A stretch of 64,000 nt of DNA from Corallococcus praedator (GTDB taxonomy: Bacteria; Myxococcota; Myxococcia; Myxococcales; Myxococcaceae): assembly GCF_003612125.1 (NCBI RefSeq), contig NZ_RAWI01000005.1:1-64000 (forward strand), in the 5' to 3' direction. The notes below the pieces were generated by a model. That model was given only the letters and a program-made list of their open reading frames with translations, was not told where the DNA came from and ran no database searches. The position numbers were made by a program, and so were the translations under genes. Positions 1 through 64,000 of this stretch are shown here, piece by piece. Positions within the stretch are counted from its first letter, which is position 1. Every line of letters begins with the position of its first letter.

Positions 1-717
1 CGCCCCACCCGTCCCGTGGTGCAGCTCCGAATTGGCGAGCACCGTGCCCTGCACGTCGCCCTCGAAGGAGACGCCGAAGATGGGCTGCGACTGCACATCG
101 ATGTCGAAGCCGTCGATGACCCAGTTCGGCCGGCGCACCTGCATGAGCGCGCCCGAGCCGCTGCCCGGCGTGAGCTTCGGGCGGCCCTCGCCCTGGAGGG
201 TGATCTTCGCTTCCGCGGTGCCCCCCTGGACGTTCTCGCCCAGGACGACGCGCTCCGCGTAGGTGCCGGCCAGCACGCGGACGCGGTCGCCGGGAGCGGC
301 CTTGCCCACCGCCATGGCGATGGTGCGCAGCGGCGCTGCGGCCGTGCCCTCGGCGCCGTCGTTGCCGCCGGGCGACACCACCCACTCATGGGCGGGCGTC
401 GTCGCCGCGACGGCCGACATCGCCTTGGCACTGACCGCGGGCTGGGGCCCGGGCTCCGCGATGGGGGTGTGGTCCGCGTGCGCCGGCATCTCCGCGGCGG
501 GCGTGTTGGGCACCGGCTGCACGCCGATGGGGGGCGCCTTGCCCGGGGCGGTGGTGGACTTCTCGATGGTGGGAGCGTTGGCGTTGGACGCGGGAGTCTG
601 GGAGGAGCCCCCCGAGTCCGATGACCCGCCCGAGCCGCCACCGCCACCGCAAGCGCTCAGACTCAGGGCCAGGGTGCAGGCAGCCAGGGAGGTCACCAGG
701 GTGTTTCGCTTCGTCAA
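1..717 (-). CDS. Parallel beta-helix (DUF1565-like) lipoprotein, 3' end cut by window edge
   Basis: The minus-strand frame stays open from position 717 to the window edge. The predicted N-terminus has a positively charged start, a hydrophobic stretch and a lipobox ending LSAC, followed by a Gly/Ser linker and a Pro-rich spacer. The mature part contains the phrase WVVSPGGNDGAEGT with APLRTIAMAV, which is the entry signature of DUF1565/right-handed beta-helix proteins. The next segment (VIDGFDIDVQSQ) looks like beta-helix coils. A TTG start at 717 is chosen because a GGAGGC Shine-Dalgarno lies at 724-729; an in-frame ATG at 741 is the alternative. The protein is likely a surface lipoprotein, perhaps a polysaccharide lyase relative. 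Its catalytic part is outside the window, so activity cannot be judged. Confidence 0.75.
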   Translation of the reverse strand, partial: MTKRNTLVTSLAACTLALSLSACGGGGGSGGSSDSGGSSQTPASNANAPTIEKSTTAPGKAPPIGVQPVPNTPAAEMPAHADHTPIAEPGPQPAVSAKAMSAVAATTPAHEWVVSPGGNDGAEGTAAAPLRTIAMAVGKAAPGDRVRVLAGTYAERVVLGENVQGGTAEAKITLQGEGRPKLTPGSGSGALMQVRRPNWVIDGFDIDVQSQPIFGVSFEGDVQGTVLANSELHHGTGGA

Positions 718-824
718 GCCGTTGCCTCCGTGAATTCGCATGAACAGGGCCAACGCATGGCGTCGGCCGTTCTATTCACTGCCGGTCATCCAGGGCGAGA
801 CGCGCCGCACTGGAAGGGAGGACC

Positions 825-2624
825 GTGACGCCTGACCGCGCGGCGGCTACGGTGCCGCCCGCCGTGTCCAAAGCCGTCCTCCTCCTGACCGCCCTGCTGC
901 TCGCCTCCTGTGCCACTCCGGCGCCCGCCCCTGCTCCCGCGACGCGCGGACTGGGCGAGCCGGAGGTCTCCTCGAGCACGAAGCCCGCCGCCTCCCCGAA
1001 CACCCCCGACGCGGGCGTGGCGCCCACGGCCGGGAGCGCGCTCCCGGATCCGCTCACCTCCGGTCTGCCCGGGCCGCAGGACCTGAAGCGCCTGGACTTC
1101 CGCAACGGCGAGCCCCGGCTGCCCATCAAGCTGATGGAAGGGCGCGACACGGTGACGTTCTCGCCGCGCGGCCGGATGCGCCTGCGCTTCGGCGGGCCGG
1201 ACGACAAGATGCTGGATGCGCCCGCGGGCTCCCGGTGGACGGTGCGGGTGACGCAAGGAGAACCCGCGCAGTGGAGCGCGCGGCTGCAGCTGGGCGAGTT
1301 CCGGTTCGCGGACAAGGCCGGCCTGTCGGAGGCGCAGGAGACGTGGCGCGCGCGGGGGCTCGCGGTGCGCACCCACACGCTGGGCTCCGTGTACGGCATC
1401 GCGGGGAAGGTCATCGACAACCGGCGCTACCTGCTGCTGGGTGAAGAGGCCCTCACGCCCCACGCCGCGGCGGAGAAGCAGGCGGAGCTATTGCGCCGCT
1501 ACGGCCTGCGCACCACCCTCTTCGAGGAGGTCCGCAAGCCGTCCAGCGCCATCCTCGAGGTGAAGGACGAGAACGACGCGGTGGTGGGGCTTGCCCAGGA
1601 CCGGCTGGACGCGGAGACGCCGGATGGCAGCGGCTTCGACGTGCGGCAGGTGGAGTACGGCGTGGGCTACGACTTCCACGCCTTCGAGGACCGCAGCTTC
1701 CGGGGCGCGCTCCAGTTCGCGGCGGACCGGAGCGGCAAGCTCGCGGTGGTGAACGTGGTGCCGCTGGAGGACTTGCTCAAGGGCCTGGTGCCATCCGAAA
1801 TCTTCGCGCGCGCGCACCCGGAGGCGCTCAAGGCCCAGGCCGTCACCGCGCGGGGCGAGGTGCTGGCGAAGGTGGGCATCAAGCACCTGGCGGATCCGTA
1901 CCTGCTGTGCTCGGAGCAGCACTGCGCGGTGTACCGGGGCCGCACCGGAGAGGCGGCCAGCACCACCGCCGCGGTGGAGGCCACCCGGGGCGAGGCGCTC
2001 TTCAGCAAGGACGGGCGGCTGGTGGACTCCGTCTACAGCGCCGTGTGCGGCGGCCACACCGAGGACAACGACGTCGTCTGGGGAGGCCCGCCCGACCCCA
2101 GCCTGCGCGGACGGCCGGACCTGCTGGAGGCCGCGCCGGACGTGCCCGGGCCGTCCTCCCTCAAGGCGTGGCTGGCCGCGCCGGACGTGCCCGCCGCGTG
2201 CCGCCTGTCCAGCTTCGCCCAGCCGACGAAGTTCCGCTGGGAGAAGCGCTTCACGCAAGCGCAGGTGGACGCGCTCACGGAGAAGCTGGGCGTGGGGCCC
2301 ATCCAGGCCTTGAGTCTGTCCGAGCGTGGGGTCTCCGGCCGGGCGAAGCTGCTCACGCTGGCCGGCCTGAAGGGCGCGACGCAGGTCCGGGGCGAGCTGA
2401 ACATCCGGCGGCTCTTCGGGATGCTCAACAGCAGCATGGCCACGGTGGAAGCCGAGCGGGACGCCGAGGGCCGCCTCACCGGGTGGCTTTTCCGGGGCGG
2501 AGGCTGGGGCCACGGCGTGGGCATGTGTCAGACAGGCGCCATTGGCCGGGCGGAAGCCGGTCAGCGCTATCCGGAGATCCTGCGCTACTACTTCAACGGC
2601 GCGGAGGTCGCGCCCATCTACTGA
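825..2624 (+). CDS. SpoIID/LytB-domain lipoprotein
   Basis: This 599-residue protein starts with a GTG preceded by GGGAGGA. It has a lipoprotein signal ending LLASC and a Pro/Ala-rich spacer. The C-terminal half is a SpoIID/LytB domain: EDLLKGLVPSEI, HPEALKAQAVTARGE, VYSAVCGGHTEDN and the closing GGGWGHGVGMCQ with GAIGRAEAGQ. In Bacillus, SpoIID is a lytic transglycosylase acting on glycan strands stripped of stem peptides, and LytB modifies amidase activity. The protein is longer than SpoIID because of an N-terminal region of about 250 residues of unknown role. By inference it is an outer-membrane-anchored peptidoglycan remodeller. It is divergent from the preceding beta-helix lipoprotein gene. 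Confidence 0.85.
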   Translation: MTPDRAAATVPPAVSKAVLLLTALLLASCATPAPAPAPATRGLGEPEVSSSTKPAASPNTPDAGVAPTAGSALPDPLTSGLPGPQDLKRLDFRNGEPRLPIKLMEGRDTVTFSPRGRMRLRFGGPDDKMLDAPAGSRWTVRVTQGEPAQWSARLQLGEFRFADKAGLSEAQETWRARGLAVRTHTLGSVYGIAGKVIDNRRYLLLGEEALTPHAAAEKQAELLRRYGLRTTLFEEVRKPSSAILEVKDENDAVVGLAQDRLDAETPDGSGFDVRQVEYGVGYDFHAFEDRSFRGALQFAADRSGKLAVVNVVPLEDLLKGLVPSEIFARAHPEALKAQAVTARGEVLAKVGIKHLADPYLLCSEQHCAVYRGRTGEAASTTAAVEATRGEALFSKDGRLVDSVYSAVCGGHTEDNDVVWGGPPDPSLRGRPDLLEAAPDVPGPSSLKAWLAAPDVPAACRLSSFAQPTKFRWEKRFTQAQVDALTEKLGVGPIQALSLSERGVSGRAKLLTLAGLKGATQVRGELNIRRLFGMLNSSMATVEAERDAEGRLTGWLFRGGGWGHGVGMCQTGAIGRAEAGQRYPEILRYYFNGAEVAPIY

Positions 2625-2743
2625 GCCGAAGAGGACAATTCGTGCGCATCCAATGCCCGGCACGCGAATCTCTTCGGTACTTCCGGTGTTGTGGGCCGCA
2701 CGTTCGGGACTGAAGAGGCGGTCCGGAGGTTTATCATCAGGCC

Positions 2744-3985
2744 GTGGGCAAGGGTTCCTCGACAGACTGGCGGGAGCGGCGCAAGAAGCGCGCGCCGTGG
2801 CGCTATCTGGTGGCGGCCGTCCTGGCGCTCCTGGGGCAGGCCGCCATCGTGGGCTTCGTGCTCCTGGCGTCCCTCCTCCAGACGAACCTTGCGGGCGAGA
2901 AGCGTCCCACGCCCCGCCCCACGTCCGTGGCGGTGCGCCCCCTCACGTCGGATCAATGGGCGAAGAACCGGGGCCCCACGTCCCCCCAGGTGAAGCCCCG
3001 CCCCACCGAGAAGCGCGAGACCCCGGAGGAGAAGAAGAAGCCGGAGGAGAAGAAGCCGGAGGGCCAGGTGGTGGACGTGGCGCCGGGAAATGAGCAGGTG
3101 TCCCCGGACGCGAAGTACCTGGCGGAGAGCAACAACACCGTCCAGAAGGAGACGCGCGCCAAGGACCAGACGGCCTTCTACCGCAACGCCATGCCGCAGA
3201 AGACGGCGCCCCAGAAGCAGGAGGGCGCGCCCACGGAGCAGGTGCAGCCGCCGCGCGTGTCCGGCAACAACGGCCAGGGCGCGGACGACAAGCCCCAGAC
3301 GCAGGGCGGCCAGAAGCCCTCCTTCGAGATGCCGGAGACGCGCCGCAAGCAGGAGATCGCCATGAAGACGGATCCGCGCGAGCGCGGCCCGGGCATGGCG
3401 GTGAAGAACCAGTCGGAGAGCCACGCCACCCCGGGCAACGCGAAGCGCCTGCGCATCCAGCCCGGCGAGGGCGACACCAGCGAGGAGGACGGCTCCACCG
3501 GCCGCACCGGCTCACCGGGGCTGGCCACGCTGATGCCCTCCCAGGCCGCCATGGATCGCGTGGTGGGCGCGGCGCCCAACGACATGTTGCAGGACCAGGA
3601 GGAAGGCGACGGCACCTTCCTCAACACGCGCGAGTGGAAGTACGCGAGCTTCTTCAACCGCGTGAAGCAGAGCGTGGGGATGCATTGGAACCCCAACGAG
3701 CAGCTGCGCGTGCGCGACCCGACGGGCAACATCTACTCCGGGCGCGACCGGCAGACGCTGCTCAGCATCACCCTGGATGAGCGCGGGGCCGTGAAGGACA
3801 TCCAGGTGGAGAAGAGCAGCGGCCTGGACTTCCTGGACATGGAGGCGGTGGCGTCGTTCAAGCGCGCCCAGCCCTTCCCCAACCCGCCGTCCGGCCTGCT
3901 GACCCAGGACGCCACGGTGCGCTTCCAGTTCGGCTTCTTCCTGGAAATGGGCGGCGGCCCGCGGATGCGGCTCTTCCGACAGTAG
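2744..3985 (+). CDS. TonB-family / AgmX-like energy transducer protein
   Basis: The 413-residue product has a basic cytoplasmic start (WRERRKKRAPWR), one membrane helix at about residues 20-45 and a long Pro/Lys/Glu-rich periplasmic linker (PEEKKKPEEKKPEG). It ends in a TonB-C-like domain: LLSITLDERGAVKDIQVEKSSGLDFLDMEA, then AVASFKRAQPFPNPP. This is the layout of TonB and of the myxobacterial AgmX/PglI C-terminal proteins. TonB couples inner-membrane proton flow to outer-membrane receptors. No ExbB/ExbD genes are adjacent, so the partner is unknown. The start is a GTG at 2744; no strong ribosome site is visible. Confidence 0.75.
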   Translation: MGKGSSTDWRERRKKRAPWRYLVAAVLALLGQAAIVGFVLLASLLQTNLAGEKRPTPRPTSVAVRPLTSDQWAKNRGPTSPQVKPRPTEKRETPEEKKKPEEKKPEGQVVDVAPGNEQVSPDAKYLAESNNTVQKETRAKDQTAFYRNAMPQKTAPQKQEGAPTEQVQPPRVSGNNGQGADDKPQTQGGQKPSFEMPETRRKQEIAMKTDPRERGPGMAVKNQSESHATPGNAKRLRIQPGEGDTSEEDGSTGRTGSPGLATLMPSQAAMDRVVGAAPNDMLQDQEEGDGTFLNTREWKYASFFNRVKQSVGMHWNPNEQLRVRDPTGNIYSGRDRQTLLSITLDERGAVKDIQVEKSSGLDFLDMEAVASFKRAQPFPNPPSGLLTQDATVRFQFGFFLEMGGGPRMRLFRQ

Positions 3986-4007
3986 CCGCACCGTCCGACG
4001 TCGGGCA

Positions 4008-4036
4008 CCCGGGCCCAACTGACGCTCGCGCCCGGG
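4008..4036 (+). terminator. Candidate hairpin terminator after the TonB-like gene
   Basis: CCCGGGC (4008-4014) can pair with GCCCGGG (4030-4036) around a 15-base loop, 20 bases after the stop codon. No U-tract follows, so this is a weak call. Confidence 0.35.
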
Positions 4037-4062
4037 AAGCGGGGGCACTACCCTGCCCCGCC

Positions 4063-4962
4063 GTGGAAGCCACCCTCGTCGACCGAACTGCCGCGCTCCA
4101 GGAGCGCAACCGCAAGGTCCGCTTCGTCCTGTTGGCCATCCTCGTGGCCAACTGGGTGGTGGCGGTCGCCAAGCTCGTCTTCGGATTGCTCGCCCACTCC
4201 GCGTCGGTGACGGCGGACGGGTTGCACTCGTTCATCGACGGCGGCTCCAACGTGCTGGGGCTCGTGGCCATGGGCGTGGCCTCCCAGCCGGCGGACGCGG
4301 ACCACCCCTACGGGCACGGCAAGTTCGAGGCGCTCGCGTCGCTGGGCATCGGCGCGATGATTGGCGTGGGCATGTTGGAGCTGGGGCGCATGGCGTTCGA
4401 CTCGCTCCTGCACGACAAGCACCCCACGGTGACGGCGACGATGGCGGGGGTGATGGTCTTCACGCTCCTCATCAACCTGGCCGTCACGCGCGTGGAGCGG
4501 CACTACGGTGAGAAGTACAAGAGCGCGCTGCTGCTCGCGGACGCGAAGCACACGCTGTCGGACGTGTTCGTGAGCATCGCGGTGCTCGTCTCCATTGGCC
4601 TGGTGGCGCTGGGCTTTCCTCGCGCGGACGGGCTCATCGCGCTGGGCGTGATGGTCTTCGTCGCGTGGGTGGCCTACGGCATCGTCCGGCAGGCGGTGGG
4701 CATCCTCTCCGACACGGCGCGCCTGGACCCCGCGCAGGTGTCCCAGCACACGCTCGCGGTGTCCGGCGTGCGCTCGTGCCGCAACGTGCGCAGCCGGGGC
4801 ATGGAGGAGAGCGTCTACGTGGACCTGAAGATTGAAGTGGACCCCCAGCTCACCACCGCGCAGGCCCACGAGGTCGCGGACAAGGTGGAGGAGACGCTGC
4901 ACGGCGCCTACCCGCAGGTGGTGGACGTCGTCGTGCACGTGGAGCCCGCCGGGCACCCCTGA
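4063..4962 (+). CDS. Cation diffusion facilitator (CDF) family metal transporter
   Basis: The 299-residue inner-membrane protein has about six hydrophobic helices. It shows the two-part CDF metal signature: DGLHSFIDGGSN in helix 2, then DADHPYGHGKFE at the second loop, and HTLSDVF in helix 5 (a D-x-x-x-D/HxxxD type site). The C-terminal cytoplasmic domain (YVDLKIEVDPQLTTAQAHEVADKVE) is the ferredoxin-like CDF regulatory domain. Such proteins export Zn2+, Fe2+, Mn2+ or Co2+ by proton antiport; the metal cannot be told from the sequence. The start is a GTG at 4063. Confidence 0.88.
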   Translation: MEATLVDRTAALQERNRKVRFVLLAILVANWVVAVAKLVFGLLAHSASVTADGLHSFIDGGSNVLGLVAMGVASQPADADHPYGHGKFEALASLGIGAMIGVGMLELGRMAFDSLLHDKHPTVTATMAGVMVFTLLINLAVTRVERHYGEKYKSALLLADAKHTLSDVFVSIAVLVSIGLVALGFPRADGLIALGVMVFVAWVAYGIVRQAVGILSDTARLDPAQVSQHTLAVSGVRSCRNVRSRGMEESVYVDLKIEVDPQLTTAQAHEVADKVEETLHGAYPQVVDVVVHVEPAGHP

Positions 4963-4981
4963 GGGCCCGCCGGAAACACGA

Positions 4982-5015
4982 GGGCCGCCTTCCCATGGAT
5001 TCAGGAAGACGGCCC
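4982..5015. terminator. Bidirectional hairpin between convergent CDF gene and gcvP
   Basis: GGGCCGCCTTCC (4982-4993) pairs with GGAAGACGGCCC (5004-5015) with one mismatch and a 10-base loop. It lies between two convergent genes and can serve both strands. Confidence 0.65.
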
Positions 5016-5045
5016 CGGTGCTGACAGCGTGAGGGACGCGAGCGC

Positions 5046-7952
5046 TTACGCGACCTTCTGCGCGGGCGACTCGTAGTCTTCAATCGGCGGGCACGAGCAC
5101 ACGAGCTTCCGGTCCCCGAGCACGTTGTTGAGGCGACCCACGGACGGCCAGAACTTGTTGTCGCGCACCCACGGCGTGGGGAACACGGCCTGCTCGCGGG
5201 TGTAGGGGCGGTTCCACTCCGGCGCGGTGAGCGTGCGCGCGGTGTGCGGCGCGTTCTTGAGGACGTTGTTGTCCTTGGGGGAACGCCCCTCCTCCACGTC
5301 GCGGATCTCCTGGCGGATGGCGATCATCGCGTCGCAGAAGCGATCCAGCTCCGCCTTGGACTCGCTCTCCGTGGGCTCGATCATCAGCGTGCCCGCCACC
5401 GGGAACGACACGGTGGGCGCGTGGAAGCCGTAGTCCATGAGCCGCTTGGCCACGTCCTCCACCTCCACGCCCGCGGTCTTCTTGAGCGGCCGCAGGTCCA
5501 CGATGCACTCGTGGGCCACCCGGCCGCGCTTGCCCCGGTAGAGGACCGGGTAGTGCGGCTGGAGGCGCTCGGCGATGTAGTTGGCGTTGAGGATGGCCAG
5601 CTTCGTCGCCTCCGTGAGGCCCTCGCCGCCCATCATCTGCACGTACATCCAGGAGATGAGCAGGATGCTGGCGCTGCCCCACGGCGCCGCGGAGATGGCG
5701 CCGATGGCGTCCGCCCCGCCCGTCTGGATGACCGGGTGTCCGGGCAGGAACTTCACCAGGTGGCTGGCCACGCAGATGGGGCCCATGCCCGGTCCGCCGC
5801 CGCCGTGCGGGATGCAGAACGTCTTGTGCAGGTTGATGTGGCACACGTCCGCGCCAATCAGGCCCGGCGCGGTGAGGCCCACCTGCGCGTTCAGGTTGGC
5901 GCCGTCCATGTACACCTGGCCGCCGCGCTCGTGGGTGATGGCGCAGATTTCGCGGATCTCCTCCTCGAACACGCCGTGCGTGGACGGGTACGTCACCATC
6001 AGCGCGGCCAGCCGGTCCTTGTACTCGTCCGCGCGGGCCTTCAGGTCCGCAAGGTCGATGTTGCCGTTCTCGTCGCACTTGGTGACGACGACCTGGTAGC
6101 CGGCCATCACCGCGGAGGCCGGGTTGGTGCCGTGCGCGGAGGACGGGATGAGGCACACGTCGCGGTGACCCTGCCCACGGGCCTGGTGGTACGCGCGGAT
6201 GACGAGCAGGCCCGCGTACTCACCCTGGCTGCCCGCGTTGGGCTGGAGCGAGCACCCGGCGAAGCCCGTCACCTGCGACAGCGCGTGCTCCAGCTGCTCG
6301 AAGATGACCTTGTAGCCGGCCGCCTGCGAGGTGGGCGCGAACGGGTGCAGCTTGCTGAACTGCGGCCACGTCACCGGAATCATCTCCGCGGTGGCGTTGA
6401 GCTTCATGGTGCAGCTGCCCAGCGGAATCATGGAGTGCGTGAGCGACAGGTCCTTCGCCTCCAGCCGCCGCACGTACCGCAGCATCTCCGTCTCGGAGTG
6501 GTAGCGGTTGAAGATGGGGTGCGTGAGGAACGCGCTCTTGCGGCGCACCTCGGGGACGAGCGGGCTCTCCAGGTTGACAGCCACGTCCTCCAGCACCACC
6601 GGCTGCGCGGACTTGTTCGCGCCCTGGATGAAGGCCGTGAGGATGTCCTCCACGTCCTTGGCGCGCGTCGTCTCATCCAGCGCCAGGCCCAGCGTCTTGT
6701 CGTCGATGCGGCGGAAGTTCATCTTCGCGCCCTCGGCGGCGGCCAGCACGCCGCGCACCTGCGCCGTGGTCAGCTCCACGCGCAGCGTGTCGAAGAACTG
6801 CTCGTGGCGCGGCTTGAAGCCCAGCTTCGCGAGGCCCCGCGCGAGCACCGTCGTGAGCCCGTGCACGCGCTCCGCGATGGCCTTGAGGCCGTCCGGCCCG
6901 TGGTAGACGGCGTACATGCCGGCCATCACCGCCAGCAGCACCTGCGCGGTGCAGATGTTGCTCGTCGCCTTCTCGCGGCGGATGTGCTGCTCGCGCGTCT
7001 GCAGCGCCATGCGCAGCGCGGGCAGGCCCTGCGAGTCCTCGGACACGCCGATGAGGCGGCCCGGCATCACGCGGGTGTAGGCGTTCTTCGTGGCGAAGAA
7101 GGCGGCGTGCGGGCCGCCGTAGCCCAGCGGCACGCCGAAGCGCTGCGCGGTGCCCACCGCCACGTCCGCGCCGAACTCGCCCGGAGGCGTCAGGAGCGTG
7201 AGGCTCAAGAGGTCCGCCGCGACGATGAGCAGGCCGCCCGCCGCGTGCACCTGCTCGCCGAAGGCGCGGTAGTCGTGCACCACGCCGTCGGTGGCCGGGT
7301 ACTGCACCAGCGCGCCGAAGAACTTCTTCGCGGACAGGTCCACCGTGCGGTGGTCGCCCACGACGACCTCCACGCCCAGCGGCAGCGCGCGCGTGCGCAC
7401 CACGTCCAGCGTCTGCGGATGGCAGGCGTCGGACACGAAGAACGCCGCGCCCGTGGTGTCGCCCTTGGCCGCGTGCAGCGCGAGGCCCATGGCCTCCGCC
7501 GCGGCGGTGCCTTCATCGAGCAGCGAGGCGTTGGCCACCTCCATGCCGGTGAGGTCCGTCACCATCGTCTGGAAGTTGAGCAGCGCCTCCAGCCGGCCCT
7601 GGGCGATCTCCGCCTGGTAGGGCGTGTACTGGGTGTACCAGCCCGGGTTCTGGAAGATGTTGCGCAGGATGACGTTGGGGACGTGGGTGTCGTGGTAGCC
7701 CATGCCGATGAAGGACCGGAACACCTGGTTCTTCGCGGCGAGGGTCTCCAGTTGCGCCAGGACCTCCATCTCACCGCGGCCGGGGGGCAGACGCAGCGGC
7801 TCCTGGGAGCGGATGGCGGGCGGTACGGTGCGCTCGATGAGCACATCGAGCGAGTCCACACCCAGCGTGGACAGCATCTGCTTCACTTCGGGGGCCTCCG
7901 GGCCGATGTGCCGGCCGGCGAAGGACTCCTGGTACTTCCAGTTCAAGGACAT
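5046..7952 (-). CDS. gcvP: Glycine dehydrogenase (decarboxylating), P-protein
   Basis: The 968-residue protein has the full length of single-chain P-proteins. It opens with [17 protein letters not shown] and contains the PLP-binding lysine in [19 protein letters not shown]. It decarboxylates glycine and passes the aminomethyl group to the lipoyl arm of H-protein, the first step of the glycine cleavage system. It is the last gene of gcvT-gcvH-gcvP, all on the minus strand and closely spaced (about 107 and 45 bases). Its product, 5,10-methylene-THF, feeds the adjacent divergent metF and the folD gene 7 kb away. Confidence 0.97.
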
Positions 7953-8058
7953 GGTCGGAGGGGCTCGCGGGAGGTGCGGAAGGAGTCGGCGTCCGAACGG
8001 GTCGGGGCCTCGTGGAGCGTCTCTAACAACCGGGACGCGCCAGTTCTTGCGCGAAGGA

Positions 8059-8442
8059 CTACTTCAGGAGCGCGCCGTACGCGGAGGCATCCAGGAGCTT
8101 GCCCACCTGCTCGGCATCCGAGGGCTCGATCTCCGCGATCCACCCCGCGCCGTACGGGTCGCTGTTGATGATGGACGGGTTGTTGGTGAGCTCATCGTTC
8201 ACCTTCACCACGGTGCCGCTGATGGGCGCGTACAGGTCCGACACGGCCTTGGTGGACTCGATGACGCCGAACTGCTTGCCCTCCACCAGCTGGGTGCCCA
8301 GCTTCGGCAGCTCCACGTAGACCACGTCGCCCAGCGCTTCCTGCGCGTGCGCGGTGACGCCCACCACCACGGTCTTGCCCTCGACGCGGGCCCACTCGTG
8401 TTCCTTCGTGTACTTCAGGTTCTGCGGGATGGAATCGGACAT
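8059..8442 (-). CDS. gcvH: Glycine cleavage system H-protein
   Basis: This is a 127-residue lipoyl carrier protein. It starts [18 protein letters not shown] and carries the lipoylation site in [16 protein letters not shown], where the lysine is the attachment residue. The start ATG at 8442 has AGGAG about ten bases upstream; the frame remains open further upstream, but that sequence belongs to the end of gcvT read out of frame. H-protein shuttles the methylamine and dihydrolipoyl group among P, T and L proteins. It lies between gcvT and gcvP. No lipoyl synthase or lpd gene is in the window. Confidence 0.97.
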
Positions 8443-8486
8443 GGAGGTTGCTCCTCGCGAAGGTGCGGAGGGATGGAAGGGATGAA

Positions 8487-9572
8487 TCAGGACTTCTTCA
8501 GGAAGGGGGTCTTCACGACGACGGCGGGCACGGCGCGGCCGCGGATCTCCACGTCGAAGGTGGAGCCCTCGGTGGACAGCGCGGCGGGCACGTAGCCCAT
8601 GCCGATGGGCTTCTTCACCGTGGGGCCCTGCGTACCGCTGGTGACTTCGCCCACGCGGGCGCCGTCCTTGAGGATGGGGTAGCCGTGGCGGGGGATGCCC
8701 GCGCCCGTGAGTTCGAAGCCCACGAGCTTGCGCTGCACGCCGGCGGCCTTCTGCGCGACGAGCGCGTCCTTGCCAATGAAGCCGCCCGGCTTGTCCAGCT
8801 TGACGATCCACCCCAGGCCCGCTTCCAGGGCGGTGTGCGCATCGTCGATGTCGTTGCCGTACAGCGCGTACTTCATCTCCGTGCGCAGCGAGTCGCGCGC
8901 GCCCAGGCCGCAGGCCTTCACGCCGTCCGGCTGGCCGGCCTCCAGGAGCGCGTCCCAGAGCTTCACCGCGTCGTCGGTGGCGCAGTACAGCTCGAAGCCG
9001 TCCTCACCGGTGTAGCCCGTGCGGGAGATGATGGACTTCACGCCCGCGACCTCCCCCTCGGTGAAGCGGTAGGTGCCCACCTTGGACAGGTCCGCCTTCG
9101 TCAGCCGCTGCACGAGGCCAAAGGCCTTGGGGCCCTGGATGGCGATCTGCGCGAAGTCGTCCCCCCGGTCCACCGGCGTCACCCCCTCCGCTCTCGCCTT
9201 CATCCAGGCGAAGTCCTTCTCGCGGTTGCTGGAGTTGACGCAGATGAGGATGTGCTCCGGGCTGAAGCGGTAGGCGACGACGTCGTCCACGAAACCGCCC
9301 AGGTCGTTGAGCAGGCCCGCGTAGACGGCCTGACCGTCCTGGATGCGCGCCAGGTCGTTGGAGATGAGCCGGTTCACCGTCTCCAGCGCGCCGGGGCCCC
9401 GGAACTCCACCTCGCCCATGTGCGACACGTCGAAGAGGCCGACGGCGGTGCGCACGGCCTCGTGCTCGGCGATGACGGAGCTGTACTGCACCGGCATGTC
9501 CCACCCCACGAAGTCGACCATCCGGGCCCCCAGCTTTCGATGGGCCTCGTTGAGGGGCGTACGCCGGGTCAT
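8487..9572 (-). CDS. gcvT: Aminomethyltransferase, T-protein of the glycine cleavage system
   Basis: The product (361 residues) begins [21 protein letters not shown] and contains the family motifs [13 protein letters not shown] and [14 protein letters not shown]. It transfers the methylene group from lipoylated H-protein to tetrahydrofolate. The start at 9572 is preferred because GGAG lies six bases upstream; an ATG at 9584 has no ribosome site. It is the first gene of gcvTHP. The gap to the divergent metF is under 100 bases, which leaves no room for a glycine riboswitch. Confidence 0.96.
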
Positions 9573-9670
9573 TGACTTCTCCATGGCAGGGGGTGGCGAA
9601 ACGGCGCGGACTATAGCGACGCACCTTCTCCGATCAAGGCCGACGCGGAAGGGTCTAAACTGCTCCGGAC

Positions 9671-10543
9671 ATGAAGATCCGCAACTGCCTCAATCCCTCC
9701 CAGCCGTGCTTCTCGTTCGAGTTTTTTCCTCCCAAGACGGACGCGGGCGTGGCCTCGCTCCTGCGCACGGTGGAGGAGCTGGCGCCGCTGAATCCGGGGT
9801 TCGTGTCGGTGACGTACGGGGCGGGCGGGAGCACGCGGGACCGGACGGTGGACCTGGTGACGCACATCAAGAAGCACACCGGCATCGAGGCCATGGCGCA
9901 CCTGACGTGCGTGGGGCACACCCGGGACGAGCTTCGTGACGTGCTGCGCCGGCTCGACGCGGCGCGCATCGAGAACCTGCTGCTGCTGCGTGGGGACCCA
10001 CCGCAGGGGCAGCAGACCTTCGAACCGGTGCCGGGGGGCTTCCGCTACGCGGAGGAGCTGGTGCGATTCGTCCGAGAAGAGGATTTCAACTTCTGCCTGG
10101 GGGGTGCGTGCTATCCGGAGGGCCACGTGGAGACGGCTTCACGCGAGGACGACCTCAAGCACCTGAAGGCGAAGGTGGATTCGGGGATGGACTTCGTGGT
10201 GACGCAGCTCTTCTTCGACAACGCCTTCTATTTCGACTTCGTGGAGCGGGCGCGACGGGCGGGCATCAACGTCCCCATCGTCCCCGGCATCATGCCCATC
10301 ACCAACTATGAGCAGGTCCAGCGCTTCACGCGCATGTGCGGCGCCACGGTGCCCATGCGGCTGGCGCTGCAGATGGAGCGCGTGAAGGATCAACCGGACG
10401 CGGTGGTGCAGCTGGGCGTCGCGCACGCCACGGTGCAGTGCATGGAGCTTTTGGCGCGCGGCGTGCCGGGCATCCACTTCTACACGCTCAACAAGTCCCC
10501 CGCGACGCGGATGATCGTCAGCGCGCTGAGGGCCCGCTCATGA
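9671..10543 (+). CDS. metF: Methylenetetrahydrofolate reductase
   Basis: The 290-residue TIM-barrel flavoprotein shows CFSFEFFPPKTDAG near the N-terminus, VTYGAGGS, LTCVGHT and LLLRGDPP. These are typical of bacterial MetF. It reduces 5,10-methylene-THF to 5-methyl-THF for methionine synthesis. It is divergent from gcvT, whose pathway makes its substrate, and overlaps the next gene by ATGA. The cluster therefore links glycine breakdown to methionine. Confidence 0.95.
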   Translation: MKIRNCLNPSQPCFSFEFFPPKTDAGVASLLRTVEELAPLNPGFVSVTYGAGGSTRDRTVDLVTHIKKHTGIEAMAHLTCVGHTRDELRDVLRRLDAARIENLLLLRGDPPQGQQTFEPVPGGFRYAEELVRFVREEDFNFCLGGACYPEGHVETASREDDLKHLKAKVDSGMDFVVTQLFFDNAFYFDFVERARRAGINVPIVPGIMPITNYEQVQRFTRMCGATVPMRLALQMERVKDQPDAVVQLGVAHATVQCMELLARGVPGIHFYTLNKSPATRMIVSALRARS

Positions 10544-10962
10544 GCGGCCCGGGACCACAGCTGGCGCCGGGGGATCCGCGCATCAGGATCTTCCTGATGG
10601 TGCGCTTCCCGGCGTTCTTCCAGCTCATCGTGGGCGTGCTGCACGTCACCTTCAGCCTGCTGGCGGCGGTGCTCGCGGCGCTCAAGGTGGCATCGCCCTT
10701 CTCCGCCCCGGGCCAGGCGCCCGCGGTGCTGGAGTTCACGCTGGGCCTCACGCTGGCGATCGTGTGCGGCGTGCTCTGCGGGGTGCTGGCCATCTGGGGA
10801 GCGTGGAGCGCGATGAACCTCAAGGGGTACGGGCTCGCCATGGTGGGCGCCATCTGCGCCATGTACACGCTGACGCCCGGGTGTTTCGTGGGGGTGCCGG
10901 TGGCGGCGTGGATGCTCTTCACGCTGCGCCGGGACGGGGTGCGACAGGCCTTCGAACCATGA
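10540..10962 (+). CDS. Small multi-pass membrane protein of unknown function
   Basis: The 140-residue product has about four hydrophobic segments (around residues 20-45, 60-82, 88-108 and 112-130) and a basic tail (LRRDGVRQAF). I recognise no family. It overlaps metF at its start and hom at its end by ATGA, so the three genes are probably translationally coupled. A role linked to methionine or threonine metabolism is only guilt by association. Confidence 0.7.
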   Translation: MSGPGPQLAPGDPRIRIFLMVRFPAFFQLIVGVLHVTFSLLAAVLAALKVASPFSAPGQAPAVLEFTLGLTLAIVCGVLCGVLAIWGAWSAMNLKGYGLAMVGAICAMYTLTPGCFVGVPVAAWMLFTLRRDGVRQAFEP

Positions 10963-12014
10963 ATCCCCGGGCCGTGCGCACGGTGCGCTTCCTGCTGACG
11001 GGCGTGGGGCACGTGGGCGTGCCGCTGCTCGAAATCATCCAGTCGCGCGCGTCGCTGCTGATGGAGCGCTACCGGCTGGAGCTGCTGCCGGTGGGGCTGG
11101 CGGACTCCGGCGGGGCCGCGGTGTCGCCGCACGGGCTGGACGTGGCGGCGGTGCTGGCGGCGAAGCGGGCGAAGTGTTCGGTGGCATCGCTGCCGGTGGT
11201 GGGACGTCCGGGGATGACCGGGCAGGCGCTGGTGCGCGAGGTGAAGGCGGACCTGCTGCTGGAGGCCACGCCTACCAGCCTGAAGGACGGGCAGCCCGGG
11301 CTGGACATCACGCGGGACGCGCTGATGCGGGGCATGCCCGCGGTGCTCGCGAGCAAGGGGCCGCTGGTGCTGGGCTACCAGGAGCTGGCGGCGATGAGCG
11401 ACCTGGAGTCACCGGGTCGGCCCCCCTTGCGCTTCAGTGGCGCGGCGGGTGCGGCGATGCCGCTGGTGACGATGGGCATGAGGGACCTGGCCCTGGGGAA
11501 GCTGGGCCGGTTCGAGGGCGTGCTCAACAACACCAGCCAACTGCTCCTGAGCCGGATGGCGGAGGGCCGGACGTACGAGGCGGCGCTGGCGGAAGCGCAG
11601 GCGCTGGGCATCGCGGAGCCGGATCCGTCACTGGACGTGGACGGCTGGGACACCGCGAGCAAGCTGGTCATCCTGGCCAACGCGGTGATGCGCGTGCCCA
11701 CGACGCTGAAGGACGTGTCGGTGACGGGGATGCGCGGCGTGACGCGCGCGGAGCTGGACGCGGCGCGGGCGAAGGGCGGGCAGGTGCTGCTGCTTGCGCG
11801 CGCGGAGCCCCTGGGGGACGGACGGTGGGACTGGAGCGTGCGGCCCACCGTCGTTGACGCGTCCCATCCCCTGTCCCGGCTGGGCGCGATGGAGATGGGC
11901 GCGGTGTTGCGCAGCGACCTCCACGGCGTGAACACGATCATCAACGCGGAACAGGGTGCCCGGGGCACGGGCGCCGCGATGCTGAAGGACGTGCTGGAGA
12001 TCTTCCCGGACTGA
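10959..12014 (+). CDS. hom: Homoserine dehydrogenase
   Basis: The 351-residue enzyme begins MNPRAVRTVRFLLTGVGHVGVPLLE, a Rossmann NAD(P)-binding motif (GVGHVG). It has the catalytic segment LNNTSQLLLSRMAEG and PSLDVDGWDTASKLVILAN, the family's conserved D-x-x-G-x-D-x-x-x-K region. It reduces aspartate semialdehyde to homoserine, the branch point to methionine and threonine. It lacks a C-terminal ACT domain, so threonine feedback through ACT is not expected. The start overlaps the preceding stop (ATGA). Confidence 0.93.
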   Translation: MNPRAVRTVRFLLTGVGHVGVPLLEIIQSRASLLMERYRLELLPVGLADSGGAAVSPHGLDVAAVLAAKRAKCSVASLPVVGRPGMTGQALVREVKADLLLEATPTSLKDGQPGLDITRDALMRGMPAVLASKGPLVLGYQELAAMSDLESPGRPPLRFSGAAGAAMPLVTMGMRDLALGKLGRFEGVLNNTSQLLLSRMAEGRTYEAALAEAQALGIAEPDPSLDVDGWDTASKLVILANAVMRVPTTLKDVSVTGMRGVTRAELDAARAKGGQVLLLARAEPLGDGRWDWSVRPTVVDASHPLSRLGAMEMGAVLRSDLHGVNTIINAEQGARGTGAAMLKDVLEIFPD

Positions 12015-12023
12015 GGTTCGCGG

Positions 12024-12225
12024 TCAGGGAGCGGGCTTCAGCAACCGGGCGAGGAGCGGTTCCACCAGTTCCTCTCCCCGCAGCATCGACCGCCACCGGT
12101 GCGGAATCCCCTTCAGCCCGTACTGGAGGCCCGCGATGCCGCCCGCCACCGCCGCCGTGGTGTCCGTGTCGTGGCCCAGCCGGATGGCCGCCTTGATGAC
12201 CTCCTCAGGAGCTCGGTAAGAGTCT
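12024..12225 (-). pseudogene. C-terminal remnant of an ADP-ribosylglycohydrolase
   Basis: The last ~65 codons before the stop at 12024 read GHDTDTTAAVAGGIAGLQYG followed by IPHRW, the C-terminal signature of ADP-ribosylglycohydrolase/DraG enzymes (the DTDT aspartates bind Mg2+). Everything upstream of about 12225 is lost: the sequence changes to a tyrosine-recombinase fragment in another frame. No start or N-terminal half is present, so this is a dead fragment. It is convergent with hom. Confidence 0.75.
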
Positions 12226-12600
12226 GGCCGTCCGGCAGGTAGAACACGTAGGGGCCGCGCAGGTGCCGGTGTCCCTTGAGTGCGTCCACCGCCGAGGCTG
12301 GCAGATCCACCGTCCGCTCGCGCCCGTCCTTGGGGGAGCCCGTCACCCCGCGCCAGAGGGTGCGCCGGACGTGCAGCTTGCCGCGCTGCAAGTCCACGTC
12401 GCTCCAATGGAGCCCGATCAGCTCTCCTTGCCGCGGCCCCGTCTTGAGGGCCACCAGCAGCACCGGCCGCCACTCCGGCTCGGCGTCGGCGACAAGCCGC
12501 TCGGCCTCCTCAAAGGTGAGGAGATCGAAGGCGGGCTTCTCCGTCCGGAAGAGCTTCACGCGCGGGACGTGGGCCACGTCGTTCCTCCCGGCATGGGCCG
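12210..12600 (-). pseudogene. Tyrosine recombinase (phage integrase) internal fragment
   Basis: The minus-strand frame reads LLTFEEAERLVADAEPEWRPVLLVALKTGPRQGELIGLHWSDVDL, then VRRTLWRGVTGSPKDGRERTVDLP. This is the N-terminal part of an integrase catalytic domain with the first catalytic arginine in TGPRQGE. The HxxR box and tyrosine are missing because the frame runs into the ADP-ribosylglycohydrolase remnant near 12210. Upstream of about 12600 no convincing core-binding domain is seen. It is a relic of an integrated element, unrelated in position to the prophage further right. Confidence 0.75.
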
Positions 12601-13209
12601 GCAGTACCTTTGCGTGCCTTTGCGCGAATCCCTCGCGCATGGGCACCGGAGCTTCCCGCCCATGTCCAATCCGTCTGACGCTCGGCATGCCGGGAGTGTT
12701 GTCCTCTTCACGAATGGCGACACCTCCCACGAGTTCTTCCGGGACTTGGGGCAAGGGCGTGTCGGCGAGCGAATCCTCCTCGCCCAGACCCGCACGGGAC
12801 AGCGGCTGGGCCCATACGATTGCTGCTTCTACGTGCCACCCGGACGAGGTGACAACCGCGCCCGGTGGAGGGCCGCACCGCTCGATCAAGCATCTGCCAA
12901 TCTAAAGAATGGCCAGGAAACTGAACCCCCGCTCCATTCATTCATTCACAAATCATTCGTCGCCGCCGACGCGCGTCCGGCCCCACGTCGAACGTGATGG
13001 GTTTGCGCCGGAGCATGCACGAATGTCGCTGTGCGGAAATGCAGTCATTGTGGCGACTTGGCAGGATTCCGGCCGCGGCATGAAGTAGTGCTTGTTGAAA
13101 TTGCCAGCGAGGCTGTAGTACGTTTCTCTGGGGGTGAATTCAGGCGGACCCGCAGTCAACAACAGTCTGTTGGGTACCCGCGACCTCCGCGCAGGCCGTG
13201 GTGCGTTCT
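12601..13209. other. Gene-free stretch upstream of the EGF-repeat lipoprotein
   Basis: Only short frames without family features or good ribosome sites occur on both strands. Base composition falls in the second half (about 12900-13200), which may hold the promoter of the gene at 13225. No RNA gene is seen. Confidence 0.5.
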
Positions 13210-13224
13210 TTCAGGAGGTTCCCA

Positions 13225-15267
13225 ATGAAACGTCAATCCTCTTCTCTCCTCGTCATGCTCGCGGGGGCCGGTTTGCTCGGCCTCATCGGCGGTTGCAGCC
13301 CGATCTCCGTCGGAGACAATGACGCGTACGTCGGTTCGGCCGACTCCGCCCTCACCGCCGAGCAGTGCGATTACTTTGATGTCCAAGGTAAGGTCCAGAT
13401 CTGCCACAAGACCAGCTCGGCGGTTCATCCCTACACGATCGTCCGTGTTAGCGAACAGGCGTGTATCAACGCGCACAGCGCTCACAACGGCGACTACGTC
13501 ACCAGCCTCGACCCGACCTCGCCGCTCTACGACCCGACGTGCAGCGGCCAGGGCTGCCTGTCCGTGAACGCGCCGTGCGACGCCACGGTCCCCTGTTGCG
13601 ACGGCCTCACGTGCCAGAGCGGCACCTGCGCCGACGTCAACGAGTGCGCCGCCGGTACCGACAACTGCAACGAAAACGCCACCTGCACCAACACCGTGGG
13701 CTCCTTCACCTGCGCCTGCAACGCGGGGTACGAGGGCGACGGCGTGACCTGCACCGACATCGACGAGTGCGCCGCCGGTACCGACAACTGCAACGAAAAC
13801 GCCACCTGCACCAACAGCGGGGGCTCCTTCACCTGCGCCTGCAATGCGGGGTACGAGGGCGACGGCGTGACCTGCACCAGCATCGACGAGTGCGCCGCAA
13901 GCCCCTGCCTGAACGGTGGCACCTGCATCGACGGCGTGGGGAGCTACACCTGCAAGTGCGCGCCCACCTACGAGGGGAACATCTGCCAGTCTTGCTCCGG
14001 CACCCTTGGGGACTGCAACGGGAACTCGTCCGACGGCTGCGAGGTGAACCTCCAGAGCGACGCCAATAGCTGCGGCGCCTGCGGCATCGTGTGCTCGACG
14101 GGCCAGATCTGCTCGAACGCCACCTGCCAGACCGCCCCCATCGGCCAGGTCCCCGGCACGCCGGTCAGCTCCCCCGCGAACCACAACCCGCTGGCCCCGG
14201 CGGTCGCCGATGTGAATGGCGACGGCAAGCTCGACATCCTGGTGGCCAACGCCGAATCCGGGTCGATCCTGTTCCCCTCTGGCTCGCTCTCCGTCTTCCT
14301 GGGGAACGGCGACGCCAGCGTCCAGTCGGAGGTCAACTACGGGAGCGCCTCGCTCTCCAGCAACGCGGTCGTGGCCGTGGACGTGGACGGCGACGGGTGG
14401 CTCGACGCCGTCACCGTCAACGGCCAGACCAACCTGCTCCTCATCAACGGAAACATCAGCGTCTACAAGAACCTGGGCCCGAGCGCGCCCGGGACCTTCG
14501 GCGCGCCGACGAGCTTCACCACCGGCACCCCGGGCTCCGTCCACCTCTGCACCGGGGACTTCGATCACGACGGGGTGGCTGACATCGCCACGACGAGCGT
14601 GACCCTGAGCCAGGTGAGCGTGCTCTTCGGCACCGGCGCGGGCAGCTTCGGCGCGCCCACGTTCATCGGCATCCCGAGCACCGGCGGCGTGCAGTCGACG
14701 ATCGCCTGCCGTGACCTGAATGGCGATGGCTTCTCCGATCTCGTGGTGACGAGCCCCGCCAGCGCACGCCTGTCGGTCCTCATCAACCAGGGAGACGGCA
14801 CGTTCGCCGCCCCCGTCGCCTACAGCAATTCCGCCAGCGGCCAGACAGCGGGCATCGCCTTCGGCGACGCCAACGGCGACGGCACGCTCGACATCCTCTC
14901 GAACGGCGCGGCCGGCCGGTTCCTCTTCTACTTCAGAGGGAACGGCAACGGCACCTTCGCGAGCGGCGTTCAGTCAACCGCCGCGACCAATACGGCCGCC
15001 AACTCGGCGCTGGGCGTCGTGGCCGATGACTTCAACGGCGATGGCAAGCTCGACGCCTACATCCTCGTGACAGCGGCCTCGGGCGGCGTCCGCCCGATGA
15101 CCGGCAACGGCAACGGAGGCTTCACCGCGGGCACCGTCGTCACGACCGGCGCCTCGCCTGGCCTCAACGCCATCGCCACCGCGGACATGGACGCGGATGG
15201 GTACGCCGATCTCATCCTGACCAACAGGGGCTCCGGCACCGTGACCGTGGTCCCCAACGGACTCTAA
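13225..15267 (+). CDS. Secreted lipoprotein with EGF-like repeats and VCBS/FG-GAP repeats
   Basis: The start ATG follows AGGAGG by seven bases. The signal peptide ends LIGGC, a lipobox. Residues ~130-250 hold three calcium-binding EGF-like domains ([18 protein letters not shown], [24 protein letters not shown]). A Cys-rich segment follows ([22 protein letters not shown]) of a type common in myxobacterial surface proteins. The second half is a run of VCBS/FG-GAP beta-propeller blades with [45 protein letters not shown] and DMDADGYAD calcium loops. It is likely an adhesion or surface-display protein. It sits in a scarred region between remnants, so it may be acquired. Confidence 0.85.
13633..13878 (+). 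repeat. Tandem 123-bp duplication encoding two EGF-like domains
   Basis: Units 13633-13755 and 13756-13878 are nearly identical at DNA level and differ at only a few bases; the third EGF copy from 13879 is diverged. Such identity points to recent unequal recombination within the gene. Confidence 0.8.
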
Positions 15268-15598
15268 GTCGCTGTCCGCGATGCCGCGATGGGACGGTGT
15301 GCCCTGATTTCAGCGCGGTCTCGGTAGGAGAATCGGTGCGCCGCGTGCTTCGCGCGCGGCGCACCGAAAGACGCGCACGCGCTTGACCCGACCTCACCTC
15401 CACTGAGGCCGTATTCCACACGGGTGCAGGACCACGCGGCGTGCTCGGCTCAACGTGGGGCCTTCCGGTTGCGATGCGTCCCTGAGCGAGGCCGAACGGT
15501 CCGTCGCATCTGGAGCCAACCTCTGCTCCGGCTGTGATTGCAACGGCGCACTGCGCGGTGGCCAGCCACTTCACCTCGAACGTGCTGGTAGCGTGGCT
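15268..15598. other. Non-coding scar sequence
   Basis: No gene is supported on either strand between the EGF lipoprotein and the transposase remnant. Confidence 0.5.
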
Positions 15599-15775
15599 GT
15601 GGAGGAGCCTCAGTACGAGGAGGTATACCTCCTCGCCTACGAGGACGTGCGGGTGGCCCGGGGCGGTATCGGCGGCGACATGCGATTCTTCAACCAGGAG
15701 CGCCCCCACCAAGCGCTCAAGTACCGGACGCCCATGGCCCCCTACAGGGAGTCCGTCGCCCTGAAGAGGGCCGCG
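15599..15775 (+). pseudogene. IS3-family transposase (OrfB) C-terminal remnant
   Basis: A short frame reads EEVYLLAYEDVRVARGGIGG then FFNQERPHQALKYRTP, the conserved end of the IS3 OrfB integrase domain (the glutamate of DDE lies at the start of this block). No OrfA, no upstream DD part and no terminal inverted repeats are visible. The frame continues into the hydrolase remnant without a stop, showing fusion of two relics. Confidence 0.7.
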
Positions 15776-15820
15776 TCAGAAGGACGGGCCGCTGTTGCAC
15801 AAGGTGGTTGCCCCCACCGG

Positions 15821-16337
15821 TTGCTTGAGAAGCTGGGGGTCGGTCACTTCTCGGCGATGGGTATGAGTTCTGGCGGCATGACGCTCCTTCATATGGCGAC
15901 GAGCCAACCCAAGCGCATCGAGTCAATGGTGTTGTTCAGTGCAACCTCCCATTTTCCCGACTCAGGCAAGGACCATCATGCGGAGAGCTTCGTTTGGCAC
16001 CACTCCCCAACAAGTGCAAGAGATGTATCGGGAGTGCGCACACCGCGGTGATGAACAGATTCGTCAACTCATTGCGCAGCTCAATGCGTTAAGCGAAGAC
16101 CACGACGATATGAATTTCAGTGCGAAAAGCCTATCAACCATTGCAGCGCGTACGCTCGTTGTGCACGGTGATCGCGACCGCTTTTTCCCCGTTGATATTC
16201 CTGTAAGCATCTACCGTTCCATACCGGATGCGGCGTTATGGATTATTCCTGGCGGCGACCACGTTCCCATTGATGATCCCGAGGTTCCATTCACCTCGAC
16301 AGCCCTGCAATTCCTTGATGGGCCACACAGCAGGTAG
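15821..16337 (+). pseudogene. Alpha/beta hydrolase, 5'-truncated and frameshifted
   Basis: The first part (LEKLGVGHFSAMGMSSGG) has the nucleophile elbow G-M-S-S-G. Near 15965 the homology jumps to another frame, which continues MRRASFGTTPQQVQEMYREC to VVHGDRDRFFPV (acid residue) and IIPGGDHVPIDDPE (histidine). All three catalytic residues survive but in two frames, and the N-terminal ~100 residues are gone. Composition is clearly more AT-rich than the neighbours, consistent with horizontal origin. Confidence 0.72.
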
Positions 16338-16420
16338 CACAAGTAGCAATTGAGCAACCGGGATGAGGGCCCGGCGCGACGGAAGCGCCACCCGACGGAG
16401 AGCCGCCTGCCGGGACTTCA

Positions 16421-16624
16421 ATGACAGACGGGCGGGTCCACGCGATGGCCCCACCCGACAGCTGTGACCCGTTCGAGGACGACGGTTGGTGTCCCGTGTC
16501 CGGAAACAAGGTCACCTGCAACAACGGCATCCAGATGTTCGCGGATCAGACGCCCGACGGCGGGTGCATCAACGCGGATGTCCGCAAGAACGCCGGAGGC
16601 CCGCCCGTCTGTCCGGAGTGGTGA
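16421..16624 (+). CDS. Small Cys-containing hypothetical protein, possibly a fragment
   Basis: The 67-residue frame has five cysteines and the phrase DSCDPFEDDGWCPVSGNKVTC, resembling the end of a secreted Cys-rich protein. There is no signal peptide and only a weak ribosome site. It may be the tail of a larger lost gene in this scar region. Confidence 0.3.
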   Translation: MTDGRVHAMAPPDSCDPFEDDGWCPVSGNKVTCNNGIQMFADQTPDGGCINADVRKNAGGPPVCPEW

Positions 16625-16650
16625 TTCCAGACACGCTCCAGGGCATGACC

Positions 16651-16679
16651 GCCTCCCTGCCAGACACGGGCAGGGAGGC
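16651..16679 (-). terminator. Hairpin downstream of folD
   Basis: GCCTCCCTGCC (16651-16661) pairs perfectly with GGCAGGGAGGC (16669-16679). It lies 15 bases past the folD stop. No U-tract is obvious. Confidence 0.6.
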
Positions 16680-16693
16680 CTACCACGCGCGAC

Positions 16694-17545
16694 CTACTTC
16701 CCGGCGCGCTGCGCCGCCTCCAGCGTGTTCTTCATCAGCATGGCGATGGTCATCGGGCCCACGCCGCCGGGCACCGGGGTGATGAACGAAGCGCGCTCGG
16801 CGGCCGCGGCGAACTCCACGTCGCCCACCAGCTTGCCGTCCGCCTTGCGGTTCATCCCCACGTCGATGACGACCGCGCCGGGCTTGATCCACGCGCCCTT
16901 CACCAGCTCCGGCACGCCCACGGCCACCACCAGGATGTCCGCCTGCGCCACCTCCGCCGGCAGGTCGCTCTTGCGGTGACACACCGTCACCGTCGCGTCC
17001 TTCTGGAGCAGCATCAGCGCCTGGGGCTTTCCCACGATGTTGCTGCGGCCCACCACCACCGCCCGCTTGCCCGCCGGGTTGCACCCCACCTCTTCCAACA
17101 GCCGCATCACGCCCCAGGGCGTGCACGCGCGCGTGGCCGGCCGGCCCAGCAGCAGGTTGCCCGCGTTCATCGGGTGGAAGCCGTCCGCGTCCTTCTCCGG
17201 CTTCACCGCGGAGATGATGGCGTCCGCGTCCAGGTGCTTGGGCAGGGGCAGCTGCACCAGGATGCCGTGCACCGCCGGGTCCTCGTTCAGCCGGTGCACC
17301 AGCGCCAGGAGCTCGTCCTGGGTGATGGACGCGTCCGGGTGGTGCTCCCAGGAGTTGAAGCCCACCTCCTCGGCGGCCTTCTTCTTCCCCGTCACGTAGA
17401 TTTTGGAGGCGGGATCCTCACCTACACGCACCACCGCGAGCCCGGGGGTGATGCCGCGCTCCGCCTTCAGGCGCGCCACCTCCTCCTTGATTTCCGCCCG
17501 CACGCGCGCCGCCACTGCCTTGCCGTCGATCAACTGGGCCGTCAT
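16694..17545 (-). CDS. folD: Bifunctional methylene-THF dehydrogenase / methenyl-THF cyclohydrolase
   Basis: The product starts [19 protein letters not shown] and has the family signatures of Fol[17 protein letters not shown], then [22 protein letters not shown], and the NADP site [17 protein letters not shown]. The closing [16 protein letters not shown] is diagnostic. It interconverts 5,10-methylene-, 5,10-methenyl- and 10-formyl-THF. The start at 17545 is preferred over an in-frame ATG at 17563 because AAGGTG lies upstream at suitable spacing. It works on the product of the gcv operon in the same window. Confidence 0.95.
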
Positions 17546-17596
17546 GCGGCCCACCTTATGCAAAACTGGGCGGATTCAAGGGAGCGAAGCGAAGGC

Positions 17597-18439
17597 ATGG
17601 GCGCTGGAAAAGTTCTCGGGGCGATGCTTGGACTCGTGGTCGGCCTCCTCATGGGCGGGCCCCTGGCCATCGTGCTCGCCCTCATCGCGGGCATCGCCGT
17701 CGGCCATTATTTCGACGAGCAGAACGCCCCTCCTCCCTCGAACCCGGAGCTGTTCTCCGACTTCTCCGACTTCCCCACCGCCTCCAAGCGTCCCTCCCCC
17801 AGGGGGGACGGCCCCATGCCCGGGGAACACCGCGCCGTGGAGACCCCGCCGGAGGATCCGCTCGACCGGGAAATCGTCGCCGTCTTCATGGATGTGGCCC
17901 GCGCGGACGGGGAGCTGCGCCGCGAGGAGGTCCGGGAGATCCGCCGCTACTTCGAGGAGGTCCTCCACGCCGACCCCCACACCATCCAGGCGGTCGGCCG
18001 TTACCTGAAGGCGTTCATCGCCAAGCCCGCCTCGCTCAAGGCGGCCGCCTCGCTCAAGGCCTGCCAGGAAGCCCTCCCCGCGGACGAGCGGCTGCGCCTG
18101 CTGGACGCGCTCTACGGGATGGCGCTCGCGGACGGGCACATGCAGCGCTCGGAGACGGAGGTCCTGCGCCGCACGGCGGACGGCCTGGGCATCCCGGATG
18201 AGCAGATCCAGGCCCTGGCCCGCCAGCACCTGGGCGACGACGCCCCCCACTTCGAGTGCCTGGGCCTCAAGCCGGACGCCACCAACGCGGAGGTGAAGGC
18301 CGCCTTCCGCAAGCTCGCCGCCGCCCACCACCCGGACAAGTTCACCCAACTGGGCCCCAAGGCCGCCGAGAAGGCCGCCCGCCGGTTCCAGGAAGTCCGC
18401 GACGCCTACGAGACGATCCGGAAGCTGCGCGACCTGTAG
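17597..18439 (+). CDS. TerB-DnaJ (DjlA-like) membrane co-chaperone
   Basis: The 280-residue protein has one or two N-terminal membrane helices (LGAMLGLVVGLLMGGPLAIV), a TerB-like acidic helical domain (VFMDVARADGELRREEV, GMALADGHMQRSE) and a C-terminal J domain with FRKLAAAHHPDKF, containing the HPD tripeptide that stimulates DnaK. The order TM-TerB-DnaJ is that of DjlA. It is divergent from folD and 23 bases upstream of the Smr gene. Confidence 0.85.
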   Translation: MGAGKVLGAMLGLVVGLLMGGPLAIVLALIAGIAVGHYFDEQNAPPPSNPELFSDFSDFPTASKRPSPRGDGPMPGEHRAVETPPEDPLDREIVAVFMDVARADGELRREEVREIRRYFEEVLHADPHTIQAVGRYLKAFIAKPASLKAAASLKACQEALPADERLRLLDALYGMALADGHMQRSETEVLRRTADGLGIPDEQIQALARQHLGDDAPHFECLGLKPDATNAEVKAAFRKLAAAHHPDKFTQLGPKAAEKAARRFQEVRDAYETIRKLRDL

Positions 18440-18462
18440 CCGGGTTAGAAACAGGGAACCCC

Positions 18463-19164
18463 ATGAGCAAGCAGCCCCCGAAGAAGAAGGAAGCGGCCTT
18501 CCAGAACAACCCCTTCAAGTCCGCCATCAAGACGCTCCAGGACCAGGAGAAGCAGGAACAGCAGAAGGCCGCCGCGGAAGCCGCCGCGAAGAAGAAGGTC
18601 GTCGCGAAGCCCGTGAAGGCCGCCAAGGCCCGTCCCGAGGACGACGACGTGGGCCTCTTCTTCTCCGCCATGGACGGCGTGCACCAGATCACCAATCGGG
18701 GAGAGGCCCCCAAGGTGAACCCGCGCCTGCCGGAGATCATCGACGACAACGCGGAGGCCCTGGCCCAGCTGTCGGAGCTGGTCGCCGGTGAGGGCGGCTT
18801 CGACGTCGCGGACTCGAACGAGTTCATCGAGGGCGCCGCGCCCGGCGTGGACCGCAACCTGCTGCGCTCACTGCGCCGGGGGGACTTCTCCGTCCAGGAC
18901 ACGCTGGACCTGCACGGCAAGACGGCCGCCGAGGCCCGGGGCGCCGTGGAGCGCTTCCTGTCCGACAGCCAGCGCTCCAAGAAGCGCTGCGTCCTCATCG
19001 TCCATGGGCGCGGTTTGAACTCCAAGGACCAGGTGCCCGTGCTGAAGGAGGGCATGAAGGTGTGGCTGGCGCAGAAGCGGATGGAGCGGCTGGTGCTGGC
19101 GTTCGCCAGCGCACGTCCGCAGGACGGCGGGACGGGCGCGGTGTACGTGCTGCTGCGCCGATAG
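18463..19164 (+). CDS. Smr-domain protein
   Basis: The 233-residue product has a Lys/Gln-rich coiled N-terminus and a C-terminal Smr domain: QDTLDLHGKTAAEARGAVERF, CVLIVHGRGLNSKD and GGTGAVYVLLRR. LDLHG and HGRG are the family hallmarks. Smr domains nick or cleave nucleic acids; in ribosome rescue they cut mRNA. Full length is longer than minimal YdaL-type proteins owing to the charged N-terminus. It is probably co-transcribed with the preceding DnaJ gene. Confidence 0.85.
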   Translation: MSKQPPKKKEAAFQNNPFKSAIKTLQDQEKQEQQKAAAEAAAKKKVVAKPVKAAKARPEDDDVGLFFSAMDGVHQITNRGEAPKVNPRLPEIIDDNAEALAQLSELVAGEGGFDVADSNEFIEGAAPGVDRNLLRSLRRGDFSVQDTLDLHGKTAAEARGAVERFLSDSQRSKKRCVLIVHGRGLNSKDQVPVLKEGMKVWLAQKRMERLVLAFASARPQDGGTGAVYVLLRR

Positions 19165-19200
19165 CTTTACGCGTGGCCGTGGCTGTGCATACATGCCGCC

Positions 19201-20193
19201 ATGGTTCGCGACCTCATCGACCTTCATATCCACGTGGGTGGCGCGGTAGCCCCGCACATCCTGTGGTCCATTGCCCACCAGCAGGGCTTCAAGCTCCCGG
19301 TCAAAAACTACTTCGACTTCGTGGAGCTCATCACCTCCCGTCCGGGCAAGGTGGGCAGCCTCGACGACTACCTGAAGATCCTCCACACCTGGACGGAGAA
19401 GATCCAATCCTCTCCCAGCGCCATCGAGCGCTCCGTCTACGAGGTGATTGGCAAGGAGTACCGGGGCAGCCGCGTCACGCAGATCGAGCTGCGCTTCAAC
19501 CCGATGAAGCGCAACCTGTCCTCCGAGCTGGACCTGGACCACATCATCCACGCCGCGCTCCGGGGCATGGACCGCGCGGTGCTGGAGTACGGCGTGAAGG
19601 TGGGCTTCATCTTCTGCCTGGCCCGCGAGTTCGACCACAAGCTCAACAGCATCATCGTGGATAAGGCCATCAAGTACCGCTCGCGCGGCGTGTACGGCAT
19701 CGACCTGGCCGGCACGGAGCGCGACGCCATGGAGCACAAGCCCGCGCTCGCGGAGTACGAGGACCTGTACGCCCGCGCGCGCAAGGGCGGCCTCAAGTGC
19801 ACCGTGCACACCGGCGAGACGGCCGGCACGGGCTCCGAGGGCCTGATGGCGGCGGTGGAGAAGCTCAAGCCGAACCGCATCGGCCATGGCATCCGCGCCG
19901 CCTACGACGAGTCCGCCATGAAGGTCCTGCGTGAGAACAACATCACGCTGGAGCTGTGCCCCACGTCCAACATCCACACCAAGGCGGTGGCGGACCTGGC
20001 GGAGCTCAAGCACATCATGCAGACGTTGTGGGACCGCAAGGTGAAGTTCACCATCAACACGGACGGCCCCTACCTGCTGGAGACGGACATGCGGCGGGAG
20101 ATTGAGATCGTCGAGTCCAACGGCCTGCTCACCACCGAGCAGGTGGACCAGGCACTCGCGTGGGCGCGCGAGGCGTCCTTCATCCCGGCCTGA
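19201..20193 (+). CDS. Adenosine-deaminase-family amidohydrolase
   Basis: The 330-residue enzyme has the zinc ligands of the ADA family: DLHIHVGGAV (HxH), KCTVHTGETAGTGSE (His and proton-donor Glu), RIGHGIRA and LELCPTSNIHTKA. The last metal motif reads FTINTDGPYLL where ADA usually has N-[ST]-D-D-P: the first Asp (metal) is kept and the second, which contacts the purine, is Gly. The first motif is also unusual (HVGGA instead of HLEG/HLDG). It could act on adenosine, adenine or another base. It ends three bases before pyrD. Confidence 0.8.
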   Translation: MVRDLIDLHIHVGGAVAPHILWSIAHQQGFKLPVKNYFDFVELITSRPGKVGSLDDYLKILHTWTEKIQSSPSAIERSVYEVIGKEYRGSRVTQIELRFNPMKRNLSSELDLDHIIHAALRGMDRAVLEYGVKVGFIFCLAREFDHKLNSIIVDKAIKYRSRGVYGIDLAGTERDAMEHKPALAEYEDLYARARKGGLKCTVHTGETAGTGSEGLMAAVEKLKPNRIGHGIRAAYDESAMKVLRENNITLELCPTSNIHTKAVADLAELKHIMQTLWDRKVKFTINTDGPYLLETDMRREIEIVESNGLLTTEQVDQALAWAREASFIPA

Positions 20194-20196
20194 CGC

Positions 20197-21297
20197 ATGT
20201 ACGGCTTCACGCGCTCGCTGCTCTTCACCCTGCCCCCGGAGCCCGCACACCGGCTGGGCATGTCCGGGCTCGCGGCCCTGGGACGCATGCCGTCCCTGTG
20301 CCAGTCGATGCGCGAGCGCACCCTGCGCCAGGCGCCCATGGACCTGTCCGTGGAGCTGGCCGGGCTGCGCTTCGCCCACCCGGTGGCGCTCGCCGCCGGG
20401 CTGGACAAGGACGCGGAGGCCGTGGACGGGCTCTTCGCCTGCGGCTTCTCCGCCGTGGAGATTGGCACCGTCACGCCGAAGCCCCAGCCGGGCAACCCGA
20501 AGCCGCGCCTGTTCCGGCTGCCGGAGCACCGCGCGGTCATCAACCGCATGGGCTTCAACAACCACGGCGCGGCCACCGCCGCGGCCCACCTGACGGGCCG
20601 CGCGTGGAAGCCCGGCCCGCTGGGCGTGAACATCGGCAAGAACAAGGACACGCCGCTGGAGCGCGCGGTGGATGACTACGTGGCGTGCGTGGACGCGCTC
20701 GCGCCGCTGGGTGACTACGTCGTCGTCAACGCGTCCTCGCCCAACACGCCGGGCCTGCGCACGCTGCAGGAGCCGGAGCAGCTGTCCGCCCTGCTGCGCG
20801 CGGTGCAGGAGCGGATGGGCCAGGTGGCGCCGGGCACGCCGCTGTTCCTGAAGATCGCCCCGGACCTCACGCCGGAGGCCGTGGACGAGGTGGTGGACGT
20901 GGCGCTGGAGCGGGGGCTGTCCGGCCTCATCGCCACCAACACCACCATCACCCGGCCCTTCGAACACAAGCACTCGAAGGAGGCCGGCGGGCTCTCCGGC
21001 GCCCCCGTGCGCGAGCTGTCCAACGCCGTCATCCGCCGCGCGTACCAGCGCAGCCGGGGCACCCTGCCCCTCATCGGCGTGGGCGGCGTGTTCACCGCGC
21101 AGGACGTCTACGAGAAGCTGCGCGCGGGTGCCACCGTGGTGCAGGTGTACACGGGTTTCATCTACGAAGGCCCGGGCATGGTGGGCCGCATCCTGATGGA
21201 CCTGGGTGCGCTGCTGGCCCGCGACGGCTTCGCCTCCGTGCGCGACGTGATTGGCGTGGACGCCCATCCGGGCGCGCCTGTCGCGGCTTCCCCTTAG
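20197..21297 (+). CDS. pyrD: Dihydroorotate dehydrogenase (quinone), class 2
   Basis: The 366-residue protein starts MYGFTRSLLFTLPPEPAHRLG, the amphipathic membrane-docking helices of class 2 enzymes. It has HPVALAAGLDKDAEAVDGL, GFSAVEIGTVTPKPQPGNPKPRLFRLPEH, INRMGFNNHG, VVNASSPNTPGLR (catalytic Ser) and PLIGVGGVFTAQDVYEKLRAGA for FMN phosphate. It oxidises dihydroorotate with ubiquinone or menaquinone in pyrimidine synthesis. It directly follows the deaminase-like gene and so forms a nucleotide pair. Confidence 0.95.
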   Translation: MYGFTRSLLFTLPPEPAHRLGMSGLAALGRMPSLCQSMRERTLRQAPMDLSVELAGLRFAHPVALAAGLDKDAEAVDGLFACGFSAVEIGTVTPKPQPGNPKPRLFRLPEHRAVINRMGFNNHGAATAAAHLTGRAWKPGPLGVNIGKNKDTPLERAVDDYVACVDALAPLGDYVVVNASSPNTPGLRTLQEPEQLSALLRAVQERMGQVAPGTPLFLKIAPDLTPEAVDEVVDVALERGLSGLIATNTTITRPFEHKHSKEAGGLSGAPVRELSNAVIRRAYQRSRGTLPLIGVGGVFTAQDVYEKLRAGATVVQVYTGFIYEGPGMVGRILMDLGALLARDGFASVRDVIGVDAHPGAPVAASP

Positions 21298-21333
21298 CCG
21301 CGCCGCGCAGGAAACGCTGCCCTGCGACATCTG

Positions 21334-21361
21334 CCACCGGACTGTCTCTGCACTCCGGTGG
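21334..21361 (+). terminator. Hairpin terminator after pyrD
   Basis: CCACCGGA (21334-21341) pairs with TCCGGTGG (21354-21361) around a 12-base loop; CGGGTTTG follows. Confidence 0.6.
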
Positions 21362-21469
21362 CGGGTTTGAATGTCGCAAAGGCAGCACCCACATGCCCTC
21401 GAGGACGGGTGTCCGTCCAATCCCAGGCCCCCCACCGTCCGTCGGCTGTCGTGAAGCCAAGGAGCGGAC

Positions 21470-22966
21470 ATGCGCGTGAAGGCCTGGTGGGCCGTGGTCG
21501 GTGTGGGGCTGGTGGGATGTGGCGGAGTGGAGCCCGAGGCGGAAGCGGAGATGGCCCCACGGGATGCGACCGTCCAGGCCCAGGCGTGCGCCCCCGGGGT
21601 GGCGGTGAAGGTGAAGGACGTCATCGCTCCGGGGACCCCGCTTCCGCCGCCCTGGCGTCCGAGTCCCTACGGCCTGTCGGAGCTTCAGGGCACGCTCTAC
21701 TTCGCGACGGAAGTCGTCGGAGGCCAGGCCTCGTTGTGGAAGAGCGACGGGACGACCGCGGGCACCGTCGTGGTGACGGAGTTCCCCGCGCACCCCGCGC
21801 AGGGCACCACCGGCGACCGGGAGCTGGGCGGCTTCACCGCCGTGGGCTCCCAGCTCTTCTTCAGCATCAATGACACGGTGCTGGGCCGGGAGCTGTGGGT
21901 CACCGACGGCACGGAGGCGGGCACGCGGCCCGTCGTGGACCTCACCCCGGGGGCCGAGGGCACGCAGTTCTCGTCCTTCGCGCAGTTGGGCGGCGCGCTG
22001 AGCTTCTTCCGCAGGGTGCCCCTGGCGCCCTCCGGGACCCGGCTGGAGTCGTGGCGGTCGGATGGCACGGCCGCCGGGACGGTCCGCGTGGTGGACTTCG
22101 GGACGCAGGCCACACTTCAGGCAAGCACCGTGATCGCGGGAGGCGTGCAGTTGTTCTTCCTCCAGGACGCGGTGAATGGCACGCGGCTGTGGCGGACCGA
22201 CGGCACGGCGGCGGGCACCTCCGTCATCAAGGCGCTGGACGCGGGCGAACCCCTGGTGAGCGACGTCCGGGGCACGACCGGCGGCATCGTGTTCGCGCTG
22301 CGGGATGCGGGCAACACGGAGATCTGGAAGTCGGATGGCACGGCCGCGGGCACCGTGCGTCTGGAGACGTTCGGCCACGTGTCGAGCCTGCTCGGCGTCC
22401 TCGGCTCCCACGTCTACGTCTCCTACGGCACGACGGATGACCGGCTGCGACTGGCGCGCGTGTCCTTGTCGGGGGGAGGAAAGGCGACCGTGACGACCCT
22501 GCCCAACCCCTTCGCGGGACAGCCCGGCGCGCAGCCGTATCTCCAGATCGCGACAGCTGCGGGCAGCAAGCTCTACCTCTCGGTTGCCATTGGCTCGCCG
22601 GGGCCCGCGCCTCGCAGGGTGGACCTCTGGGTGACGGATGGCACGGCGGCGGGGACGCTGCAGTTGAACCAGGGACTGAGCACGTCGGATGAGAACTGGT
22701 CGACCCTCTTCAATACCGGCAGCGGCACCCTCCTCTTCACCAGCGCGGGCCCCAACGACGGCCAGGAGCCCTGGGTGACGGACGGCACGGTCGCCAACAC
22801 GGGCCGCGTCGCGGACATCGGTCCAGACGGAGGCTCCAGTCCCCAGTCGTTCAGGCGCGTCGGGGACCGGATCTTCTTCGTCGCCAACGGTGGGCCTCCG
22901 GGCAACGCCCTGTGGTCCATGCCCGCCCACGTCACCTGCCCTGCACTGGCCCCCGAGGCCCGGTAG
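21470..22966 (+). CDS. ELWxxDGT-repeat lipoprotein
   Basis: The 498-residue product has a signal peptide with lipobox GLVGCG. It contains about seven copies of the motif x-x-W-x-[TS]-D-G-T-x-A-x-T, for example LWKSDGTTAGT, LWVTDGTEAGT, LWRTDGTAAGT and PWVTDGTVANT, spread through the chain. This is the ELWxxDGT repeat family, thought to form a beta-propeller-like fold in secreted myxobacterial and cyanobacterial proteins. Function is unknown. Confidence 0.8.
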   Translation: MRVKAWWAVVGVGLVGCGGVEPEAEAEMAPRDATVQAQACAPGVAVKVKDVIAPGTPLPPPWRPSPYGLSELQGTLYFATEVVGGQASLWKSDGTTAGTVVVTEFPAHPAQGTTGDRELGGFTAVGSQLFFSINDTVLGRELWVTDGTEAGTRPVVDLTPGAEGTQFSSFAQLGGALSFFRRVPLAPSGTRLESWRSDGTAAGTVRVVDFGTQATLQASTVIAGGVQLFFLQDAVNGTRLWRTDGTAAGTSVIKALDAGEPLVSDVRGTTGGIVFALRDAGNTEIWKSDGTAAGTVRLETFGHVSSLLGVLGSHVYVSYGTTDDRLRLARVSLSGGGKATVTTLPNPFAGQPGAQPYLQIATAAGSKLYLSVAIGSPGPAPRRVDLWVTDGTAAGTLQLNQGLSTSDENWSTLFNTGSGTLLFTSAGPNDGQEPWVTDGTVANTGRVADIGPDGGSSPQSFRRVGDRIFFVANGGPPGNALWSMPAHVTCPALAPEAR

Positions 22967-23156
22967 CTGGCTTCGCGCGGCTCCGGCGTAGGGGAAAACC
23001 CTGATCCGGATCCGTGTCGTCCCCTCCCCGGCCAGCCCTGACGCGGCCCGCCGTGGGAGGTAGGGCACGGAAATTCGCTTTCCAGGGAGACAGGGGAAAC
23101 TCCGGACACTCCCGGAACGATGATGGGAGAGGGAAATCCGTCGTCCGAGGTGCTCC

Positions 23157-23813
23157 GTGAAGATCATCCGCCCGCCGTCGAGTGCCACGCCGTCCGTACA
23201 GTCCCCTCCGCGGTTGGATCCTCCAGCGGTCCCGCCTCCGCAGGGCCGGTTGGCACCGGTGAAGCAGGACCTCTTCGACCGTCCCGGTTCCCCGCCCAGC
23301 GCCCCCTCTGATCGCGTGCTGGGTGCCTCGGGCAACAGCGTCGCGGTCGGCGGGCGTGGCGCCTCGAACGCAGTCCTGTCGTCCTTCAAGCCCGAGAGTG
23401 CCATCCAGGCGAAGGCGGACCACTTCGAAGGGGGCTCGCATCCCTTCCGCCCCGTGGACGCAGGGACCGATCCGCTCGCGTCAGGCTCCAGCGTGAGGTC
23501 TGGTGGCCACTCCGGAACCGTTTGCGCGAACTTCGTGGATCCCGACGGGAAGGCGGGGGAAGCCGCGCCGAAGTCGAAGGGCGCGGAGTGGAGCTCGAAG
23601 CTGGCCCGGGCGGTGGCGGAGCTGGTGAAGACGCTGCAGGCCGAGCCTTCGACGGAGGAGCCCGCCGAGGGGGCTCGCGGCGGTCGGATCTCCACGGGCG
23701 ACAGCAGCCGGTCGTCGGGGACGACGCACTCCAAGGGCTCCCAGGCGCGCGAGGGAGCCGAGGAAGACGCGGCCCCGCCCCAGGACAGCTCCCGGGTGGC
23801 CTCCAACGGCTGA
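23157..23813 (+). CDS. Low-complexity hypothetical protein
   Basis: The 218-residue frame starts with GTG and is rich in Pro, Ser, Gly and charged residues, with no membrane helix or catalytic motif. One helical segment (SKLARAVAELVKTLQ) is the only ordered-looking part. Codon use matches the neighbours. I recognise no family. Proteins of this style are common in myxobacteria. Confidence 0.5.
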   Translation: MKIIRPPSSATPSVQSPPRLDPPAVPPPQGRLAPVKQDLFDRPGSPPSAPSDRVLGASGNSVAVGGRGASNAVLSSFKPESAIQAKADHFEGGSHPFRPVDAGTDPLASGSSVRSGGHSGTVCANFVDPDGKAGEAAPKSKGAEWSSKLARAVAELVKTLQAEPSTEEPAEGARGGRISTGDSSRSSGTTHSKGSQAREGAEEDAAPPQDSSRVASNG

Positions 23814-23875
23814 CGGGACGAACGTCTGTCCTCCCCGAGCGGCCCTGGCGTCAGTGGCGGTAGGCTTGCCCCGGA

Positions 23876-25042
23876 ATGAATGACGTCCAGCAACTGGGGC
23901 CGTACCGCGTCCTGCGGGAGATTGGCGAAGGCGGCATGGGGCGCGTCTCGCTCGCGGAGCGCGAGGGCTGGGACGCGCCGGTCGTCCTCAAGCGCATCCA
24001 TTCCGAGCACGCGGCCGACATCCGCTTCCGCCGCCGTCTGCTGCGGGAGGCGGAGGTGGCCGCGGGCCTGCACCACCTCAACGTGGTGCGGGTGCTGGAG
24101 ACGGGCGTCATCGACGACCAGCTCTACCTGTCCATGGAGTACGTGGCGGGCTCCAGCCTCGCGCACGTCCACGCGGCGAGCCGGCCGGAGCTGCTGCCGC
24201 TGGCGCCGGTGCTGGATGCCATCGCGCAGGCGTGTGACGGGCTTGCGTACGTGCACCGCTTCGTCAATCCAGAGTCGGGCAAGTGGATGGAGCTCATCCA
24301 CCGCGACGTGTCGCTGGACAACCTGCTGCTGTCCTTCACCGGCACGGTGAAGATCGCGGACTTCGGCATCGTGAAGACGTCCGAGGGCACGCAGACGACG
24401 TCGGGCGTGGTGATGGGGAAGCTGGCGTACATGTCCCCGGAGCAGATCCGCGACGAGCCGCTGGATGCGCGGGCGGACCTGTACTCGCTGGGCGTCTGTC
24501 TTTATGAATTGCTGGCGGGACGGCGGCCATTCCCCATCCAGCGAGGCCGGGCGGTGATGGAGTCGGTGCTGTACGACGCGCCCCCGCCGCTCACGCCGCT
24601 GCGCCCCGGGATTCCGGCGTCGCTGGTGTCGCTGGTGGAGGCGCTGCTCGCGAAGGACAGACGGGCAAGGCCCACGGAAGCGACGGAGGTGGCCAAGGCG
24701 CTGCGCGCGGAGCTGGCGACGTTGGGTGAATCTCCGCTCTTCCCTTCCCGGCTGATGGAGCCGCCCGTCCCCATGCCGCCCAAGCCGCGACGGGCGCCAC
24801 CTGGGCCCGTGCCGGCAGCGGCGCCCGTGCCTCCGCCGGCCACGGAGGTGATGCGCACGGAGGCCCTGCCCACGAGGCCCGTGGAGCGCGCGGCCCCTGC
24901 GCCCCGCTCGGAGTCACCGACCCAGTTCGTGGGCCCCCGGGTCTTCACGGCACGCGCGCCGGAGAAGTCCTGGCGCAAGTGGGTGGCGCTCTCCGTGACG
25001 GGAGGCCTGCTCGCGGCGGCGGCGGCTTGGTGGCTGAACTGA
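23876..25042 (+). CDS. Ser/Thr protein kinase with C-terminal membrane anchor
   Basis: The 388-residue protein has a full Hanks-type kinase domain at residues ~10-270: GEGGMGRVSLAE (P-loop), VVLKRI (Lys), LIHRDVSLDNLLL (catalytic loop), DFGIVKT and MSPEQI. A Pro-rich linker then leads to a single C-terminal helix (WVALSVTGGLLAAAAAWWL), placing the kinase in the cytoplasm with almost nothing outside. All catalytic residues are present. It is the last chromosomal gene before the tRNA fragment. Confidence 0.9.
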   Translation: MNDVQQLGPYRVLREIGEGGMGRVSLAEREGWDAPVVLKRIHSEHAADIRFRRRLLREAEVAAGLHHLNVVRVLETGVIDDQLYLSMEYVAGSSLAHVHAASRPELLPLAPVLDAIAQACDGLAYVHRFVNPESGKWMELIHRDVSLDNLLLSFTGTVKIADFGIVKTSEGTQTTSGVVMGKLAYMSPEQIRDEPLDARADLYSLGVCLYELLAGRRPFPIQRGRAVMESVLYDAPPPLTPLRPGIPASLVSLVEALLAKDRRARPTEATEVAKALRAELATLGESPLFPSRLMEPPVPMPPKPRRAPPGPVPAAAPVPPPATEVMRTEALPTRPVERAAPAPRSESPTQFVGPRVFTARAPEKSWRKWVALSVTGGLLAAAAAWWLN

Positions 25043-25120
25043 TCCGGGTGCGGGTTCGCGCGGCGAGGCCCGTGTGGCGGCCCGATTGGGAGTGAGGCGA
25101 AGCGGTATTGAGACCGTGGG

Positions 25121-25186
25121 CTTCAAAACCGATGAGGGGCGTCGAGAGGCGTCCCTGGCGAGTTCGATTCTCGTGCCCTACCGCCA
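25121..25186 (+). other. 3' half of a selenocysteine tRNA (selC), candidate phage att core
   Basis: The sequence starts at the anticodon loop CTTCAAA (UCA anticodon). It continues with half an anticodon stem, an 8-bp variable-arm stem (GGGGCGTC / GGCGTCCC around GAGA), a T-arm with loop TTCGATT, the acceptor strand GCCCTACC, the discriminator G and an encoded CCA at 25184-25186. All these match tRNA-Sec, not a standard tRNA. The 5' half (GGTAGGGC acceptor and D-arm) is absent immediately upstream. Such a 3' fragment is what tyrosine-recombinase phages leave at one end after integrating in a tRNA gene. Confidence 0.8.
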
Positions 25187-25297
25187 ATACTTCAGAGGGG
25201 TTACGCCCCCGCACTGCGACCTTTGCAGTATCGGACCCGTCCAGACGCGTCCCCATGAGTCTACCCGATGTCGTTAGCGCGTCGTTAGCTAGAGACA

Positions 25298-26209
25298 CTA
25301 TGGGAACGTCACGTTGCCGAGAGTGACGGTGCGCGGCCCGTCCTCCTCCCAGAGCTTGAGGGTGAAGGGCCCCCGAGTTGTTGCTGATGCCTCGGCTTCG
25401 ATAACAACGCGCCCGATTTCTCCTGCCGGAATTGGCCTTTGCTGCCACACGCGCAGCACCGTCAACTCCACCCCGGCCTTGCCTTTGAGCGTTGTCCCCT
25501 TTGCGATCCATGGCCGAGCCCCGGCCTTCACCGTCAACTGGATGTCCACAGCCACACCTGTAGTGGAGCGGTAGGTCGTGACGTAGGAAGCCCTCAGATC
25601 ACTCCCTGCCGATTGGGAAATGTCCTGGGTCACGACTCGCCCGGTCACACCGTGCTCATCCATTCCTCCAGTGGAGATAAGGCCCGCCAGCCCGCCTGGA
25701 GCATCGTGCTCGACCAGCAGTCTCGCGTTCTCTATTTGGCAGCGCACCAGTTCCGCATGAGCCTCGCGGGCTTCTTGCTGATACGTCTCAATCGTCCGCC
25801 TCCCGCGATAGACCTCAATTACAGACTCTGCTTTTGCTGGATGGACTCGAAGAAGGAAGAATGCACTCACGGGCGCTGCGCCATCCCTGAATCGCACGAC
25901 CAGACGAAACCTCTCGCCAGGAGTCACACGCGACGAAGGCACCAATCGGATGGTGGCCTGCCCCACATCCATGAGAGTGAAGCGATCGCGACCTTCCAAC
26001 TCGACGCTGTCGCGCATCAGGTCAGAGTCGAAGAAGAGGGCAGTTGAGAGTCCGGAGCTGACTGCGATTTCAGGAGCGGATTGAACGTCGTCTGGCGTCA
26101 ATTCGATGCGACGTGCTCCCGGCACCGACGCTGAACCTTCTGACTGAGCGACTGCCGTTTCGGCTACGAACAGAAGCCCTAGGAGAACGACGAAGGAAGA
26201 AGATGACAC
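25298..26209 (-). CDS. DUF2381 (TIGR02268) family secreted protein
   Basis: The 303-residue protein has a cleavable signal (VVLLGLLFVAETAVAQ) and the pattern of the myxobacterial paralogous family DUF2381: RRIELTPDD near the mature N-terminus, GERFRLVVRF in the middle and a C-terminal beta-rich domain (PIPAGEIGRVVIEAEAS, GPFTLKLWEEDGPRTVTLGNVTFP). Function is unknown. In myxobacteria, members are often next to a Ser/Thr kinase gene, as here (26 bases apart, same strand), which suggests a functional pair. Confidence 0.82.
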   Translation of the reverse strand: MSSSSFVVLLGLLFVAETAVAQSEGSASVPGARRIELTPDDVQSAPEIAVSSGLSTALFFDSDLMRDSVELEGRDRFTLMDVGQATIRLVPSSRVTPGERFRLVVRFRDGAAPVSAFFLLRVHPAKAESVIEVYRGRRTIETYQQEAREAHAELVRCQIENARLLVEHDAPGGLAGLISTGGMDEHGVTGRVVTQDISQSAGSDLRASYVTTYRSTTGVAVDIQLTVKAGARPWIAKGTTLKGKAGVELTVLRVWQQRPIPAGEIGRVVIEAEASATTRGPFTLKLWEEDGPRTVTLGNVTFP

Positions 26210-26235
26210 TCGGCGATTACTCCTAGGTGGTCCTG

Positions 26236-28086
26236 CTACTCAAACTCGCTCACCGCCTTCACGCGGGCGCTCGTGAAGATACGGGCACTAGAGGGTGAGT
26301 CGTCTCCAGGCTCGCGTGCCATTCCTCGCGCCCCTTCCTCCGCAAGAACCTCCAGGCAAACAGGAAAGCTCTCGCCTTTCGGCGTCGTCGCCCAGGTGAG
26401 TCGCCCATAAACGCGGTCCCGCACGATGAGCCGGCCTGACAGAGTTGTCTTGCTCGGCATATCCTTCCAATCACCGAATAAGATTAACTGAGTAGGGCCT
26501 TCTTGAACGGAGATGACCTGCGGAAGGTCAAGGGTGAAAACTGCTTCGTGCTTGCGCTCCAAACCGATGCCTAGTTTCGCCATGGCCTTCACAGCACCCG
26601 CTGGGCACGGTTCTGGAGGCGGCGCCGGGCGCACCTGTGGCCCTGGGCACGCAAGCGCCGTGCAGGCCGCCGCCGTGCTCACCGCACGGGCCATGACGCT
26701 CATGCCCTTCTTCGTGGGCTTCGACGGGAGTTGAAGGGGCGGGGAGTCTGTCGTCTGCGTCGTCACGGTGGCTGAAACCTCCTGGAGCGTCGCGGGGAGG
26801 GCGACGGCCGCAGCGATGGCCTCGGGCCCGGTGGGAGCTGCGGCCAAACCAGCTTGAGGCGACTTGCCAGAAGGCGCTACTTCCTGACGGGTGGGCACGG
26901 GACTTGAAGCGCGCGGCGTCCACCGCACCAGCACCGCGCCCATGGCAACCACCACCACGGCCAGCGCCAGCGCCGCCCAGGCACGCGAAGGGCGGGCCAT
27001 CCGCGGCGACACGCGCACGGTTGTCACTTGCGGCGGTGCTTCGGCCACCGCGTCCGGATCTACGTCGGCAGACGGGGCTGGCCGCTTCTCTGGCGCCGCA
27101 CGCTTGCCCCGGCGTGGCCGATGCCGTGGCCGATGGCGCCATTTCTCGAAGCTGTCTCCGCCACCTTCCGTGGTCGCGGAGCCTTCGTCGTAGGCCTCGC
27201 ACAGCGGTACATCCCACGTCGGGTCGGCGCCGCGCAGCGCCTCTTCCAGCGACGCGCAAACAGCCTGGGCACTCGACGTCCGCGCCTCGGGCGTCTTCTC
27301 CAACAGCCGCAGGCACACGTCGCTCAGCGCCGAAGGTACGCGCTCGTTCACCTCATGGGGCGGCGTGGGCGTGCTGGAGAGGATGGCCTCCGTCAGTGTG
27401 TTCGCATCCGGGCCGTCGAAGGGAAAGCGCGCCGTCAGCAGCTGGTAGAGGACGAGGCCCAACGCCCACAAGTCATCCGCGGGGCCGGCCGTGAAGCGGG
27501 CATCCGGCACGTCCCGGTGACTGCGCAGGAAGCGCCACGCCTCTGGAGAGCGGTAGTCCACCGTTCCTGGCGGCAGGATGTCCTGCGTCAGCGAGCGCGC
27601 GCCCTCGTAGTCGCCGATGCCGAAGTCCACGAGTTTGGCCAGGCCATCGGCGGTGCGCACCATGACGTTGGCTTCCTTCACGTCCCGGTGCACCACCCCA
27701 TCCGCGTGTGCAGCCGCGAGCGCCCGTGCCACGTCCAGCGCCACGCGCGCCACCTGCCGCGCGGTGGGATTCTCTTCCTGGGCCCACACGTCCAGCTGGC
27801 GTCCGGCGACGTACTCCATGGCGATGACGGCAAATTGCGGCTCCGCCACCGGCCAGTAGCCATGGCCCAGAATCCCCACCACGTTGGGATGGCGCAGGCG
27901 GGTGAGGATGGAGACTTCACGCTCCGCGCGCTCACCCACCCGCTTCAGGTGCAGCAGCTTCAGCGCGCTCGACTGGCCCTCACACCGCGCGAGGTACACC
28001 GTGCCGAAGCCGCCCTGCCCCAACTGCCGCTCCACCGTGTAGCCCAGCACCTGGGCCCCAGGCGCCCAGATGGCGGGCGGCCTCAT
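26236..28086 (-). CDS. Ser/Thr protein kinase paired with the DUF2381 gene
   Basis: The 616-residue protein has an N-terminal kinase domain (residues ~15-280) with GQGGFGTVYLAR, ALKLLHLK, VVHRDVKEANVMV, DFGIGDYEGA and DYRSPEAW. All catalytic residues are intact. A basic Pro-rich linker, one membrane helix (AWAALALAVVVVAMGAVLVRW) and a C-terminal domain of ~200 residues follow, probably periplasmic. It is divergent from two XRE regulators. The pairing with a secreted DUF2381 protein suggests a sensor-kinase arrangement. Confidence 0.9.
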   Translation of the reverse strand: MRPPAIWAPGAQVLGYTVERQLGQGGFGTVYLARCEGQSSALKLLHLKRVGERAEREVSILTRLRHPNVVGILGHGYWPVAEPQFAVIAMEYVAGRQLDVWAQEENPTARQVARVALDVARALAAAHADGVVHRDVKEANVMVRTADGLAKLVDFGIGDYEGARSLTQDILPPGTVDYRSPEAWRFLRSHRDVPDARFTAGPADDLWALGLVLYQLLTARFPFDGPDANTLTEAILSSTPTPPHEVNERVPSALSDVCLRLLEKTPEARTSSAQAVCASLEEALRGADPTWDVPLCEAYDEGSATTEGGGDSFEKWRHRPRHRPRRGKRAAPEKRPAPSADVDPDAVAEAPPQVTTVRVSPRMARPSRAWAALALAVVVVAMGAVLVRWTPRASSPVPTRQEVAPSGKSPQAGLAAAPTGPEAIAAAVALPATLQEVSATVTTQTTDSPPLQLPSKPTKKGMSVMARAVSTAAACTALACPGPQVRPAPPPEPCPAGAVKAMAKLGIGLERKHEAVFTLDLPQVISVQEGPTQLILFGDWKDMPSKTTLSGRLIVRDRVYGRLTWATTPKGESFPVCLEVLAEEGARGMAREPGDDSPSSARIFTSARVKAVSEFE

Positions 28087-28278
28087 GGCGTCCTTCTTTC
28101 GGGGTTGCCGGCCACTCGCATGCGACGTCCTCCCTACGGCGTGCGCACGCTACCAGAGGCGCGAGAAACCCGGGAATCCCTCCTCGTGGGCGGAGTCCCT
28201 TGTGGACTCGCAGCATCCATTTGTTTTCACCCAACCTCCAGCATTCACCCTTGGCATGCCATGCGCTACCCTCGCACC

Positions 28279-28635
28279 ATGCCAGCCCCGTCCCCGCTGC
28301 CCGCCGTTTCCCAACCTCTCGCCAGTACCATCGGAGACGCGGCACGGGCCGCTCGCACCCGGTTGGGCCTCACCCAGGCCGAAGTCGCCCTGCGCGTGGG
28401 CCTCGCCTCCGCCGTCTACAGCCGCATGGAGCGGGGCCGCATTCTTCCCAGCGTCTCCACCCTCCAGCGGCTGTGCGCCGCGCTGGGCGCCTCTCCGGAC
28501 GAGCTGATGGGCCACGGGCGCTCCGTCTCCGCCCGCAGCGACTTCCCTGCCCGGCACCAGCTTCTCCTTCGCGTCCGCCACCTGAAGGAGTCCCAGGTGC
28601 GCGCCCTCCTTCAGCTCCTCCCCGAGCCTCGGTAG
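28279..28635 (+). CDS. XRE-family HTH regulator (copy 1)
   Basis: The ~118-residue protein has an HTH of the Cro/CI type: TIGDAARAARTRLGLTQAEVA then LASAVYSRMERGRILPSVSTLQRLCAALG. The C-terminal tail (HQLLLRVRHLKESQVRALLQLL) is a short helical segment shared with the next gene. ATG 28279 is used; ATG 28261 is an in-frame option and neither has a clear ribosome site. It is divergent from the kinase gene. Confidence 0.8.
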   Translation: MPAPSPLPAVSQPLASTIGDAARAARTRLGLTQAEVALRVGLASAVYSRMERGRILPSVSTLQRLCAALGASPDELMGHGRSVSARSDFPARHQLLLRVRHLKESQVRALLQLLPEPR

Positions 28636-28678
28636 CGCGGGCTGGGCGCGGGCTTCTCGGTTACGCTCGGCACCCTCC

Positions 28679-29032
28679 ATGAACGAAGAACTGGCCATCA
28701 CCATTGGCACCGCGGCACGCGCCGCCCGCGAGCACCTGGGACTGACGCAGGCCGAAGTCGCCGAGCGCATCGGGCTGGTGCATGCCGTCTACAGCCGCCT
28801 GGAGCGCGGGAAGATGCTGCCCAGCGTCCCTTCCCTCTACCGACTCTGCGGGGAGCTGCGGGTTTCACCCGAGACGTTGATGGGCCTGACGCCGAAAGCC
28901 AGCGGTCGGAAGTCTCAGCGCCCCCAGGAGGAAGAGGGGCCGAAGCTGCGCCGCCTCCTCCACCTCGCCCAAAAGCTGGAAGAGGAGGACCTGGACGCCC
29001 TCCTCCACGTCGCCTCCGCGCTGGCGCGCTGA
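28679..29032 (+). CDS. XRE-family HTH regulator (copy 2)
   Basis: This 117-residue protein is a paralogue of the one 43 bases upstream, with TIGTAARAAREHLGLTQAEVAER and VYSRLERGKMLPSVPSLYRLCGEL. Its tail is longer and acidic (KLEEEDLDALLHV). Two tandem XRE genes between a kinase and a pseudokinase may act as a heteromeric repressor pair. It converges on the pseudokinase with a four-base gap. Confidence 0.82.
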   Translation: MNEELAITIGTAARAAREHLGLTQAEVAERIGLVHAVYSRLERGKMLPSVPSLYRLCGELRVSPETLMGLTPKASGRKSQRPQEEEGPKLRRLLHLAQKLEEEDLDALLHVASALAR

Positions 29033-29036
29033 AGCG

Positions 29037-30209
29037 CTACTTCTTCACCAGCGCCTTCAACTCGTGCTCCTCCAGACCCTCTTGGAAGAAGCCGCCCTCG
29101 CCGAACTCCACCGTGTCACGAAGGACGCTGCCTTCGGCCAGCACCTGGGCCCATTCGGTAGCGGCCTCCTGGCGCCCGTAGCCAGGGTGTCGCCGCGCCA
29201 GAGCCACGCGCATGACGTCGCGCATGTCCGCCGCCGTGGCGAAGCGCTCCTCCGGATTAGCGCGAAGGGCCGCGTGCAGCAGTTGCTTCACGTCGGGCGA
29301 AAGCTTCTCCACCCCAGCCTCCACGTCCGCCGGACTGAAGCTCGCGAGCAGCACCCGCATCTGCGTCAGCGGCAGGGAGGGAAGGATTTCCGAGTGGAGA
29401 ACGCTCATCCCCTCGGGTTGCCGGGGCACATCCTGCACGTCGAAGGGGTGCTTGCCGGTGAAGAGTTCCACCAGCAGCACGCCCAGGCTGAAGACGTCGG
29501 AGCGCGGCGTGAGCGGCAGCCGCTCCAGGTATTCGGGCGAGGCATAGGCCACGTCGCCCCGGACGAGGCTCGCGGGCGACTCCTCCCGCCCCACCACCAG
29601 CGAGTAGGCCGCACCGAAGTTCACCAGCTTCACCTCGCCATGCGTGCCCACGTACACGTGCCGAGGGTTGACGTCGCGGTGGATGATGCCCAGTGACTTG
29701 CCGTCCTCGTCCGTCAGCGTGTGCGCGTGATGCAGCGCTTCGGCGAGCTCCGCTCCGACGTAGAGGGCGAAGGCCTCGGAGACAGGCTTGCCGCGCGCGA
29801 CACCCGCGCTCACCAGCGTCTCCAGCGAGGGACCGTCCACGTACTCCATGACGACGTGCAGCGCGTCCTGGTGCACCTTGCGGTGGAACACCTGGGCGAT
29901 GGCGGGATGGCGAAGCCGGAAGGCAAGTTGAATCTCCTCTCCCAGCCGCGTACGGCGCATGAAGGTGGAGGGGTTGGCCAACCGTCGCACAAAGCAGAGC
30001 CCGGGAAGTGCGTCGCCCCGCCCCGAGAAGCGCCGGGCGAGCATCAGCAACTCTCCTGTCTGCATCAGCACCAGTTCGCGAATGGCCTCGAAGCGAACCC
30101 CGTCAATGGTGAAGAGGGAGCGGGGCCGCTCGGGCGTGGCCGGGAGGGCCGCCCTCCGGCGCGGCGACTCCCGGGTGCTCACCAGGTCATCGGAGGTGGA
30201 CGTGGACAT
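29037..30209 (-). CDS. Ser/Thr pseudokinase
   Basis: The ~390-residue protein has the overall kinase fold (MEYVDGPSLETLV, IIHRDVNPRHVYV, DVFSLGVLLVELF) but several key residues differ. There is no glycine-rich loop, the VAIK lysine is Arg (CFVRRL), the catalytic-loop Asn is His (HRDVNPRH) and the DFG aspartate is Asn (VKLVNFGAA). It should not bind Mg-ATP normally. There is no membrane helix. ATG 30209 follows GAGGAG; a longer in-frame start exists at 30248. It probably partners or antagonises the active kinase at 26236. Confidence 0.85.
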   Translation of the reverse strand: MSTSTSDDLVSTRESPRRRAALPATPERPRSLFTIDGVRFEAIRELVLMQTGELLMLARRFSGRGDALPGLCFVRRLANPSTFMRRTRLGEEIQLAFRLRHPAIAQVFHRKVHQDALHVVMEYVDGPSLETLVSAGVARGKPVSEAFALYVGAELAEALHHAHTLTDEDGKSLGIIHRDVNPRHVYVGTHGEVKLVNFGAAYSLVVGREESPASLVRGDVAYASPEYLERLPLTPRSDVFSLGVLLVELFTGKHPFDVQDVPRQPEGMSVLHSEILPSLPLTQMRVLLASFSPADVEAGVEKLSPDVKQLLHAALRANPEERFATAADMRDVMRVALARRHPGYGRQEAATEWAQVLAEGSVLRDTVEFGEGGFFQEGLEEHELKALVKK

Positions 30210-30269
30210 GACTCCTCGGGGGCAAGGGGGACGGCGCGACGGCGCCACCCGAGGAGTCTGGACGCAACG

Positions 30270-30306
30270 GACCTGAAAAGTCCATATAACTGGGACTTAA
30301 AAGGTC
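30270..30306 (-). terminator. Hairpin terminator at the end of the prophage late operon
   Basis: On the minus strand AAGTCC pairs with GGACTT across a nine-base loop and is followed by TTTTC; outer GACCT/AGGTC halves extend the symmetry. It begins two bases after the last late gene stops. Confidence 0.65.
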
Positions 30307-30307
30307 A

Positions 30308-30607
30308 TCAGCGCAGCACTCGCGCCGCCGTGAAGCCCACCCCGACACCCAGCGCCACGGCCATCAGCACGGCCACGACGGGAGCGGGGCGGGGCTGCTG
30401 GCGTAGCACCTCGTTCTCCGCCTGGAGGCGGCGCAACTCGCGGGCCGTGAGGATGCAGCGTTCCGTGGAGAGCCAGCATCCCTCGGAAACCGCCACCGTG
30501 CGCCCATCCTGGAGCGTCACCGTGGCGCGGGCCACGTCCAGCACCTCCCCCTCGGCACGCGCCGGCCCCGCCATCATCAGGGCCAGCGCCAGCACCAAGG
30601 GCCTCAC
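30308..30607 (-). CDS. Small phage envelope protein, spanin-like candidate
   Basis: The 99-residue product has a signal-like N-terminus (LVLALALMMAGPARA), a short region with two cysteines, a helical coil (ELRRLQAENEVLRQQ) and a C-terminal hydrophobic helix (VVAVLMAVALGVGVGF). Its place as last gene of the lysis module, overlapping the holin-like gene by GTGA, suits a lysis accessory such as a spanin. No sequence signature proves this. Confidence 0.55.
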   Translation of the reverse strand: MRPLVLALALMMAGPARAEGEVLDVARATVTLQDGRTVAVSEGCWLSTERCILTARELRRLQAENEVLRQQPRPAPVVAVLMAVALGVGVGFTAARVLR

Positions 30608-31107
30608 CGCCCGTCGCCCGGACGCAGGGCGTCCAGCGCGGCCACCGCCGCTGCCTTGCCGGCAATCTCCCCGGCCGCAGCCTCCCCAGCCTTCCGCGCC
30701 GCCTCTTCAACCTCATCACCGAAGACGAGCGTCTTCATGACGGTGAAGCCACCCGCCGCGCCGAGGCCGATGGCGAGCGCCTTCAGCAGCAGCGCCACGG
30801 TGAAGCCCTCGCCCGCGATCAGCGCGTTGGCCACCGCACCGGCTACGGACACCAGCACCGCGAGCACGGCCCCTGCTCGTGCGGTGCGCAGCAGCGGCCA
30901 CCACGCGCCCGCGAAGCGCCGCAGGACGTAGACGAGACCGACGACGGCCAGGGACGCGACGAGGGCCCAGTTCCGGGCCGTCACCGCGTCGAGGACGAGC
31001 CGCGCGAAGGATTCGACGTTGCCCGGGTCGGGCGACGTGGCCACCTGCGCGAAAGCGATGGACGGGAAGACGAGGCAAAGGGAGAGGACGGCGAGACGTC
31101 GCAGCAT
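30604..31107 (-). CDS. Holin-like membrane protein
   Basis: The 167-residue protein has a signal-type N-terminus (AVLSLCLVFPSIAFAQ) and three further hydrophobic helices (WALVASLAVVGLVYVL, AGAVLAVLVSVAGAVANAL, VALLLKALAIGLGAAGGFTV). Its Ala-rich charged tail runs DEVEEAARKAGEAAAGEIAG. It lies just after the endolysin gene, where phages place holins. ATG 31107 has AAGG at good spacing; ATG 31113 is an alternative. Confidence 0.6.
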   Translation of the reverse strand: MLRRLAVLSLCLVFPSIAFAQVATSPDPGNVESFARLVLDAVTARNWALVASLAVVGLVYVLRRFAGAWWPLLRTARAGAVLAVLVSVAGAVANALIAGEGFTVALLLKALAIGLGAAGGFTVMKTLVFGDEVEEAARKAGEAAAGEIAGKAAAVAALDALRPGDGR

Positions 31108-31154
31108 GGGCATACCTTTCGTGAGTGACGTGCGGCGAAGCGCCGCACGGGAAG

Positions 31155-31721
31155 TCAGAAGCCGAGTCGGGCCAGCGAAGCAGCGAGGGCCGGGTGCATG
31201 GCGCGCCACTCGGGCATCGAGCGCACCGTGTCGAGGAAGCGCCAGACGGCGGCGAGCCGCTGTGCATCCGTGGTGCTGGCCGGCTCCGAGAGGTAGAGGC
31301 CGCGCACGGGCTCCAACTGGCTGCCGCTCACGAGGCCCGGCCACTGGCAGTGCGGCGCGTCCCCGAAGGAGCCGCCCCAGGCGAGGCCCGCGCGCCGCGT
31401 CTCCTCGCCCAGGATGGCGTAGGCCGGCCCATCCCAACGCGGTTGCAGGCCGGGACGCGTCACGTCGGCATCGCGGCAGAAGTCATTGGCCAGGCCGTAG
31501 TTGTGCGCGGAGAGGCCTTCCGGGGCCGCGCGTCCGCCCTCCCCTCGCAGGTAGCGCGCGTGGAGCGAGCCCTGCTCCGCGAAGGTGGCGAAGCCGCGCG
31601 TGGCGACGTAGTCCGCGCCTCGCGTGCGGCAGCGGGCGATGACTTCGCCCATCACCGCCTGGAATGGCGGGTAGAGGGGCTTCAAGTCGATGCGGGAGAA
31701 CAGGTCCGAGTTGGGAATCAT
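31155..31721 (-). CDS. Endolysin, M15-family L-alanyl-D-glutamate peptidase
   Basis: The 188-residue enzyme shows the M15 zinc motifs: GLSAHNYGLANDF (S-x-H-x-x-G-x-A-x-D) and the later GDAPHCQWPG histidine. It resembles the T5 and A500 type phage endolysins that cut peptide crosslinks in peptidoglycan. It has no signal peptide and so needs a holin, which the next gene could supply. A copy of the phage GCCCCCATT motif lies nine bases before its start. Confidence 0.85.
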   Translation of the reverse strand: MIPNSDLFSRIDLKPLYPPFQAVMGEVIARCRTRGADYVATRGFATFAEQGSLHARYLRGEGGRAAPEGLSAHNYGLANDFCRDADVTRPGLQPRWDGPAYAILGEETRRAGLAWGGSFGDAPHCQWPGLVSGSQLEPVRGLYLSEPASTTDAQRLAAVWRFLDTVRSMPEWRAMHPALAASLARLGF

Positions 31722-31730
31722 CCCCCACTG

Positions 31731-31739
31731 AATGGGGGC
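31731..31739 (-). promoter_or_regulatory. Phage boundary motif GCCCCCATT, copy 1 (endolysin)
   Basis: On the minus strand GCCCCCATT lies nine bases before the endolysin ATG. CCCCCA can pair with TGGGGG just before the start, which would mask the ribosome site. Confidence 0.7.
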
Positions 31740-31763
31740 GGGTTTTGATGGGTGGCGTGCGCG

Positions 31764-34163
31764 TTACTGCTCCGCACGGAAGCGCACCGTGTCGAAGCCC
31801 ACCCAACCTGCCCCCACGGGCACGCTGTAAACCTGGAGGGCTCCGTCCGGCAGCAGTTGCGCCAGCCCCAGCCCATGACTCGTCGGCACCGTGAAGATGC
31901 GAGCGCTACTGGGACGGGAGCCGCTCGGGAAGCGATAGGCCGTCACGTAGCCCACCGCGCCGGGCCGCAGGAGGCCTCGCATGGACAGCTCGTTGTCGCT
32001 GTTGCGGTAGTAGCCCAAGGGCCAGCCTGCGTCCCACGCCGTCCAGCCATTCTCCAGGTCGCTGATTTGCCCGGTGCGGATGGCCGTCCAGGGCTCCACG
32101 AGGCCGCCGATGCGCTCCAGCCGCACCGAATCGACGTACACCCACGGAGCCCCCTGCGTGACGTTGGCCAGCAGGCGCACCTGCACGTAGCGCGTGCCAG
32201 CGGGCGCGTTGTGAAAGCCCGAGAGCCGTTCCCAGCTATTCGCGGGCAGCGCGCGGGTTGTGCTCACCGTCCCCAGCACGTTGAAGGCGCCGTCGTACCA
32301 GACGAGCTGGACGGACAGTCCCGTGCCCAGCTGCGTCGCCTTCGCCAGGGTATCCACGCTGTACCTGTCGCCCGGCCGCGCAATCATCGCCTGCGAGTCG
32401 AGCCGTGTGCCGCTCGCCACCAACCGGATGGCGCGCGCGCCCGTGTATGCGTCGGCCGTCACCTGGGCGTGCGCGCCCCAGAGTCCCGTGCCCATCGTCC
32501 ATGCGTCCGGGGGCAGCTCCTCGAAGGAGTGCGCTTCGAAGTCCGGATTGGGAGGCGACTCGCCGAAGGCCACGCCGGGCTGCAGCGTGGCGGGCGTCAC
32601 GTAACCCGTGGTGACGGCAACCTCGGAGGAAGGAGCGCCCAGGTTGCCCTTCGCGTCGCGTCCCACCACGCGGCAGTAGTACGTGGCGCCGGGGCGCAAC
32701 TCGGAGAGCGGGACGCGCGTCGTCTTGCCTCGCGACTGGAAGGTGTCCTGCGACAGCAGGAAGCCCGGCGTGCGTGAGGCGTGCACCTCGTACTCGTCCC
32801 ACGCGGGGCCGGACACGGCGGGTGTCCACGTCACCACGAAGCCGTTGACGGTCGGCGTCACCCTCACCTGCTGAGGCGCCGCGGGGCCGGTAAACGAGGC
32901 GCTCGGGGCGATGCCTGGCCGGCTGTCTCGCTCCAACCACTCGCGCACCGAGGTGGAGGGCTGGCCGCGCAGCACCAATTGCATGCGCGCCGTGCCGTCC
33001 GTGGCGCACTGGTGCTCCAGCTCCTGCACCGCGAGCCGCTGCGGCATGTCCAAGCGGACGCCGTCCGGCTGTACGAGCACCAGGTCCGCGAGTTCAATGC
33101 CCGGGTGCGGATCCACCGTCATCGTCACAGTGAGGGGCGACACGGAGAGGTCCGCGATGGCCGCATCCGCCAGCCGCTGTGCTTCCGCCGCAGTGTCGAT
33201 GTTGCTGGAGGCGTCCTCCGTCACCTGCATCCAACGACGGCCCACCTGGGCACGGGCCGTGGGGTTGCTGGCCTTCACCTTCTTGCGCTTCGGCACGCCC
33301 GAGGCGTCGAGGTCGTACCTGTCGCTGTAGATGACCTCCACGTCCGTGCGGATGTCCGCGAGCTGCCGCGTCACACTGTCGAGGTTGCCGTACTCATCCG
33401 GCCCATAGCTCCAGTCCTCCTCCACCTGGAGCCTGTCCGGAGCAGCCAGGGTGAGCGCGTAGCCGCTCACGGAGGGCTGCCACCGCATGCGGCAGTCCCA
33501 TCCAATCTGCTGCGCCAGGGCGCGAGCCGCATCCAGCACCGGCTCCACCTGCTGCACGTACCGGCCACGCTGGGACATCGGGTCCACGGGCGTGATGAGG
33601 CCAAACGAGCCCATGCCGTTGTCGTTGAGCAGGGCCTGGATGATGGACTGCACGGCCACGCCCACCGTGTCATTGCCATACTCGCGCTCGACCTCGATGG
33701 TGGTGTCCTGAAGCAGGCCGCCCAGGTCGCGCCCCGCGATCCGCAGTTCCTCGGGTCCAGCGTCCACTTCATCGATGCGGCCCCGGAAGACCTCGAAATA
33801 GTCCTCCGTCCTCGGCACGGTGCCGAGCGGCGCAAGCCCCAGCTCGATGCGGAAGTAGGCGCCCTCCACGAGCAGCGGCGCGAAGCTGCCGGAAGCGGAC
33901 GTGTTGACGAGGGAGTGCACCACGAGGGGCGAGAGCGAGAGGCGCTGGCCAGCGGATCCGCTGCTCAGGAGAGACACTTCGGCCTCCGCGACGGGCGCGT
34001 CCAGCTTCTCGTTGACGCGCACGCCCAGCACCCAGTCGAAGCCCAGGAGGGTTTGCAGGTTGCGCCACACCCCTGCCCCGTCGCGAACCCAGACGCGCGG
34101 ATGGGTGGAGTAGCCGGAAGGACTGCCCAGCAGGGCGGCCTGGAAGGACGTCAATGGACGCAT
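31764..34163 (-). CDS. Phage tail tip / receptor-binding protein with FN3 domain
   Basis: The 799-residue protein has an N-terminal half resembling siphovirus tail-tip or hub proteins (WRNLQTLLGFDWVLGVRVNEK, RIELGLAPLG, EVFRGRIDEVD). A fibronectin type III domain follows at ~430-520 (PAAPQQVRVTPTVNGFVVTW, RPGATYYCRVVGRDAKGN). Next is a carbohydrate-binding-like beta-sandwich (NPDFEAHSFEELPPDAW to WVYVDSVRLERIGG) and a C-terminal beta-rich head. It probably attaches to host surface glycans. It lies between the LamG-like tail gene and the endolysin. Confidence 0.78.
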   Translation of the reverse strand: MRPLTSFQAALLGSPSGYSTHPRVWVRDGAGVWRNLQTLLGFDWVLGVRVNEKLDAPVAEAEVSLLSSGSAGQRLSLSPLVVHSLVNTSASGSFAPLLVEGAYFRIELGLAPLGTVPRTEDYFEVFRGRIDEVDAGPEELRIAGRDLGGLLQDTTIEVEREYGNDTVGVAVQSIIQALLNDNGMGSFGLITPVDPMSQRGRYVQQVEPVLDAARALAQQIGWDCRMRWQPSVSGYALTLAAPDRLQVEEDWSYGPDEYGNLDSVTRQLADIRTDVEVIYSDRYDLDASGVPKRKKVKASNPTARAQVGRRWMQVTEDASSNIDTAAEAQRLADAAIADLSVSPLTVTMTVDPHPGIELADLVLVQPDGVRLDMPQRLAVQELEHQCATDGTARMQLVLRGQPSTSVREWLERDSRPGIAPSASFTGPAAPQQVRVTPTVNGFVVTWTPAVSGPAWDEYEVHASRTPGFLLSQDTFQSRGKTTRVPLSELRPGATYYCRVVGRDAKGNLGAPSSEVAVTTGYVTPATLQPGVAFGESPPNPDFEAHSFEELPPDAWTMGTGLWGAHAQVTADAYTGARAIRLVASGTRLDSQAMIARPGDRYSVDTLAKATQLGTGLSVQLVWYDGAFNVLGTVSTTRALPANSWERLSGFHNAPAGTRYVQVRLLANVTQGAPWVYVDSVRLERIGGLVEPWTAIRTGQISDLENGWTAWDAGWPLGYYRNSDNELSMRGLLRPGAVGYVTAYRFPSGSRPSSARIFTVPTSHGLGLAQLLPDGALQVYSVPVGAGWVGFDTVRFRAEQ

Positions 34164-34166
34164 GTG

Positions 34167-34979
34167 TCAGCGCTCCTGCAACTCGAAGTCGAACTCCTGC
34201 CCCAGGACGAGGACGCCGCCCTCCCACCACTGCACGGCGCGTCCTGCCCCCATTCGTCCCAGCACCTGCAGCGGCTCGTAGAGGGCAGCACCTGAAGCCC
34301 GGTGGTACGGGTACGGCGCGCCGAAGGGCTCTCCAGCGGCGTACCAGGGCGCCATCCATGCGGTGGGCACCACCCACGGCAGCACCACCAGTTCATCCAC
34401 CAGCAGTTCACCCGCCTCCGCGTTGCGCAGCGTCACCGCGCCTTGGGGAAGGTTCGCCAGTCCCTCCGCGACGAGGAAGCCATCCGCGTGGGGGCTTGTC
34501 CCTGGAATGCCGTTGACGCTGAGCCCCATGCCCGCGCGGTGGACGTGGTGCCGCCATCGGTCCTTCGTCCCCTCGCGCTTCCACCAGCAGGCCACCGTCC
34601 ACTTCGCCCCGAGGCCCGTGGGGAACGTGACGCTTGCCCCGGAGTCCATGCGCATGCATCCGCCGAAGCGGCCCGCCGACTCAACCGCCGAGACGTTGCC
34701 CGAGGTAGCGCTCGGCGAGAGGAAGGCGTGGCTGCGGAGCCCCTCCTCGAAACTCCACACCTGGCCCTCGCCCTTGAGGAGCCCGCGGTACGCGCGAGCC
34801 TCCTCCTGGGTGAGCGGGCCCGTGTTGCCCGCCAGGGTGAAGACTTCGCGCCGCTCGCTGCTGCGAAGCCACCCGGAGAAGGCGCGGCGGTGCTCGCCCA
34901 GCAACGTCGGCGTGTACGTGAGGCCGCGCTCCGCTGAGATGGGCAAGGGGATGCCAGAAAGGGACAGGGCAGAGGGCAT
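34167..34979 (-). CDS. Phage tail protein with LamG/concanavalin-like fold
   Basis: The 270-residue protein starts MPSALSLSGIPLPISAERGLTYTP and contains a jelly-roll pattern: AGRFGGCMRMDSGASVTFPT, KWTVACWWKREG, WRHHVHRAGMGLSVNGI. It corresponds in position to the distal tail protein of siphoviruses (between tape measure and tip). The frame is open far upstream, but that sequence is antiparallel to tape-measure coding, so ATG 34979 is used. Confidence 0.7.
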   Translation of the reverse strand: MPSALSLSGIPLPISAERGLTYTPTLLGEHRRAFSGWLRSSERREVFTLAGNTGPLTQEEARAYRGLLKGEGQVWSFEEGLRSHAFLSPSATSGNVSAVESAGRFGGCMRMDSGASVTFPTGLGAKWTVACWWKREGTKDRWRHHVHRAGMGLSVNGIPGTSPHADGFLVAEGLANLPQGAVTLRNAEAGELLVDELVVLPWVVPTAWMAPWYAAGEPFGAPYPYHRASGAALYEPLQVLGRMGAGRAVQWWEGGVLVLGQEFDFELQER

Positions 34980-34989
34980 GGGGGGGGCC

Positions 34990-37668
34990 TCAGAAGGCGG
35001 AGAAGCGCGTCGCGAGACGCACGCGGCTACCGACGGTGCGCACGCCCGCGCGTTGCTGGCGCAGCGACTCGTCCCGACGCGTCGCCTCGATGGCGGCATC
35101 GATGTCGTAGCCGGTGATGTTGTAGGTGACGGGCGCAGCCATGGCGGAGACGTTGCCCGTCTCCGGCGCACGCACCCGGCCACTTCCGTCCAGGCCGGGC
35201 GGCAGCAACCTCGCGAGCCACCCCGGCACTTCGGGCAGCGCGGGCATCTGGCCCTGGATGAGTTGCTGGAGATGGGGAGGGAACATGCCCAGCAGCCACT
35301 CCGGAACAGCCCCCGTGGCGGGCGACTGCTCCGGCTCATCCGGCGCCCCGGCGTCGGGCTTCCCGGGCGTGGGCTTCGGCTTGGGCGGCACCGTGGGGCC
35401 ATCCTGCGTGTCCTCCGACTCGAAGCGACGCAGCGCCACCTTCCACGCGGACGGCACGTTGGTCAGGGCCGCCGTGGCGCGCGCAACGGCCTCCGTGTGC
35501 TCGTCCACCTGGGCGGTTTCCTCGGCCCTCGCCTTCGCGGAGTCCCACGTCGCGTCCTCCAGCACCTGGAGGGACTCGCCCATGCTGTCCGTGTCCACCT
35601 TCAGCTTGTTGAGCGAGCGCGCGAGGCTCTTCAGCCCGTCGAAGCCCGTCCACTCAACGAGGGAGGAGATGGCCCGGATGACGGTCTGCACCGCGCCGAC
35701 GACGGCGTTCCACACCGCGCCGATGGCCTTCGCGACGGTGAGGATGACGGCGCCGACGAACTTCAGGACGGTGAAGAGGCCCTTCATGACGGGCCCGCCC
35801 AGCATGCTGAGCGGCGCCATAATCAGCATGAAGACCTTGGCCACGATCTCGAAGAGGGGCGCCAGGCCCTTGACGATGTCGCCCAGCAGCATCAGCGGCG
35901 GCACCAGCGGCTCGATGGCCTCGCCGAGCATCTCGAAGACGGGCGTGAGAACGGATAGGAAGCCGTCGATGATGACCGTGACTGCGGCCAGCAGGGGCTG
36001 CAGCGGCTCCAGTAACGTGCCCAGCGAGTCGGCCACCATCTGGATGATGACGTTGACGGATTCGATGACGCCCCTGAAGCCCTCGGACTGCATGAGCAGC
36101 TCGCCCACCACGGCGATGATGGCGCCGTAGATGCCACCCGACTGCATGCCCTGGACGGCGGCGTTGATGAGGTCGCCCAACTGGCCCAGGCCTCCGATGA
36201 ACCGGTCCACCAGCGCCGAGCGCGCGGACTCCATCGCCTGCTCCGCCGCGGCTGCGAGGCCTTCCGCCTCCAGGCGCATCTCGTGGAAGGCAGCGGCGCC
36301 AGCGGCTTCATCCGCGCGCACGCTGGCCAGGTACTCCCGGCGCGAATCCTCGTTGGCCTGGGCCTGGAGCTTCGTCATGGCGGCGAGCTCGGCCGCATCC
36401 TGCTTCTGGGCGGCCTCCAGGGCGGCCTTGTCCGTGGGCTTGCGGATCCGCGCCTTGCCCTGCGCGCTGGCCCCGCCCATCAGCTTCGCCAGCAGGGCTT
36501 GAATCTGCGACGTGACGCCCTCCAGGTTGAGGGCCCGAGCGAGGTCCGCGCCGAGCTTCTTCGCCCCCGCCGCGCTGGTGCGCAGGCCGTAGGTGACGCT
36601 CTCCTCCAGTTCGCGCCCGGCGCTGGCCACCGCGTCTCCCACCGCCGTTGCCGTCTGCCGCGCGCCGTCCCAAAGCACCTGGGCGCCCTGCCCCAGCGTG
36701 TCCAGCAGTTCCCGGCCCGTGAGGGTGGATACCTGCTGGAAGGTAGACGCCAGCTCCGGGAAGCCCGCCTGACGTGCCACGGGCTCCAGGAGACGAGAAA
36801 CGCCACGCACCAGCGCCGCGACACCGTCCAGGACGGATAGGGCCGCCTGCGTCACGAAGTCGCCCAGCGCCACGAAGGCGCGCGAGAAGCCGTCCGCAAT
36901 GCGGGCCGCCCACTTCGCCAACTGTTCACCAATGCTCCGGAAGAAGTCAGCCAGACCCGTGCTGCTGTCTTCCCAGGCGGCGTAGACGCTGCCCGCCAGC
37001 AGCACCAGGGCGGCCACGGCGGCGGCCACCGCCGCGAGAGGCACCAGCAAGCTACCAGCGGACAGGGCCATGCGCCCCAGGCTGCCGGTGACTGATGGAG
37101 TGCTCGCCACCATGCCGCCCATGGAGGCCGTCACCTTGTCCACGGAAGCCGCGAGGGAGGCCAGGGCCACGGACTTGTTGAGGGCGCCCAGCACCTTCAC
37201 CAGCAGCCCCGCGCCGCCCGCGACGGCCTCCACCACTCCAGCCACCTTGCCCAGCATCCCGACTGCGAGGCCCGCTCCAGCGACCCACACCAGCATGTCG
37301 GAGGCGGCAGCCTTCAAGTCGGGGGAGAGGGACTGGAAGCTCGCCACCACGCGCTCGACGCCGTCGGCGACGTGCTTCACCACTGGCAGGAAGGCGTCGC
37401 CGATGTCCGCCGCCAGCGTGTAGAGGAGCGCGGTGATCCGCTCCGTCTCCCGCGCCATGTCCGCGTTGGACGTGGCCGCCGCCGCGACGGCGCCGGCAAG
37501 TCCCGCCGACACCGCCGCACCGATTTCGCCCAGGCCCTTCGACTTCTCCTTCACCTGCTTGGCGGACTTCTCGACGGCCTCCACCAACTTGCCGAGGTTG
37601 GACAGGGCTTCGCCCACGGAGGCAGTCACCGCCACATACAAATCGCCTACGCGGAGTCCTCCGCCCAT
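34990..37668 (-). CDS. Phage tail tape measure protein
   Basis: The 892-residue protein begins MGGGLRVGDLYVAVTASVGEAL, followed by helical coiled segments (LVEAVEKSAKQVKEKSKG). The middle is dominated by hydrophobic helices (VAAAVAALVLLAGSVYAAW; LMLLGDIVKGLAPLF; VLKFVGAVILTVAKAIG), as is usual for tape measures that insert in the host membrane. It follows the G/GT chaperone genes, as in lambda-like siphoviruses. Tail length should scale with this protein. Confidence 0.9.
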   Translation of the reverse strand: MGGGLRVGDLYVAVTASVGEALSNLGKLVEAVEKSAKQVKEKSKGLGEIGAAVSAGLAGAVAAAATSNADMARETERITALLYTLAADIGDAFLPVVKHVADGVERVVASFQSLSPDLKAAASDMLVWVAGAGLAVGMLGKVAGVVEAVAGGAGLLVKVLGALNKSVALASLAASVDKVTASMGGMVASTPSVTGSLGRMALSAGSLLVPLAAVAAAVAALVLLAGSVYAAWEDSSTGLADFFRSIGEQLAKWAARIADGFSRAFVALGDFVTQAALSVLDGVAALVRGVSRLLEPVARQAGFPELASTFQQVSTLTGRELLDTLGQGAQVLWDGARQTATAVGDAVASAGRELEESVTYGLRTSAAGAKKLGADLARALNLEGVTSQIQALLAKLMGGASAQGKARIRKPTDKAALEAAQKQDAAELAAMTKLQAQANEDSRREYLASVRADEAAGAAAFHEMRLEAEGLAAAAEQAMESARSALVDRFIGGLGQLGDLINAAVQGMQSGGIYGAIIAVVGELLMQSEGFRGVIESVNVIIQMVADSLGTLLEPLQPLLAAVTVIIDGFLSVLTPVFEMLGEAIEPLVPPLMLLGDIVKGLAPLFEIVAKVFMLIMAPLSMLGGPVMKGLFTVLKFVGAVILTVAKAIGAVWNAVVGAVQTVIRAISSLVEWTGFDGLKSLARSLNKLKVDTDSMGESLQVLEDATWDSAKARAEETAQVDEHTEAVARATAALTNVPSAWKVALRRFESEDTQDGPTVPPKPKPTPGKPDAGAPDEPEQSPATGAVPEWLLGMFPPHLQQLIQGQMPALPEVPGWLARLLPPGLDGSGRVRAPETGNVSAMAAPVTYNITGYDIDAAIEATRRDESLRQQRAGVRTVGSRVRLATRFSAF

Positions 37669-37671
37669 GCC

Positions 37672-37893
37672 TCACCTCTTGGGACGCTTCTTGAAAACGG
37701 TTGTCGTTGTCTGCGGGCCGGATGGGGCGGCGGGCCCGTGCGTCCGGGCGCTGCGCGCCTCATCGACTTCCAGCGCACAGAGCGCCAGGAGGTGGACGAC
37801 GTCCTCCCAATCCCAGCCGCGCACCGCCTCGGGCGACTGGCCCGTCAGCTTCACCACCCCGTGCAACGCTCTCAGCTCGGGGTGGTCTCGGAG
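37672..37893 (-). CDS. Frameshift extension of the tail assembly chaperone (T part of GT)
   Basis: This frame encodes about 73 residues (LRDHPELRALHGVVKLTG to KKRPKR) and has no good start of its own. It is open through the upstream -1 slip site at 37893-37899, so it should be made as the end of a G-GT fusion of about 194 residues. GT chaperones bind the tape measure and recruit the tail tube subunit. It stops four bases before the tape-measure gene. Confidence 0.75.
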   Translation of the reverse strand, partial: LRDHPELRALHGVVKLTGQSPEAVRGWDWEDVVHLLALCALEVDEARSARTHGPAAPSGPQTTTTVFKKRPKR

Positions 37894-38255
37894 TTTCCCT
37901 TGGCGGTCTCCAGGGTCGGGCCCGCGAAGGCCTGGGTGAGCGCGCTCTGGATTTCCTCCAGCCAGGGCTCGTTCTTCACCTGGCCCGCGTCGTCCTCCGC
38001 GAAGACGCGTGTAGCGGTGCCCGGGTGGTAGAGGCAGGCCACAGCGATGCGAGCGATCATCATCATCCCCGCGGGCTCATCCACGGGCTGCCGGTCCGGT
38101 CCCAGCTCGCGGGCCGCCTTCGCAGCGGAGAGGACGTCGAGTTTCTCGCCCAGCGTGGGCCGGCAGAGGTCGTAATCGGCCCCGTCGAGCGTGACGCGCT
38201 GGTGGAGGGTGCGGCGGGAGCCCAAGGGCTTTCGGTGCATGGTGGGTGCGGTCAT
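37872..38255 (-). CDS. Tail assembly chaperone (G-like)
   Basis: The 127-residue product (MTAPTMHRKPLGSRRTLHQR, LGEKLDVLSAAKAA) sits between the major tail protein and the tape measure, the universal location of tail assembly chaperones. Near its 3' end it has the heptamer G GGA AAC in the zero frame, six codons before its stop. A fraction of ribosomes should slip to make the GT form. Confidence 0.78.
   Translation of the reverse strand: MTAPTMHRKPLGSRRTLHQRVTLDGADYDLCRPTLGEKLDVLSAAKAARELGPDRQPVDEPAGMMMIARIAVACLYHPGTATRVFAEDDAGQVKNEPWLEEIQSALTQAFAGPTLETAKGNSETTPS
37893..37899 (-). promoter_or_regulatory. Programmed -1 ribosomal frameshift site GGGAAAC
   Basis: The minus-strand heptamer reads G GGA AAC in the G frame and fits X-XXY-YYZ; lambda uses GGGAAAG at the same place. 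After slipping, reading continues into the 37672 frame without a stop. Confidence 0.78.
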
Positions 38256-38289
38256 GGTGGTGCCTCGGGTGTGAAGGAAAAAAGGCCGG

Positions 38290-38733
38290 CTACAACGCGA
38301 CGGGCGCGCCCTGGCCGGCGAGGGTGGCGGAGAAGGTGACGACGTCGGAGGCGCTGCGGCCCTCCTCGTAGGACGTCACCTTCACCGGGTAGCGGAAGCC
38401 CTGGGTGCCCACGGGCGCCATCTCGTCCTCCACGAGGGTGAAGAAGACGGTGGCATCGCTCTCGAAGGCGTCGCGCAGGACCTGCTGCGGCGAACTCCCC
38501 TTGAAGACGTGGCCGGACAGGGGGATGGAGAAGGACTTCCAGGTTCCCTTCGAGCGCTTCCATCCGTCGCTGCCGAAATAGTTGGCATCCACGGTGTCCT
38601 TGGCGCGGTTGATGGGCGCCTCCAGGACGCCATCCAGAGCGTCCGCCTCAACGGGCGCGGTGTCCGTGGCGCGGATATAGAGCTTGTCGAAGAAGGCCTC
38701 TCGGGGTTCGGGCATAGTGGTGGCTCCGGTCAT
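38290..38733 (-). CDS. Major tail (tube) protein
   Basis: The 147-residue protein (MPEPREAFFDKLYIR, DGWKRSKGTWKSFSIPLSGHVFKG, FRYPVKVTSYEEGRSASDVVTFSATLAG) has the beta-rich pattern of siphovirus tube subunits and the expected position just upstream of the chaperones. ATG 38733 overlaps the preceding stop by ATGA, which decides the start. Confidence 0.72.
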   Translation of the reverse strand: MTGATTMPEPREAFFDKLYIRATDTAPVEADALDGVLEAPINRAKDTVDANYFGSDGWKRSKGTWKSFSIPLSGHVFKGSSPQQVLRDAFESDATVFFTLVEDEMAPVGTQGFRYPVKVTSYEEGRSASDVVTFSATLAGQGAPVAL

Positions 38734-39131
38734 TGGGAGGGGAAGCGCTGCGCGAGGAAGTCCTTCAGGACGGCTGCCACACGGCGGCGAGCGCTGCCCC
38801 GGGCACGACGGAAGGACTTGCGGAGGAAGTGCGGCGGCGGATTGAAGAGCTGTGCGCCCCAGTGCCAACCCTCGTGAATGGGGCCTGCGGACGGGTGCGC
38901 GTAGCCTGCTGTCCACGTCGTAGAGAGGCGCGGGCTCAGGTTGTGGAGGGGGCCACTCAGGAAGGCGCTGCCGCGCAGGTGGCCCTCCTCCACCGGAACG
39001 AGGAAGAGGGAGTAGTCCAGGGCGAGGCGGGCGACGTCCCGACATGGCGCATCCAGCGCGCGCAGCACTTCAAGGGGCGAGCGTCGCAGGCGCTCCATCC
39101 TCAGGACGTCGGTTTTGACTCGGATGGGCAT
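38730..39131 (-). CDS. HK97 gp10-like head-tail / tail completion protein
   Basis: The 133-residue basic protein has VPVEEGHLRGSAF and AGPIHEGWHWGAQLF, the pattern of HK97 gp10-type proteins. It is coupled to the tail tube gene by ATGA. A copy of the phage motif lies 11 bases upstream of its start, immediately after the ParA cargo, so it begins a new transcription unit. Confidence 0.7.
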   Translation of the reverse strand: MPIRVKTDVLRMERLRRSPLEVLRALDAPCRDVARLALDYSLFLVPVEEGHLRGSAFLSGPLHNLSPRLSTTWTAGYAHPSAGPIHEGWHWGAQLFNPPPHFLRKSFRRARGSARRRVAAVLKDFLAQRFPSQ

Positions 39132-39142
39132 CTACCCCATTC

Positions 39143-39151
39143 AATGGGGGC
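39143..39151 (-). promoter_or_regulatory. Phage boundary motif GCCCCCATT, copy 2 (gp10-like)
   Basis: It lies 11 bases before the gp10-like ATG. CCCCATT/AATGGGG can fold back over the ribosome site. It marks the edge between GC-rich late genes and the AT-richer ParA cargo. Confidence 0.7.
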
Positions 39152-39361
39152 AGGGGTTGCGAGCGGCGACAAACTGGACGAGAATTTTTGCAAATATCCC
39201 CAGGCAAACGGCGCCACAATCAGCCATTTTCCAGCATGCACGAGATTAAGCACGAAGCCTGAAGTGCATGCATCTATCTCAACGAATCACCGCAAGGATT
39301 TTCCGACCCCACCACCAACTGCATCCCGAACTTCACACAAGCATCTCAAAGTGAGCCAAAC

Positions 39362-40447
39362 ATGAGCACAACGCCAGCAGCACCTCCGGTCAAAACCAAA
39401 GTCATCACGATCTTCAACAACAAGGGGGGCGTAGGAAAAACAATCACATCCTGGAATCTCGGGGAACAAATCGCACAAACCGGGAAAAGCGTTCTCCTTA
39501 TCGATTTCGACCCCCAGTGCAATCTCTCCATTGCTGTTCTTGGTGAAACGCGATTCTTCAGCCTCCTCCCGCAAAACACAACATCCTATGGATCATGCAT
39601 CAGATCCTATCTCCAGCACTTCCTCCAAAGCACAGGCAAGGAAGAGCTCTTCCTTCATAAAGGGGGAACACAGAGCGCCCCATCCCTACGCATCGTAGCG
39701 GGAGACTTCTGGCTAAACGTGTACGCCGAATCACTAACCGTAGGCAACGATCTCCTGTCCGGCACAGGCATCACAAGATTTGCCATCCTCAAGAGAATAA
39801 TCGAAAAGGCAAATCATGAGATGGGCAAACCATTCGACTTCGTCCTGCTCGATCTGCCACCATCGTTCAACTCACTCGTTCGCGCCGCGCTATATACGTC
39901 GGACTACTTTCTTGTCCCGTGCACCTCCGACAACTTCAGCGCCTACTGCATCGGCCTAATCGGACAAATGCTGCCCGCATTCATGGCCGACTGGAAGCAA
40001 GGAATGAATCGATTCAAAATCTCAAACCCTTCAATCACAGAATTCGATTCAATTGGTCAACCTAAATTTGCTGGCTGGGTATTTAACGGATTTGATACTC
40101 GCGCCGGGAACGTCGTAAGAGCCGACCAAGTGCACAAAGACAGGCTAACTCAGGCCATTCGCGATGACCTTGTCGCCAAACTAAACAACGCAGCCCCAAC
40201 ACTGGGATACAATCCAATCCCCAGCAACCTTCCTGGTGACTTCTGCGTTGGAACAACAGAAGACATGAACGTTCTTGTCCAAAACAGCATTTGGCAAAGC
40301 GTACCCGTCGGCCGCCTGGACAAGGTTCAGCAACTAATGGACCTGCAAAACAAACGGGGATGGGCACCACAGCAGCTCGATCAGATCAAGAAAATTCGAG
40401 GCGCCTACGACAAAATGGCAAAAAATGTGATAAAGGTCTGCATCTAA
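39362..40447 (+). CDS. Orphan ParA-like ATPase (cargo)
   Basis: The 361-residue protein has the deviant Walker A of ParA/MinD proteins (NNKGGVGKTITSWNLGEQ), LLIDFDPQCNLS (A') and FVLLDLPPSFNSLVRAAL (Walker B). No ParB or parS is near. It is on the plus strand inside minus-strand tail genes and is clearly AT-richer than they are, so it is an inserted accessory gene. A role in prophage partition is unlikely at this place; a moron or defence function is inferred only from context. Confidence 0.85.
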   Translation: MSTTPAAPPVKTKVITIFNNKGGVGKTITSWNLGEQIAQTGKSVLLIDFDPQCNLSIAVLGETRFFSLLPQNTTSYGSCIRSYLQHFLQSTGKEELFLHKGGTQSAPSLRIVAGDFWLNVYAESLTVGNDLLSGTGITRFAILKRIIEKANHEMGKPFDFVLLDLPPSFNSLVRAALYTSDYFLVPCTSDNFSAYCIGLIGQMLPAFMADWKQGMNRFKISNPSITEFDSIGQPKFAGWVFNGFDTRAGNVVRADQVHKDRLTQAIRDDLVAKLNNAAPTLGYNPIPSNLPGDFCVGTTEDMNVLVQNSIWQSVPVGRLDKVQQLMDLQNKRGWAPQQLDQIKKIRGAYDKMAKNVIKVCI

Positions 40448-40866
40448 AAGCGTCTCAGCACTCTCACCGACAAATGAATCACCCATCGGTGCCGACCTAA
40501 ATCATCCGCCCCTGAGTATTCGGGGGCGCCCTCCTCGGCACAGACGAATGCATTTGGAATCCCAAGTGACTTGCCGATGGATTCAACTAAACCATAAGCC
40601 AATTGCTGCCCTCCGTTAAAATCCTCACAAGCCGATCGAACCCGAATCAGGCAGTTTAGCGAGAGGCGAATCGCCCTAGACGCACCTATATAAAATTGTG
40701 TTCTATCGCCACCAATCACCATTAGCGCAACAGCCATATCTGGCACGTCGCCATCAGCCTCCGGCAAGGGGGCTGTGAAGAGATTCGCGTCTGGAGCTGG
40801 AGGTCGCATCAGGCCGAGCCCGGTCCCCTCCAGCAGCACCGCAAGCTCCGAAGCGATGTCCCGCAT
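40444..40866 (-). CDS. Tail terminator / minor capsid-like completion protein
   Basis: The 140-residue product begins MRDIASELAVLLEGTGLG and continues with a beta-alpha pattern typical of tail terminators. Its start overlaps the previous stop as TGATG. The 3' two-thirds are AT-rich like the adjoining ParA cargo, while the 5' third is GC-rich, so the composition break lies within the gene near 40740. The stop overlaps the convergent ParA gene by four bases. Confidence 0.6.
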   Translation of the reverse strand: MRDIASELAVLLEGTGLGLMRPPAPDANLFTAPLPEADGDVPDMAVALMVIGGDRTQFYIGASRAIRLSLNCLIRVRSACEDFNGGQQLAYGLVESIGKSLGIPNAFVCAEEGAPEYSGADDLGRHRWVIHLSVRVLRRF

Positions 40867-41189
40867 CAGAACCACACCTTCCTGAATCGCACGACTCCAG
40901 AACCGTCCACGCTCTCGTCCACCGCTACGGGCCGACGGGCACGGTTAAAGTCGGCCACGTCCTCGCCCGGCAACCAGACACGGTGCAGCAACGTGATGGC
41001 CGCGTCCGTGTAGACAACGTGCGCGGACAGGTGCTCGTTGCCGTTGGCGTCGCGGATGAGACGTCGGGACGGCTGCACGCGAGCACGCGCCGCCAGTTGG
41101 GGACCAAGGGACGGCTTGCCGTAGGCATCTCTCCCCGTCAGCACCGCATACGTAATCAGTTGCCGAAACGTGTCCGTGGGAGAGGCCAT
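40866..41189 (-). CDS. Phage head closure / head-tail joining protein
   Basis: The 107-residue protein (VQPSRRLIRDANGNEHLSAH, HRVWLPGEDVADFNRARRP) is in the head-tail connector position, flanked by TGATG-type couplings to both neighbours. Assignment rests on length and order, not on a motif. Confidence 0.55.
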   Translation of the reverse strand: MASPTDTFRQLITYAVLTGRDAYGKPSLGPQLAARARVQPSRRLIRDANGNEHLSAHVVYTDAAITLLHRVWLPGEDVADFNRARRPVAVDESVDGSGVVRFRKVWF

Positions 41190-41854
41190 CAGCTCACTCG
41201 ATGAATGACGTAGGGCGCGAGCAGCGCCTGCGCGGTACCGGGGATGGGACCCTTCCCTTCAGCCTTCGCCGCGAAGTAGCTCACGGACCAGTCACCGATG
41301 GACTCACTTGCCACCATCGAGTCCACGCCGCGCGAGCGGAACATCTGCACCGCAGTGAGGATGGTGGCCTCCTGTACGTCCTCCGGCAGCGTCACCACTC
41401 GCGAGGCATCCAGAGCGCGCTGCCCTGGTGTCACGAAGCCCCCGTCGTAGACGACGCGGATGCCAGCCTCTCCGCTCTCGCCCAGGAAGCTGTCCGCCAT
41501 CGCCACCACCTGCCCGCCCCAGCGCGCGGTCATCCGCCACACACCGCCCTTGCGGTACAGCATGCCGGCATCAGCAAGCTTCCCGTGACTCTCGTACTCC
41601 TCGGCTGGCACGAAGGCCCCGCCCTCCCAGACGCCCACAACCAGGACGACAGGAGGGCGCTCCAAGAGCAGCAACGGGCGCCCGTAGCCGGCCGGGTATT
41701 CCACGAGGCCCTGGCCATGCTCGAAGACTCGGCCGCAGTAGCCGGCCACGGCGCGGCTCGCCGCCGTGACGAGGGACTCTAGGCGCAGCGTTACCGCCAC
41801 GCCCAGGTCCTCCGCCACGGTGGCGGCAAGGCACAGGTCAGCAGGATTCGGCAT
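41189..41854 (-). CDS. Head-tail connector (HK97 gp6-like adaptor)
   Basis: The 221-residue protein has an N-terminal helical start, VAGYCGRVFEHGQGLVEYPAG and LLLLERPPVVLVVGVWEGG, resembling the gp6/gp15 adaptor family that docks under the portal. It lies between capsid and closure genes. Confidence 0.65.
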   Translation of the reverse strand: MPNPADLCLAATVAEDLGVAVTLRLESLVTAASRAVAGYCGRVFEHGQGLVEYPAGYGRPLLLLERPPVVLVVGVWEGGAFVPAEEYESHGKLADAGMLYRKGGVWRMTARWGGQVVAMADSFLGESGEAGIRVVYDGGFVTPGQRALDASRVVTLPEDVQEATILTAVQMFRSRGVDSMVASESIGDWSVSYFAAKAEGKGPIPGTAQALLAPYVIHRVS

Positions 41855-41858
41855 GGCC

Positions 41859-42293
41859 TCACACCGGCAGCGTCATGGCGCCGCCGAAGACAATGAAGGA
41901 GCACACATGGAGGCTGGGCGCCGTCCCACCCGTCAACGTCGTGGCTTCGAGCACGCGCACGAACTGCTTCGCCGCTCCGAGGTCCACGTCCTTCTCCGCA
42001 AAGGCATTAGCCGCCGCCAGTTGCACGGAGGCCGAACCAGACCCGGCCGGCACGTAGTCCGTCCAGGCGTCATCCTCTCCGTTGTCGCTGGAGTGCTGAA
42101 GCGTCACCTCGTAGCCCTGTGCCGTGGGGCTACCCGTCACCGCGCCCGTCGCGGCGACGAGGACGCAGCTCTCGCCCAGGACGAGCCGATCGTAGCCCGT
42201 CCCCTGGCGAGTCCCGGCAGGCGTCGCGGCAGGCGAGGAGCCCAGGCGAGCTGCGATGAAAGCGCCGATCTGGCTGATGTGCGGTGCGCTCAT
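41859..42293 (-). CDS. Phage structural protein, possible capsid decoration
   Basis: The 144-residue Ala/Thr/Gly-rich protein (LVAATGAVTGSPTAQGYEVTLQ, LHVCSFIVFGGAMTLPV) is probably beta-rich. GGAAGGA precedes its ATG. It follows the capsid gene directly, where decoration or head-fibre proteins often lie. No family recognised. Confidence 0.5.
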   Translation of the reverse strand: MSAPHISQIGAFIAARLGSSPAATPAGTRQGTGYDRLVLGESCVLVAATGAVTGSPTAQGYEVTLQHSSDNGEDDAWTDYVPAGSGSASVQLAAANAFAEKDVDLGAAKQFVRVLEATTLTGGTAPSLHVCSFIVFGGAMTLPV

Positions 42294-42324
42294 GATGTCC
42301 TTCCTTTCTGGGGCCCAGCCCCGG

Positions 42325-43548
42325 TCAGTTGCTGCCCCAGCTCAAGCCCGTCACCACCACGCCGCTCTGCCGGTGGCGCATGGCCAGGTCGTGCTTGGTG
42401 ATGGCGCGCAGCACCGTCTGGTCCGTGGAGATGCCGGACACCACCTGGCCGCCACGCGTGAAGGCGCCGTTGGGGAAGACGTCGATTTCCAGCGCCATGG
42501 ACTCGCCGATGAGCACCTCGGCCATGTCCACGAGGTACAGCTCCGAGCGGCTGTTGCCCGTGCCGAGCGTCTCCGGAATCTGGTTCGTGACGAAGAAGGG
42601 CACGTTGCGCAGCGTTCCGCGCTCCACCATCTCCTTCTCCAGCGAGTTGTAGCCCTCGCCACCAGGTCCCACCGCGTCCAGCAGCGCCGTCTCCGCGCCC
42701 GGAGCCATCAGCCACACGGGGTGCACCATGGGCACGTTGGCCTTCTTCAGCTTCCGCTTCGCCTTGTTCAGCTCCTTCTTCATCTCCAGCAGCGTCGGCG
42801 AGCCCGCCGTGGCCACCGTCTCCGCGTAGACGTGGGCCGTGTCCACCTGGTTGCGGATGCCGCGGGGCTCCAGTTGCGTGCCGCTACCCCGGAGGAAGGC
42901 CGCGTCCTCCCGCAGCGCCATGACGTTGAGCAAATCGTTACGGATGAACTCCTCGGCGTTGATGGAGGCGTTGCGGATGAGGTCGTTCGGCACCGCCGTC
43001 AGTGCCGTGAGCTTCTTCTCCGAGAGGCTCACCGAGTCTGTGCCCGGCTCCGACTCCTGGATGGTGCTCGTCTCCCCGCCGTAGAAGGCGGTGCCCGTGC
43101 TGGACTGCCGGTCGAAGGTGAGCGAGGCGCCAATGGGAATCACGCGCGCGCCGGCCTGCCGCACCACTGCCTTGTTGCGCAGCAGCTCGATGAACTCGGC
43201 GGCAAACTGGGGATGCACCGTCGAGCCTAGGCCGGAGTAGTTGCCCTGGGACAGCGACTTGCTCACCACCTCGTCGCCCCACCCCTTCAGCACGTCCACC
43301 ACGTTGCGCCCATCCATGCGCGCGACGGCTTTCGCCTTCACGAAGCGGATGAGGTTGAGGCCCGTGCCCTCCGTCATGTGCTTGCCGGTAATCGGCGCGC
43401 GGCGGGGCTCCTCGGGCGTGGCGTCGGCCGCCTTCGCGCTCAGCAGGGCTGCGTAGCTTTCGCGGTGGCCCTTGGACTGCTCCACCAGTTGCGCGGCCAC
43501 CAGCGGCCCCAGCGACTTCGCCATCTCCTGCATCTCTTCGGGGGTCAT
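42325..43548 (-). CDS. Major capsid protein, HK97 family
   Basis: The 407-residue protein has an N-terminal helical scaffold-like delta domain (EEMQEMAKSLGPLVAAQLVEQ), then the HK97 fold: RVIPIGASLTFDRQSSTGTAFYGGE, KKLTALTAVPNDLIRNASINAEEFIRNDL, LRGSGTQLEPRGI and LYLVDMAEVLIGESMALEI. The prohead protease presumably removes the N-terminal part. The start overlaps the protease stop (ATGA) and has GGAGA upstream. Confidence 0.88.
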   Translation of the reverse strand: MTPEEMQEMAKSLGPLVAAQLVEQSKGHRESYAALLSAKAADATPEEPRRAPITGKHMTEGTGLNLIRFVKAKAVARMDGRNVVDVLKGWGDEVVSKSLSQGNYSGLGSTVHPQFAAEFIELLRNKAVVRQAGARVIPIGASLTFDRQSSTGTAFYGGETSTIQESEPGTDSVSLSEKKLTALTAVPNDLIRNASINAEEFIRNDLLNVMALREDAAFLRGSGTQLEPRGIRNQVDTAHVYAETVATAGSPTLLEMKKELNKAKRKLKKANVPMVHPVWLMAPGAETALLDAVGPGGEGYNSLEKEMVERGTLRNVPFFVTNQIPETLGTGNSRSELYLVDMAEVLIGESMALEIDVFPNGAFTRGGQVVSGISTDQTVLRAITKHDLAMRHRQSGVVVTGLSWGSN

Positions 43549-44231
43549 GCGTTCTCCTGGAGGTGCTGCAACAGGGCCCGCGCCGTGTGCGCGGCGAGGG
43601 CTTGGGTGTCGGACTCGGACAGAGTGGGAGGCGCTGCGGGCGGCGCGGCCTTGCGCTTCTTCCGCGCCTTGCGGCCCACGGCCTTCACCACGGCGTCAGT
43701 GATGTCGCGGATGAGGGCGGCGCGCTCGTCGGAGTGCTTTTTCAGCCGCACCGCGCGCTGGTTGCCGGGAATCGTGACGACGGAGATCTCCAGCAGTTCC
43801 TGCTCGTCGCAGTCGAAGCCGCCGCGCTCGTTCTCGTGGTAGCGCAGCATCCGGTAGCGCACGCTCACCGCGTTGAGGATGCCCTTCTCCACCTTGCGCT
43901 CGACGCGCCGGGCGAACTCGTCGTCCTGGTCGAACTCGATATCCACCAGGAGGGCATCGCCCTGGACATAGGCGCGGCCCTTACCGATTGGCAGAATGTC
44001 CGTGCGACCCGCACCGAACAGCCCTCCGGAACCGTCGTCGTGCATGTAGAGGACGACGGGGTTCGCGGCATAGGAATCAAGCTGCCAACCCTGGACGGAC
44101 AGGCGGTCGTTGTAGCGGTCAAAATCGGCGTCGTTTGCCCGAAAGGTGAAGACCTTCGGGCCCCCATCATCGGGGGCAGGCGCGTGCTTCTTAGCGACGA
44201 GGCGGCGGGTCCTCTGAAGAGACTTAGGCAT
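43545..44231 (-). CDS. Prohead maturation protease (HK97 family, S78)
   Basis: The 228-residue protein shows DRYNDRLSVQGWQLDSYAANPVVLYMHD (catalytic His), GILNAVSVRYRML (catalytic Ser) and ELLEISVVTIPGNQRAVRL, all characteristic of HK97 gp4-type proteases. It processes the capsid before packaging. Its start is preceded by GAAGAGGTGA directly downstream of a phage motif copy. It is separated from portal by 3 kb of cargo, an unusual interruption of the portal-protease-capsid order. Confidence 0.88.
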   Translation of the reverse strand: MPKSLQRTRRLVAKKHAPAPDDGGPKVFTFRANDADFDRYNDRLSVQGWQLDSYAANPVVLYMHDDGSGGLFGAGRTDILPIGKGRAYVQGDALLVDIEFDQDDEFARRVERKVEKGILNAVSVRYRMLRYHENERGGFDCDEQELLEISVVTIPGNQRAVRLKKHSDERAALIRDITDAVVKAVGRKARKKRKAAPPAAPPTLSESDTQALAAHTARALLQHLQENA

Positions 44232-44241
44232 TCACCTCTTC

Positions 44242-44250
44242 AATGGGGGC
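44242..44250 (-). promoter_or_regulatory. Phage boundary motif GCCCCCATT, copy 3 (prohead protease)
   Basis: It lies 10 bases before the protease ATG with the ribosome site GAAGAGG between. The AT-richer cargo starts immediately on its far side. Confidence 0.72.
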
Positions 44251-44362
44251 ACTTCCCGCGAGCTGCTCAAACGAACTAGCGTCCCGGCCAGCAAGCGAGA
44301 TGAGCAGCCCTAACGATTCGTAGCAATCAGAGCATTCAAGCTCACAGAAGAGGACCAACTTC

Positions 44363-45538
44363 ATGGCCACGGGCACAACGATCCACGATCAGTTCATAGA
44401 GCTTATCTGCACAGAAGATCCGCAGGAGCGTGGCTACCAATTCGAGAAGTTCCTTCTCGCCCTGTTTACTTGGTCTGGCCTACACCCACGTGCTGGCTTC
44501 CGAAATATCGGCGAGCAAATAGACGGCAGCTTCACTCTAAACAACAACACATATCTCGTAGAGGCAAAGCTAAAGTCCAAGCCAGCCGACTTTGCAGACC
44601 TATCGGCCATAGCCACCAAGGTAGGGGGGAAAGCTGAGTGGACACGGGGCCTACTAATCAGCATCAGCGGATTCTCTGACAAAGGCCTGAGAACGTTCTC
44701 AAACGGCCGCCCAACGAATATCCTCTGCATGGACTTCAACGACATCGACGCCGTACTTGACGGAAATGTAGGACTCAAAGAACTCATCGAAAGAAAAGCG
44801 CGATGCGCCGCCGAATCAAACACCTCCTTTTCCCCAGCTAAGGAGCTATTTCCAGAGAGATTCAAAGACGAAAAATCCACCAAGCCCCGCCCGAAATCAC
44901 CGGGATTCAGACCAGCGGGGGATGCTCTTCAAGAAATCCTAGACCGAGACCCGCATAAGGAATTCCACATTTGGTGGGATCGTGTCACCGAACCAGAAGT
45001 TCACAACTTCACGTCCACACTCGATAGCGCATCCGAGCCACTCCTCCGAGAGTACATTTCAAACACCCCCCACCTTCTCATTGAGCATCTTCGCGGAGGG
45101 CACGGGCGCTACGTCATTCCGGGGGAGAAATTCATCAACTCACCACCAGTCGACTATCTAGTTGCCGAAAAATCCAGCATCGGGTTCGAATGGGAGATTG
45201 TCGAATTGGGCAGTCCGCTCGCCACGAGCATCGATCCTCAGGGATTCCCAACACAGCAGCTCGGCATCTCGTACGACCGAATCAAAAACTGGAGAGCATG
45301 GCTAAACGAGAATATCGACATTGCTCGTCGCCCAATCGCCCACGGCGGACTTGGGCTTTCCGATATTGAAATCGATACACCCGCACTAATCCTGTTGGGC
45401 CGCCGCGACGCGGCAGCCACCAGTGCAGCCCCTCGACTCAAGTCACTAATCCGAGAGTCCGTCAAAGTACACACATACGACTGGCTCATCGACAACCTAT
45501 TGAGCAAGGCAAGAGGCCTATCCCGGAGACACGACTAG
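44363..45538 (+). CDS. Two-domain nuclease: Mrr-like REase plus Shedu-like DUF4263 domain (candidate defence gene)
   Basis: The 391-residue protein has an N-terminal Mrr-like domain (RGYQFEKFLLALFTWSGLHP, IGEQIDGSFTLNN, YLVEAKLKSKPADF) with the D-x(n)-E-x-K nuclease core and TRGLLISISGFS. The C-terminal half, VDYLVAEKSSIGFEWEIVEL then QLGISYDRIKNWRAWLNEN, resembles the DUF4263 nuclease domain of the Shedu anti-phage system. It is AT-richer than the phage genes, opposite in strand, and inserted between portal and protease. A single-gene defence function is the best inference. Confidence 0.7.
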   Translation: MATGTTIHDQFIELICTEDPQERGYQFEKFLLALFTWSGLHPRAGFRNIGEQIDGSFTLNNNTYLVEAKLKSKPADFADLSAIATKVGGKAEWTRGLLISISGFSDKGLRTFSNGRPTNILCMDFNDIDAVLDGNVGLKELIERKARCAAESNTSFSPAKELFPERFKDEKSTKPRPKSPGFRPAGDALQEILDRDPHKEFHIWWDRVTEPEVHNFTSTLDSASEPLLREYISNTPHLLIEHLRGGHGRYVIPGEKFINSPPVDYLVAEKSSIGFEWEIVELGSPLATSIDPQGFPTQQLGISYDRIKNWRAWLNENIDIARRPIAHGGLGLSDIEIDTPALILLGRRDAAATSAAPRLKSLIRESVKVHTYDWLIDNLLSKARGLSRRHD

Positions 45539-45632
45539 CGCACACCAAATAAAAACCACATCAAGCCTCTACCCTGCCTCGCTTCCACTTCTTCGAGACA
45601 GCCATAAACAATACTAAACACCTACCTCCTCA

Positions 45633-45641
45633 ATAGGGACG
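45633..45641 (-). promoter_or_regulatory. Degenerate boundary motif (GTCCCTATT)
   Basis: On the minus strand GTCCCTATT is followed by GAGGAGG, resembling the nine perfect copies (GCCCCCATT then a purine-rich site). It separates the two cargo cassettes but has no intact gene after it. Confidence 0.4.
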
Positions 45642-45703
45642 AATTCCACACATGACAAACCAACATGAATCGGCAGCAACGCCCACGAATGACTGAAGCC
45701 AGT

Positions 45704-46021
45704 CTATCTTTCACGCTCTACACTGAGCCTCTTCGCGCGGCTTGACTCGAAATCTATCCAGCGATCAAAAAAGAGCATCCCAGCCACCCAAAGTGCCGCC
45801 ACGCCAACCGCTTCACCCCAAGGGAGGCCAGCGCGGCCACTTGAGGCTGACCATTGGAGATCGCAGAAAATGATGACAAAAGGCAGGAATCCAAAGAACC
45901 ATAAAATCCCAAGGTTCAGCGGCACCAGGACTCTCCAACCGTGCGACTCGTACCAGTCGAGGTTGCCGCCCAGCCATGTCCAGAACGCCCAGAGAGCGAA
46001 TATGAATGCTATCACATTCAT
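45704..46021 (-). CDS. Small membrane protein, partner of the EVE-nuclease gene
   Basis: The 105-residue protein has about three hydrophobic segments (NVIAFIFALWAFWTWLGG, VLVPLNLGILWFFGFLPFVIIF, AVGVAALWVAGMLFF) and a basic tail. It overlaps the upstream nuclease gene by ATGA, so both should be made together. Membrane partners are common in abortive defence pairs; the function here is unknown. Confidence 0.65.
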   Translation of the reverse strand: MNVIAFIFALWAFWTWLGGNLDWYESHGWRVLVPLNLGILWFFGFLPFVIIFCDLQWSASSGRAGLPWGEAVGVAALWVAGMLFFDRWIDFESSRAKRLSVERER

Positions 46022-47094
46022 ATTCCAAGCCCCACAACTCCGATGGCGGACAATCGCTTCGCAGTGAGCGGACCTCCTCGGATGACCTTCCCCTCACACC
46101 AAATCAGCAACATCCCCAAAGTCTCTTCGACGTACGACACAATCTCATTGCCAGGATTTTCTCCAAGCACTATCCCAAGGGACGCGCTACTGGGCCCTCT
46201 GAAGTGACGGTATTCAAGCAACTGCCCAACAGCTTCACGCACAGCAAAAAGTGAATCCCGCCCGCCAAGTGTCTTGACCTCAAAAATTACTTGAACGGGG
46301 CTATGAACAACAAGATCCAAAGGATGCGGCATGGTGACGTGAGCACCTGCGGATTGCAGTGCACTACCCACTACTGCCACTAACTTCTCGTGACCTCGCG
46401 TACGCCTCTGCAAACCGCCGCGAATTACGGCCTCGTAATCAGCATCATTTTTCAGTCGAAACTGACCGAGTGCTCGTGGAAATCTGGCCATCAGCGCCCG
46501 GGGAGCGCCAACGACTGGGCTCAAAGCAGCCAGCCTCTCTTGAGTTTCATCAAGAGAGGCTGTTAGCGAAGATAACTCAGGCCAGTGGTCAACCCACTCG
46601 GCAGGCATCTTAAAAAGGTAGCCTTGCCCTGCCCTCAACGTATCCGCATATCGTGATATTGGAGCGGCGATGAAATCATGCCTCTTCTTCATGCCGTCTA
46701 GCCACTGAAGTATCCAGTCTCGATTTTGGAGCTCGGCTAACCGTGCGAGCGAGAGCGGCTCAGCGGCAGGTGTATATCGATGAAGGGGCAGCCACCACCC
46801 AGGGCGCTCCGCTCCCGCATGTTTTGCGCGTCCATAGGTGCCATGGGGCGTCCAATCAATAGGGCGATCCTCAAGTGGGCCGCCAGCGACTGATGCACCG
46901 ACGAACGCCTTAGCTACCGTCGAGTAATGAAAAACGACGTCGCCCGTCCAGATGGCCTGGATCAAAGAGTACGACCAATAGTCTCGCCCTCCTTCATCCC
47001 GAGAAGGGCACTTCAAGTCCGCACCAATATCGTCGCGACCAGTGACCTCGCACCAGAAGCATTCCTGAGATTCGGATTCCCACCAGTAGGCCAT
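46018..47094 (-). CDS. EVE-like domain fused to PD-(D/E)XK nuclease (candidate modification-dependent restriction enzyme)
   Basis: The 358-residue protein begins MAYWWESESQECFWCEV and continues WTGDVVFHYSTVAKAFVGAS, the pattern of EVE/PUA-like domains that read modified bases. The C-terminal part has HPLDLVVHSPVQVIFEVKTL and AVGQLLEYRHF, a D-(x)n-E-V-K core with the trailing Q-x-x-x-Y helix of restriction-type nucleases. The middle is helical. Together these suggest cleavage of DNA carrying modified bases, as on some invading phages. It is AT-richer than its surroundings and coupled to a membrane protein gene. Confidence 0.7.
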   Translation of the reverse strand: MAYWWESESQECFWCEVTGRDDIGADLKCPSRDEGGRDYWSYSLIQAIWTGDVVFHYSTVAKAFVGASVAGGPLEDRPIDWTPHGTYGRAKHAGAERPGWWLPLHRYTPAAEPLSLARLAELQNRDWILQWLDGMKKRHDFIAAPISRYADTLRAGQGYLFKMPAEWVDHWPELSSLTASLDETQERLAALSPVVGAPRALMARFPRALGQFRLKNDADYEAVIRGGLQRRTRGHEKLVAVVGSALQSAGAHVTMPHPLDLVVHSPVQVIFEVKTLGGRDSLFAVREAVGQLLEYRHFRGPSSASLGIVLGENPGNEIVSYVEETLGMLLIWCEGKVIRGGPLTAKRLSAIGVVGLGI

Positions 47095-47292
47095 ATTAAG
47101 ATTCTATGTCCCCAGGCTGACTGGCCAGGGCCTTGGTCGTTCGGTTGCGCCCATTCTCCTGATGTGCGCCGCTCAGGACAAGTCGTAGCCCTGCGGAGGC
47201 CCCATCCGGACCATGAAGGGAGCAATCGATGAGCGCTTCAACAGTCCTCTCTGCAACCTGACACTCGCCTTTGCGACTCTCAGATCCTCTTG

Positions 47293-47301
47293 AAGAGGGA
47301 C
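47293..47301 (-). promoter_or_regulatory. Degenerate boundary motif (GTCCCTCTT) overlapping a palindrome
   Basis: Minus-strand GTCCCTCTT followed by CAAGAGG; CCTCTTGAAGAGG at 47286-47298 is a perfect palindrome. It lies five bases past the portal stop at the edge of the cargo. It could also be a terminator or a recombination scar. Confidence 0.35.
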
Positions 47302-47305
47302 GTCC

Positions 47306-48601
47306 CTACTCCGACTTGGGATCCTGATCGTTTTCCAGGGCCTGTCCCGGCATTGGCAGCGGATAGCCTTGCCGGTTCGGGTCCGGCTTGAAGCCCGCTA
47401 GCTCCCGCCACTCCGTGTAGCTGAAGGCCTCCGGCATGGTGCCCATGACGCGAAGCTGGTGCTCGCGGTCCGCAGGCACTGGGCTGTCGTAGTCGAGAAT
47501 GACCTCCGCGTCGCCGAACAGTGGCATCAGTCGCATCTGGTACTCGGTGCGGAGGAACTCCATGCGGGGGAACGTCGCCTGCTCGGCGAGGTTCTCCCGC
47601 GCCGCAAAGGCCGTCGCCTTGTTCGAGCTGGAGATGTCACCCACGATTTCGGGGGGCACGCGGTACGTCATCCGCACGAAGCCCATGAGGAACTTCCGCA
47701 GCTCCACCATCTGCATGTCGCGGAAGCTTGTATCCAGGCGGGCGAACGTCACCCGCCCACTGGTCAGCAGCAGCTTCCCCGCCTTGTCCGGCCCTTGGTG
47801 CTCGCGGGCCAGAGACTCCTTGAAGGCCTTCGCCCCCGCGCTGTTCGCGTCCGTCAGCCCCTCAATGGACGCGATGGCGGGCGGCAGCATGTTGTTCCAG
47901 AAGCTCGCTCGGAGAAACCGCGCCACGAACTCATCCGTGTCCAGCTCGTCGCCCAGCGCGAAGGCGGGTCCCACACCGCGCCCGAGCGGATCCTCCGGGT
48001 CGAGATTGCGCAGGTGCAGAACATCCGCCGCTGGAACCTGCCGCGACACACCGCCCACGGTGACAGTGAAGGTCCGCTGCTCACGCGGGACGTCCATCGC
48101 GGGCAGCCGCGTGACGACGTTGGGAGGCACCGGCCAGAAGCCCACGGGGAAGCCCGCCACGCGCTCCAGCACCAGGAAGGACTCTCCGACGAGGTCCAGG
48201 TACACCTGCACCAGCTTCGTCACGGAGCGGCCCGTCAGGTAGTCATTAGGGTCTGCGAGCATCCGTAGAACGGGATGGTCCGGCACTTCCTGGACTTCGC
48301 CCGCGTCGAGCATGGACTTCAGCCGCATGGCGCGGACCTCGCGCGTCGCGCTGCGCAGGGCGTAGTCCTTCACTGGCTGCCCATCCCGCGACACGCGGCG
48401 GTACACGCGCCAGTTCACTGCGGCCACCGAGTCCGCAACGGTATCCACCACCGTGCGCAGCCACGGCATCTCGCGGTACGCGGCGAGGAGCTGGGTGGTG
48501 CCACGACGCGGCGGCGCCTGCTGCCAGCGCGCCAGCTCAAGCCCTGTCCCCTGTCGCGGCTGGCGCACCACCGCCGACTTCATCCGGTTCCACAGTCCCA
48601 T
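47306..48601 (-). CDS. Phage portal protein, HK97 family
   Basis: The ~431-residue protein shows MPWLRTVVDTVADSVAAVNW, AVNWRVYRRVSRDGQPV, SFLVLERVAGFPVGFWPVPP and FGDAEVILDYDSP, typical of HK97-type portals that form the dodecameric DNA gate. ATG 48601 has GAGGGTGG upstream; a longer in-frame TTG start at 48622 would overlap terminase. It lies 11 bases downstream of TerL. Confidence 0.9.
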   Translation of the reverse strand: MGLWNRMKSAVVRQPRQGTGLELARWQQAPPRRGTTQLLAAYREMPWLRTVVDTVADSVAAVNWRVYRRVSRDGQPVKDYALRSATREVRAMRLKSMLDAGEVQEVPDHPVLRMLADPNDYLTGRSVTKLVQVYLDLVGESFLVLERVAGFPVGFWPVPPNVVTRLPAMDVPREQRTFTVTVGGVSRQVPAADVLHLRNLDPEDPLGRGVGPAFALGDELDTDEFVARFLRASFWNNMLPPAIASIEGLTDANSAGAKAFKESLAREHQGPDKAGKLLLTSGRVTFARLDTSFRDMQMVELRKFLMGFVRMTYRVPPEIVGDISSSNKATAFAARENLAEQATFPRMEFLRTEYQMRLMPLFGDAEVILDYDSPVPADREHQLRVMGTMPEAFSYTEWRELAGFKPDPNRQGYPLPMPGQALENDQDPKSE

Positions 48602-48612
48602 CCCGTCCACCC

Positions 48613-50052
48613 TCACAAGCAAAAGAACGAATCAGCGAACACCAGCTCGTGCGCGCCCCAGAGCAGGGCATCGACACGGTCATCGCGGCGGCCGTTGATG
48701 CCGCTGAACTTGGCAAGCTGGGCCTCCAGCTTCGGGAAGGTGCCCACCAGTTCAATTCGGCCCGTCTCCGCCAGGGCGCTTACCGGTTCGGCGCGCTTCG
48801 ACTTCGCCTCCCGGGCGCGCACCGGCTTCACGTTGACCTGGACGCCCATCTCCGAGGCCACGGTCTGGATGGTCGTCTCCACCATCTCCCCGCCCGAGTT
48901 CACCTCGGCCACAAGGGCGTCACAGCCGAAGGCCAGGTACTCGCGGATCGCTGCGGCGGCCCACTCACGCGGCGAGCCCCGGAGGCTCGCATCCTTGAGC
49001 ACGGAGATGCGCTTGAGGGGCGCACCATCCATCCCGGCAAGCGGACTGCTCCTCACGCCCTGGACGACGATGCCCGTCTCGTCCGAGCCCGTCTCGCTGG
49101 TGGGCGCCGGGTCCACGGACACGATGCGCCGGTCCAGGCCCCGCGCGTACTCGTGGGCATCCGCCTCCACCCTGCCCCACTTCGCCGAGCCGAAGATGGC
49201 ACCGGGAACATCCATGAGCAGCCGGCCCAGCACCTCCTGCTGACCCCAGCGCGTGTGCATGAGGGCGCGCATGGTGGCGACGGCACTGGGCGCCAGGTTG
49301 GCGCGGTTGGCCAGGGAAGAGCCCGTGCGCAGCACCACGCCGGGCCGCAGCGCCTTCGATTCCGCGTCCGCGAAGAGCAGCTCCTCCAGCTTCTTCAACG
49401 GCCGGGGCGTGCCGGTGAGCAGCAGTTGGGGAGGACGCGCCGCGGTGCCGATGCGCAGCACCATGGGGAGCTGGTCCAGCGCCGCCATTTCGTGCTTCCA
49501 GGAAGCGGGCTCGTCGCCCCAGGCCCAGCCGCAGTTGGGGCCACGCAGCCGGTCCGGCTTATCCGCCGAGTAGCAGATGGCGTAGACGCCATTGGGCCAC
49601 GTCACCCGGCGCTTGCTGGGCTCGTACACCGGTAGGAACCAGGGCGGCGACAGGGCCAGGATGCCGCTGGAGCCGCGAATCATCGTGTCGCGCACGTCGG
49701 CCGCCGTGGGGCCGATGAGGGCGCCAATCGTCTTCGCCTCGCGGGCCTTCTGAATCACCCAGCGGGCCCCGCTCCAAGTCTTCCCGAAGCCCCGCCCCGC
49801 CATGATGAAGCAGGTGGAGAAGGAAGCCGGGGGCACCTGCTCGCGCCGGGCCCAGAAGTCCAGGTCGTGGACGAGCGTTTCCACCTCGGGATGGGTGAGC
49901 TTCCCGAAGAGGCGCGCGAGGCCCTGGCGCGTGCCCGCGTGCTTCACCAGGTGCTCGGCGGGGGACTCGTCCGGGGCCAACGTCTCCACCATTCCGGAGA
50001 AGCGCAGGCGCTCGCGGTGGGCGACTTCCCAGGAAGGGGCGTCACGGGGCAT
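48613..50052 (-). CDS. Terminase large subunit
   Basis: The 479-residue ATPase-nuclease has Walker A at residues ~84-92 (MAGRGFGKTWSG), a Walker B-like GWAWGDEPASWKHEM and the coupling segment LLTGTPRPLKKLEELL. The C-terminal RNase H-like nuclease contains RIVSVDPAPTSETGSDETG, FGCDALVAEVNSGGEMV and RRDDRVDALLWGAHEL (acidic triad). ATG 50052 overlaps the TerS end by 11 bases. Confidence 0.93.
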   Translation of the reverse strand: MPRDAPSWEVAHRERLRFSGMVETLAPDESPAEHLVKHAGTRQGLARLFGKLTHPEVETLVHDLDFWARREQVPPASFSTCFIMAGRGFGKTWSGARWVIQKAREAKTIGALIGPTAADVRDTMIRGSSGILALSPPWFLPVYEPSKRRVTWPNGVYAICYSADKPDRLRGPNCGWAWGDEPASWKHEMAALDQLPMVLRIGTAARPPQLLLTGTPRPLKKLEELLFADAESKALRPGVVLRTGSSLANRANLAPSAVATMRALMHTRWGQQEVLGRLLMDVPGAIFGSAKWGRVEADAHEYARGLDRRIVSVDPAPTSETGSDETGIVVQGVRSSPLAGMDGAPLKRISVLKDASLRGSPREWAAAAIREYLAFGCDALVAEVNSGGEMVETTIQTVASEMGVQVNVKPVRAREAKSKRAEPVSALAETGRIELVGTFPKLEAQLAKFSGINGRRDDRVDALLWGAHELVFADSFFCL

Positions 50053-50497
50053 CGTCGCTCCCTGCCTCGCTGGCATCCGCCTTGGGCTCCGGAGCATCCG
50101 GTAGGAAGCGCCCCAGCCGCTCCATGAGCAGCTCGCGCAGGGCGACCTCGTCGGCGGCCTTGTCCTCGGGCGCCTTCTCCTCGACGTTGTCGCGCCGGCC
50201 GTACAGCTCCGGGAAGCGACGGGAGAGCAGCCACTGGACGTGCTTCGGGTTGTGCGCGGCAGCCGCCATCAGCATGTCCGTGGCGGACTGCATGAACCTC
50301 GCTTCCGCCGCGCTCACCGCGAGGTGGAAGTCGCGGTAAACGCCGCGTTCCTCCCCCGCACCACGATGAAACCAGCGCGAAAGCGTCTGTTCGTTGATGC
50401 CAACGAGGCCCGCGACGGCTCTGCGGAAGAGGCCGCGCTCCAGGTGGCCGCAGATAAGTGCCTGAACTTCGGGAGTCAGCTTGGACGGGCGAGCCAT
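50042..50497 (-). CDS. Terminase small subunit
   Basis: The 151-residue protein has an N-terminal HTH (ICGHLERGLFRRAVAGLVGINEQTLSRWF) followed by helices (AEARFMQSATDMLM), RFPELYGRRDNVE and an acidic tail. This is the usual TerS arrangement that recognises pac/cos and recruits TerL. It is the first late gene and begins with a motif copy 11 bases upstream. Confidence 0.85.
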   Translation of the reverse strand: MARPSKLTPEVQALICGHLERGLFRRAVAGLVGINEQTLSRWFHRGAGEERGVYRDFHLAVSAAEARFMQSATDMLMAAAAHNPKHVQWLLSRRFPELYGRRDNVEEKAPEDKAADEVALRELLMERLGRFLPDAPEPKADASEAGSDDAP

Positions 50498-50508
50498 TTC
50501 CCCTGTGA

Positions 50509-50517
50509 AATGGGGGC
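50509..50517 (-). promoter_or_regulatory. Phage boundary motif GCCCCCATT, copy 4 (TerS)
   Basis: It lies 11 bases before the TerS ATG with AGGGG between; CCCC can pair with GGGG. GAAACC precedes it, as in copy 8. Confidence 0.72.
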
Positions 50518-50782
50518 GGTTTCGCTGAAGAATTCGGCGCTACGCCCGACAAAACTCAGGGCGGCGCGGGCCGGGGCCGATTTTTCTCAAGATTTTTCGA
50601 GCGTGGGGGCCCGCCGAGCAAGGCTGAAAAGGGACGACCGTCCCAAATCTGGACCGGGGGGGGGGCATCACACCCACTCCCGCGCACATATAGAGTGTGA
50701 CAGCTACATGCGGCTTGGGGAGACGCCCACAGGGCTAAACCAAACCTTCCCACAGGCTGAAATCAACCTGTAGCATCCGAGC

Positions 50783-51115
50783 ATGAGCATTCCCGTTCCT
50801 GTCTTGGCAGCCTTCGGCTTCTACCTAACCCGTAAATTGCTGAAGACAAGCTCTCGCTCAAGGAAGAAGCGCACTCCTGGTGTGTACATGCAGATTGGGC
50901 GCAATGGTCGCGTCCGCTATGGGGAGTCGGAAAACGTCGAGCATCGCGCTCCTTTATCCGCACGAGAGAACATCGACTGCTTGGGACCTGATCCTGTCAT
51001 CAAACTCATCCGCCGCGAACCAAACTTGGAAAAGCGCCGCATGCTCGAAACTCAGCTAATCACCGCGCATCGGGCCCGCGCACCAAATCAAGTTTGCAAT
51101 CGCATTAATCGGTGA
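50783..51115 (+). CDS. Small GIY-YIG-like nuclease protein (cargo)
   Basis: The 110-residue protein has a hydrophobic start (VPVLAAFGFYLTRKLL) and then TPGVYMQIGRNGRVRYGESENV, ending RRMLETQLITAHRA with N at the end. The G-V-Y ... R-Y-G spacing, the arginine of VEHR and the Glu of MLETQLI fit a compact GIY-YIG fold. It is AT-richer than the flanks and on the strand opposite to them. It could be a toxin, a defence nuclease or a homing-type enzyme. Confidence 0.55.
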   Translation: MSIPVPVLAAFGFYLTRKLLKTSSRSRKKRTPGVYMQIGRNGRVRYGESENVEHRAPLSARENIDCLGPDPVIKLIRREPNLEKRRMLETQLITAHRARAPNQVCNRINR

Positions 51116-51119
51116 CGAC

Positions 51120-51425
51120 TCAGGCACCTGTCACGATGCGCTCGTGGCATGCCAGGAAGTCCACGCAGGACACCGCCCAGCGCCGCGTATACGCCCCGCC
51201 CTCGCACGTTTCGGTGACGGCCAGGGCTCCGGCGCCCCTCGGCACCTGGACGCCACACAGGACGCACGACGCAGCGTGCCGGTTGCGACGCAGCTCCGGC
51301 GTCCTGTCGGCACACGCGAGGTGACGCGGTCCCGTGCCCAGCGTGTACTCGATGCGCTCGCCCTTCAGCACGAGCGCGCCGCACGCGGCACAGGGGCCGC
51401 CACGCTGGGCGACGAGGACGGGCAT
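51120..51425 (-). CDS. Small zinc-ribbon-like phage protein
   Basis: The 101-residue protein has PCAACGALVLKGERIEY, HLACADR, ASCVLCGVQVPRG and SCVDFLACHE, i.e. two CxxC knuckles with later Cys/His partners, likely a double zinc site. It overlaps the sigma-factor stop (TGATG) and is thus co-translated. A modulator of host RNA polymerase is possible by position only. Confidence 0.6.
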   Translation of the reverse strand: MPVLVAQRGGPCAACGALVLKGERIEYTLGTGPRHLACADRTPELRRNRHAASCVLCGVQVPRGAGALAVTETCEGGAYTRRWAVSCVDFLACHERIVTGA

Positions 51426-52174
51426 CAGCGGCCCTTCGCCTCCATCCGCTCGCGCAGTTGCTCATGAGCACGGGCCAGCATCACGTCGAGCTGGCTCCGC
51501 GGCTGGTTCCACTCGATGGCCACCTGCCGCACGCCATGCGCCTTCTGGCCCAGCCCATGGACGCGGGACACCAGCTCGCGCAGCTGCGGATCCAACTTCA
51601 GCACCTCGCGCCGGAGGCGGGCGCACTCCTCCTGCACGGCATACAGCTCCTCGACGGTGGCCACCTCCAGCGCCAGGGCTGCGTCGTGAAGCTGCGTGGC
51701 GGAGTTGGGCAGTAACTCCGTGGGCGAGTCGCGGCTCACCAGCAGCGGCACGCGTGGCGTCTTCGCCTTGCCCTTGCGCCCACGCTGCGCGCTGTCTGAC
51801 GGGTGGACGTCCGCGCTGTGCATGCGAATCTGGTCCATGATGGCGCGCCGGGCCCGCCACTCCACCCACGTGGCGAACGTCTGCCCGCCGCGCTTCTCGG
51901 GCTTATACGTGCCCACGGCTTTCAGCGCTTCGATGAGCGCCACCTGCACGAGGTCATCCTCTAGCAGCGAACCACTCAGCTTCTCGAAGGTCCTCGCCTG
52001 CCGACGAAGCTGGGGCTCCAGCAGGCGCAGCAGTGCGTCCGTCAGTTGCCGCGCTCGCGAGGCCTCTCCCGCCGCGTGTCGTCCGTGAATCTCGCTCACC
52101 AGCTCATCCGGGCTCGGCCGCGCCGTCCCACCTCGTGAAACACGGGCCTCACCCTTCGCTGCACGACGTCGCAT
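51425..52174 (-). CDS. Phage-encoded RNA polymerase sigma factor (sigma-70 family)
   Basis: The 249-residue protein has a region 2 block (LLEDDLVQVALIEALKAVGTY, GGQTFATWVEWRARRAIMDQIR) and a region 4 HTH (LKLDPQLRELVSRVHGLGQ, GVRQVAIEWNQPRSQLDVML, HEQLRERM). Regions 1.1 and 3 are short, which is ECF/SigF-like in size. ATG 52174 overlaps the upstream small gene (TGATG) with GGGGAG before it. It probably directs phage gene expression; the repeated GCCCCCATT sites are candidate targets, but this is inference. Confidence 0.8.
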   Translation of the reverse strand: MRRRAAKGEARVSRGGTARPSPDELVSEIHGRHAAGEASRARQLTDALLRLLEPQLRRQARTFEKLSGSLLEDDLVQVALIEALKAVGTYKPEKRGGQTFATWVEWRARRAIMDQIRMHSADVHPSDSAQRGRKGKAKTPRVPLLVSRDSPTELLPNSATQLHDAALALEVATVEELYAVQEECARLRREVLKLDPQLRELVSRVHGLGQKAHGVRQVAIEWNQPRSQLDVMLARAHEQLRERMEAKGR

Positions 52175-52362
52175 CACTCCCCGTTCCTTCCGTGTTTCGA
52201 GAAAACCGCCGCACCCCATGCGACAATGTGGGCAACACCAAGCAATGCGCCTGCCATGTCACCCACGGAGGACAGTGCTCCGCCGAGAGTGAAACACCCG
52301 CCCTCGTGTGACAGGGCGCGGCAGCCGGCATGCCGCCCGGCCGTGTCCTGTTCGACCCGCAT
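52174..52362 (-). CDS. Small one-helix phage protein upstream of the sigma factor
   Basis: The 62-residue product has one hydrophobic segment (GDMAGALLGVAHIVAWGAAVF) and a strong ribosome site (GGAGG, six bases before ATG 52362). It is coupled to the sigma gene by TGATG. It could be a membrane anti-sigma or leader protein; nothing in the sequence proves that. Confidence 0.6.
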   Translation of the reverse strand: MRVEQDTAGRHAGCRALSHEGGCFTLGGALSSVGDMAGALLGVAHIVAWGAAVFSKHGRNGE

Positions 52363-52459
52363 GGTTTCCTCCATTCGCCAGGACCTGGGGAGTAACATCC
52401 CCTTCTGACATGGGGCTCGCGGCCTGTAGCGCCGGGGCAGCGGCCCACCTACCCCTGCA

Positions 52460-52468
52460 AATGGGGGC
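52460..52468 (-). promoter_or_regulatory. Phage boundary motif GCCCCCATT, copy 5 (sigma operon)
   Basis: It faces the small membrane protein and sigma genes, 98 bases before ATG 52362. The long distance favours a transcriptional over a purely translational role. GCAGGGG follows. Confidence 0.68.
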
Positions 52469-52551
52469 GGACTTCCGGCGTGGCATTTCCGCGACGGGCG
52501 CCAAGGCCGGAGGGCGGCGAGCCCTTCACACACATCACTCTCGTTCTCTAT

Positions 52552-52563
52552 CTCTATAGAGAG
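52552..52563. repeat. Palindrome TCTCTATAGAGA in AT-rich core
   Basis: A perfect 12-base palindrome within an AG/CT-rich run between divergent units; candidate operator or origin element. Confidence 0.45.
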
Positions 52564-52693
52564 AATGAAAGAGAACTACATATATACGCGCGTAGGCCAA
52601 TAGGAGATAGGGATAGTGCCCTGTGTGTGGTGTTGCCGTGTGTCTCGCGCGCATGAGACTGCCGGACAGCGCTGCGAGCCATCCGCGACAAGT

Positions 52694-52702
52694 GCCCCCA
52701 TT
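52694..52702 (+). promoter_or_regulatory. Phage boundary motif GCCCCCATT, copy 6 (primase-helicase)
   Basis: It lies 68 bases before the preferred ATG 52771 and five before an in-frame ATG at 52708. CCAT can pair with ATGG at 52708. Confidence 0.68.
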
Positions 52703-52770
52703 GAAGCATGGCGAGGTCTCCTCCATGCCGGGCGTGGCCCGTCGCCACGCGGCTGGAGCACACATCACCC

Positions 52771-55056
52771 ATGAAAGTCGCATTCTACGAATCAGCCCAG
52801 GACAACACCCCACGCGTTGAGGACTGGGACTGGACACGGCTGCGCGCCCTGCTCACCAAGCACCGTCGCAGCCGGTGCCCCCAGATACCCTGCCCCGGCC
52901 GTTGCCCCGCGAAGAATGGCCCCGCCTGGAGCCCGGTGGACATCGGCGAGCGACGCGGCAACGACTTCGTCCGTGCCGTCACGCTGGCCGTCTTCGACCT
53001 GGACCACCTGAAGGCGGAGCAACTCGCACCCCTCGAAGCGCTGGAGAGCGGCGGCTACGCCTACGCCCTGCACAGCACGCACAGCCACCGACCACCAGAC
53101 TTCTGCATGCGCCTCGTCATGCCGCTGAGTCGCCCGGTGCTCCCGCGCGAATGGCCCACGGTACGGACCGCAGCCCTGGCGCTGTTACGCGTGCAGGCAG
53201 ACCCAGCCACGAAGGACCTGTCGCGGCTCTACTTCCTGCCCGACGCGCCCGAGGGAGCGGAGTGCTTCGCGGAGAGCGCGGAGGGCAAGCCGCTGGACGT
53301 CGAGGCCCTCCTGGCGTCGCCGCGCACAACACTGCCGCTCCCATTGCCGCCAGCCACCGTGGACATGCAGCACCTGGCCACGCTGCTGCGTCGCCATGCG
53401 CGCCCGGAGAACAAGCCGCTCGTCGGCCGGGCGCTTCGCGGCGAGGCGCTGGCTCCCCGCGGCAGCCAGGACACCTCCCTGCAGCAGCTCATGAGCACCG
53501 TGGCCTTCTGCCTGCCCAACGACACGCCGGACGTGGCCGTCATCGAGTTGCTGCGCCCGTGCTTCGCCGCTACGGACTGGGGCGACGGCACCGAGCACCT
53601 CATGACCCAGGCCCTGAAGAAGCTGCACCGGGCCCGAGCACGCAAAGTGGAACGCGACACGAAGCGCCTCGCGGAGAACCATGACCTCGTCGCGCTCCTG
53701 GGCACATCCTCCGGGGCAGCGTCGTCCGCAGAGAAGCTGATCCCAGCGGACGAGGGGCAGGAAGCGCCGGAGGCATGGGGAAAGGCGCTGCTCACCTACG
53801 AGACGCGCGAGGGGGAGACGAAGTTGCGCAACTGCGAGGCCAACTTGTCCATGGTGCTCCTGCGCTCGCCTGAGTGGCGGGGGACGCTGCGCTTCAATGA
53901 GACGTCGAAGGAAATCGAGCACACGGGCAGCCCGCTGCGCGCGGACGTGCGCCAGGACGACCTGGATACGGAAATCGCCGTCTGGGTCCAGGGCAGTAGC
54001 TACGGGCGCCTGGGTCTCATGCCGCGCCCCGCCCAGGTGCGCGACGTGCTTCGCCAGGTAGCCCACGCCAACGCCTACGACCCGCTGCGCGACTACCTGG
54101 AGGGACTCGTCTGGGACGGGACGCCGCGCATCGACACCTTCCTGGAGCGCTACCTGGGCGCCAGCGGCGACATGGCGCACCTGCGGACCATCGGTCCCAA
54201 GTGGCTCATCAGCGCCGTGGCGCGGGCCCTCAAGCCGGGCTGCAAGGTCGACACGGTGCTGATTCTTGAGGGGCCCCAGGGACTGAGGAAGTCCACGGCT
54301 TTCCGGGTGCTGGCGAGCGAGTGGTTCAGCGACGCGACGCTGGACATCGGCCACAAGGACTCCGCGGCGCTCGCATCCCAGTTCTGGGTCATCGAGTTGG
54401 CGGAGCTGGACGCCGTCCGGCGCGCGTCGGATGTGCAGGCCCTCAAGGCCTACGTGTCGCGAAGCGAGGACACCTACCGGCCGCCCTACGGGCGCGTCAC
54501 GGTTCGCACGGCGCGGCGTTGCGTCTTCGTCGGCACCACCAACAGCGAGGAGTACCTGCGCAACGACCCGAGCGGCTACCGGCGCTGGTGGCCGGTGCGC
54601 TGCACGTCCATCGACATCGAGGCGCTGAAGGCGGACCGCGCGCAGCTCTGGGCGGAGGCCGTGGCGCGCTTCCGAGAGGGCGAGAAGTGGTGGTTGTCGG
54701 AGGAGGAAATCCCCCGCGCCGAGTCCCAGGCGAAGGAGCGCAGCGAGACGCCGAACGACGGGAAGCGGGATGCCATCGTCCAGTGGCTCCTGCGCATGCC
54801 GCCCGCGCGACGCCCGGTGGACGTGCCCCTACTGACGGTGGCGGAGGAGGCGCTGGGCGTCATGAAGGGCAACCTCAACGCGGCCACGGACAGGGAAATT
54901 GCTAGCGTCCTGCGTGACCTCGGCTTCCGGAAGCGCATCCAGAGCGTGGCCACCGTGCGGCGCCGAGTCTGGGTTGTGCCCGAGGCGCTCCGTACCGCGC
55001 CTGAGGAGCGGGGCCCTGCACCTGCCGCACTGGAAGCCCGAGTCTCCCACAATTAG
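52771..55056 (+). CDS. AEP-type primase fused to VapE-family helicase
   Basis: The ~761-residue protein has an N-terminal archaeo-eukaryotic primase-like domain: VTLAVFDLDHLKAEQ, YALHSTHSHRPPDFCMRLVMPL and ATKDLSRLYFLPDAPEGAE. A linker leads to a C-terminal VapE (PF05272) ATPase: DYLEGLVWDGTPRIDTFLE, LILEGPQGLRKST (Walker A), FWVIELAELDAV, RRCVFVGTTNSEEYLRND and YRRWWPVRC. This is the replication primase-helicase of many temperate phages. ATG 52771 (MKVAFYES) is preferred; ATG 52708 adds 21 unlikely residues. Confidence 0.85.
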   Translation: MKVAFYESAQDNTPRVEDWDWTRLRALLTKHRRSRCPQIPCPGRCPAKNGPAWSPVDIGERRGNDFVRAVTLAVFDLDHLKAEQLAPLEALESGGYAYALHSTHSHRPPDFCMRLVMPLSRPVLPREWPTVRTAALALLRVQADPATKDLSRLYFLPDAPEGAECFAESAEGKPLDVEALLASPRTTLPLPLPPATVDMQHLATLLRRHARPENKPLVGRALRGEALAPRGSQDTSLQQLMSTVAFCLPNDTPDVAVIELLRPCFAATDWGDGTEHLMTQALKKLHRARARKVERDTKRLAENHDLVALLGTSSGAASSAEKLIPADEGQEAPEAWGKALLTYETREGETKLRNCEANLSMVLLRSPEWRGTLRFNETSKEIEHTGSPLRADVRQDDLDTEIAVWVQGSSYGRLGLMPRPAQVRDVLRQVAHANAYDPLRDYLEGLVWDGTPRIDTFLERYLGASGDMAHLRTIGPKWLISAVARALKPGCKVDTVLILEGPQGLRKSTAFRVLASEWFSDATLDIGHKDSAALASQFWVIELAELDAVRRASDVQALKAYVSRSEDTYRPPYGRVTVRTARRCVFVGTTNSEEYLRNDPSGYRRWWPVRCTSIDIEALKADRAQLWAEAVARFREGEKWWLSEEEIPRAESQAKERSETPNDGKRDAIVQWLLRMPPARRPVDVPLLTVAEEALGVMKGNLNAATDREIASVLRDLGFRKRIQSVATVRRRVWVVPEALRTAPEERGPAPAALEARVSHN

Positions 55057-55250
55057 CTCTCCGGCTTCTTGAAGCTGTTGAACTGGACCACGCACGATTG
55101 AACTGCAAACCTTCCCAAGAGACAGGCGCCCATACGAGGCTGCATTAGAAGTAACTATGCCGCACCGCCCGCTGGGATAGATAGAGGCATGGCAGGATCC
55201 TAGAGCATGTGGGACATTCGATACAGCGGTGGCAACCAGCGAGGCTTAGA

Positions 55251-55790
55251 ATGAGTGAATCGACCACGACACATGCAGGCAGTCCAGAAGAGACCAAGAG
55301 ATTCCATGGCAACGCGGGTGAATTTCTTGTGCTTGGGGAGCTATTAAAAAGAAAAATAGAGGCATACCTTGCCCTCGGAAAAACACAGCGCGACTGGGAC
55401 ATCGGAGTAATTCTGCACAACCGAAGCGCACCGCTTCGCGTATCAGTAAAATCCGTCGACTGGCCCCAAAAAATCGCCACCCAAATAAGACCTAGCGCCA
55501 AATTCGACGTTCTCGTGATTGTTCTTCTGAATGGCGAGAAACCATCAATCTTCCTCGTAATCCCTCAAAGGGACGTATCGAAGCTGCTTGATGAAAAGAA
55601 GGTAGACCGACCAGGCGGAACACGAACGATAACCGTTCGAGCCAGCTATCGAGACCCCAACAGCAAACCAAAGAATGCGGACAAACAATTCACGCAATAC
55701 GAACACAAATGGGAACATATCGCCGCACACCAGCCAGAAACCACTCAACACACAACAACCAACTCGCATCCCACCAAGAAAGGAGCTTGA
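55251..55790 (+). CDS. PD-(D/E)XK-like nuclease, cargo pair with HNH gene
   Basis: The 179-residue protein has FHGNAGEFLVLGELLKRKIE, QRDWDIGVILHN and LRVSVKSVDWPQ, a G-E ... D-x-D ... V-K-S arrangement found in small restriction-type nuclease folds. The C-terminal tail is Lys/Thr/His-rich and disordered. The gene is AT-rich compared with flanking replication genes and is four bases upstream of an HNH gene, so the two are one cassette. Confidence 0.6.
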   Translation: MSESTTTHAGSPEETKRFHGNAGEFLVLGELLKRKIEAYLALGKTQRDWDIGVILHNRSAPLRVSVKSVDWPQKIATQIRPSAKFDVLVIVLLNGEKPSIFLVIPQRDVSKLLDEKKVDRPGGTRTITVRASYRDPNSKPKNADKQFTQYEHKWEHIAAHQPETTQHTTTNSHPTKKGA

Positions 55791-55793
55791 GCC

Positions 55794-56204
55794 ATGAAGG
55801 AAAAGACATACAAAACAGGATTTACCTACACTCAACGCAAATTGCTCGACAAGGCGCTCTCCGAATTTGTGGTCGAACATGCACGCAAATTTGGACTACC
55901 CGAAGAAGCAGTCACGCAAGAAATTAGATATTGGCAACAGTCAACCTCCCAATGGCGCACAAACCCCACGCAGACAGAAAAAAAGAAGAGCTTCAGACAG
56001 TGGGGGGCACGATGCTGGCTCTGCGAGGTCCCGATTGGCGCAATCACAGGTGCTACTTTTCACCATCTGCGGCGAGGGGTTGCCAACCTTCACTCTCCCG
56101 AAAACTTAGTCCCCCTTCACCGAGACAAGGAATTTGGCTGCCACGAAAAGCTTCACAATGCTCCGCCAGGCAGTCTCACTGCGGGTTCCCTCAGGGGACG
56201 TTGA
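55794..56204 (+). CDS. HNH endonuclease-like protein, cargo pair partner
   Basis: The 136-residue protein has a C-terminal HNH-type zinc nuclease: GARCWLCEVPIG (CxxC), TFHHLRRGVANLHSPENLVPLHRDKEFGCHEKLH (His pair, Asn, His and Cys-x-x-x-His). The N-terminal half is basic and helical (TYTQRKLLDKALSEFV). It is coupled to the preceding PD-(D/E)XK-like gene. A restriction-like defence pair is the likeliest reading. Confidence 0.65.
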   Translation: MKEKTYKTGFTYTQRKLLDKALSEFVVEHARKFGLPEEAVTQEIRYWQQSTSQWRTNPTQTEKKKSFRQWGARCWLCEVPIGAITGATFHHLRRGVANLHSPENLVPLHRDKEFGCHEKLHNAPPGSLTAGSLRGR

Positions 56205-56345
56205 ACCAAGCGGGCAGGCTCCGGCGCTGCTCCCGCATTGGCATAGCCTAAGCTGTGATGGCCTGATTGTTGGCCCCTTTGGCAGCGCGGCTCTCCGTCC
56301 CCGAGATTTTCACGTCGCTTGCGATCGGAGCCACGGCCGGAAGTT

Positions 56346-56354
56346 GCCCCCATT
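56346..56354 (+). promoter_or_regulatory. Phage boundary motif GCCCCCATT, copy 7 (RecB-like)
   Basis: It lies nine bases before GTG 56364. CCCAT/ATGGG can form a small hairpin. It marks the right edge of the AT-rich nuclease cassette. Confidence 0.72.
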
Positions 56355-56363
56355 AAATGGGTG

Positions 56364-57719
56364 GTGAGTCACTCCGCCGAAGAAGTCACACGCCACGCTG
56401 TTGAAAGCGGCGTCCTCCGCAGACTGTCTGTCTCCCAGCTGCGGAAGTTCGCCCTCTGCGAGCGTGCGTGGTTCTTCGCCAAGGTCCTCCGGCTGCCTGA
56501 GCGGCCCCTCAAGGCCCGAGACCTTGGCACCGCAGTCCATGCCCAGCTTGAGTACTACCTGCGCACGGGTGAGGACGTGCTGGGTGCCCTCGCGGCGGCC
56601 GGCAAGCACCTGCTCCCCGCCCCAGGTCCTGACCTCCTCGTAGAGGAGCACTTCGGCCAGCCCTCCCCTCTCTTCGCTAATGGCATTCCGCTCACCGGCT
56701 ACATCGACCTCGTCAACCCGCGACGCCTCGCCGAGGGCGTGCTGCGCGTCACGGACCACAAGACGACGAAGTCTATCGCCAGCTACGCCGCCACGCCCGA
56801 GCAGCTCACCTCTGCCGCCCATGACGCCGGCATCCAGATGGTGGGCTACGGCTACTGGGCCGTCCTCGCCGCAGAGCGCTTCCCGGGGCTGAAGCGGCTG
56901 GAGCTGGAGCACCTCTACTTCCAGACCCACGGCGCGCGGCTCGCGCGCTCCGTCGTCGCCACCGTTAGCGTCGAGCACGTCCGCGACGAGTGGCACACGC
57001 ACGTCGAGCCGATGGCGCGCCGCATGCGCGACGTCGCGCGGGCCACCTCCCCCAGCCAGGTCAAACCCACCTGGAGCGCCTGCCAGAAGTACGGCGGGTG
57101 CTCCTTCCAGGCGCAGTGCCTCAACTCGCAGTCACAAGGAAGCAAGCCCATGGCCCTGATGGACCGCATCCTCAAGCCCCAGACTCCGCCCACGCCGCCC
57201 GCCGCATCCGCGCCCGCCCAGGCCGCCACGGAGCTGGAGTTGGCCGCGGTGCTGCCTCCGGACGCCCCGAAGAGTGATCCGGCGCTCGCGTCCATCCCAG
57301 CGCCCGAGCAGGCCGCCTTGCCGGCCAGCGACGAAGCCCCGCGCCGCAAGCGCCGCACGAAGGCGGAGATGGAGGCCGCCCGCACCTCCGACCCCAGCCG
57401 TCCCGCCGAGGGCAGCCTGTCCCTGTTCGTGGACTGCGTGCCCAACTGCCCTGCCGAGCCGCTGGCTGGCTACGTCGGCCGCATGGTGGCAAAGATTGAG
57501 CAGGAGTGCGGCGTGGTGGATATCCGCGTCGCTCCCAACGACTCGCCCCTGGCCTACGGGAAGTGGAAGGGCGTCCTGGCCGCCACCATCCGCGCCGAGC
57601 CTCCCGAGCCCGGCACCTACGCCGCCCTGGGCGTGGCCGGCAGCGAGCTGATGCAGGTGGCCGTGGAAGCCCTGGAGCCGCTCTGTGGCACGGGGCACTT
57701 CGTCCGGGGCGTCCGGTAG
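56364..57719 (+). CDS. RecB/Cas4-like PD-(D/E)XK exonuclease (DUF2800-like)
   Basis: The ~451-residue protein begins with the Cas4/RecB pattern SVSQLRKFALCERAWFFAKVL and DLGTAVHAQLEYYL, with the catalytic GYIDLVNPRRLAEGVLRVTDHKTTK (D ... D-x-K) and a Cys cluster (WSACQKYGGCSFQAQC) that may hold an Fe-S centre. The C-terminal 150 residues are a Pro/Ala-rich linker and a small domain. It is part of the phage replication/recombination set. The GTG at 56364 fits the motif spacing; GTG 56361 is equally possible. Confidence 0.8.
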   Translation: MSHSAEEVTRHAVESGVLRRLSVSQLRKFALCERAWFFAKVLRLPERPLKARDLGTAVHAQLEYYLRTGEDVLGALAAAGKHLLPAPGPDLLVEEHFGQPSPLFANGIPLTGYIDLVNPRRLAEGVLRVTDHKTTKSIASYAATPEQLTSAAHDAGIQMVGYGYWAVLAAERFPGLKRLELEHLYFQTHGARLARSVVATVSVEHVRDEWHTHVEPMARRMRDVARATSPSQVKPTWSACQKYGGCSFQAQCLNSQSQGSKPMALMDRILKPQTPPTPPAASAPAQAATELELAAVLPPDAPKSDPALASIPAPEQAALPASDEAPRRKRRTKAEMEAARTSDPSRPAEGSLSLFVDCVPNCPAEPLAGYVGRMVAKIEQECGVVDIRVAPNDSPLAYGKWKGVLAATIRAEPPEPGTYAALGVAGSELMQVAVEALEPLCGTGHFVRGVR

Positions 57720-57731
57720 CGAGGGCCGCCC

Positions 57732-59555
57732 GTGAAGCTGCTTCAGCGCCTTGGCGTGTCCCTCCCGCCGTCACAACCACCGGGCGACGTGCCCCCAGTG
57801 GCCGAAAACTACTCGCGCACGGGCCGCTCGCCCGTGGGCTGGTCCTCGGACCTCTCCCGCATCCTCGCCCTACCCCGCCGCGACCTGGCTGCGTCCTACA
57901 CAGCGGCGGACGTCGAGGCGCTGGAGGCACAGCTACGCGCCCCAGCGGGCCCGTGTGGCTGCGCGGCCATGTCCCCTGCCCGTCCATGCCCCACGCGCCT
58001 GCGGCGCGTCCAGGCCCTGGCGTTGCTGGAGGCGTCTCGCGTGGGCGGGTTGCTGGGGCCCATCGGCACCGGCCACGGCAAGGAGTTGACGACGTTCCTG
58101 ATGCCCATGGTGATGCCGGCCTGCCGCGTGGCGGTCCTCTTCATCCCGGCCAACCTGCTGCCGCAGTTCACCGCGGAGTGGGACTACTACGGCGCGCACT
58201 GGAGCCTGCCCAACCTCGCGGGCGGGCGCTGGTTCCGTCCCGGCCTGCCGGTGCTGCACGTTATCTCCTACAACAAGCTCTCCAGCCAGGAAGCCACGGA
58301 CCTGCTGGAGCGCATCCGCCCGGACCTCGTCATCCTCAACGAGGCGCACAACCTCAAGGACCCGAAGGCCTCGCGCACTGGCCGCTTCCTTCGCTACTTC
58401 GAGAAGCGGCCGGAGACGCGACTCGTGGCCCTGTCGGGCACGTTCGCGTCCAAGAGCATCAAGGACTACGCGCACCTGTCGCGGCTGGCGCTGCGCGAGG
58501 GCTCGCCCCTGCCGCTGGCGCATCATGTCGTGGAGGAATGGGGCACGGCGCTGGACCCGGGCAAGGTGATTGCCCCACCTGGCGCGCTGGAGCGGCTGTG
58601 CGAGCCCGAGGAGCACGTCCGCGAGGGCTTCTGCCGCCGTCGCAACAACACGCGCGGCGTCGTGGCCACGGACGAGAGCGCGCTCGACAAGCCCCTCGTC
58701 ATCCGCCCACGCTACCCGGGTCCGGTGCCTGCGGAGCTGCTGGCGCTTATCGAGCTGGCCCACGGTGGCGAGCGCCCGGACGGAGAGCAGTTCCAGGAGC
58801 AGCTCCAAGCCATCGCCTGCGCGCGTCAGCTATCGGCCGGGTTCTTCCACCGCTGGTGCTACCCTCGGGGCGAGCCCCCAGAGCTGATCGAGGAGTGGTT
58901 CGCGAAGCGGAAGGCCTGGAACAAGGAGGTGTGGGAGGAGCTGAAGGGCGAGCGCCGCGAGCATCTGGACTCACCGGGGCTGCTCACCAAAGCCGCTATC
59001 CGCGCGCACATGTCCCCGCCCTACGAGGGCGACAAGCCGGTGTGGGATGCCTCAACGTGGACGGGTTGGGCGGAGATTCACGACGCGGTGCAGCCTGAGC
59101 CGCAAGCCGTGTGGGTGTCGGACTTCCTCGTGCAAGACGCAGCAGAGTGGGCGCGGACCCAGGTCGGAATTGTCTGGGTGGAGTTTCCGGAGCTGGGGGA
59201 GCGGATCGCCCGCGCAGCCGGCGTGCCGTTCTACGGCGGAGGCCGGGCCGCGTCAGAAGCCATCCTCCAAGAGAGCGGGCGGCGCTCCATCGTCGCGAGC
59301 ATCAAGGCACACGCGACGGGCAAGAACCTCCAGCAGTTCTGCCGCAACCTCGTGGTGACACCGCCTTCGGACGGCGCCCTCTGGGAGCAGCTTCTCGCGC
59401 GCACGCACCGCCCTGGGCAGAGGGCGGCATGCGTCGAGGCGGAGGTGTGCCAGCATACGCGCGACTACACCGATGCCTTCGTGACCGCCCGAGAGAGAGC
59501 TTTGTTCATCAAACAGACAGACGGGCAAATCCAGAAGCTACTACTAACTCAATAA
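57732..59555 (+). CDS. SF2 (SNF2-like) phage helicase
   Basis: The 607-residue protein has a Walker A variant GPIGTGHGKELTT, VAVLFIPANLLPQFTAEW (motif Ia), VILNEAHNLKD (motif II, where DEAH reads NEAH), ALSGTF (motif III), and C-terminal ATGKNLQQFCRNLVV plus ARTHRPGQ (motifs V and VI). It resembles the SNF2-type helicases found next to phage family A polymerases. Loss of the first acidic residue in motif II is unusual and may alter ATP hydrolysis. It follows the RecB-like gene by 12 bases. Confidence 0.78.
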   Translation: MKLLQRLGVSLPPSQPPGDVPPVAENYSRTGRSPVGWSSDLSRILALPRRDLAASYTAADVEALEAQLRAPAGPCGCAAMSPARPCPTRLRRVQALALLEASRVGGLLGPIGTGHGKELTTFLMPMVMPACRVAVLFIPANLLPQFTAEWDYYGAHWSLPNLAGGRWFRPGLPVLHVISYNKLSSQEATDLLERIRPDLVILNEAHNLKDPKASRTGRFLRYFEKRPETRLVALSGTFASKSIKDYAHLSRLALREGSPLPLAHHVVEEWGTALDPGKVIAPPGALERLCEPEEHVREGFCRRRNNTRGVVATDESALDKPLVIRPRYPGPVPAELLALIELAHGGERPDGEQFQEQLQAIACARQLSAGFFHRWCYPRGEPPELIEEWFAKRKAWNKEVWEELKGERREHLDSPGLLTKAAIRAHMSPPYEGDKPVWDASTWTGWAEIHDAVQPEPQAVWVSDFLVQDAAEWARTQVGIVWVEFPELGERIARAAGVPFYGGGRAASEAILQESGRRSIVASIKAHATGKNLQQFCRNLVVTPPSDGALWEQLLARTHRPGQRAACVEAEVCQHTRDYTDAFVTARERALFIKQTDGQIQKLLLTQ

Positions 59556-60641
59556 TCACCTTTGTCCACGCCACTTGTCGAACCCAGCAATCAAATTCCT
59601 CACACACGCCGATGCCTTTTCCTTTGTGTCACATTCGCTTGCCAGAACCCGCTCAATTAGCGCCCCCTCCATCTTAAAAATCCGGGTACGACGATCTGCC
59701 TCTGCCGGACTCTCCACATGAACTGTATCCCCATCCACTTCAACAACCATCATCGCCCCATCCTTGAGCACGATAAAGTCCGGCTCAATGCGCTGGTACG
59801 CGCCAGCCCCCCCTCGAAGAAAAACAGGCAGAGGCGCAAACGCCACGCCAGCAGCCTTGAGCGCTCGATAAACATGTATCTCCACCCCCGATCGAAAAAG
59901 CAGCCCATCTTCCTGTCTCGACGGAAGATTATCAGAGCGAACCCTCCCTTGATTATTAATCCCTTCCCCTCTCAGCCATCGCTTTGCATCAGTTCGCCAG
60001 TCATCCAAACCGGAAACGGCCACATTAATTGAAACATCGCGAATCCAATCATTAAAGCCATCCTGCCCAAGCTCACGCGTGACCTTCAAAATATTCGCGC
60101 AACAAGAATCAGACATCTCCTGATCCATCTGCTTATAGTACTTAAGGGGGAGTCGAATCCTAATCAACCACTGGCAATAATCACCGTCAGACTCCATCAA
60201 CTCAAATCCCAAATCACCCGCAGTCAGAACTGCAACCTCTCTCGCAAGGCCATCGTACTTTAGAAGCTGAACGACTTTCGAGAAATACTCATCCGCCTTC
60301 GCCGCAAACCCCGGGCCAGGAGGGGGGCGTCTTGCCTCTTGGCCGGGATTCTCTAGGTAAGAAAGAAGGCCATCAAACGAATGACGCACATGTACTCGTC
60401 GGTCAGAAAAGTTTGCAAAACCCCTCCCAATAAAGTCTCCGAACTCCGACAAGGTCCTGCAAGAGCGAACATACTCCGGCACGAATCTCGCGATGGCTGG
60501 TTCGCCGATCAACAGCTTGCGCAAACGCCGATATTCACTGTCGCTCTCAGGCTGGGAACACTCATTTGAACGCTCTACCAGCAACTCCTTGAATTGCTCC
60601 GCGTCCTCAAGCCTGACAACGTTCTTCGATTGCTCTGACAT
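59556..60641 (-). CDS. Candidate defence nuclease with DUF559-like C-terminal domain (cargo)
   Basis: The ~361-residue protein has a helical N-terminal part and a C-terminal domain reading RSGVEIHVYRALKAAGVAF, YQRIEPDFIVL, MMVVEVDGDTVHVES and KMEGALIERVLASEC. E-x(n)-P-D-F ... E-V-D-G matches the DUF559/Vsr-like branch of PD-(D/E)XK nucleases. It is AT-rich, opposite to the early genes and convergent with the helicase gene with no gap. The start at 60641 follows GAGGTGG; 60676 is an alternative. Confidence 0.6.
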   Translation of the reverse strand: MSEQSKNVVRLEDAEQFKELLVERSNECSQPESDSEYRRLRKLLIGEPAIARFVPEYVRSCRTLSEFGDFIGRGFANFSDRRVHVRHSFDGLLSYLENPGQEARRPPPGPGFAAKADEYFSKVVQLLKYDGLAREVAVLTAGDLGFELMESDGDYCQWLIRIRLPLKYYKQMDQEMSDSCCANILKVTRELGQDGFNDWIRDVSINVAVSGLDDWRTDAKRWLRGEGINNQGRVRSDNLPSRQEDGLLFRSGVEIHVYRALKAAGVAFAPLPVFLRGGAGAYQRIEPDFIVLKDGAMMVVEVDGDTVHVESPAEADRRTRIFKMEGALIERVLASECDTKEKASACVRNLIAGFDKWRGQR

Positions 60642-60738
60642 CGTCGCCACCTCGGCGGCATTAGTTTCGCCCGACATTACCACACAGGCTCCAGCTTGGT
60701 CGCCTCCTGACCTGGGCGCCACGCATCCTCTAGAAACC

Positions 60739-60747
60739 GCCCCCATT
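60739..60747 (+). promoter_or_regulatory. Phage boundary motif GCCCCCATT, copy 8 (SSB-like/polymerase)
   Basis: It lies 56 bases before ATG 60804 and is preceded by GAAACC as in copy 4. It sits at the right edge of the DUF559-like cargo, inside that gene's own 5' region. Confidence 0.68.
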
Positions 60748-60803
60748 AAAACTGGTGAGGACGTCTCTTGACGTCTCATCACCCGAAAGGGGGAGCAACG
60801 GGC

Positions 60804-61334
60804 ATGAGCAACGCAGCATTTTCACGAATCGTCAGCGCCCAGGCGGCGCTCGGCGCGCAGTACCTCAAGGCCGGGCGCTACCGCCTGGAGGTGCAGTCCA
60901 TCCGCACCAAGGACGGCTTCAAGGGCCTGTCCGCCATCGCTGAGCTGAAGGTCGTGTCCGCCGAGCGGACGCAGCCCGCCAACGAGCCCAGCCGCATCGG
61001 CATGGTGGCCTCCTACGTGGAGAACCTCTCCGACGCGAAGAAGAACGGCGGCGGGCGCTTCAAGGCCTTCGTCATGGCTCTGGCCGGCGCCGAGGAAGAG
61101 GAACTGTCCCTGGAGCAGCTCGCCAAGTTCACGGGCGAGAAGCAGGCCGGGACGTTCCTCCTCATCGACTGCGAGGTCTTCCCCAAGACGCTGCCCGAGA
61201 AGGACGGCAAGCCCGGGAAGGTCATCGAGGGCTACCGCTGGAGCACCGTCAGCCCCACGGACGACGAGTTGGCGGCCATCGAAGCGAAGCGCGCCGAAGC
61301 GAAGCTGCCGGCCCTCGCAGTCGCCCTGGCCTGA
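60804..61334 (+). CDS. SSB-like phage protein (DUF2815-like position)
   Basis: The 176-residue protein (YLKAGRYRLEVQSIRTKDGFKG, LSAIAELKVVSAERTQPANEPS, TFLLIDCEVFPK) has an OB-like alternation of strands and precedes the family A polymerase, where phages of this replication type carry a DUF2815 single-strand-binding protein. GGGGGAG lies upstream of ATG 60804. The family call is from context and weak pattern. Confidence 0.55.
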   Translation: MSNAAFSRIVSAQAALGAQYLKAGRYRLEVQSIRTKDGFKGLSAIAELKVVSAERTQPANEPSRIGMVASYVENLSDAKKNGGGRFKAFVMALAGAEEEELSLEQLAKFTGEKQAGTFLLIDCEVFPKTLPEKDGKPGKVIEGYRWSTVSPTDDELAAIEAKRAEAKLPALAVALA

Positions 61335-61417
61335 GCAGTCCCCTCCTCCAACACCGCTGAGCACCTGGCGCGTCCCCCACCGCCACGGCTGGCCCACGAC
61401 ACGGGCCTCTTCGTGTT

Positions 61418-63433
61418 GTGCCCACCTCCCTCTTCGGCTTCGACACCGAGACGCACCTCATTCAGCCCGGCCTCCTCGCCCCGCCGCTCGTCTGCGCCTC
61501 TGTCGCGCACGCGGCACCGGGCTGTGAGCGCCTCTTGTCCGCCGCCGAGGCGCGCAACTGGTTCCGAGACGCCCTCGCCTCCCCTGACGTCCACATCACA
61601 GGAGCCAATCTCGCCTACGACCTGGGCGTCATGTGCGCGGACGACGCGCGGCTCGTGGATGCCGTCTTCGGTGCGGCCGAGGCCGGGCGCCTGCATGACG
61701 TCGCCATCCGCGAGGCACTCATCGACATCGCCCGAGGACTGCATGGCGTGGATCCGGAGACCGGCCGCCAGTTGGGAGACGACGAGGGCGCCCGCTATCC
61801 GCTCTCCCTCCTGGTGAAGCGCCACCTGGGCCTGGACATCAGCGCCGAGAAGAAAGCCCCGGACGCATGGCGCCTGCGCTACGCGGAACTCGATGGTGTG
61901 CCGTTGGAGAAGTGGCCCACCGCCGCCGTGGACTATCCGAAGCGCGACGCCCGCTTCACCCTGGACGTCCACTTTGCCCAAGAGCACGTCGCGGCCAGCG
62001 TCCCCAACGGTGGCAACCTTCACGCGGAAGGAGACCAGGTCCGCGCTGCCCTGGCGCTGCACTTCGCATCCATCTGGGGGCTGCGTACCCACGGCCAGCG
62101 CGTCGCGGAGCTGCGGCAGCGCGTAGAGGCGCAGTGGAGCGCAAACCGCGCCCGATTCCTCGCCGCAGGCATCTTCCGGCCGGACGGCACCAAGGACTCG
62201 AAGCGCCTCTCCGCGCTCGTCTCCGCCGCCTACAACGGCTTGCCACCCGTCACCTCGCCCACGGAGCGCTTCCCGGATGGGCAGGTGGCCACGGACAGGG
62301 ACACGCTCATCGACTCGGGCGATCCGCTGCTGGAGGAGCTGGGCAAGGCCGGCAAGGTGGACAAGTACCGCTCCACCTACCTGGGCAAGCTGGAGGCCGG
62401 CGTCACGCGGCCCCTCAACCCGCGCTTCAACGTGCTGGTCTCCACGACGCGCGTCTCCAGCGACTACCAGCAGCTTCCCCAGCGGGGTGGCGTCCGCGAG
62501 TGCCACGAGGCCCGCCCTGGCTTCGTCTACTGCTCCGTGGACTACGCAGGCCTGGAGCTTCGCACCATGGCCCAGCGAGCCATCTGGGACGTGGGCTGGT
62601 CGCGCATGGCCGATGCGCTGCTGGCGAAAGAGGACGTCCACACGTCCGCCGCTGCGACGTTCCTCGGGGAGAGCTACGCCGCCCTCCTGCCGCGCGTGAA
62701 AGCGAAGGAGGCTACGGCCACGTCCTTCCGCGCCCTGGCCAAGGTCTTCAACTTCGGCAAGGGCGGGGGCATGGGCGCGGGCGCCATGGCCTACCACGCA
62801 CGGGCGAAGGACGACGTCCGCTTCTGCCTGCTGGCGAAGGTGGCGGAGACGTGCGGCGTCGAGCGTGTGCCCGTGCGCGTCCAGGGCAAGGTGAAGATGG
62901 TCTGCGCAGCGTGCGTCGAAGTCTCCCAGCGCTACGGCGACAGGTGGCTGGACGCGTGGCCCGAGCAGCGGGAGCTTTTCTCCAAGGCAAGCCGCCTCAC
63001 CTACGGCGACCGGCTCGTGGACGTGATGATTCCCGGGGCCAACATCCTCCGGGGCGGGTGCGGCTACACGCAGTGGCTCAACACGCCCTTCCAGGGTCTG
63101 GGCGCCGTGGGCGCGAAGCTGGCCACCTGGCGCGTCGCCCGGGAGATGTACACGGCCAGGCGCTCCCCTCTTTGGGGCTCGCGGCTCGTCCTCATGGTGC
63201 ACGACGAGTTGGTGGCGGAGCTACGCGCGGACTGCCCCAACCGGCTGCACGACACTGCCGAGCGCATGGCGGAACTCATGCGACAGGCGATGCGCGAAAC
63301 GACGCCGGACCTCGCCAATGCCGTCGAAGCCGAGCCCGCCCTCTCGCGCGTGCTGTCGAAGGACGCGGCCACGGTCCGAGATGCTGCAGGACGCCTTCTG
63401 GTGTGGGAGCCAGCAGTGCGGGCCGCCGCGTAA
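61418..63433 (+). CDS. Phage DNA polymerase I (family A) with 3'-5' exonuclease
   Basis: The 671-residue protein has exonuclease motifs FGFDTETHL, HITGANLAYDLGVM and YPKRDARFTLDVH (DEDDy type). The polymerase domain follows: VYCSVDYAGLELRTMAQ (motif A), ALAKVFNFGKGGGMGAGA (motif B region) and LVLMVHDELVAEL (motif C, HDE). There is no 5' nuclease domain. It replicates the phage genome together with the primase-helicase. The start is a GTG at 61418. Confidence 0.9.
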   Translation: MPTSLFGFDTETHLIQPGLLAPPLVCASVAHAAPGCERLLSAAEARNWFRDALASPDVHITGANLAYDLGVMCADDARLVDAVFGAAEAGRLHDVAIREALIDIARGLHGVDPETGRQLGDDEGARYPLSLLVKRHLGLDISAEKKAPDAWRLRYAELDGVPLEKWPTAAVDYPKRDARFTLDVHFAQEHVAASVPNGGNLHAEGDQVRAALALHFASIWGLRTHGQRVAELRQRVEAQWSANRARFLAAGIFRPDGTKDSKRLSALVSAAYNGLPPVTSPTERFPDGQVATDRDTLIDSGDPLLEELGKAGKVDKYRSTYLGKLEAGVTRPLNPRFNVLVSTTRVSSDYQQLPQRGGVRECHEARPGFVYCSVDYAGLELRTMAQRAIWDVGWSRMADALLAKEDVHTSAAATFLGESYAALLPRVKAKEATATSFRALAKVFNFGKGGGMGAGAMAYHARAKDDVRFCLLAKVAETCGVERVPVRVQGKVKMVCAACVEVSQRYGDRWLDAWPEQRELFSKASRLTYGDRLVDVMIPGANILRGGCGYTQWLNTPFQGLGAVGAKLATWRVAREMYTARRSPLWGSRLVLMVHDELVAELRADCPNRLHDTAERMAELMRQAMRETTPDLANAVEAEPALSRVLSKDAATVRDAAGRLLVWEPAVRAAA

Positions 63434-63449
63434 ATCACCCGCAGTGGCT

Positions 63450-63458
63450 GCCCCCATT
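63450..63458 (+). promoter_or_regulatory. Phage boundary motif GCCCCCATT, copy 9 (RuvC-like)
   Basis: It lies eight bases before GTG 63467, with AGGAAG as ribosome site between. Confidence 0.72.
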
Positions 63459-63466
63459 GCAGGAAG

Positions 63467-64000
63467 GTGAACTCCGAACGAGCACCTACCCGCGATGAGG
63501 GTGCCACGAAGCTTGTCGCCATCGACCCGGGGCTGCGTCACTGCGGCATTGCCCTCTTCGACGTCGCCTCCGGATCGCTCCTCTGCGCTGGGCTGCCGAA
63601 GAACTCCGGACCCGCCCATGGAGCGTTGTCGCTCGCATCGTGGGCCTCCATGGCTGGCGCGGTCCATAAGTGGCTACGTCGACGCGCAGACGAAGAGCCC
63701 TTCCAACTCGTCATCGAGCTGCCCCGCGTCTACGCAGCCGCACACCAGCGGGGCGACCAAAACGACCTCATCCAGCTTGCCGGTGTCGTCGGCATGCTGG
63801 GAGGCGCCCTGGCGCCTGTTGCGAATCGCCGAAGCGTCTACCCGCGCGACTGGAAGGGCACCCTCAACGCGGACGCGTTCATCGAGCGCATCAAACAGCG
63901 CCTCGACGCCGCCGAGCACCTGCGCGTCGAACTGCCGGCCACGCACAACCTCCACCACAACGTCTGGGACGCCATCGGCATCGGGCTGCATGCCCTCGGT
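63467..64000 (+). CDS. RuvC-like Holliday junction resolvase, cut by window edge
   Basis: The frame is open to the right edge (178 residues visible). It starts MNSERAPTRDEGATKLVAIDPGLRHCG and has VAIDPGLRHCGIALFD (first catalytic Asp), LVIELPRVYA (Glu) and a late HNVWDAIGIGLHAL (Asp), the RNase H-like layout of RuvC and phage crossover resolvases. GTG 63467 is chosen from the AGGAAG site. It completes the early replication/recombination set. Confidence 0.78.
   Translation, partial: MNSERAPTRDEGATKLVAIDPGLRHCGIALFDVASGSLLCAGLPKNSGPAHGALSLASWASMAGAVHKWLRRRADEEPFQLVIELPRVYAAAHQRGDQNDLIQLAGVVGMLGGALAPVANRRSVYPRDWKGTLNADAFIERIKQRLDAAEHLRVELPATHNLHHNVWDAIGIGLHALG

What the first reader, a model, noticed from the sequence alone, without database searches (positions are those of the whole stretch)
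44242..47301. Two defence-like cassettes delimited by three same-orientation motif copies
Between portal and prohead protease, normally adjacent, lie a Shedu-like nuclease (plus strand) and a membrane protein + EVE-nuclease pair (minus strand). The perfect motif at 44242 and degenerate copies at 45633 (GTCCCTATT) and 47293 (GTCCCTCTT), all in the same orientation, bracket each cassette. This looks like a small array of exchangeable cargo joined at short direct repeats, similar in logic to lambdoid boundary sequences.
Basis: partly seen in the sequence, partly recalled or inferred. Interest (0 to 1): 0.8.

Follow-up and report, generated by a model that had tools for sequence, protein, structure and literature searches.

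The report
Prophage defence-gene bays at operon heads
A family of Myxococcus prophages carries swappable, probably anti-virus genes at several fixed points, each just upstream of a short repeated "start" element; the element very likely switches on the next phage operon and marks where cargo is tolerated rather than being the cutting-and-joining site, and the bays can be mined for new defence genes.

Summary
The cargo observation is right and larger than reported; the mechanism is only partly right. In 25 distinct close relatives (portal 83-94% identical) the portal-protease gap always holds low-GC cargo (0.66-3.1 kb), about 19 different contents, including Pycsar, Mrr, HNH and Schlafen-like genes; the window has a Shedu-like gene. 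In a sister clade (portal 55-58%) most gaps are about 35 bp and hold only the element. The upstream joint is always at the same portal codon (PGQ), the downstream joint always at the motif before the protease. That motif is a ~40-bp start-associated element, found 9-11 times per prophage, 14-22 nt upstream of operon-first genes, its core more conserved than coding sequence. With a matrix trained on other phages, 44250- and the middle copy 45640- are genuine; the claimed left copy 47301- is chance. Genome-wide, homology breaks cluster at these elements (1361 edges; 62 expected), at five or more bays, but several elements, such as the terminase one, have no cargo. Best explanation: operon-head expression element marking permissive cargo bays, with cargo swapped by recombination in flanking genes. 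Direct recombination at the element is a weaker rival, kept alive by the orphan middle copy.

The parts
47306..48622 (-). Portal gene, upstream border of the bay; conserved only up to the codon ending at 47342 (LPMPGQ), after which nearly every phage has its own tail
   Evidence: Pfam PF04860; in 25 of 25 relatives homology ends after PGQ
46018..47094 (-).
   Evidence: No family match; one distant homologue (31-33%) over most of the length in the family; AF2 pLDDT 37
45704..46021 (-). Cargo 1, 105-aa hydrophobic protein overlapping the 358-aa ORF by 4 bp
   Evidence: ORF list; no family above cut-off
45617..45656 (-). Orphan start-associated element between the two cassettes (core GTCCCTATT at 45640-45632), with no backbone gene behind it
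   Evidence: PWM score 24.3, 0 hits in 2 Mb background; no protease homology beyond it; resembles clade A type
44363..45538 (+). Cargo 2, 391-aa Shedu-like protein; N-terminal EQIDG...VEAK stretch suggests a second PD-(D/E)XK-like domain (inference)
   Evidence: PADLOC SduA E 2.8e-8, Pfam SduA_C E 0.001 below cut-off; alignment
44227..44266 (-). Start-associated element of the protease operon = downstream joint of the bay (core GCCCCCATT 44250-44242)
   Evidence: PWM 41.7, rank 1; homology edge at 44249-44254 in the clade A comparisons listed; core column identity 0.97
43545..44231 (-). Prohead protease (Peptidase_S78), downstream border
47293..47301 (-).
   Evidence: PWM -13.9, rank 205, 7-18 expected by chance
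39128..39167 (-). Element at bay 1, before a 133-aa gene (weak match to tail completion/Neck1)
   Evidence: PWM 26.7; 496 of 505 pairs break here
39362..40447 (+). Cargo in bay 1 of the window: ParA-like ATPase, GC 0.50, opposite strand
   Evidence: Pfam AAA_31 E 9e-28; other phages carry other genes here
60723..60762 (+). Element at bay 6
   Evidence: PWM 28.9; 90 of 90 pairs break here
59556..60738 (-). Cargo in bay 6 of the window (ORF 59556-60782)
   Evidence: no family; other phages carry other genes here
56330..56369 (+). Element at bay 4 (variable ORFs 55209-56204 upstream)
   Evidence: PWM 37.3; break in G028 at 56346; 48 of 200 pairs break within the interval
63434..63473 (+). Element at bay 5, empty in the window (gene stop 63433, core 63450); G028 has about 940 bp here
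52445..52484 (-). Element heading the leftward operon at the divergent region
   Evidence: PWM 15.7; break in L011
52678..52717 (+). Element at the head of the rightward 782-aa gene
   Evidence: PWM 28.3
50494..50533 (-). Element before the small terminase operon; not a cargo joint
   Evidence: PWM 20.8; homology continues upstream in 392 of 473 pairs; TerS
31716..31755 (-). Element before the 188-aa gene 31155-31721
   Evidence: PWM 10.6

Best explanation
The portal-protease gap is one of at least five cargo bays in a family of Myxococcus prophages. Each phage operon starts with a roughly 40-bp start-associated element (RCCA-n6-8-GAA-n3 plus clade core G(C/T)CCCCAT(T/A), then Shine-Dalgarno and start codon) that is needed to express that operon, probably by binding a phage-specific factor. 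The stretch from the stop codon of one operon to the element of the next can be replaced without harm, so low-GC, mostly opposite-strand, defence-like genes accumulate there. New cargo enters by rare illegitimate recombination and is then exchanged between related phages by homologous recombination in the conserved flanking genes; selection for the upstream gene and for the element makes the joints look exact. Shown: the bays, joint positions, cargo diversity, fixed spacing and strong conservation of the element. Inferred: its role in expression, the trans-acting factor, the route of exchange and the defensive function of the cargo.
For: 25 of 25 close relatives carry cargo at the same two joints, about 19 contents, many defence-like. 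In a sister clade most gaps are 34-37 bp and contain only the element. The core lies 14-22 nt before a start codon in 97 of the 104 elements with an assignable start, in both transcription directions; 16 more had no ORF of at least 70 aa. Its columns are more conserved (0.88-1.00) than the coding sequence just downstream, while identity upstream is at the random level in bays. Elements also head operons without cargo, such as terminase, as expected of an expression signal. Three clades use three core variants consistently at their sites. The exact clade B element is in 10 of 96 family genomes, mostly in these prophages; reversed-pattern control 0. Two prophages about 91-92% identical over most of 36 kb differ by cargo at three element sites, no target duplication seen. 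Cargo families recur mostly in the same bay.
Against: The orphan element at 45640 heads no backbone gene and is not predicted by a pure expression role. One cargo family (DUF4062) occurs in two different bays. In clade A only the core is conserved at the joint, so the joint lies inside the element. No hairpin or other expression mechanism could be demonstrated. Gene starts without an element also show some homology edges (0.81 per start).
Confidence: 0.66

Rival explanations
1. The element is itself a recombination boundary: cargo plus its downstream element moves as a cassette by short-homology recombination between element copies, so cassettes can be swapped or stacked.
For: Homology edges are about 22-fold enriched at elements over random placement, in the proper sense 15:1. 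A genuine element separates the two cassettes of the window. One cargo family in two bays. Tandem elements spaced about 75 bp in G028 and 80 bp in G077.
Against: No element at the upstream joint in any of 25 phages. Only 1 of 25 gaps has an internal element. Elements without cargo at terminase and other sites. Nearly all recurrent cargo families stay in one bay.
Confidence: 0.22
2. A dedicated enzyme (integrase, transposase or homing nuclease) inserts cargo next to the element.
For: Upstream and downstream joints are very precise in 25 phages; some cargo encodes HNH nucleases.
Against: No integrase or transposase family among the cargo proteins scanned with Pfam; no target-site duplication or terminal repeats seen at the joints inspected; upstream joints differ between bays.
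Confidence: 0.05
3. Ordinary phage mosaicism: joints merely follow gene borders and the motif coincidence is trivial because any gene start would do.
For: Gene starts without an element also show some edges (0.81 per start).
Against: 7.56 edges per element, about nine times more than at other gene starts, and random relocation never exceeds 145 against 1361.
Confidence: 0.07

Closest known systems
Start-associated sequences (SAS/ESAS) of cluster K mycobacteriophages (PMC3203893, PMC12699233)
   Same: Short asymmetric repeat, 11-19 copies per genome, immediately upstream of start codons, gene-oriented, almost absent from the host genome, subcluster-specific variants of the associated repeat; role proposed in gene expression, not verified
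   Different: Unrelated sequence (GGGATAGGAGCCC there); there located 3-7 bp from the start and in the non-structural half, here 14-22 nt from the start and in structural operons too; no link to cargo bays was found in the passages read
[quoted passage not shown]
   Same: Small loci of about 1-5 kb with high turnover of diverse defence genes between two conserved phage genes
   Different: There one hotspot next to cos per element; here at least five bays per phage, each directly before an operon-head element, including one inside the head-gene cluster between portal and protease
Lambdoid boundary sequences (from memory, not tested)
   Same: Short conserved sequence at mosaic joints
   Different: Here the sequence is start-associated, present only at the downstream joint, and also present where there is no mosaic joint
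PeSL mobile regulatory cassettes of T4-type phages (from memory; only the title phrase was searched)
   Same: Regulatory element repeated through variable regions
   Different: Here the element belongs to the conserved downstream gene rather than demonstrably travelling with the cargo

Membership tests
Phage anti-phage hotspot (Rousset type) | Small locus between two conserved phage genes with high turnover | tested here: met
   25 of 25 relatives, about 19 contents
Phage anti-phage hotspot (Rousset type) | Contents include diverse defence genes | tested here: met
   Pycsar cyclase and TIR effector (E 6e-103, 7e-113), Mrr, HNH, Schlafen-like, DAC, Shedu-like, metallophosphatase; roughly half of the contents still have no recognised family and no formal enrichment test was made
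Phage anti-phage hotspot (Rousset type) | Cargo shown to protect against phages | not testable with these tools
   needs plaque assays
Start-associated sequence (as a kind of element) | Repeat at fixed short distance upstream of start codons, gene-oriented | tested here: met
   14-22 nt in 97 of 104 elements with an assignable start, both strands
Start-associated sequence (cluster K family itself) | Consensus GGGATAGGAGCCC | tested here: not met
   pooled consensus here is GCCACTCGCGGAAAGTGTCCCCATTGAAG
Lambdoid-type boundary sequence | Conserved sequence at both joints of the exchanged module | tested here: not met
   only at the downstream joint
Lambdoid-type boundary sequence | Crossovers occur in the sequence | not testable with these tools
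   needs crosses
Shedu (SduA) | SduA nuclease domain match above curated cut-off | tested here: not met
   Pfam 19.7 bits against cut-off 27; PADLOC SduA E 2.8e-8: Shedu-like, not filed as Shedu
EVE-domain nuclease | EVE domain match or fold | tested here: inconclusive
   no family match, AF2 pLDDT 37

The most novel reading that the evidence does not exclude
The start-associated element doubles as a docking site: cargo arrives with its own downstream element by short-homology recombination between element copies, so that a prophage becomes a multi-bay chassis in which defence cassettes are exchanged and stacked (as in the window's cargo 1 + element + Shedu-like cargo + element arrangement), with a clade-specific trans-acting factor keeping all copies alike.
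Probability: 0.2. Interest if true: 0.85.

Novelty: new variant of a known kind. Interest (0 to 1): 0.62.

Why it matters
How defence genes turn over so fast at phage hotspots is an open question (stated in PMC9122126). Here is a prophage family with at least five such bays per genome, exact joints, empty and filled states in close relatives, and a marker element that makes bays findable by pattern. About half of the contents of the portal-protease bay have no recognised family, so the bays are a ready list of candidate defence systems from myxobacteria. The element itself, with three clade-specific versions kept alike at their sites, points to an unidentified phage regulator.

Tried and rejected
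Hairpin hypothesis for the element (core pairing with the Shine-Dalgarno): mean folding energy equals that of permuted partners in clades A and B, rejected. Left motif copy 47301: chance. Idea that the middle element is a duplicated protease start: no protease homology beyond the element. Idea that the middle element came from clade B because of its GTCCC core: likelihood ratio places it with clade A. The two near-identical ORFs in bays 1 and 4 of G028 look like antisense ORFs of a repeated element, not cargo; set aside. Structure of the 358-aa protein: unusable model. No close relative of the portal among 50,697 phage records, so no characterised phage to lean on.

Full report
Check of the observation. 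The window lies in a Myxococcus-type genome (10.5 Mb, 1491 contigs; named relatives are mostly Myxococcus species) and carries a prophage. Portal (47306-48622, -) and prohead protease (43545-44231, -) are separated by 3074 bp of low-GC DNA holding a weakly Shedu-like ORF on the + strand and a 358-aa ORF plus a small hydrophobic ORF on the - strand. The perfect motif GCCCCCATT occurs 10 times in the window against 0.76 expected, nearly always oriented with, and just before, a gene start.

The gap in relatives. Scans of IMG/VR, genome contigs and 96 genomes of the family gave 25 distinct prophages (the window's included) with portals 83% or more identical. All 25 have cargo of 658-3074 bp, GC 0.47-0.56, in this gap. 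The sister clade (portal 55-58%) has gaps of 34-37 bp where the protease start could be placed (about 50 bp where the hit began inside the gene), essentially the element alone. On the upstream side homology ends in 25 of 25 phages directly after the portal codons PGQ; the portal tail beyond is different in nearly every phage. On the downstream side homology starts at the motif before the protease. The cargoes fall into about 19 different contents: Pycsar cyclase plus TIR effector (PADLOC E 6e-103 and 7e-113), Mrr restriction endonuclease, HNH nucleases, an HNH effector-like protein, Schlafen/AlbA_2, metallophosphoesterase, DACNG/DACNH/DAC, DUF4062, and others without a family. Most cargo genes run against the phage operon (48 of 71 over all bays). 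This is a defence-gene hotspot in the sense of PMC9122126.

The motif is a start-associated element. In the second clade of prophages (B) nearly every copy resembles RCCAnTCGCGGAAAGYGTCCCCATWRA; in the window's clade (A) the core is GCCCCCATT; in the sister clade (C) it is CGCACNCATTTA, usually directly after the upstream gene's stop codon. Each well-covered clade A or B prophage has 9-11 copies. Among 120 distinct elements, 97 lie 14-22 nt before the start codon of an ORF of at least 70 aa, 7 lie 27-31 nt before one, and 16 have none. At bays the columns jump from random identity to about 0.6-0.9 at -20 in clade B and to 0.9-1.0 at the core in both clades, above the coding sequence that follows. 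An exact search for the clade B element in 96 family genomes found 50 copies in 10 genomes, mostly on the contigs of these prophages, with none for the reversed pattern.

A 40-position matrix trained only on 63 elements of other phages ranks 44250- first in the window and 45640- sixth (24.3 bits; no hit as good in 2 Mb of simulated sequence); 47301- is at background (-13.9; 7-18 expected in 3 kb). So the window is: portal, cargo 1 (358-aa ORF and hydrophobic ORF), orphan element, cargo 2 (Shedu-like), element, protease. No other phage of the 25 has an internal element in this gap (two weak hits of 4-5 bits in the Pycsar cargo are at background). The orphan has no protease-like sequence behind it and is of clade A type.

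Genome-wide test. Pairwise comparison of 27 prophage sequences gave 6182 homology-block edges; 1361 fall within -45 to +20 of an element core with the conserved side downstream, against 90 in the opposite sense; random relocation gives 62 on average and 145 at most; gene starts without an element have 0.81 edges each against 7.56 per element. Pairs are not independent, so these are strong indications, not exact probabilities. The breaks concentrate at particular sites: protease (562 of 584 pairs), the 39131 gene (496 of 505), 60739 (90 of 90), with smaller shares at others; at the terminase element homology runs on upstream in 392 of 473 pairs. Thus elements head operons in general and only some of those heads are cargo bays. 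Two prophages about 91-92% identical over most of 36 kb (82% in the last stretch; G069, G071b) share their Pycsar cargo at the protease bay but differ at bay 6, at bay 1 and at a third site that is empty in one (26 bp) and filled in the other (342 bp), each time with the element at the joint, and no target duplication is apparent. Recurrent cargo families stay in one bay with one clear exception, DUF4062 in the protease bay of two phages and in bay 6 of another.

Interpretation. The simplest account is that the element is an expression signal for each operon and that the interval from the previous stop codon to the element is free to vary. Selection then makes both joints look exact, elements without cargo are expected, and no motif is needed upstream. 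Exchange would go through the conserved flanking genes, which fits cargo recurring in the same bay. The consistent use of one core variant in each clade suggests a phage-specific factor. A dedicated insertion enzyme is unlikely (no recombinase families in the cargo scanned, no duplications at the joints inspected). The defensive role of the cargo rests on homology only, and the function of the element is not demonstrated here; for cluster K mycobacteriophages, the closest precedent for such elements, the function is also unverified.

Known or new. Prophage defence hotspots and start-associated sequences are both known separately. I found no report of this Myxococcus family, of a defence bay between portal and protease, or of a start-associated element marking several bays (open-access literature only). 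I therefore rate it a new variant of a known kind.

Noticed in passing
G028 (L077, about 4.2-4.3 kb into it; stitched positions 24304- and 24231-) and G077 (oriented positions 13919-, 13841-, 13758-): Two and three start-associated elements in tandem, about 73-83 bp apart, before the same kind of site; in G028 the two copies are alike beyond the element, as if the element with its first codons had been duplicated.
   Followed up: partly
window 50783-51115 (+): Small 110-aa ORF reminiscent of GIY-YIG proteins inserted upstream of the terminase element (edge about 145 bp from it); absent from G028, L009, L011 and L013. No Pfam match.
   Followed up: partly
window 34374-37665 against G028: In G028 the homologous blocks on either side are adjacent (9 bp), so the long tape-measure-like gene region appears deleted; that prophage may be defective.
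   Followed up: no
L013 7300-8052: A 750-bp insertion between large terminase and portal relative to the window, another possible cargo point without an element.
   Followed up: no
L003 11624-13327 and L018 10654-13351: The prohead protease is split by about 1.7 kb (L003) and 2.7 kb (L018) of inserted DNA near residue 95: a possible intron, intein or insertion sequence.
   Followed up: no
L017 11317-12537: Clade B protease followed by a major capsid protein 86% identical to the window's (others in that clade about 32%): capsid swap just downstream of the protease.
   Followed up: no
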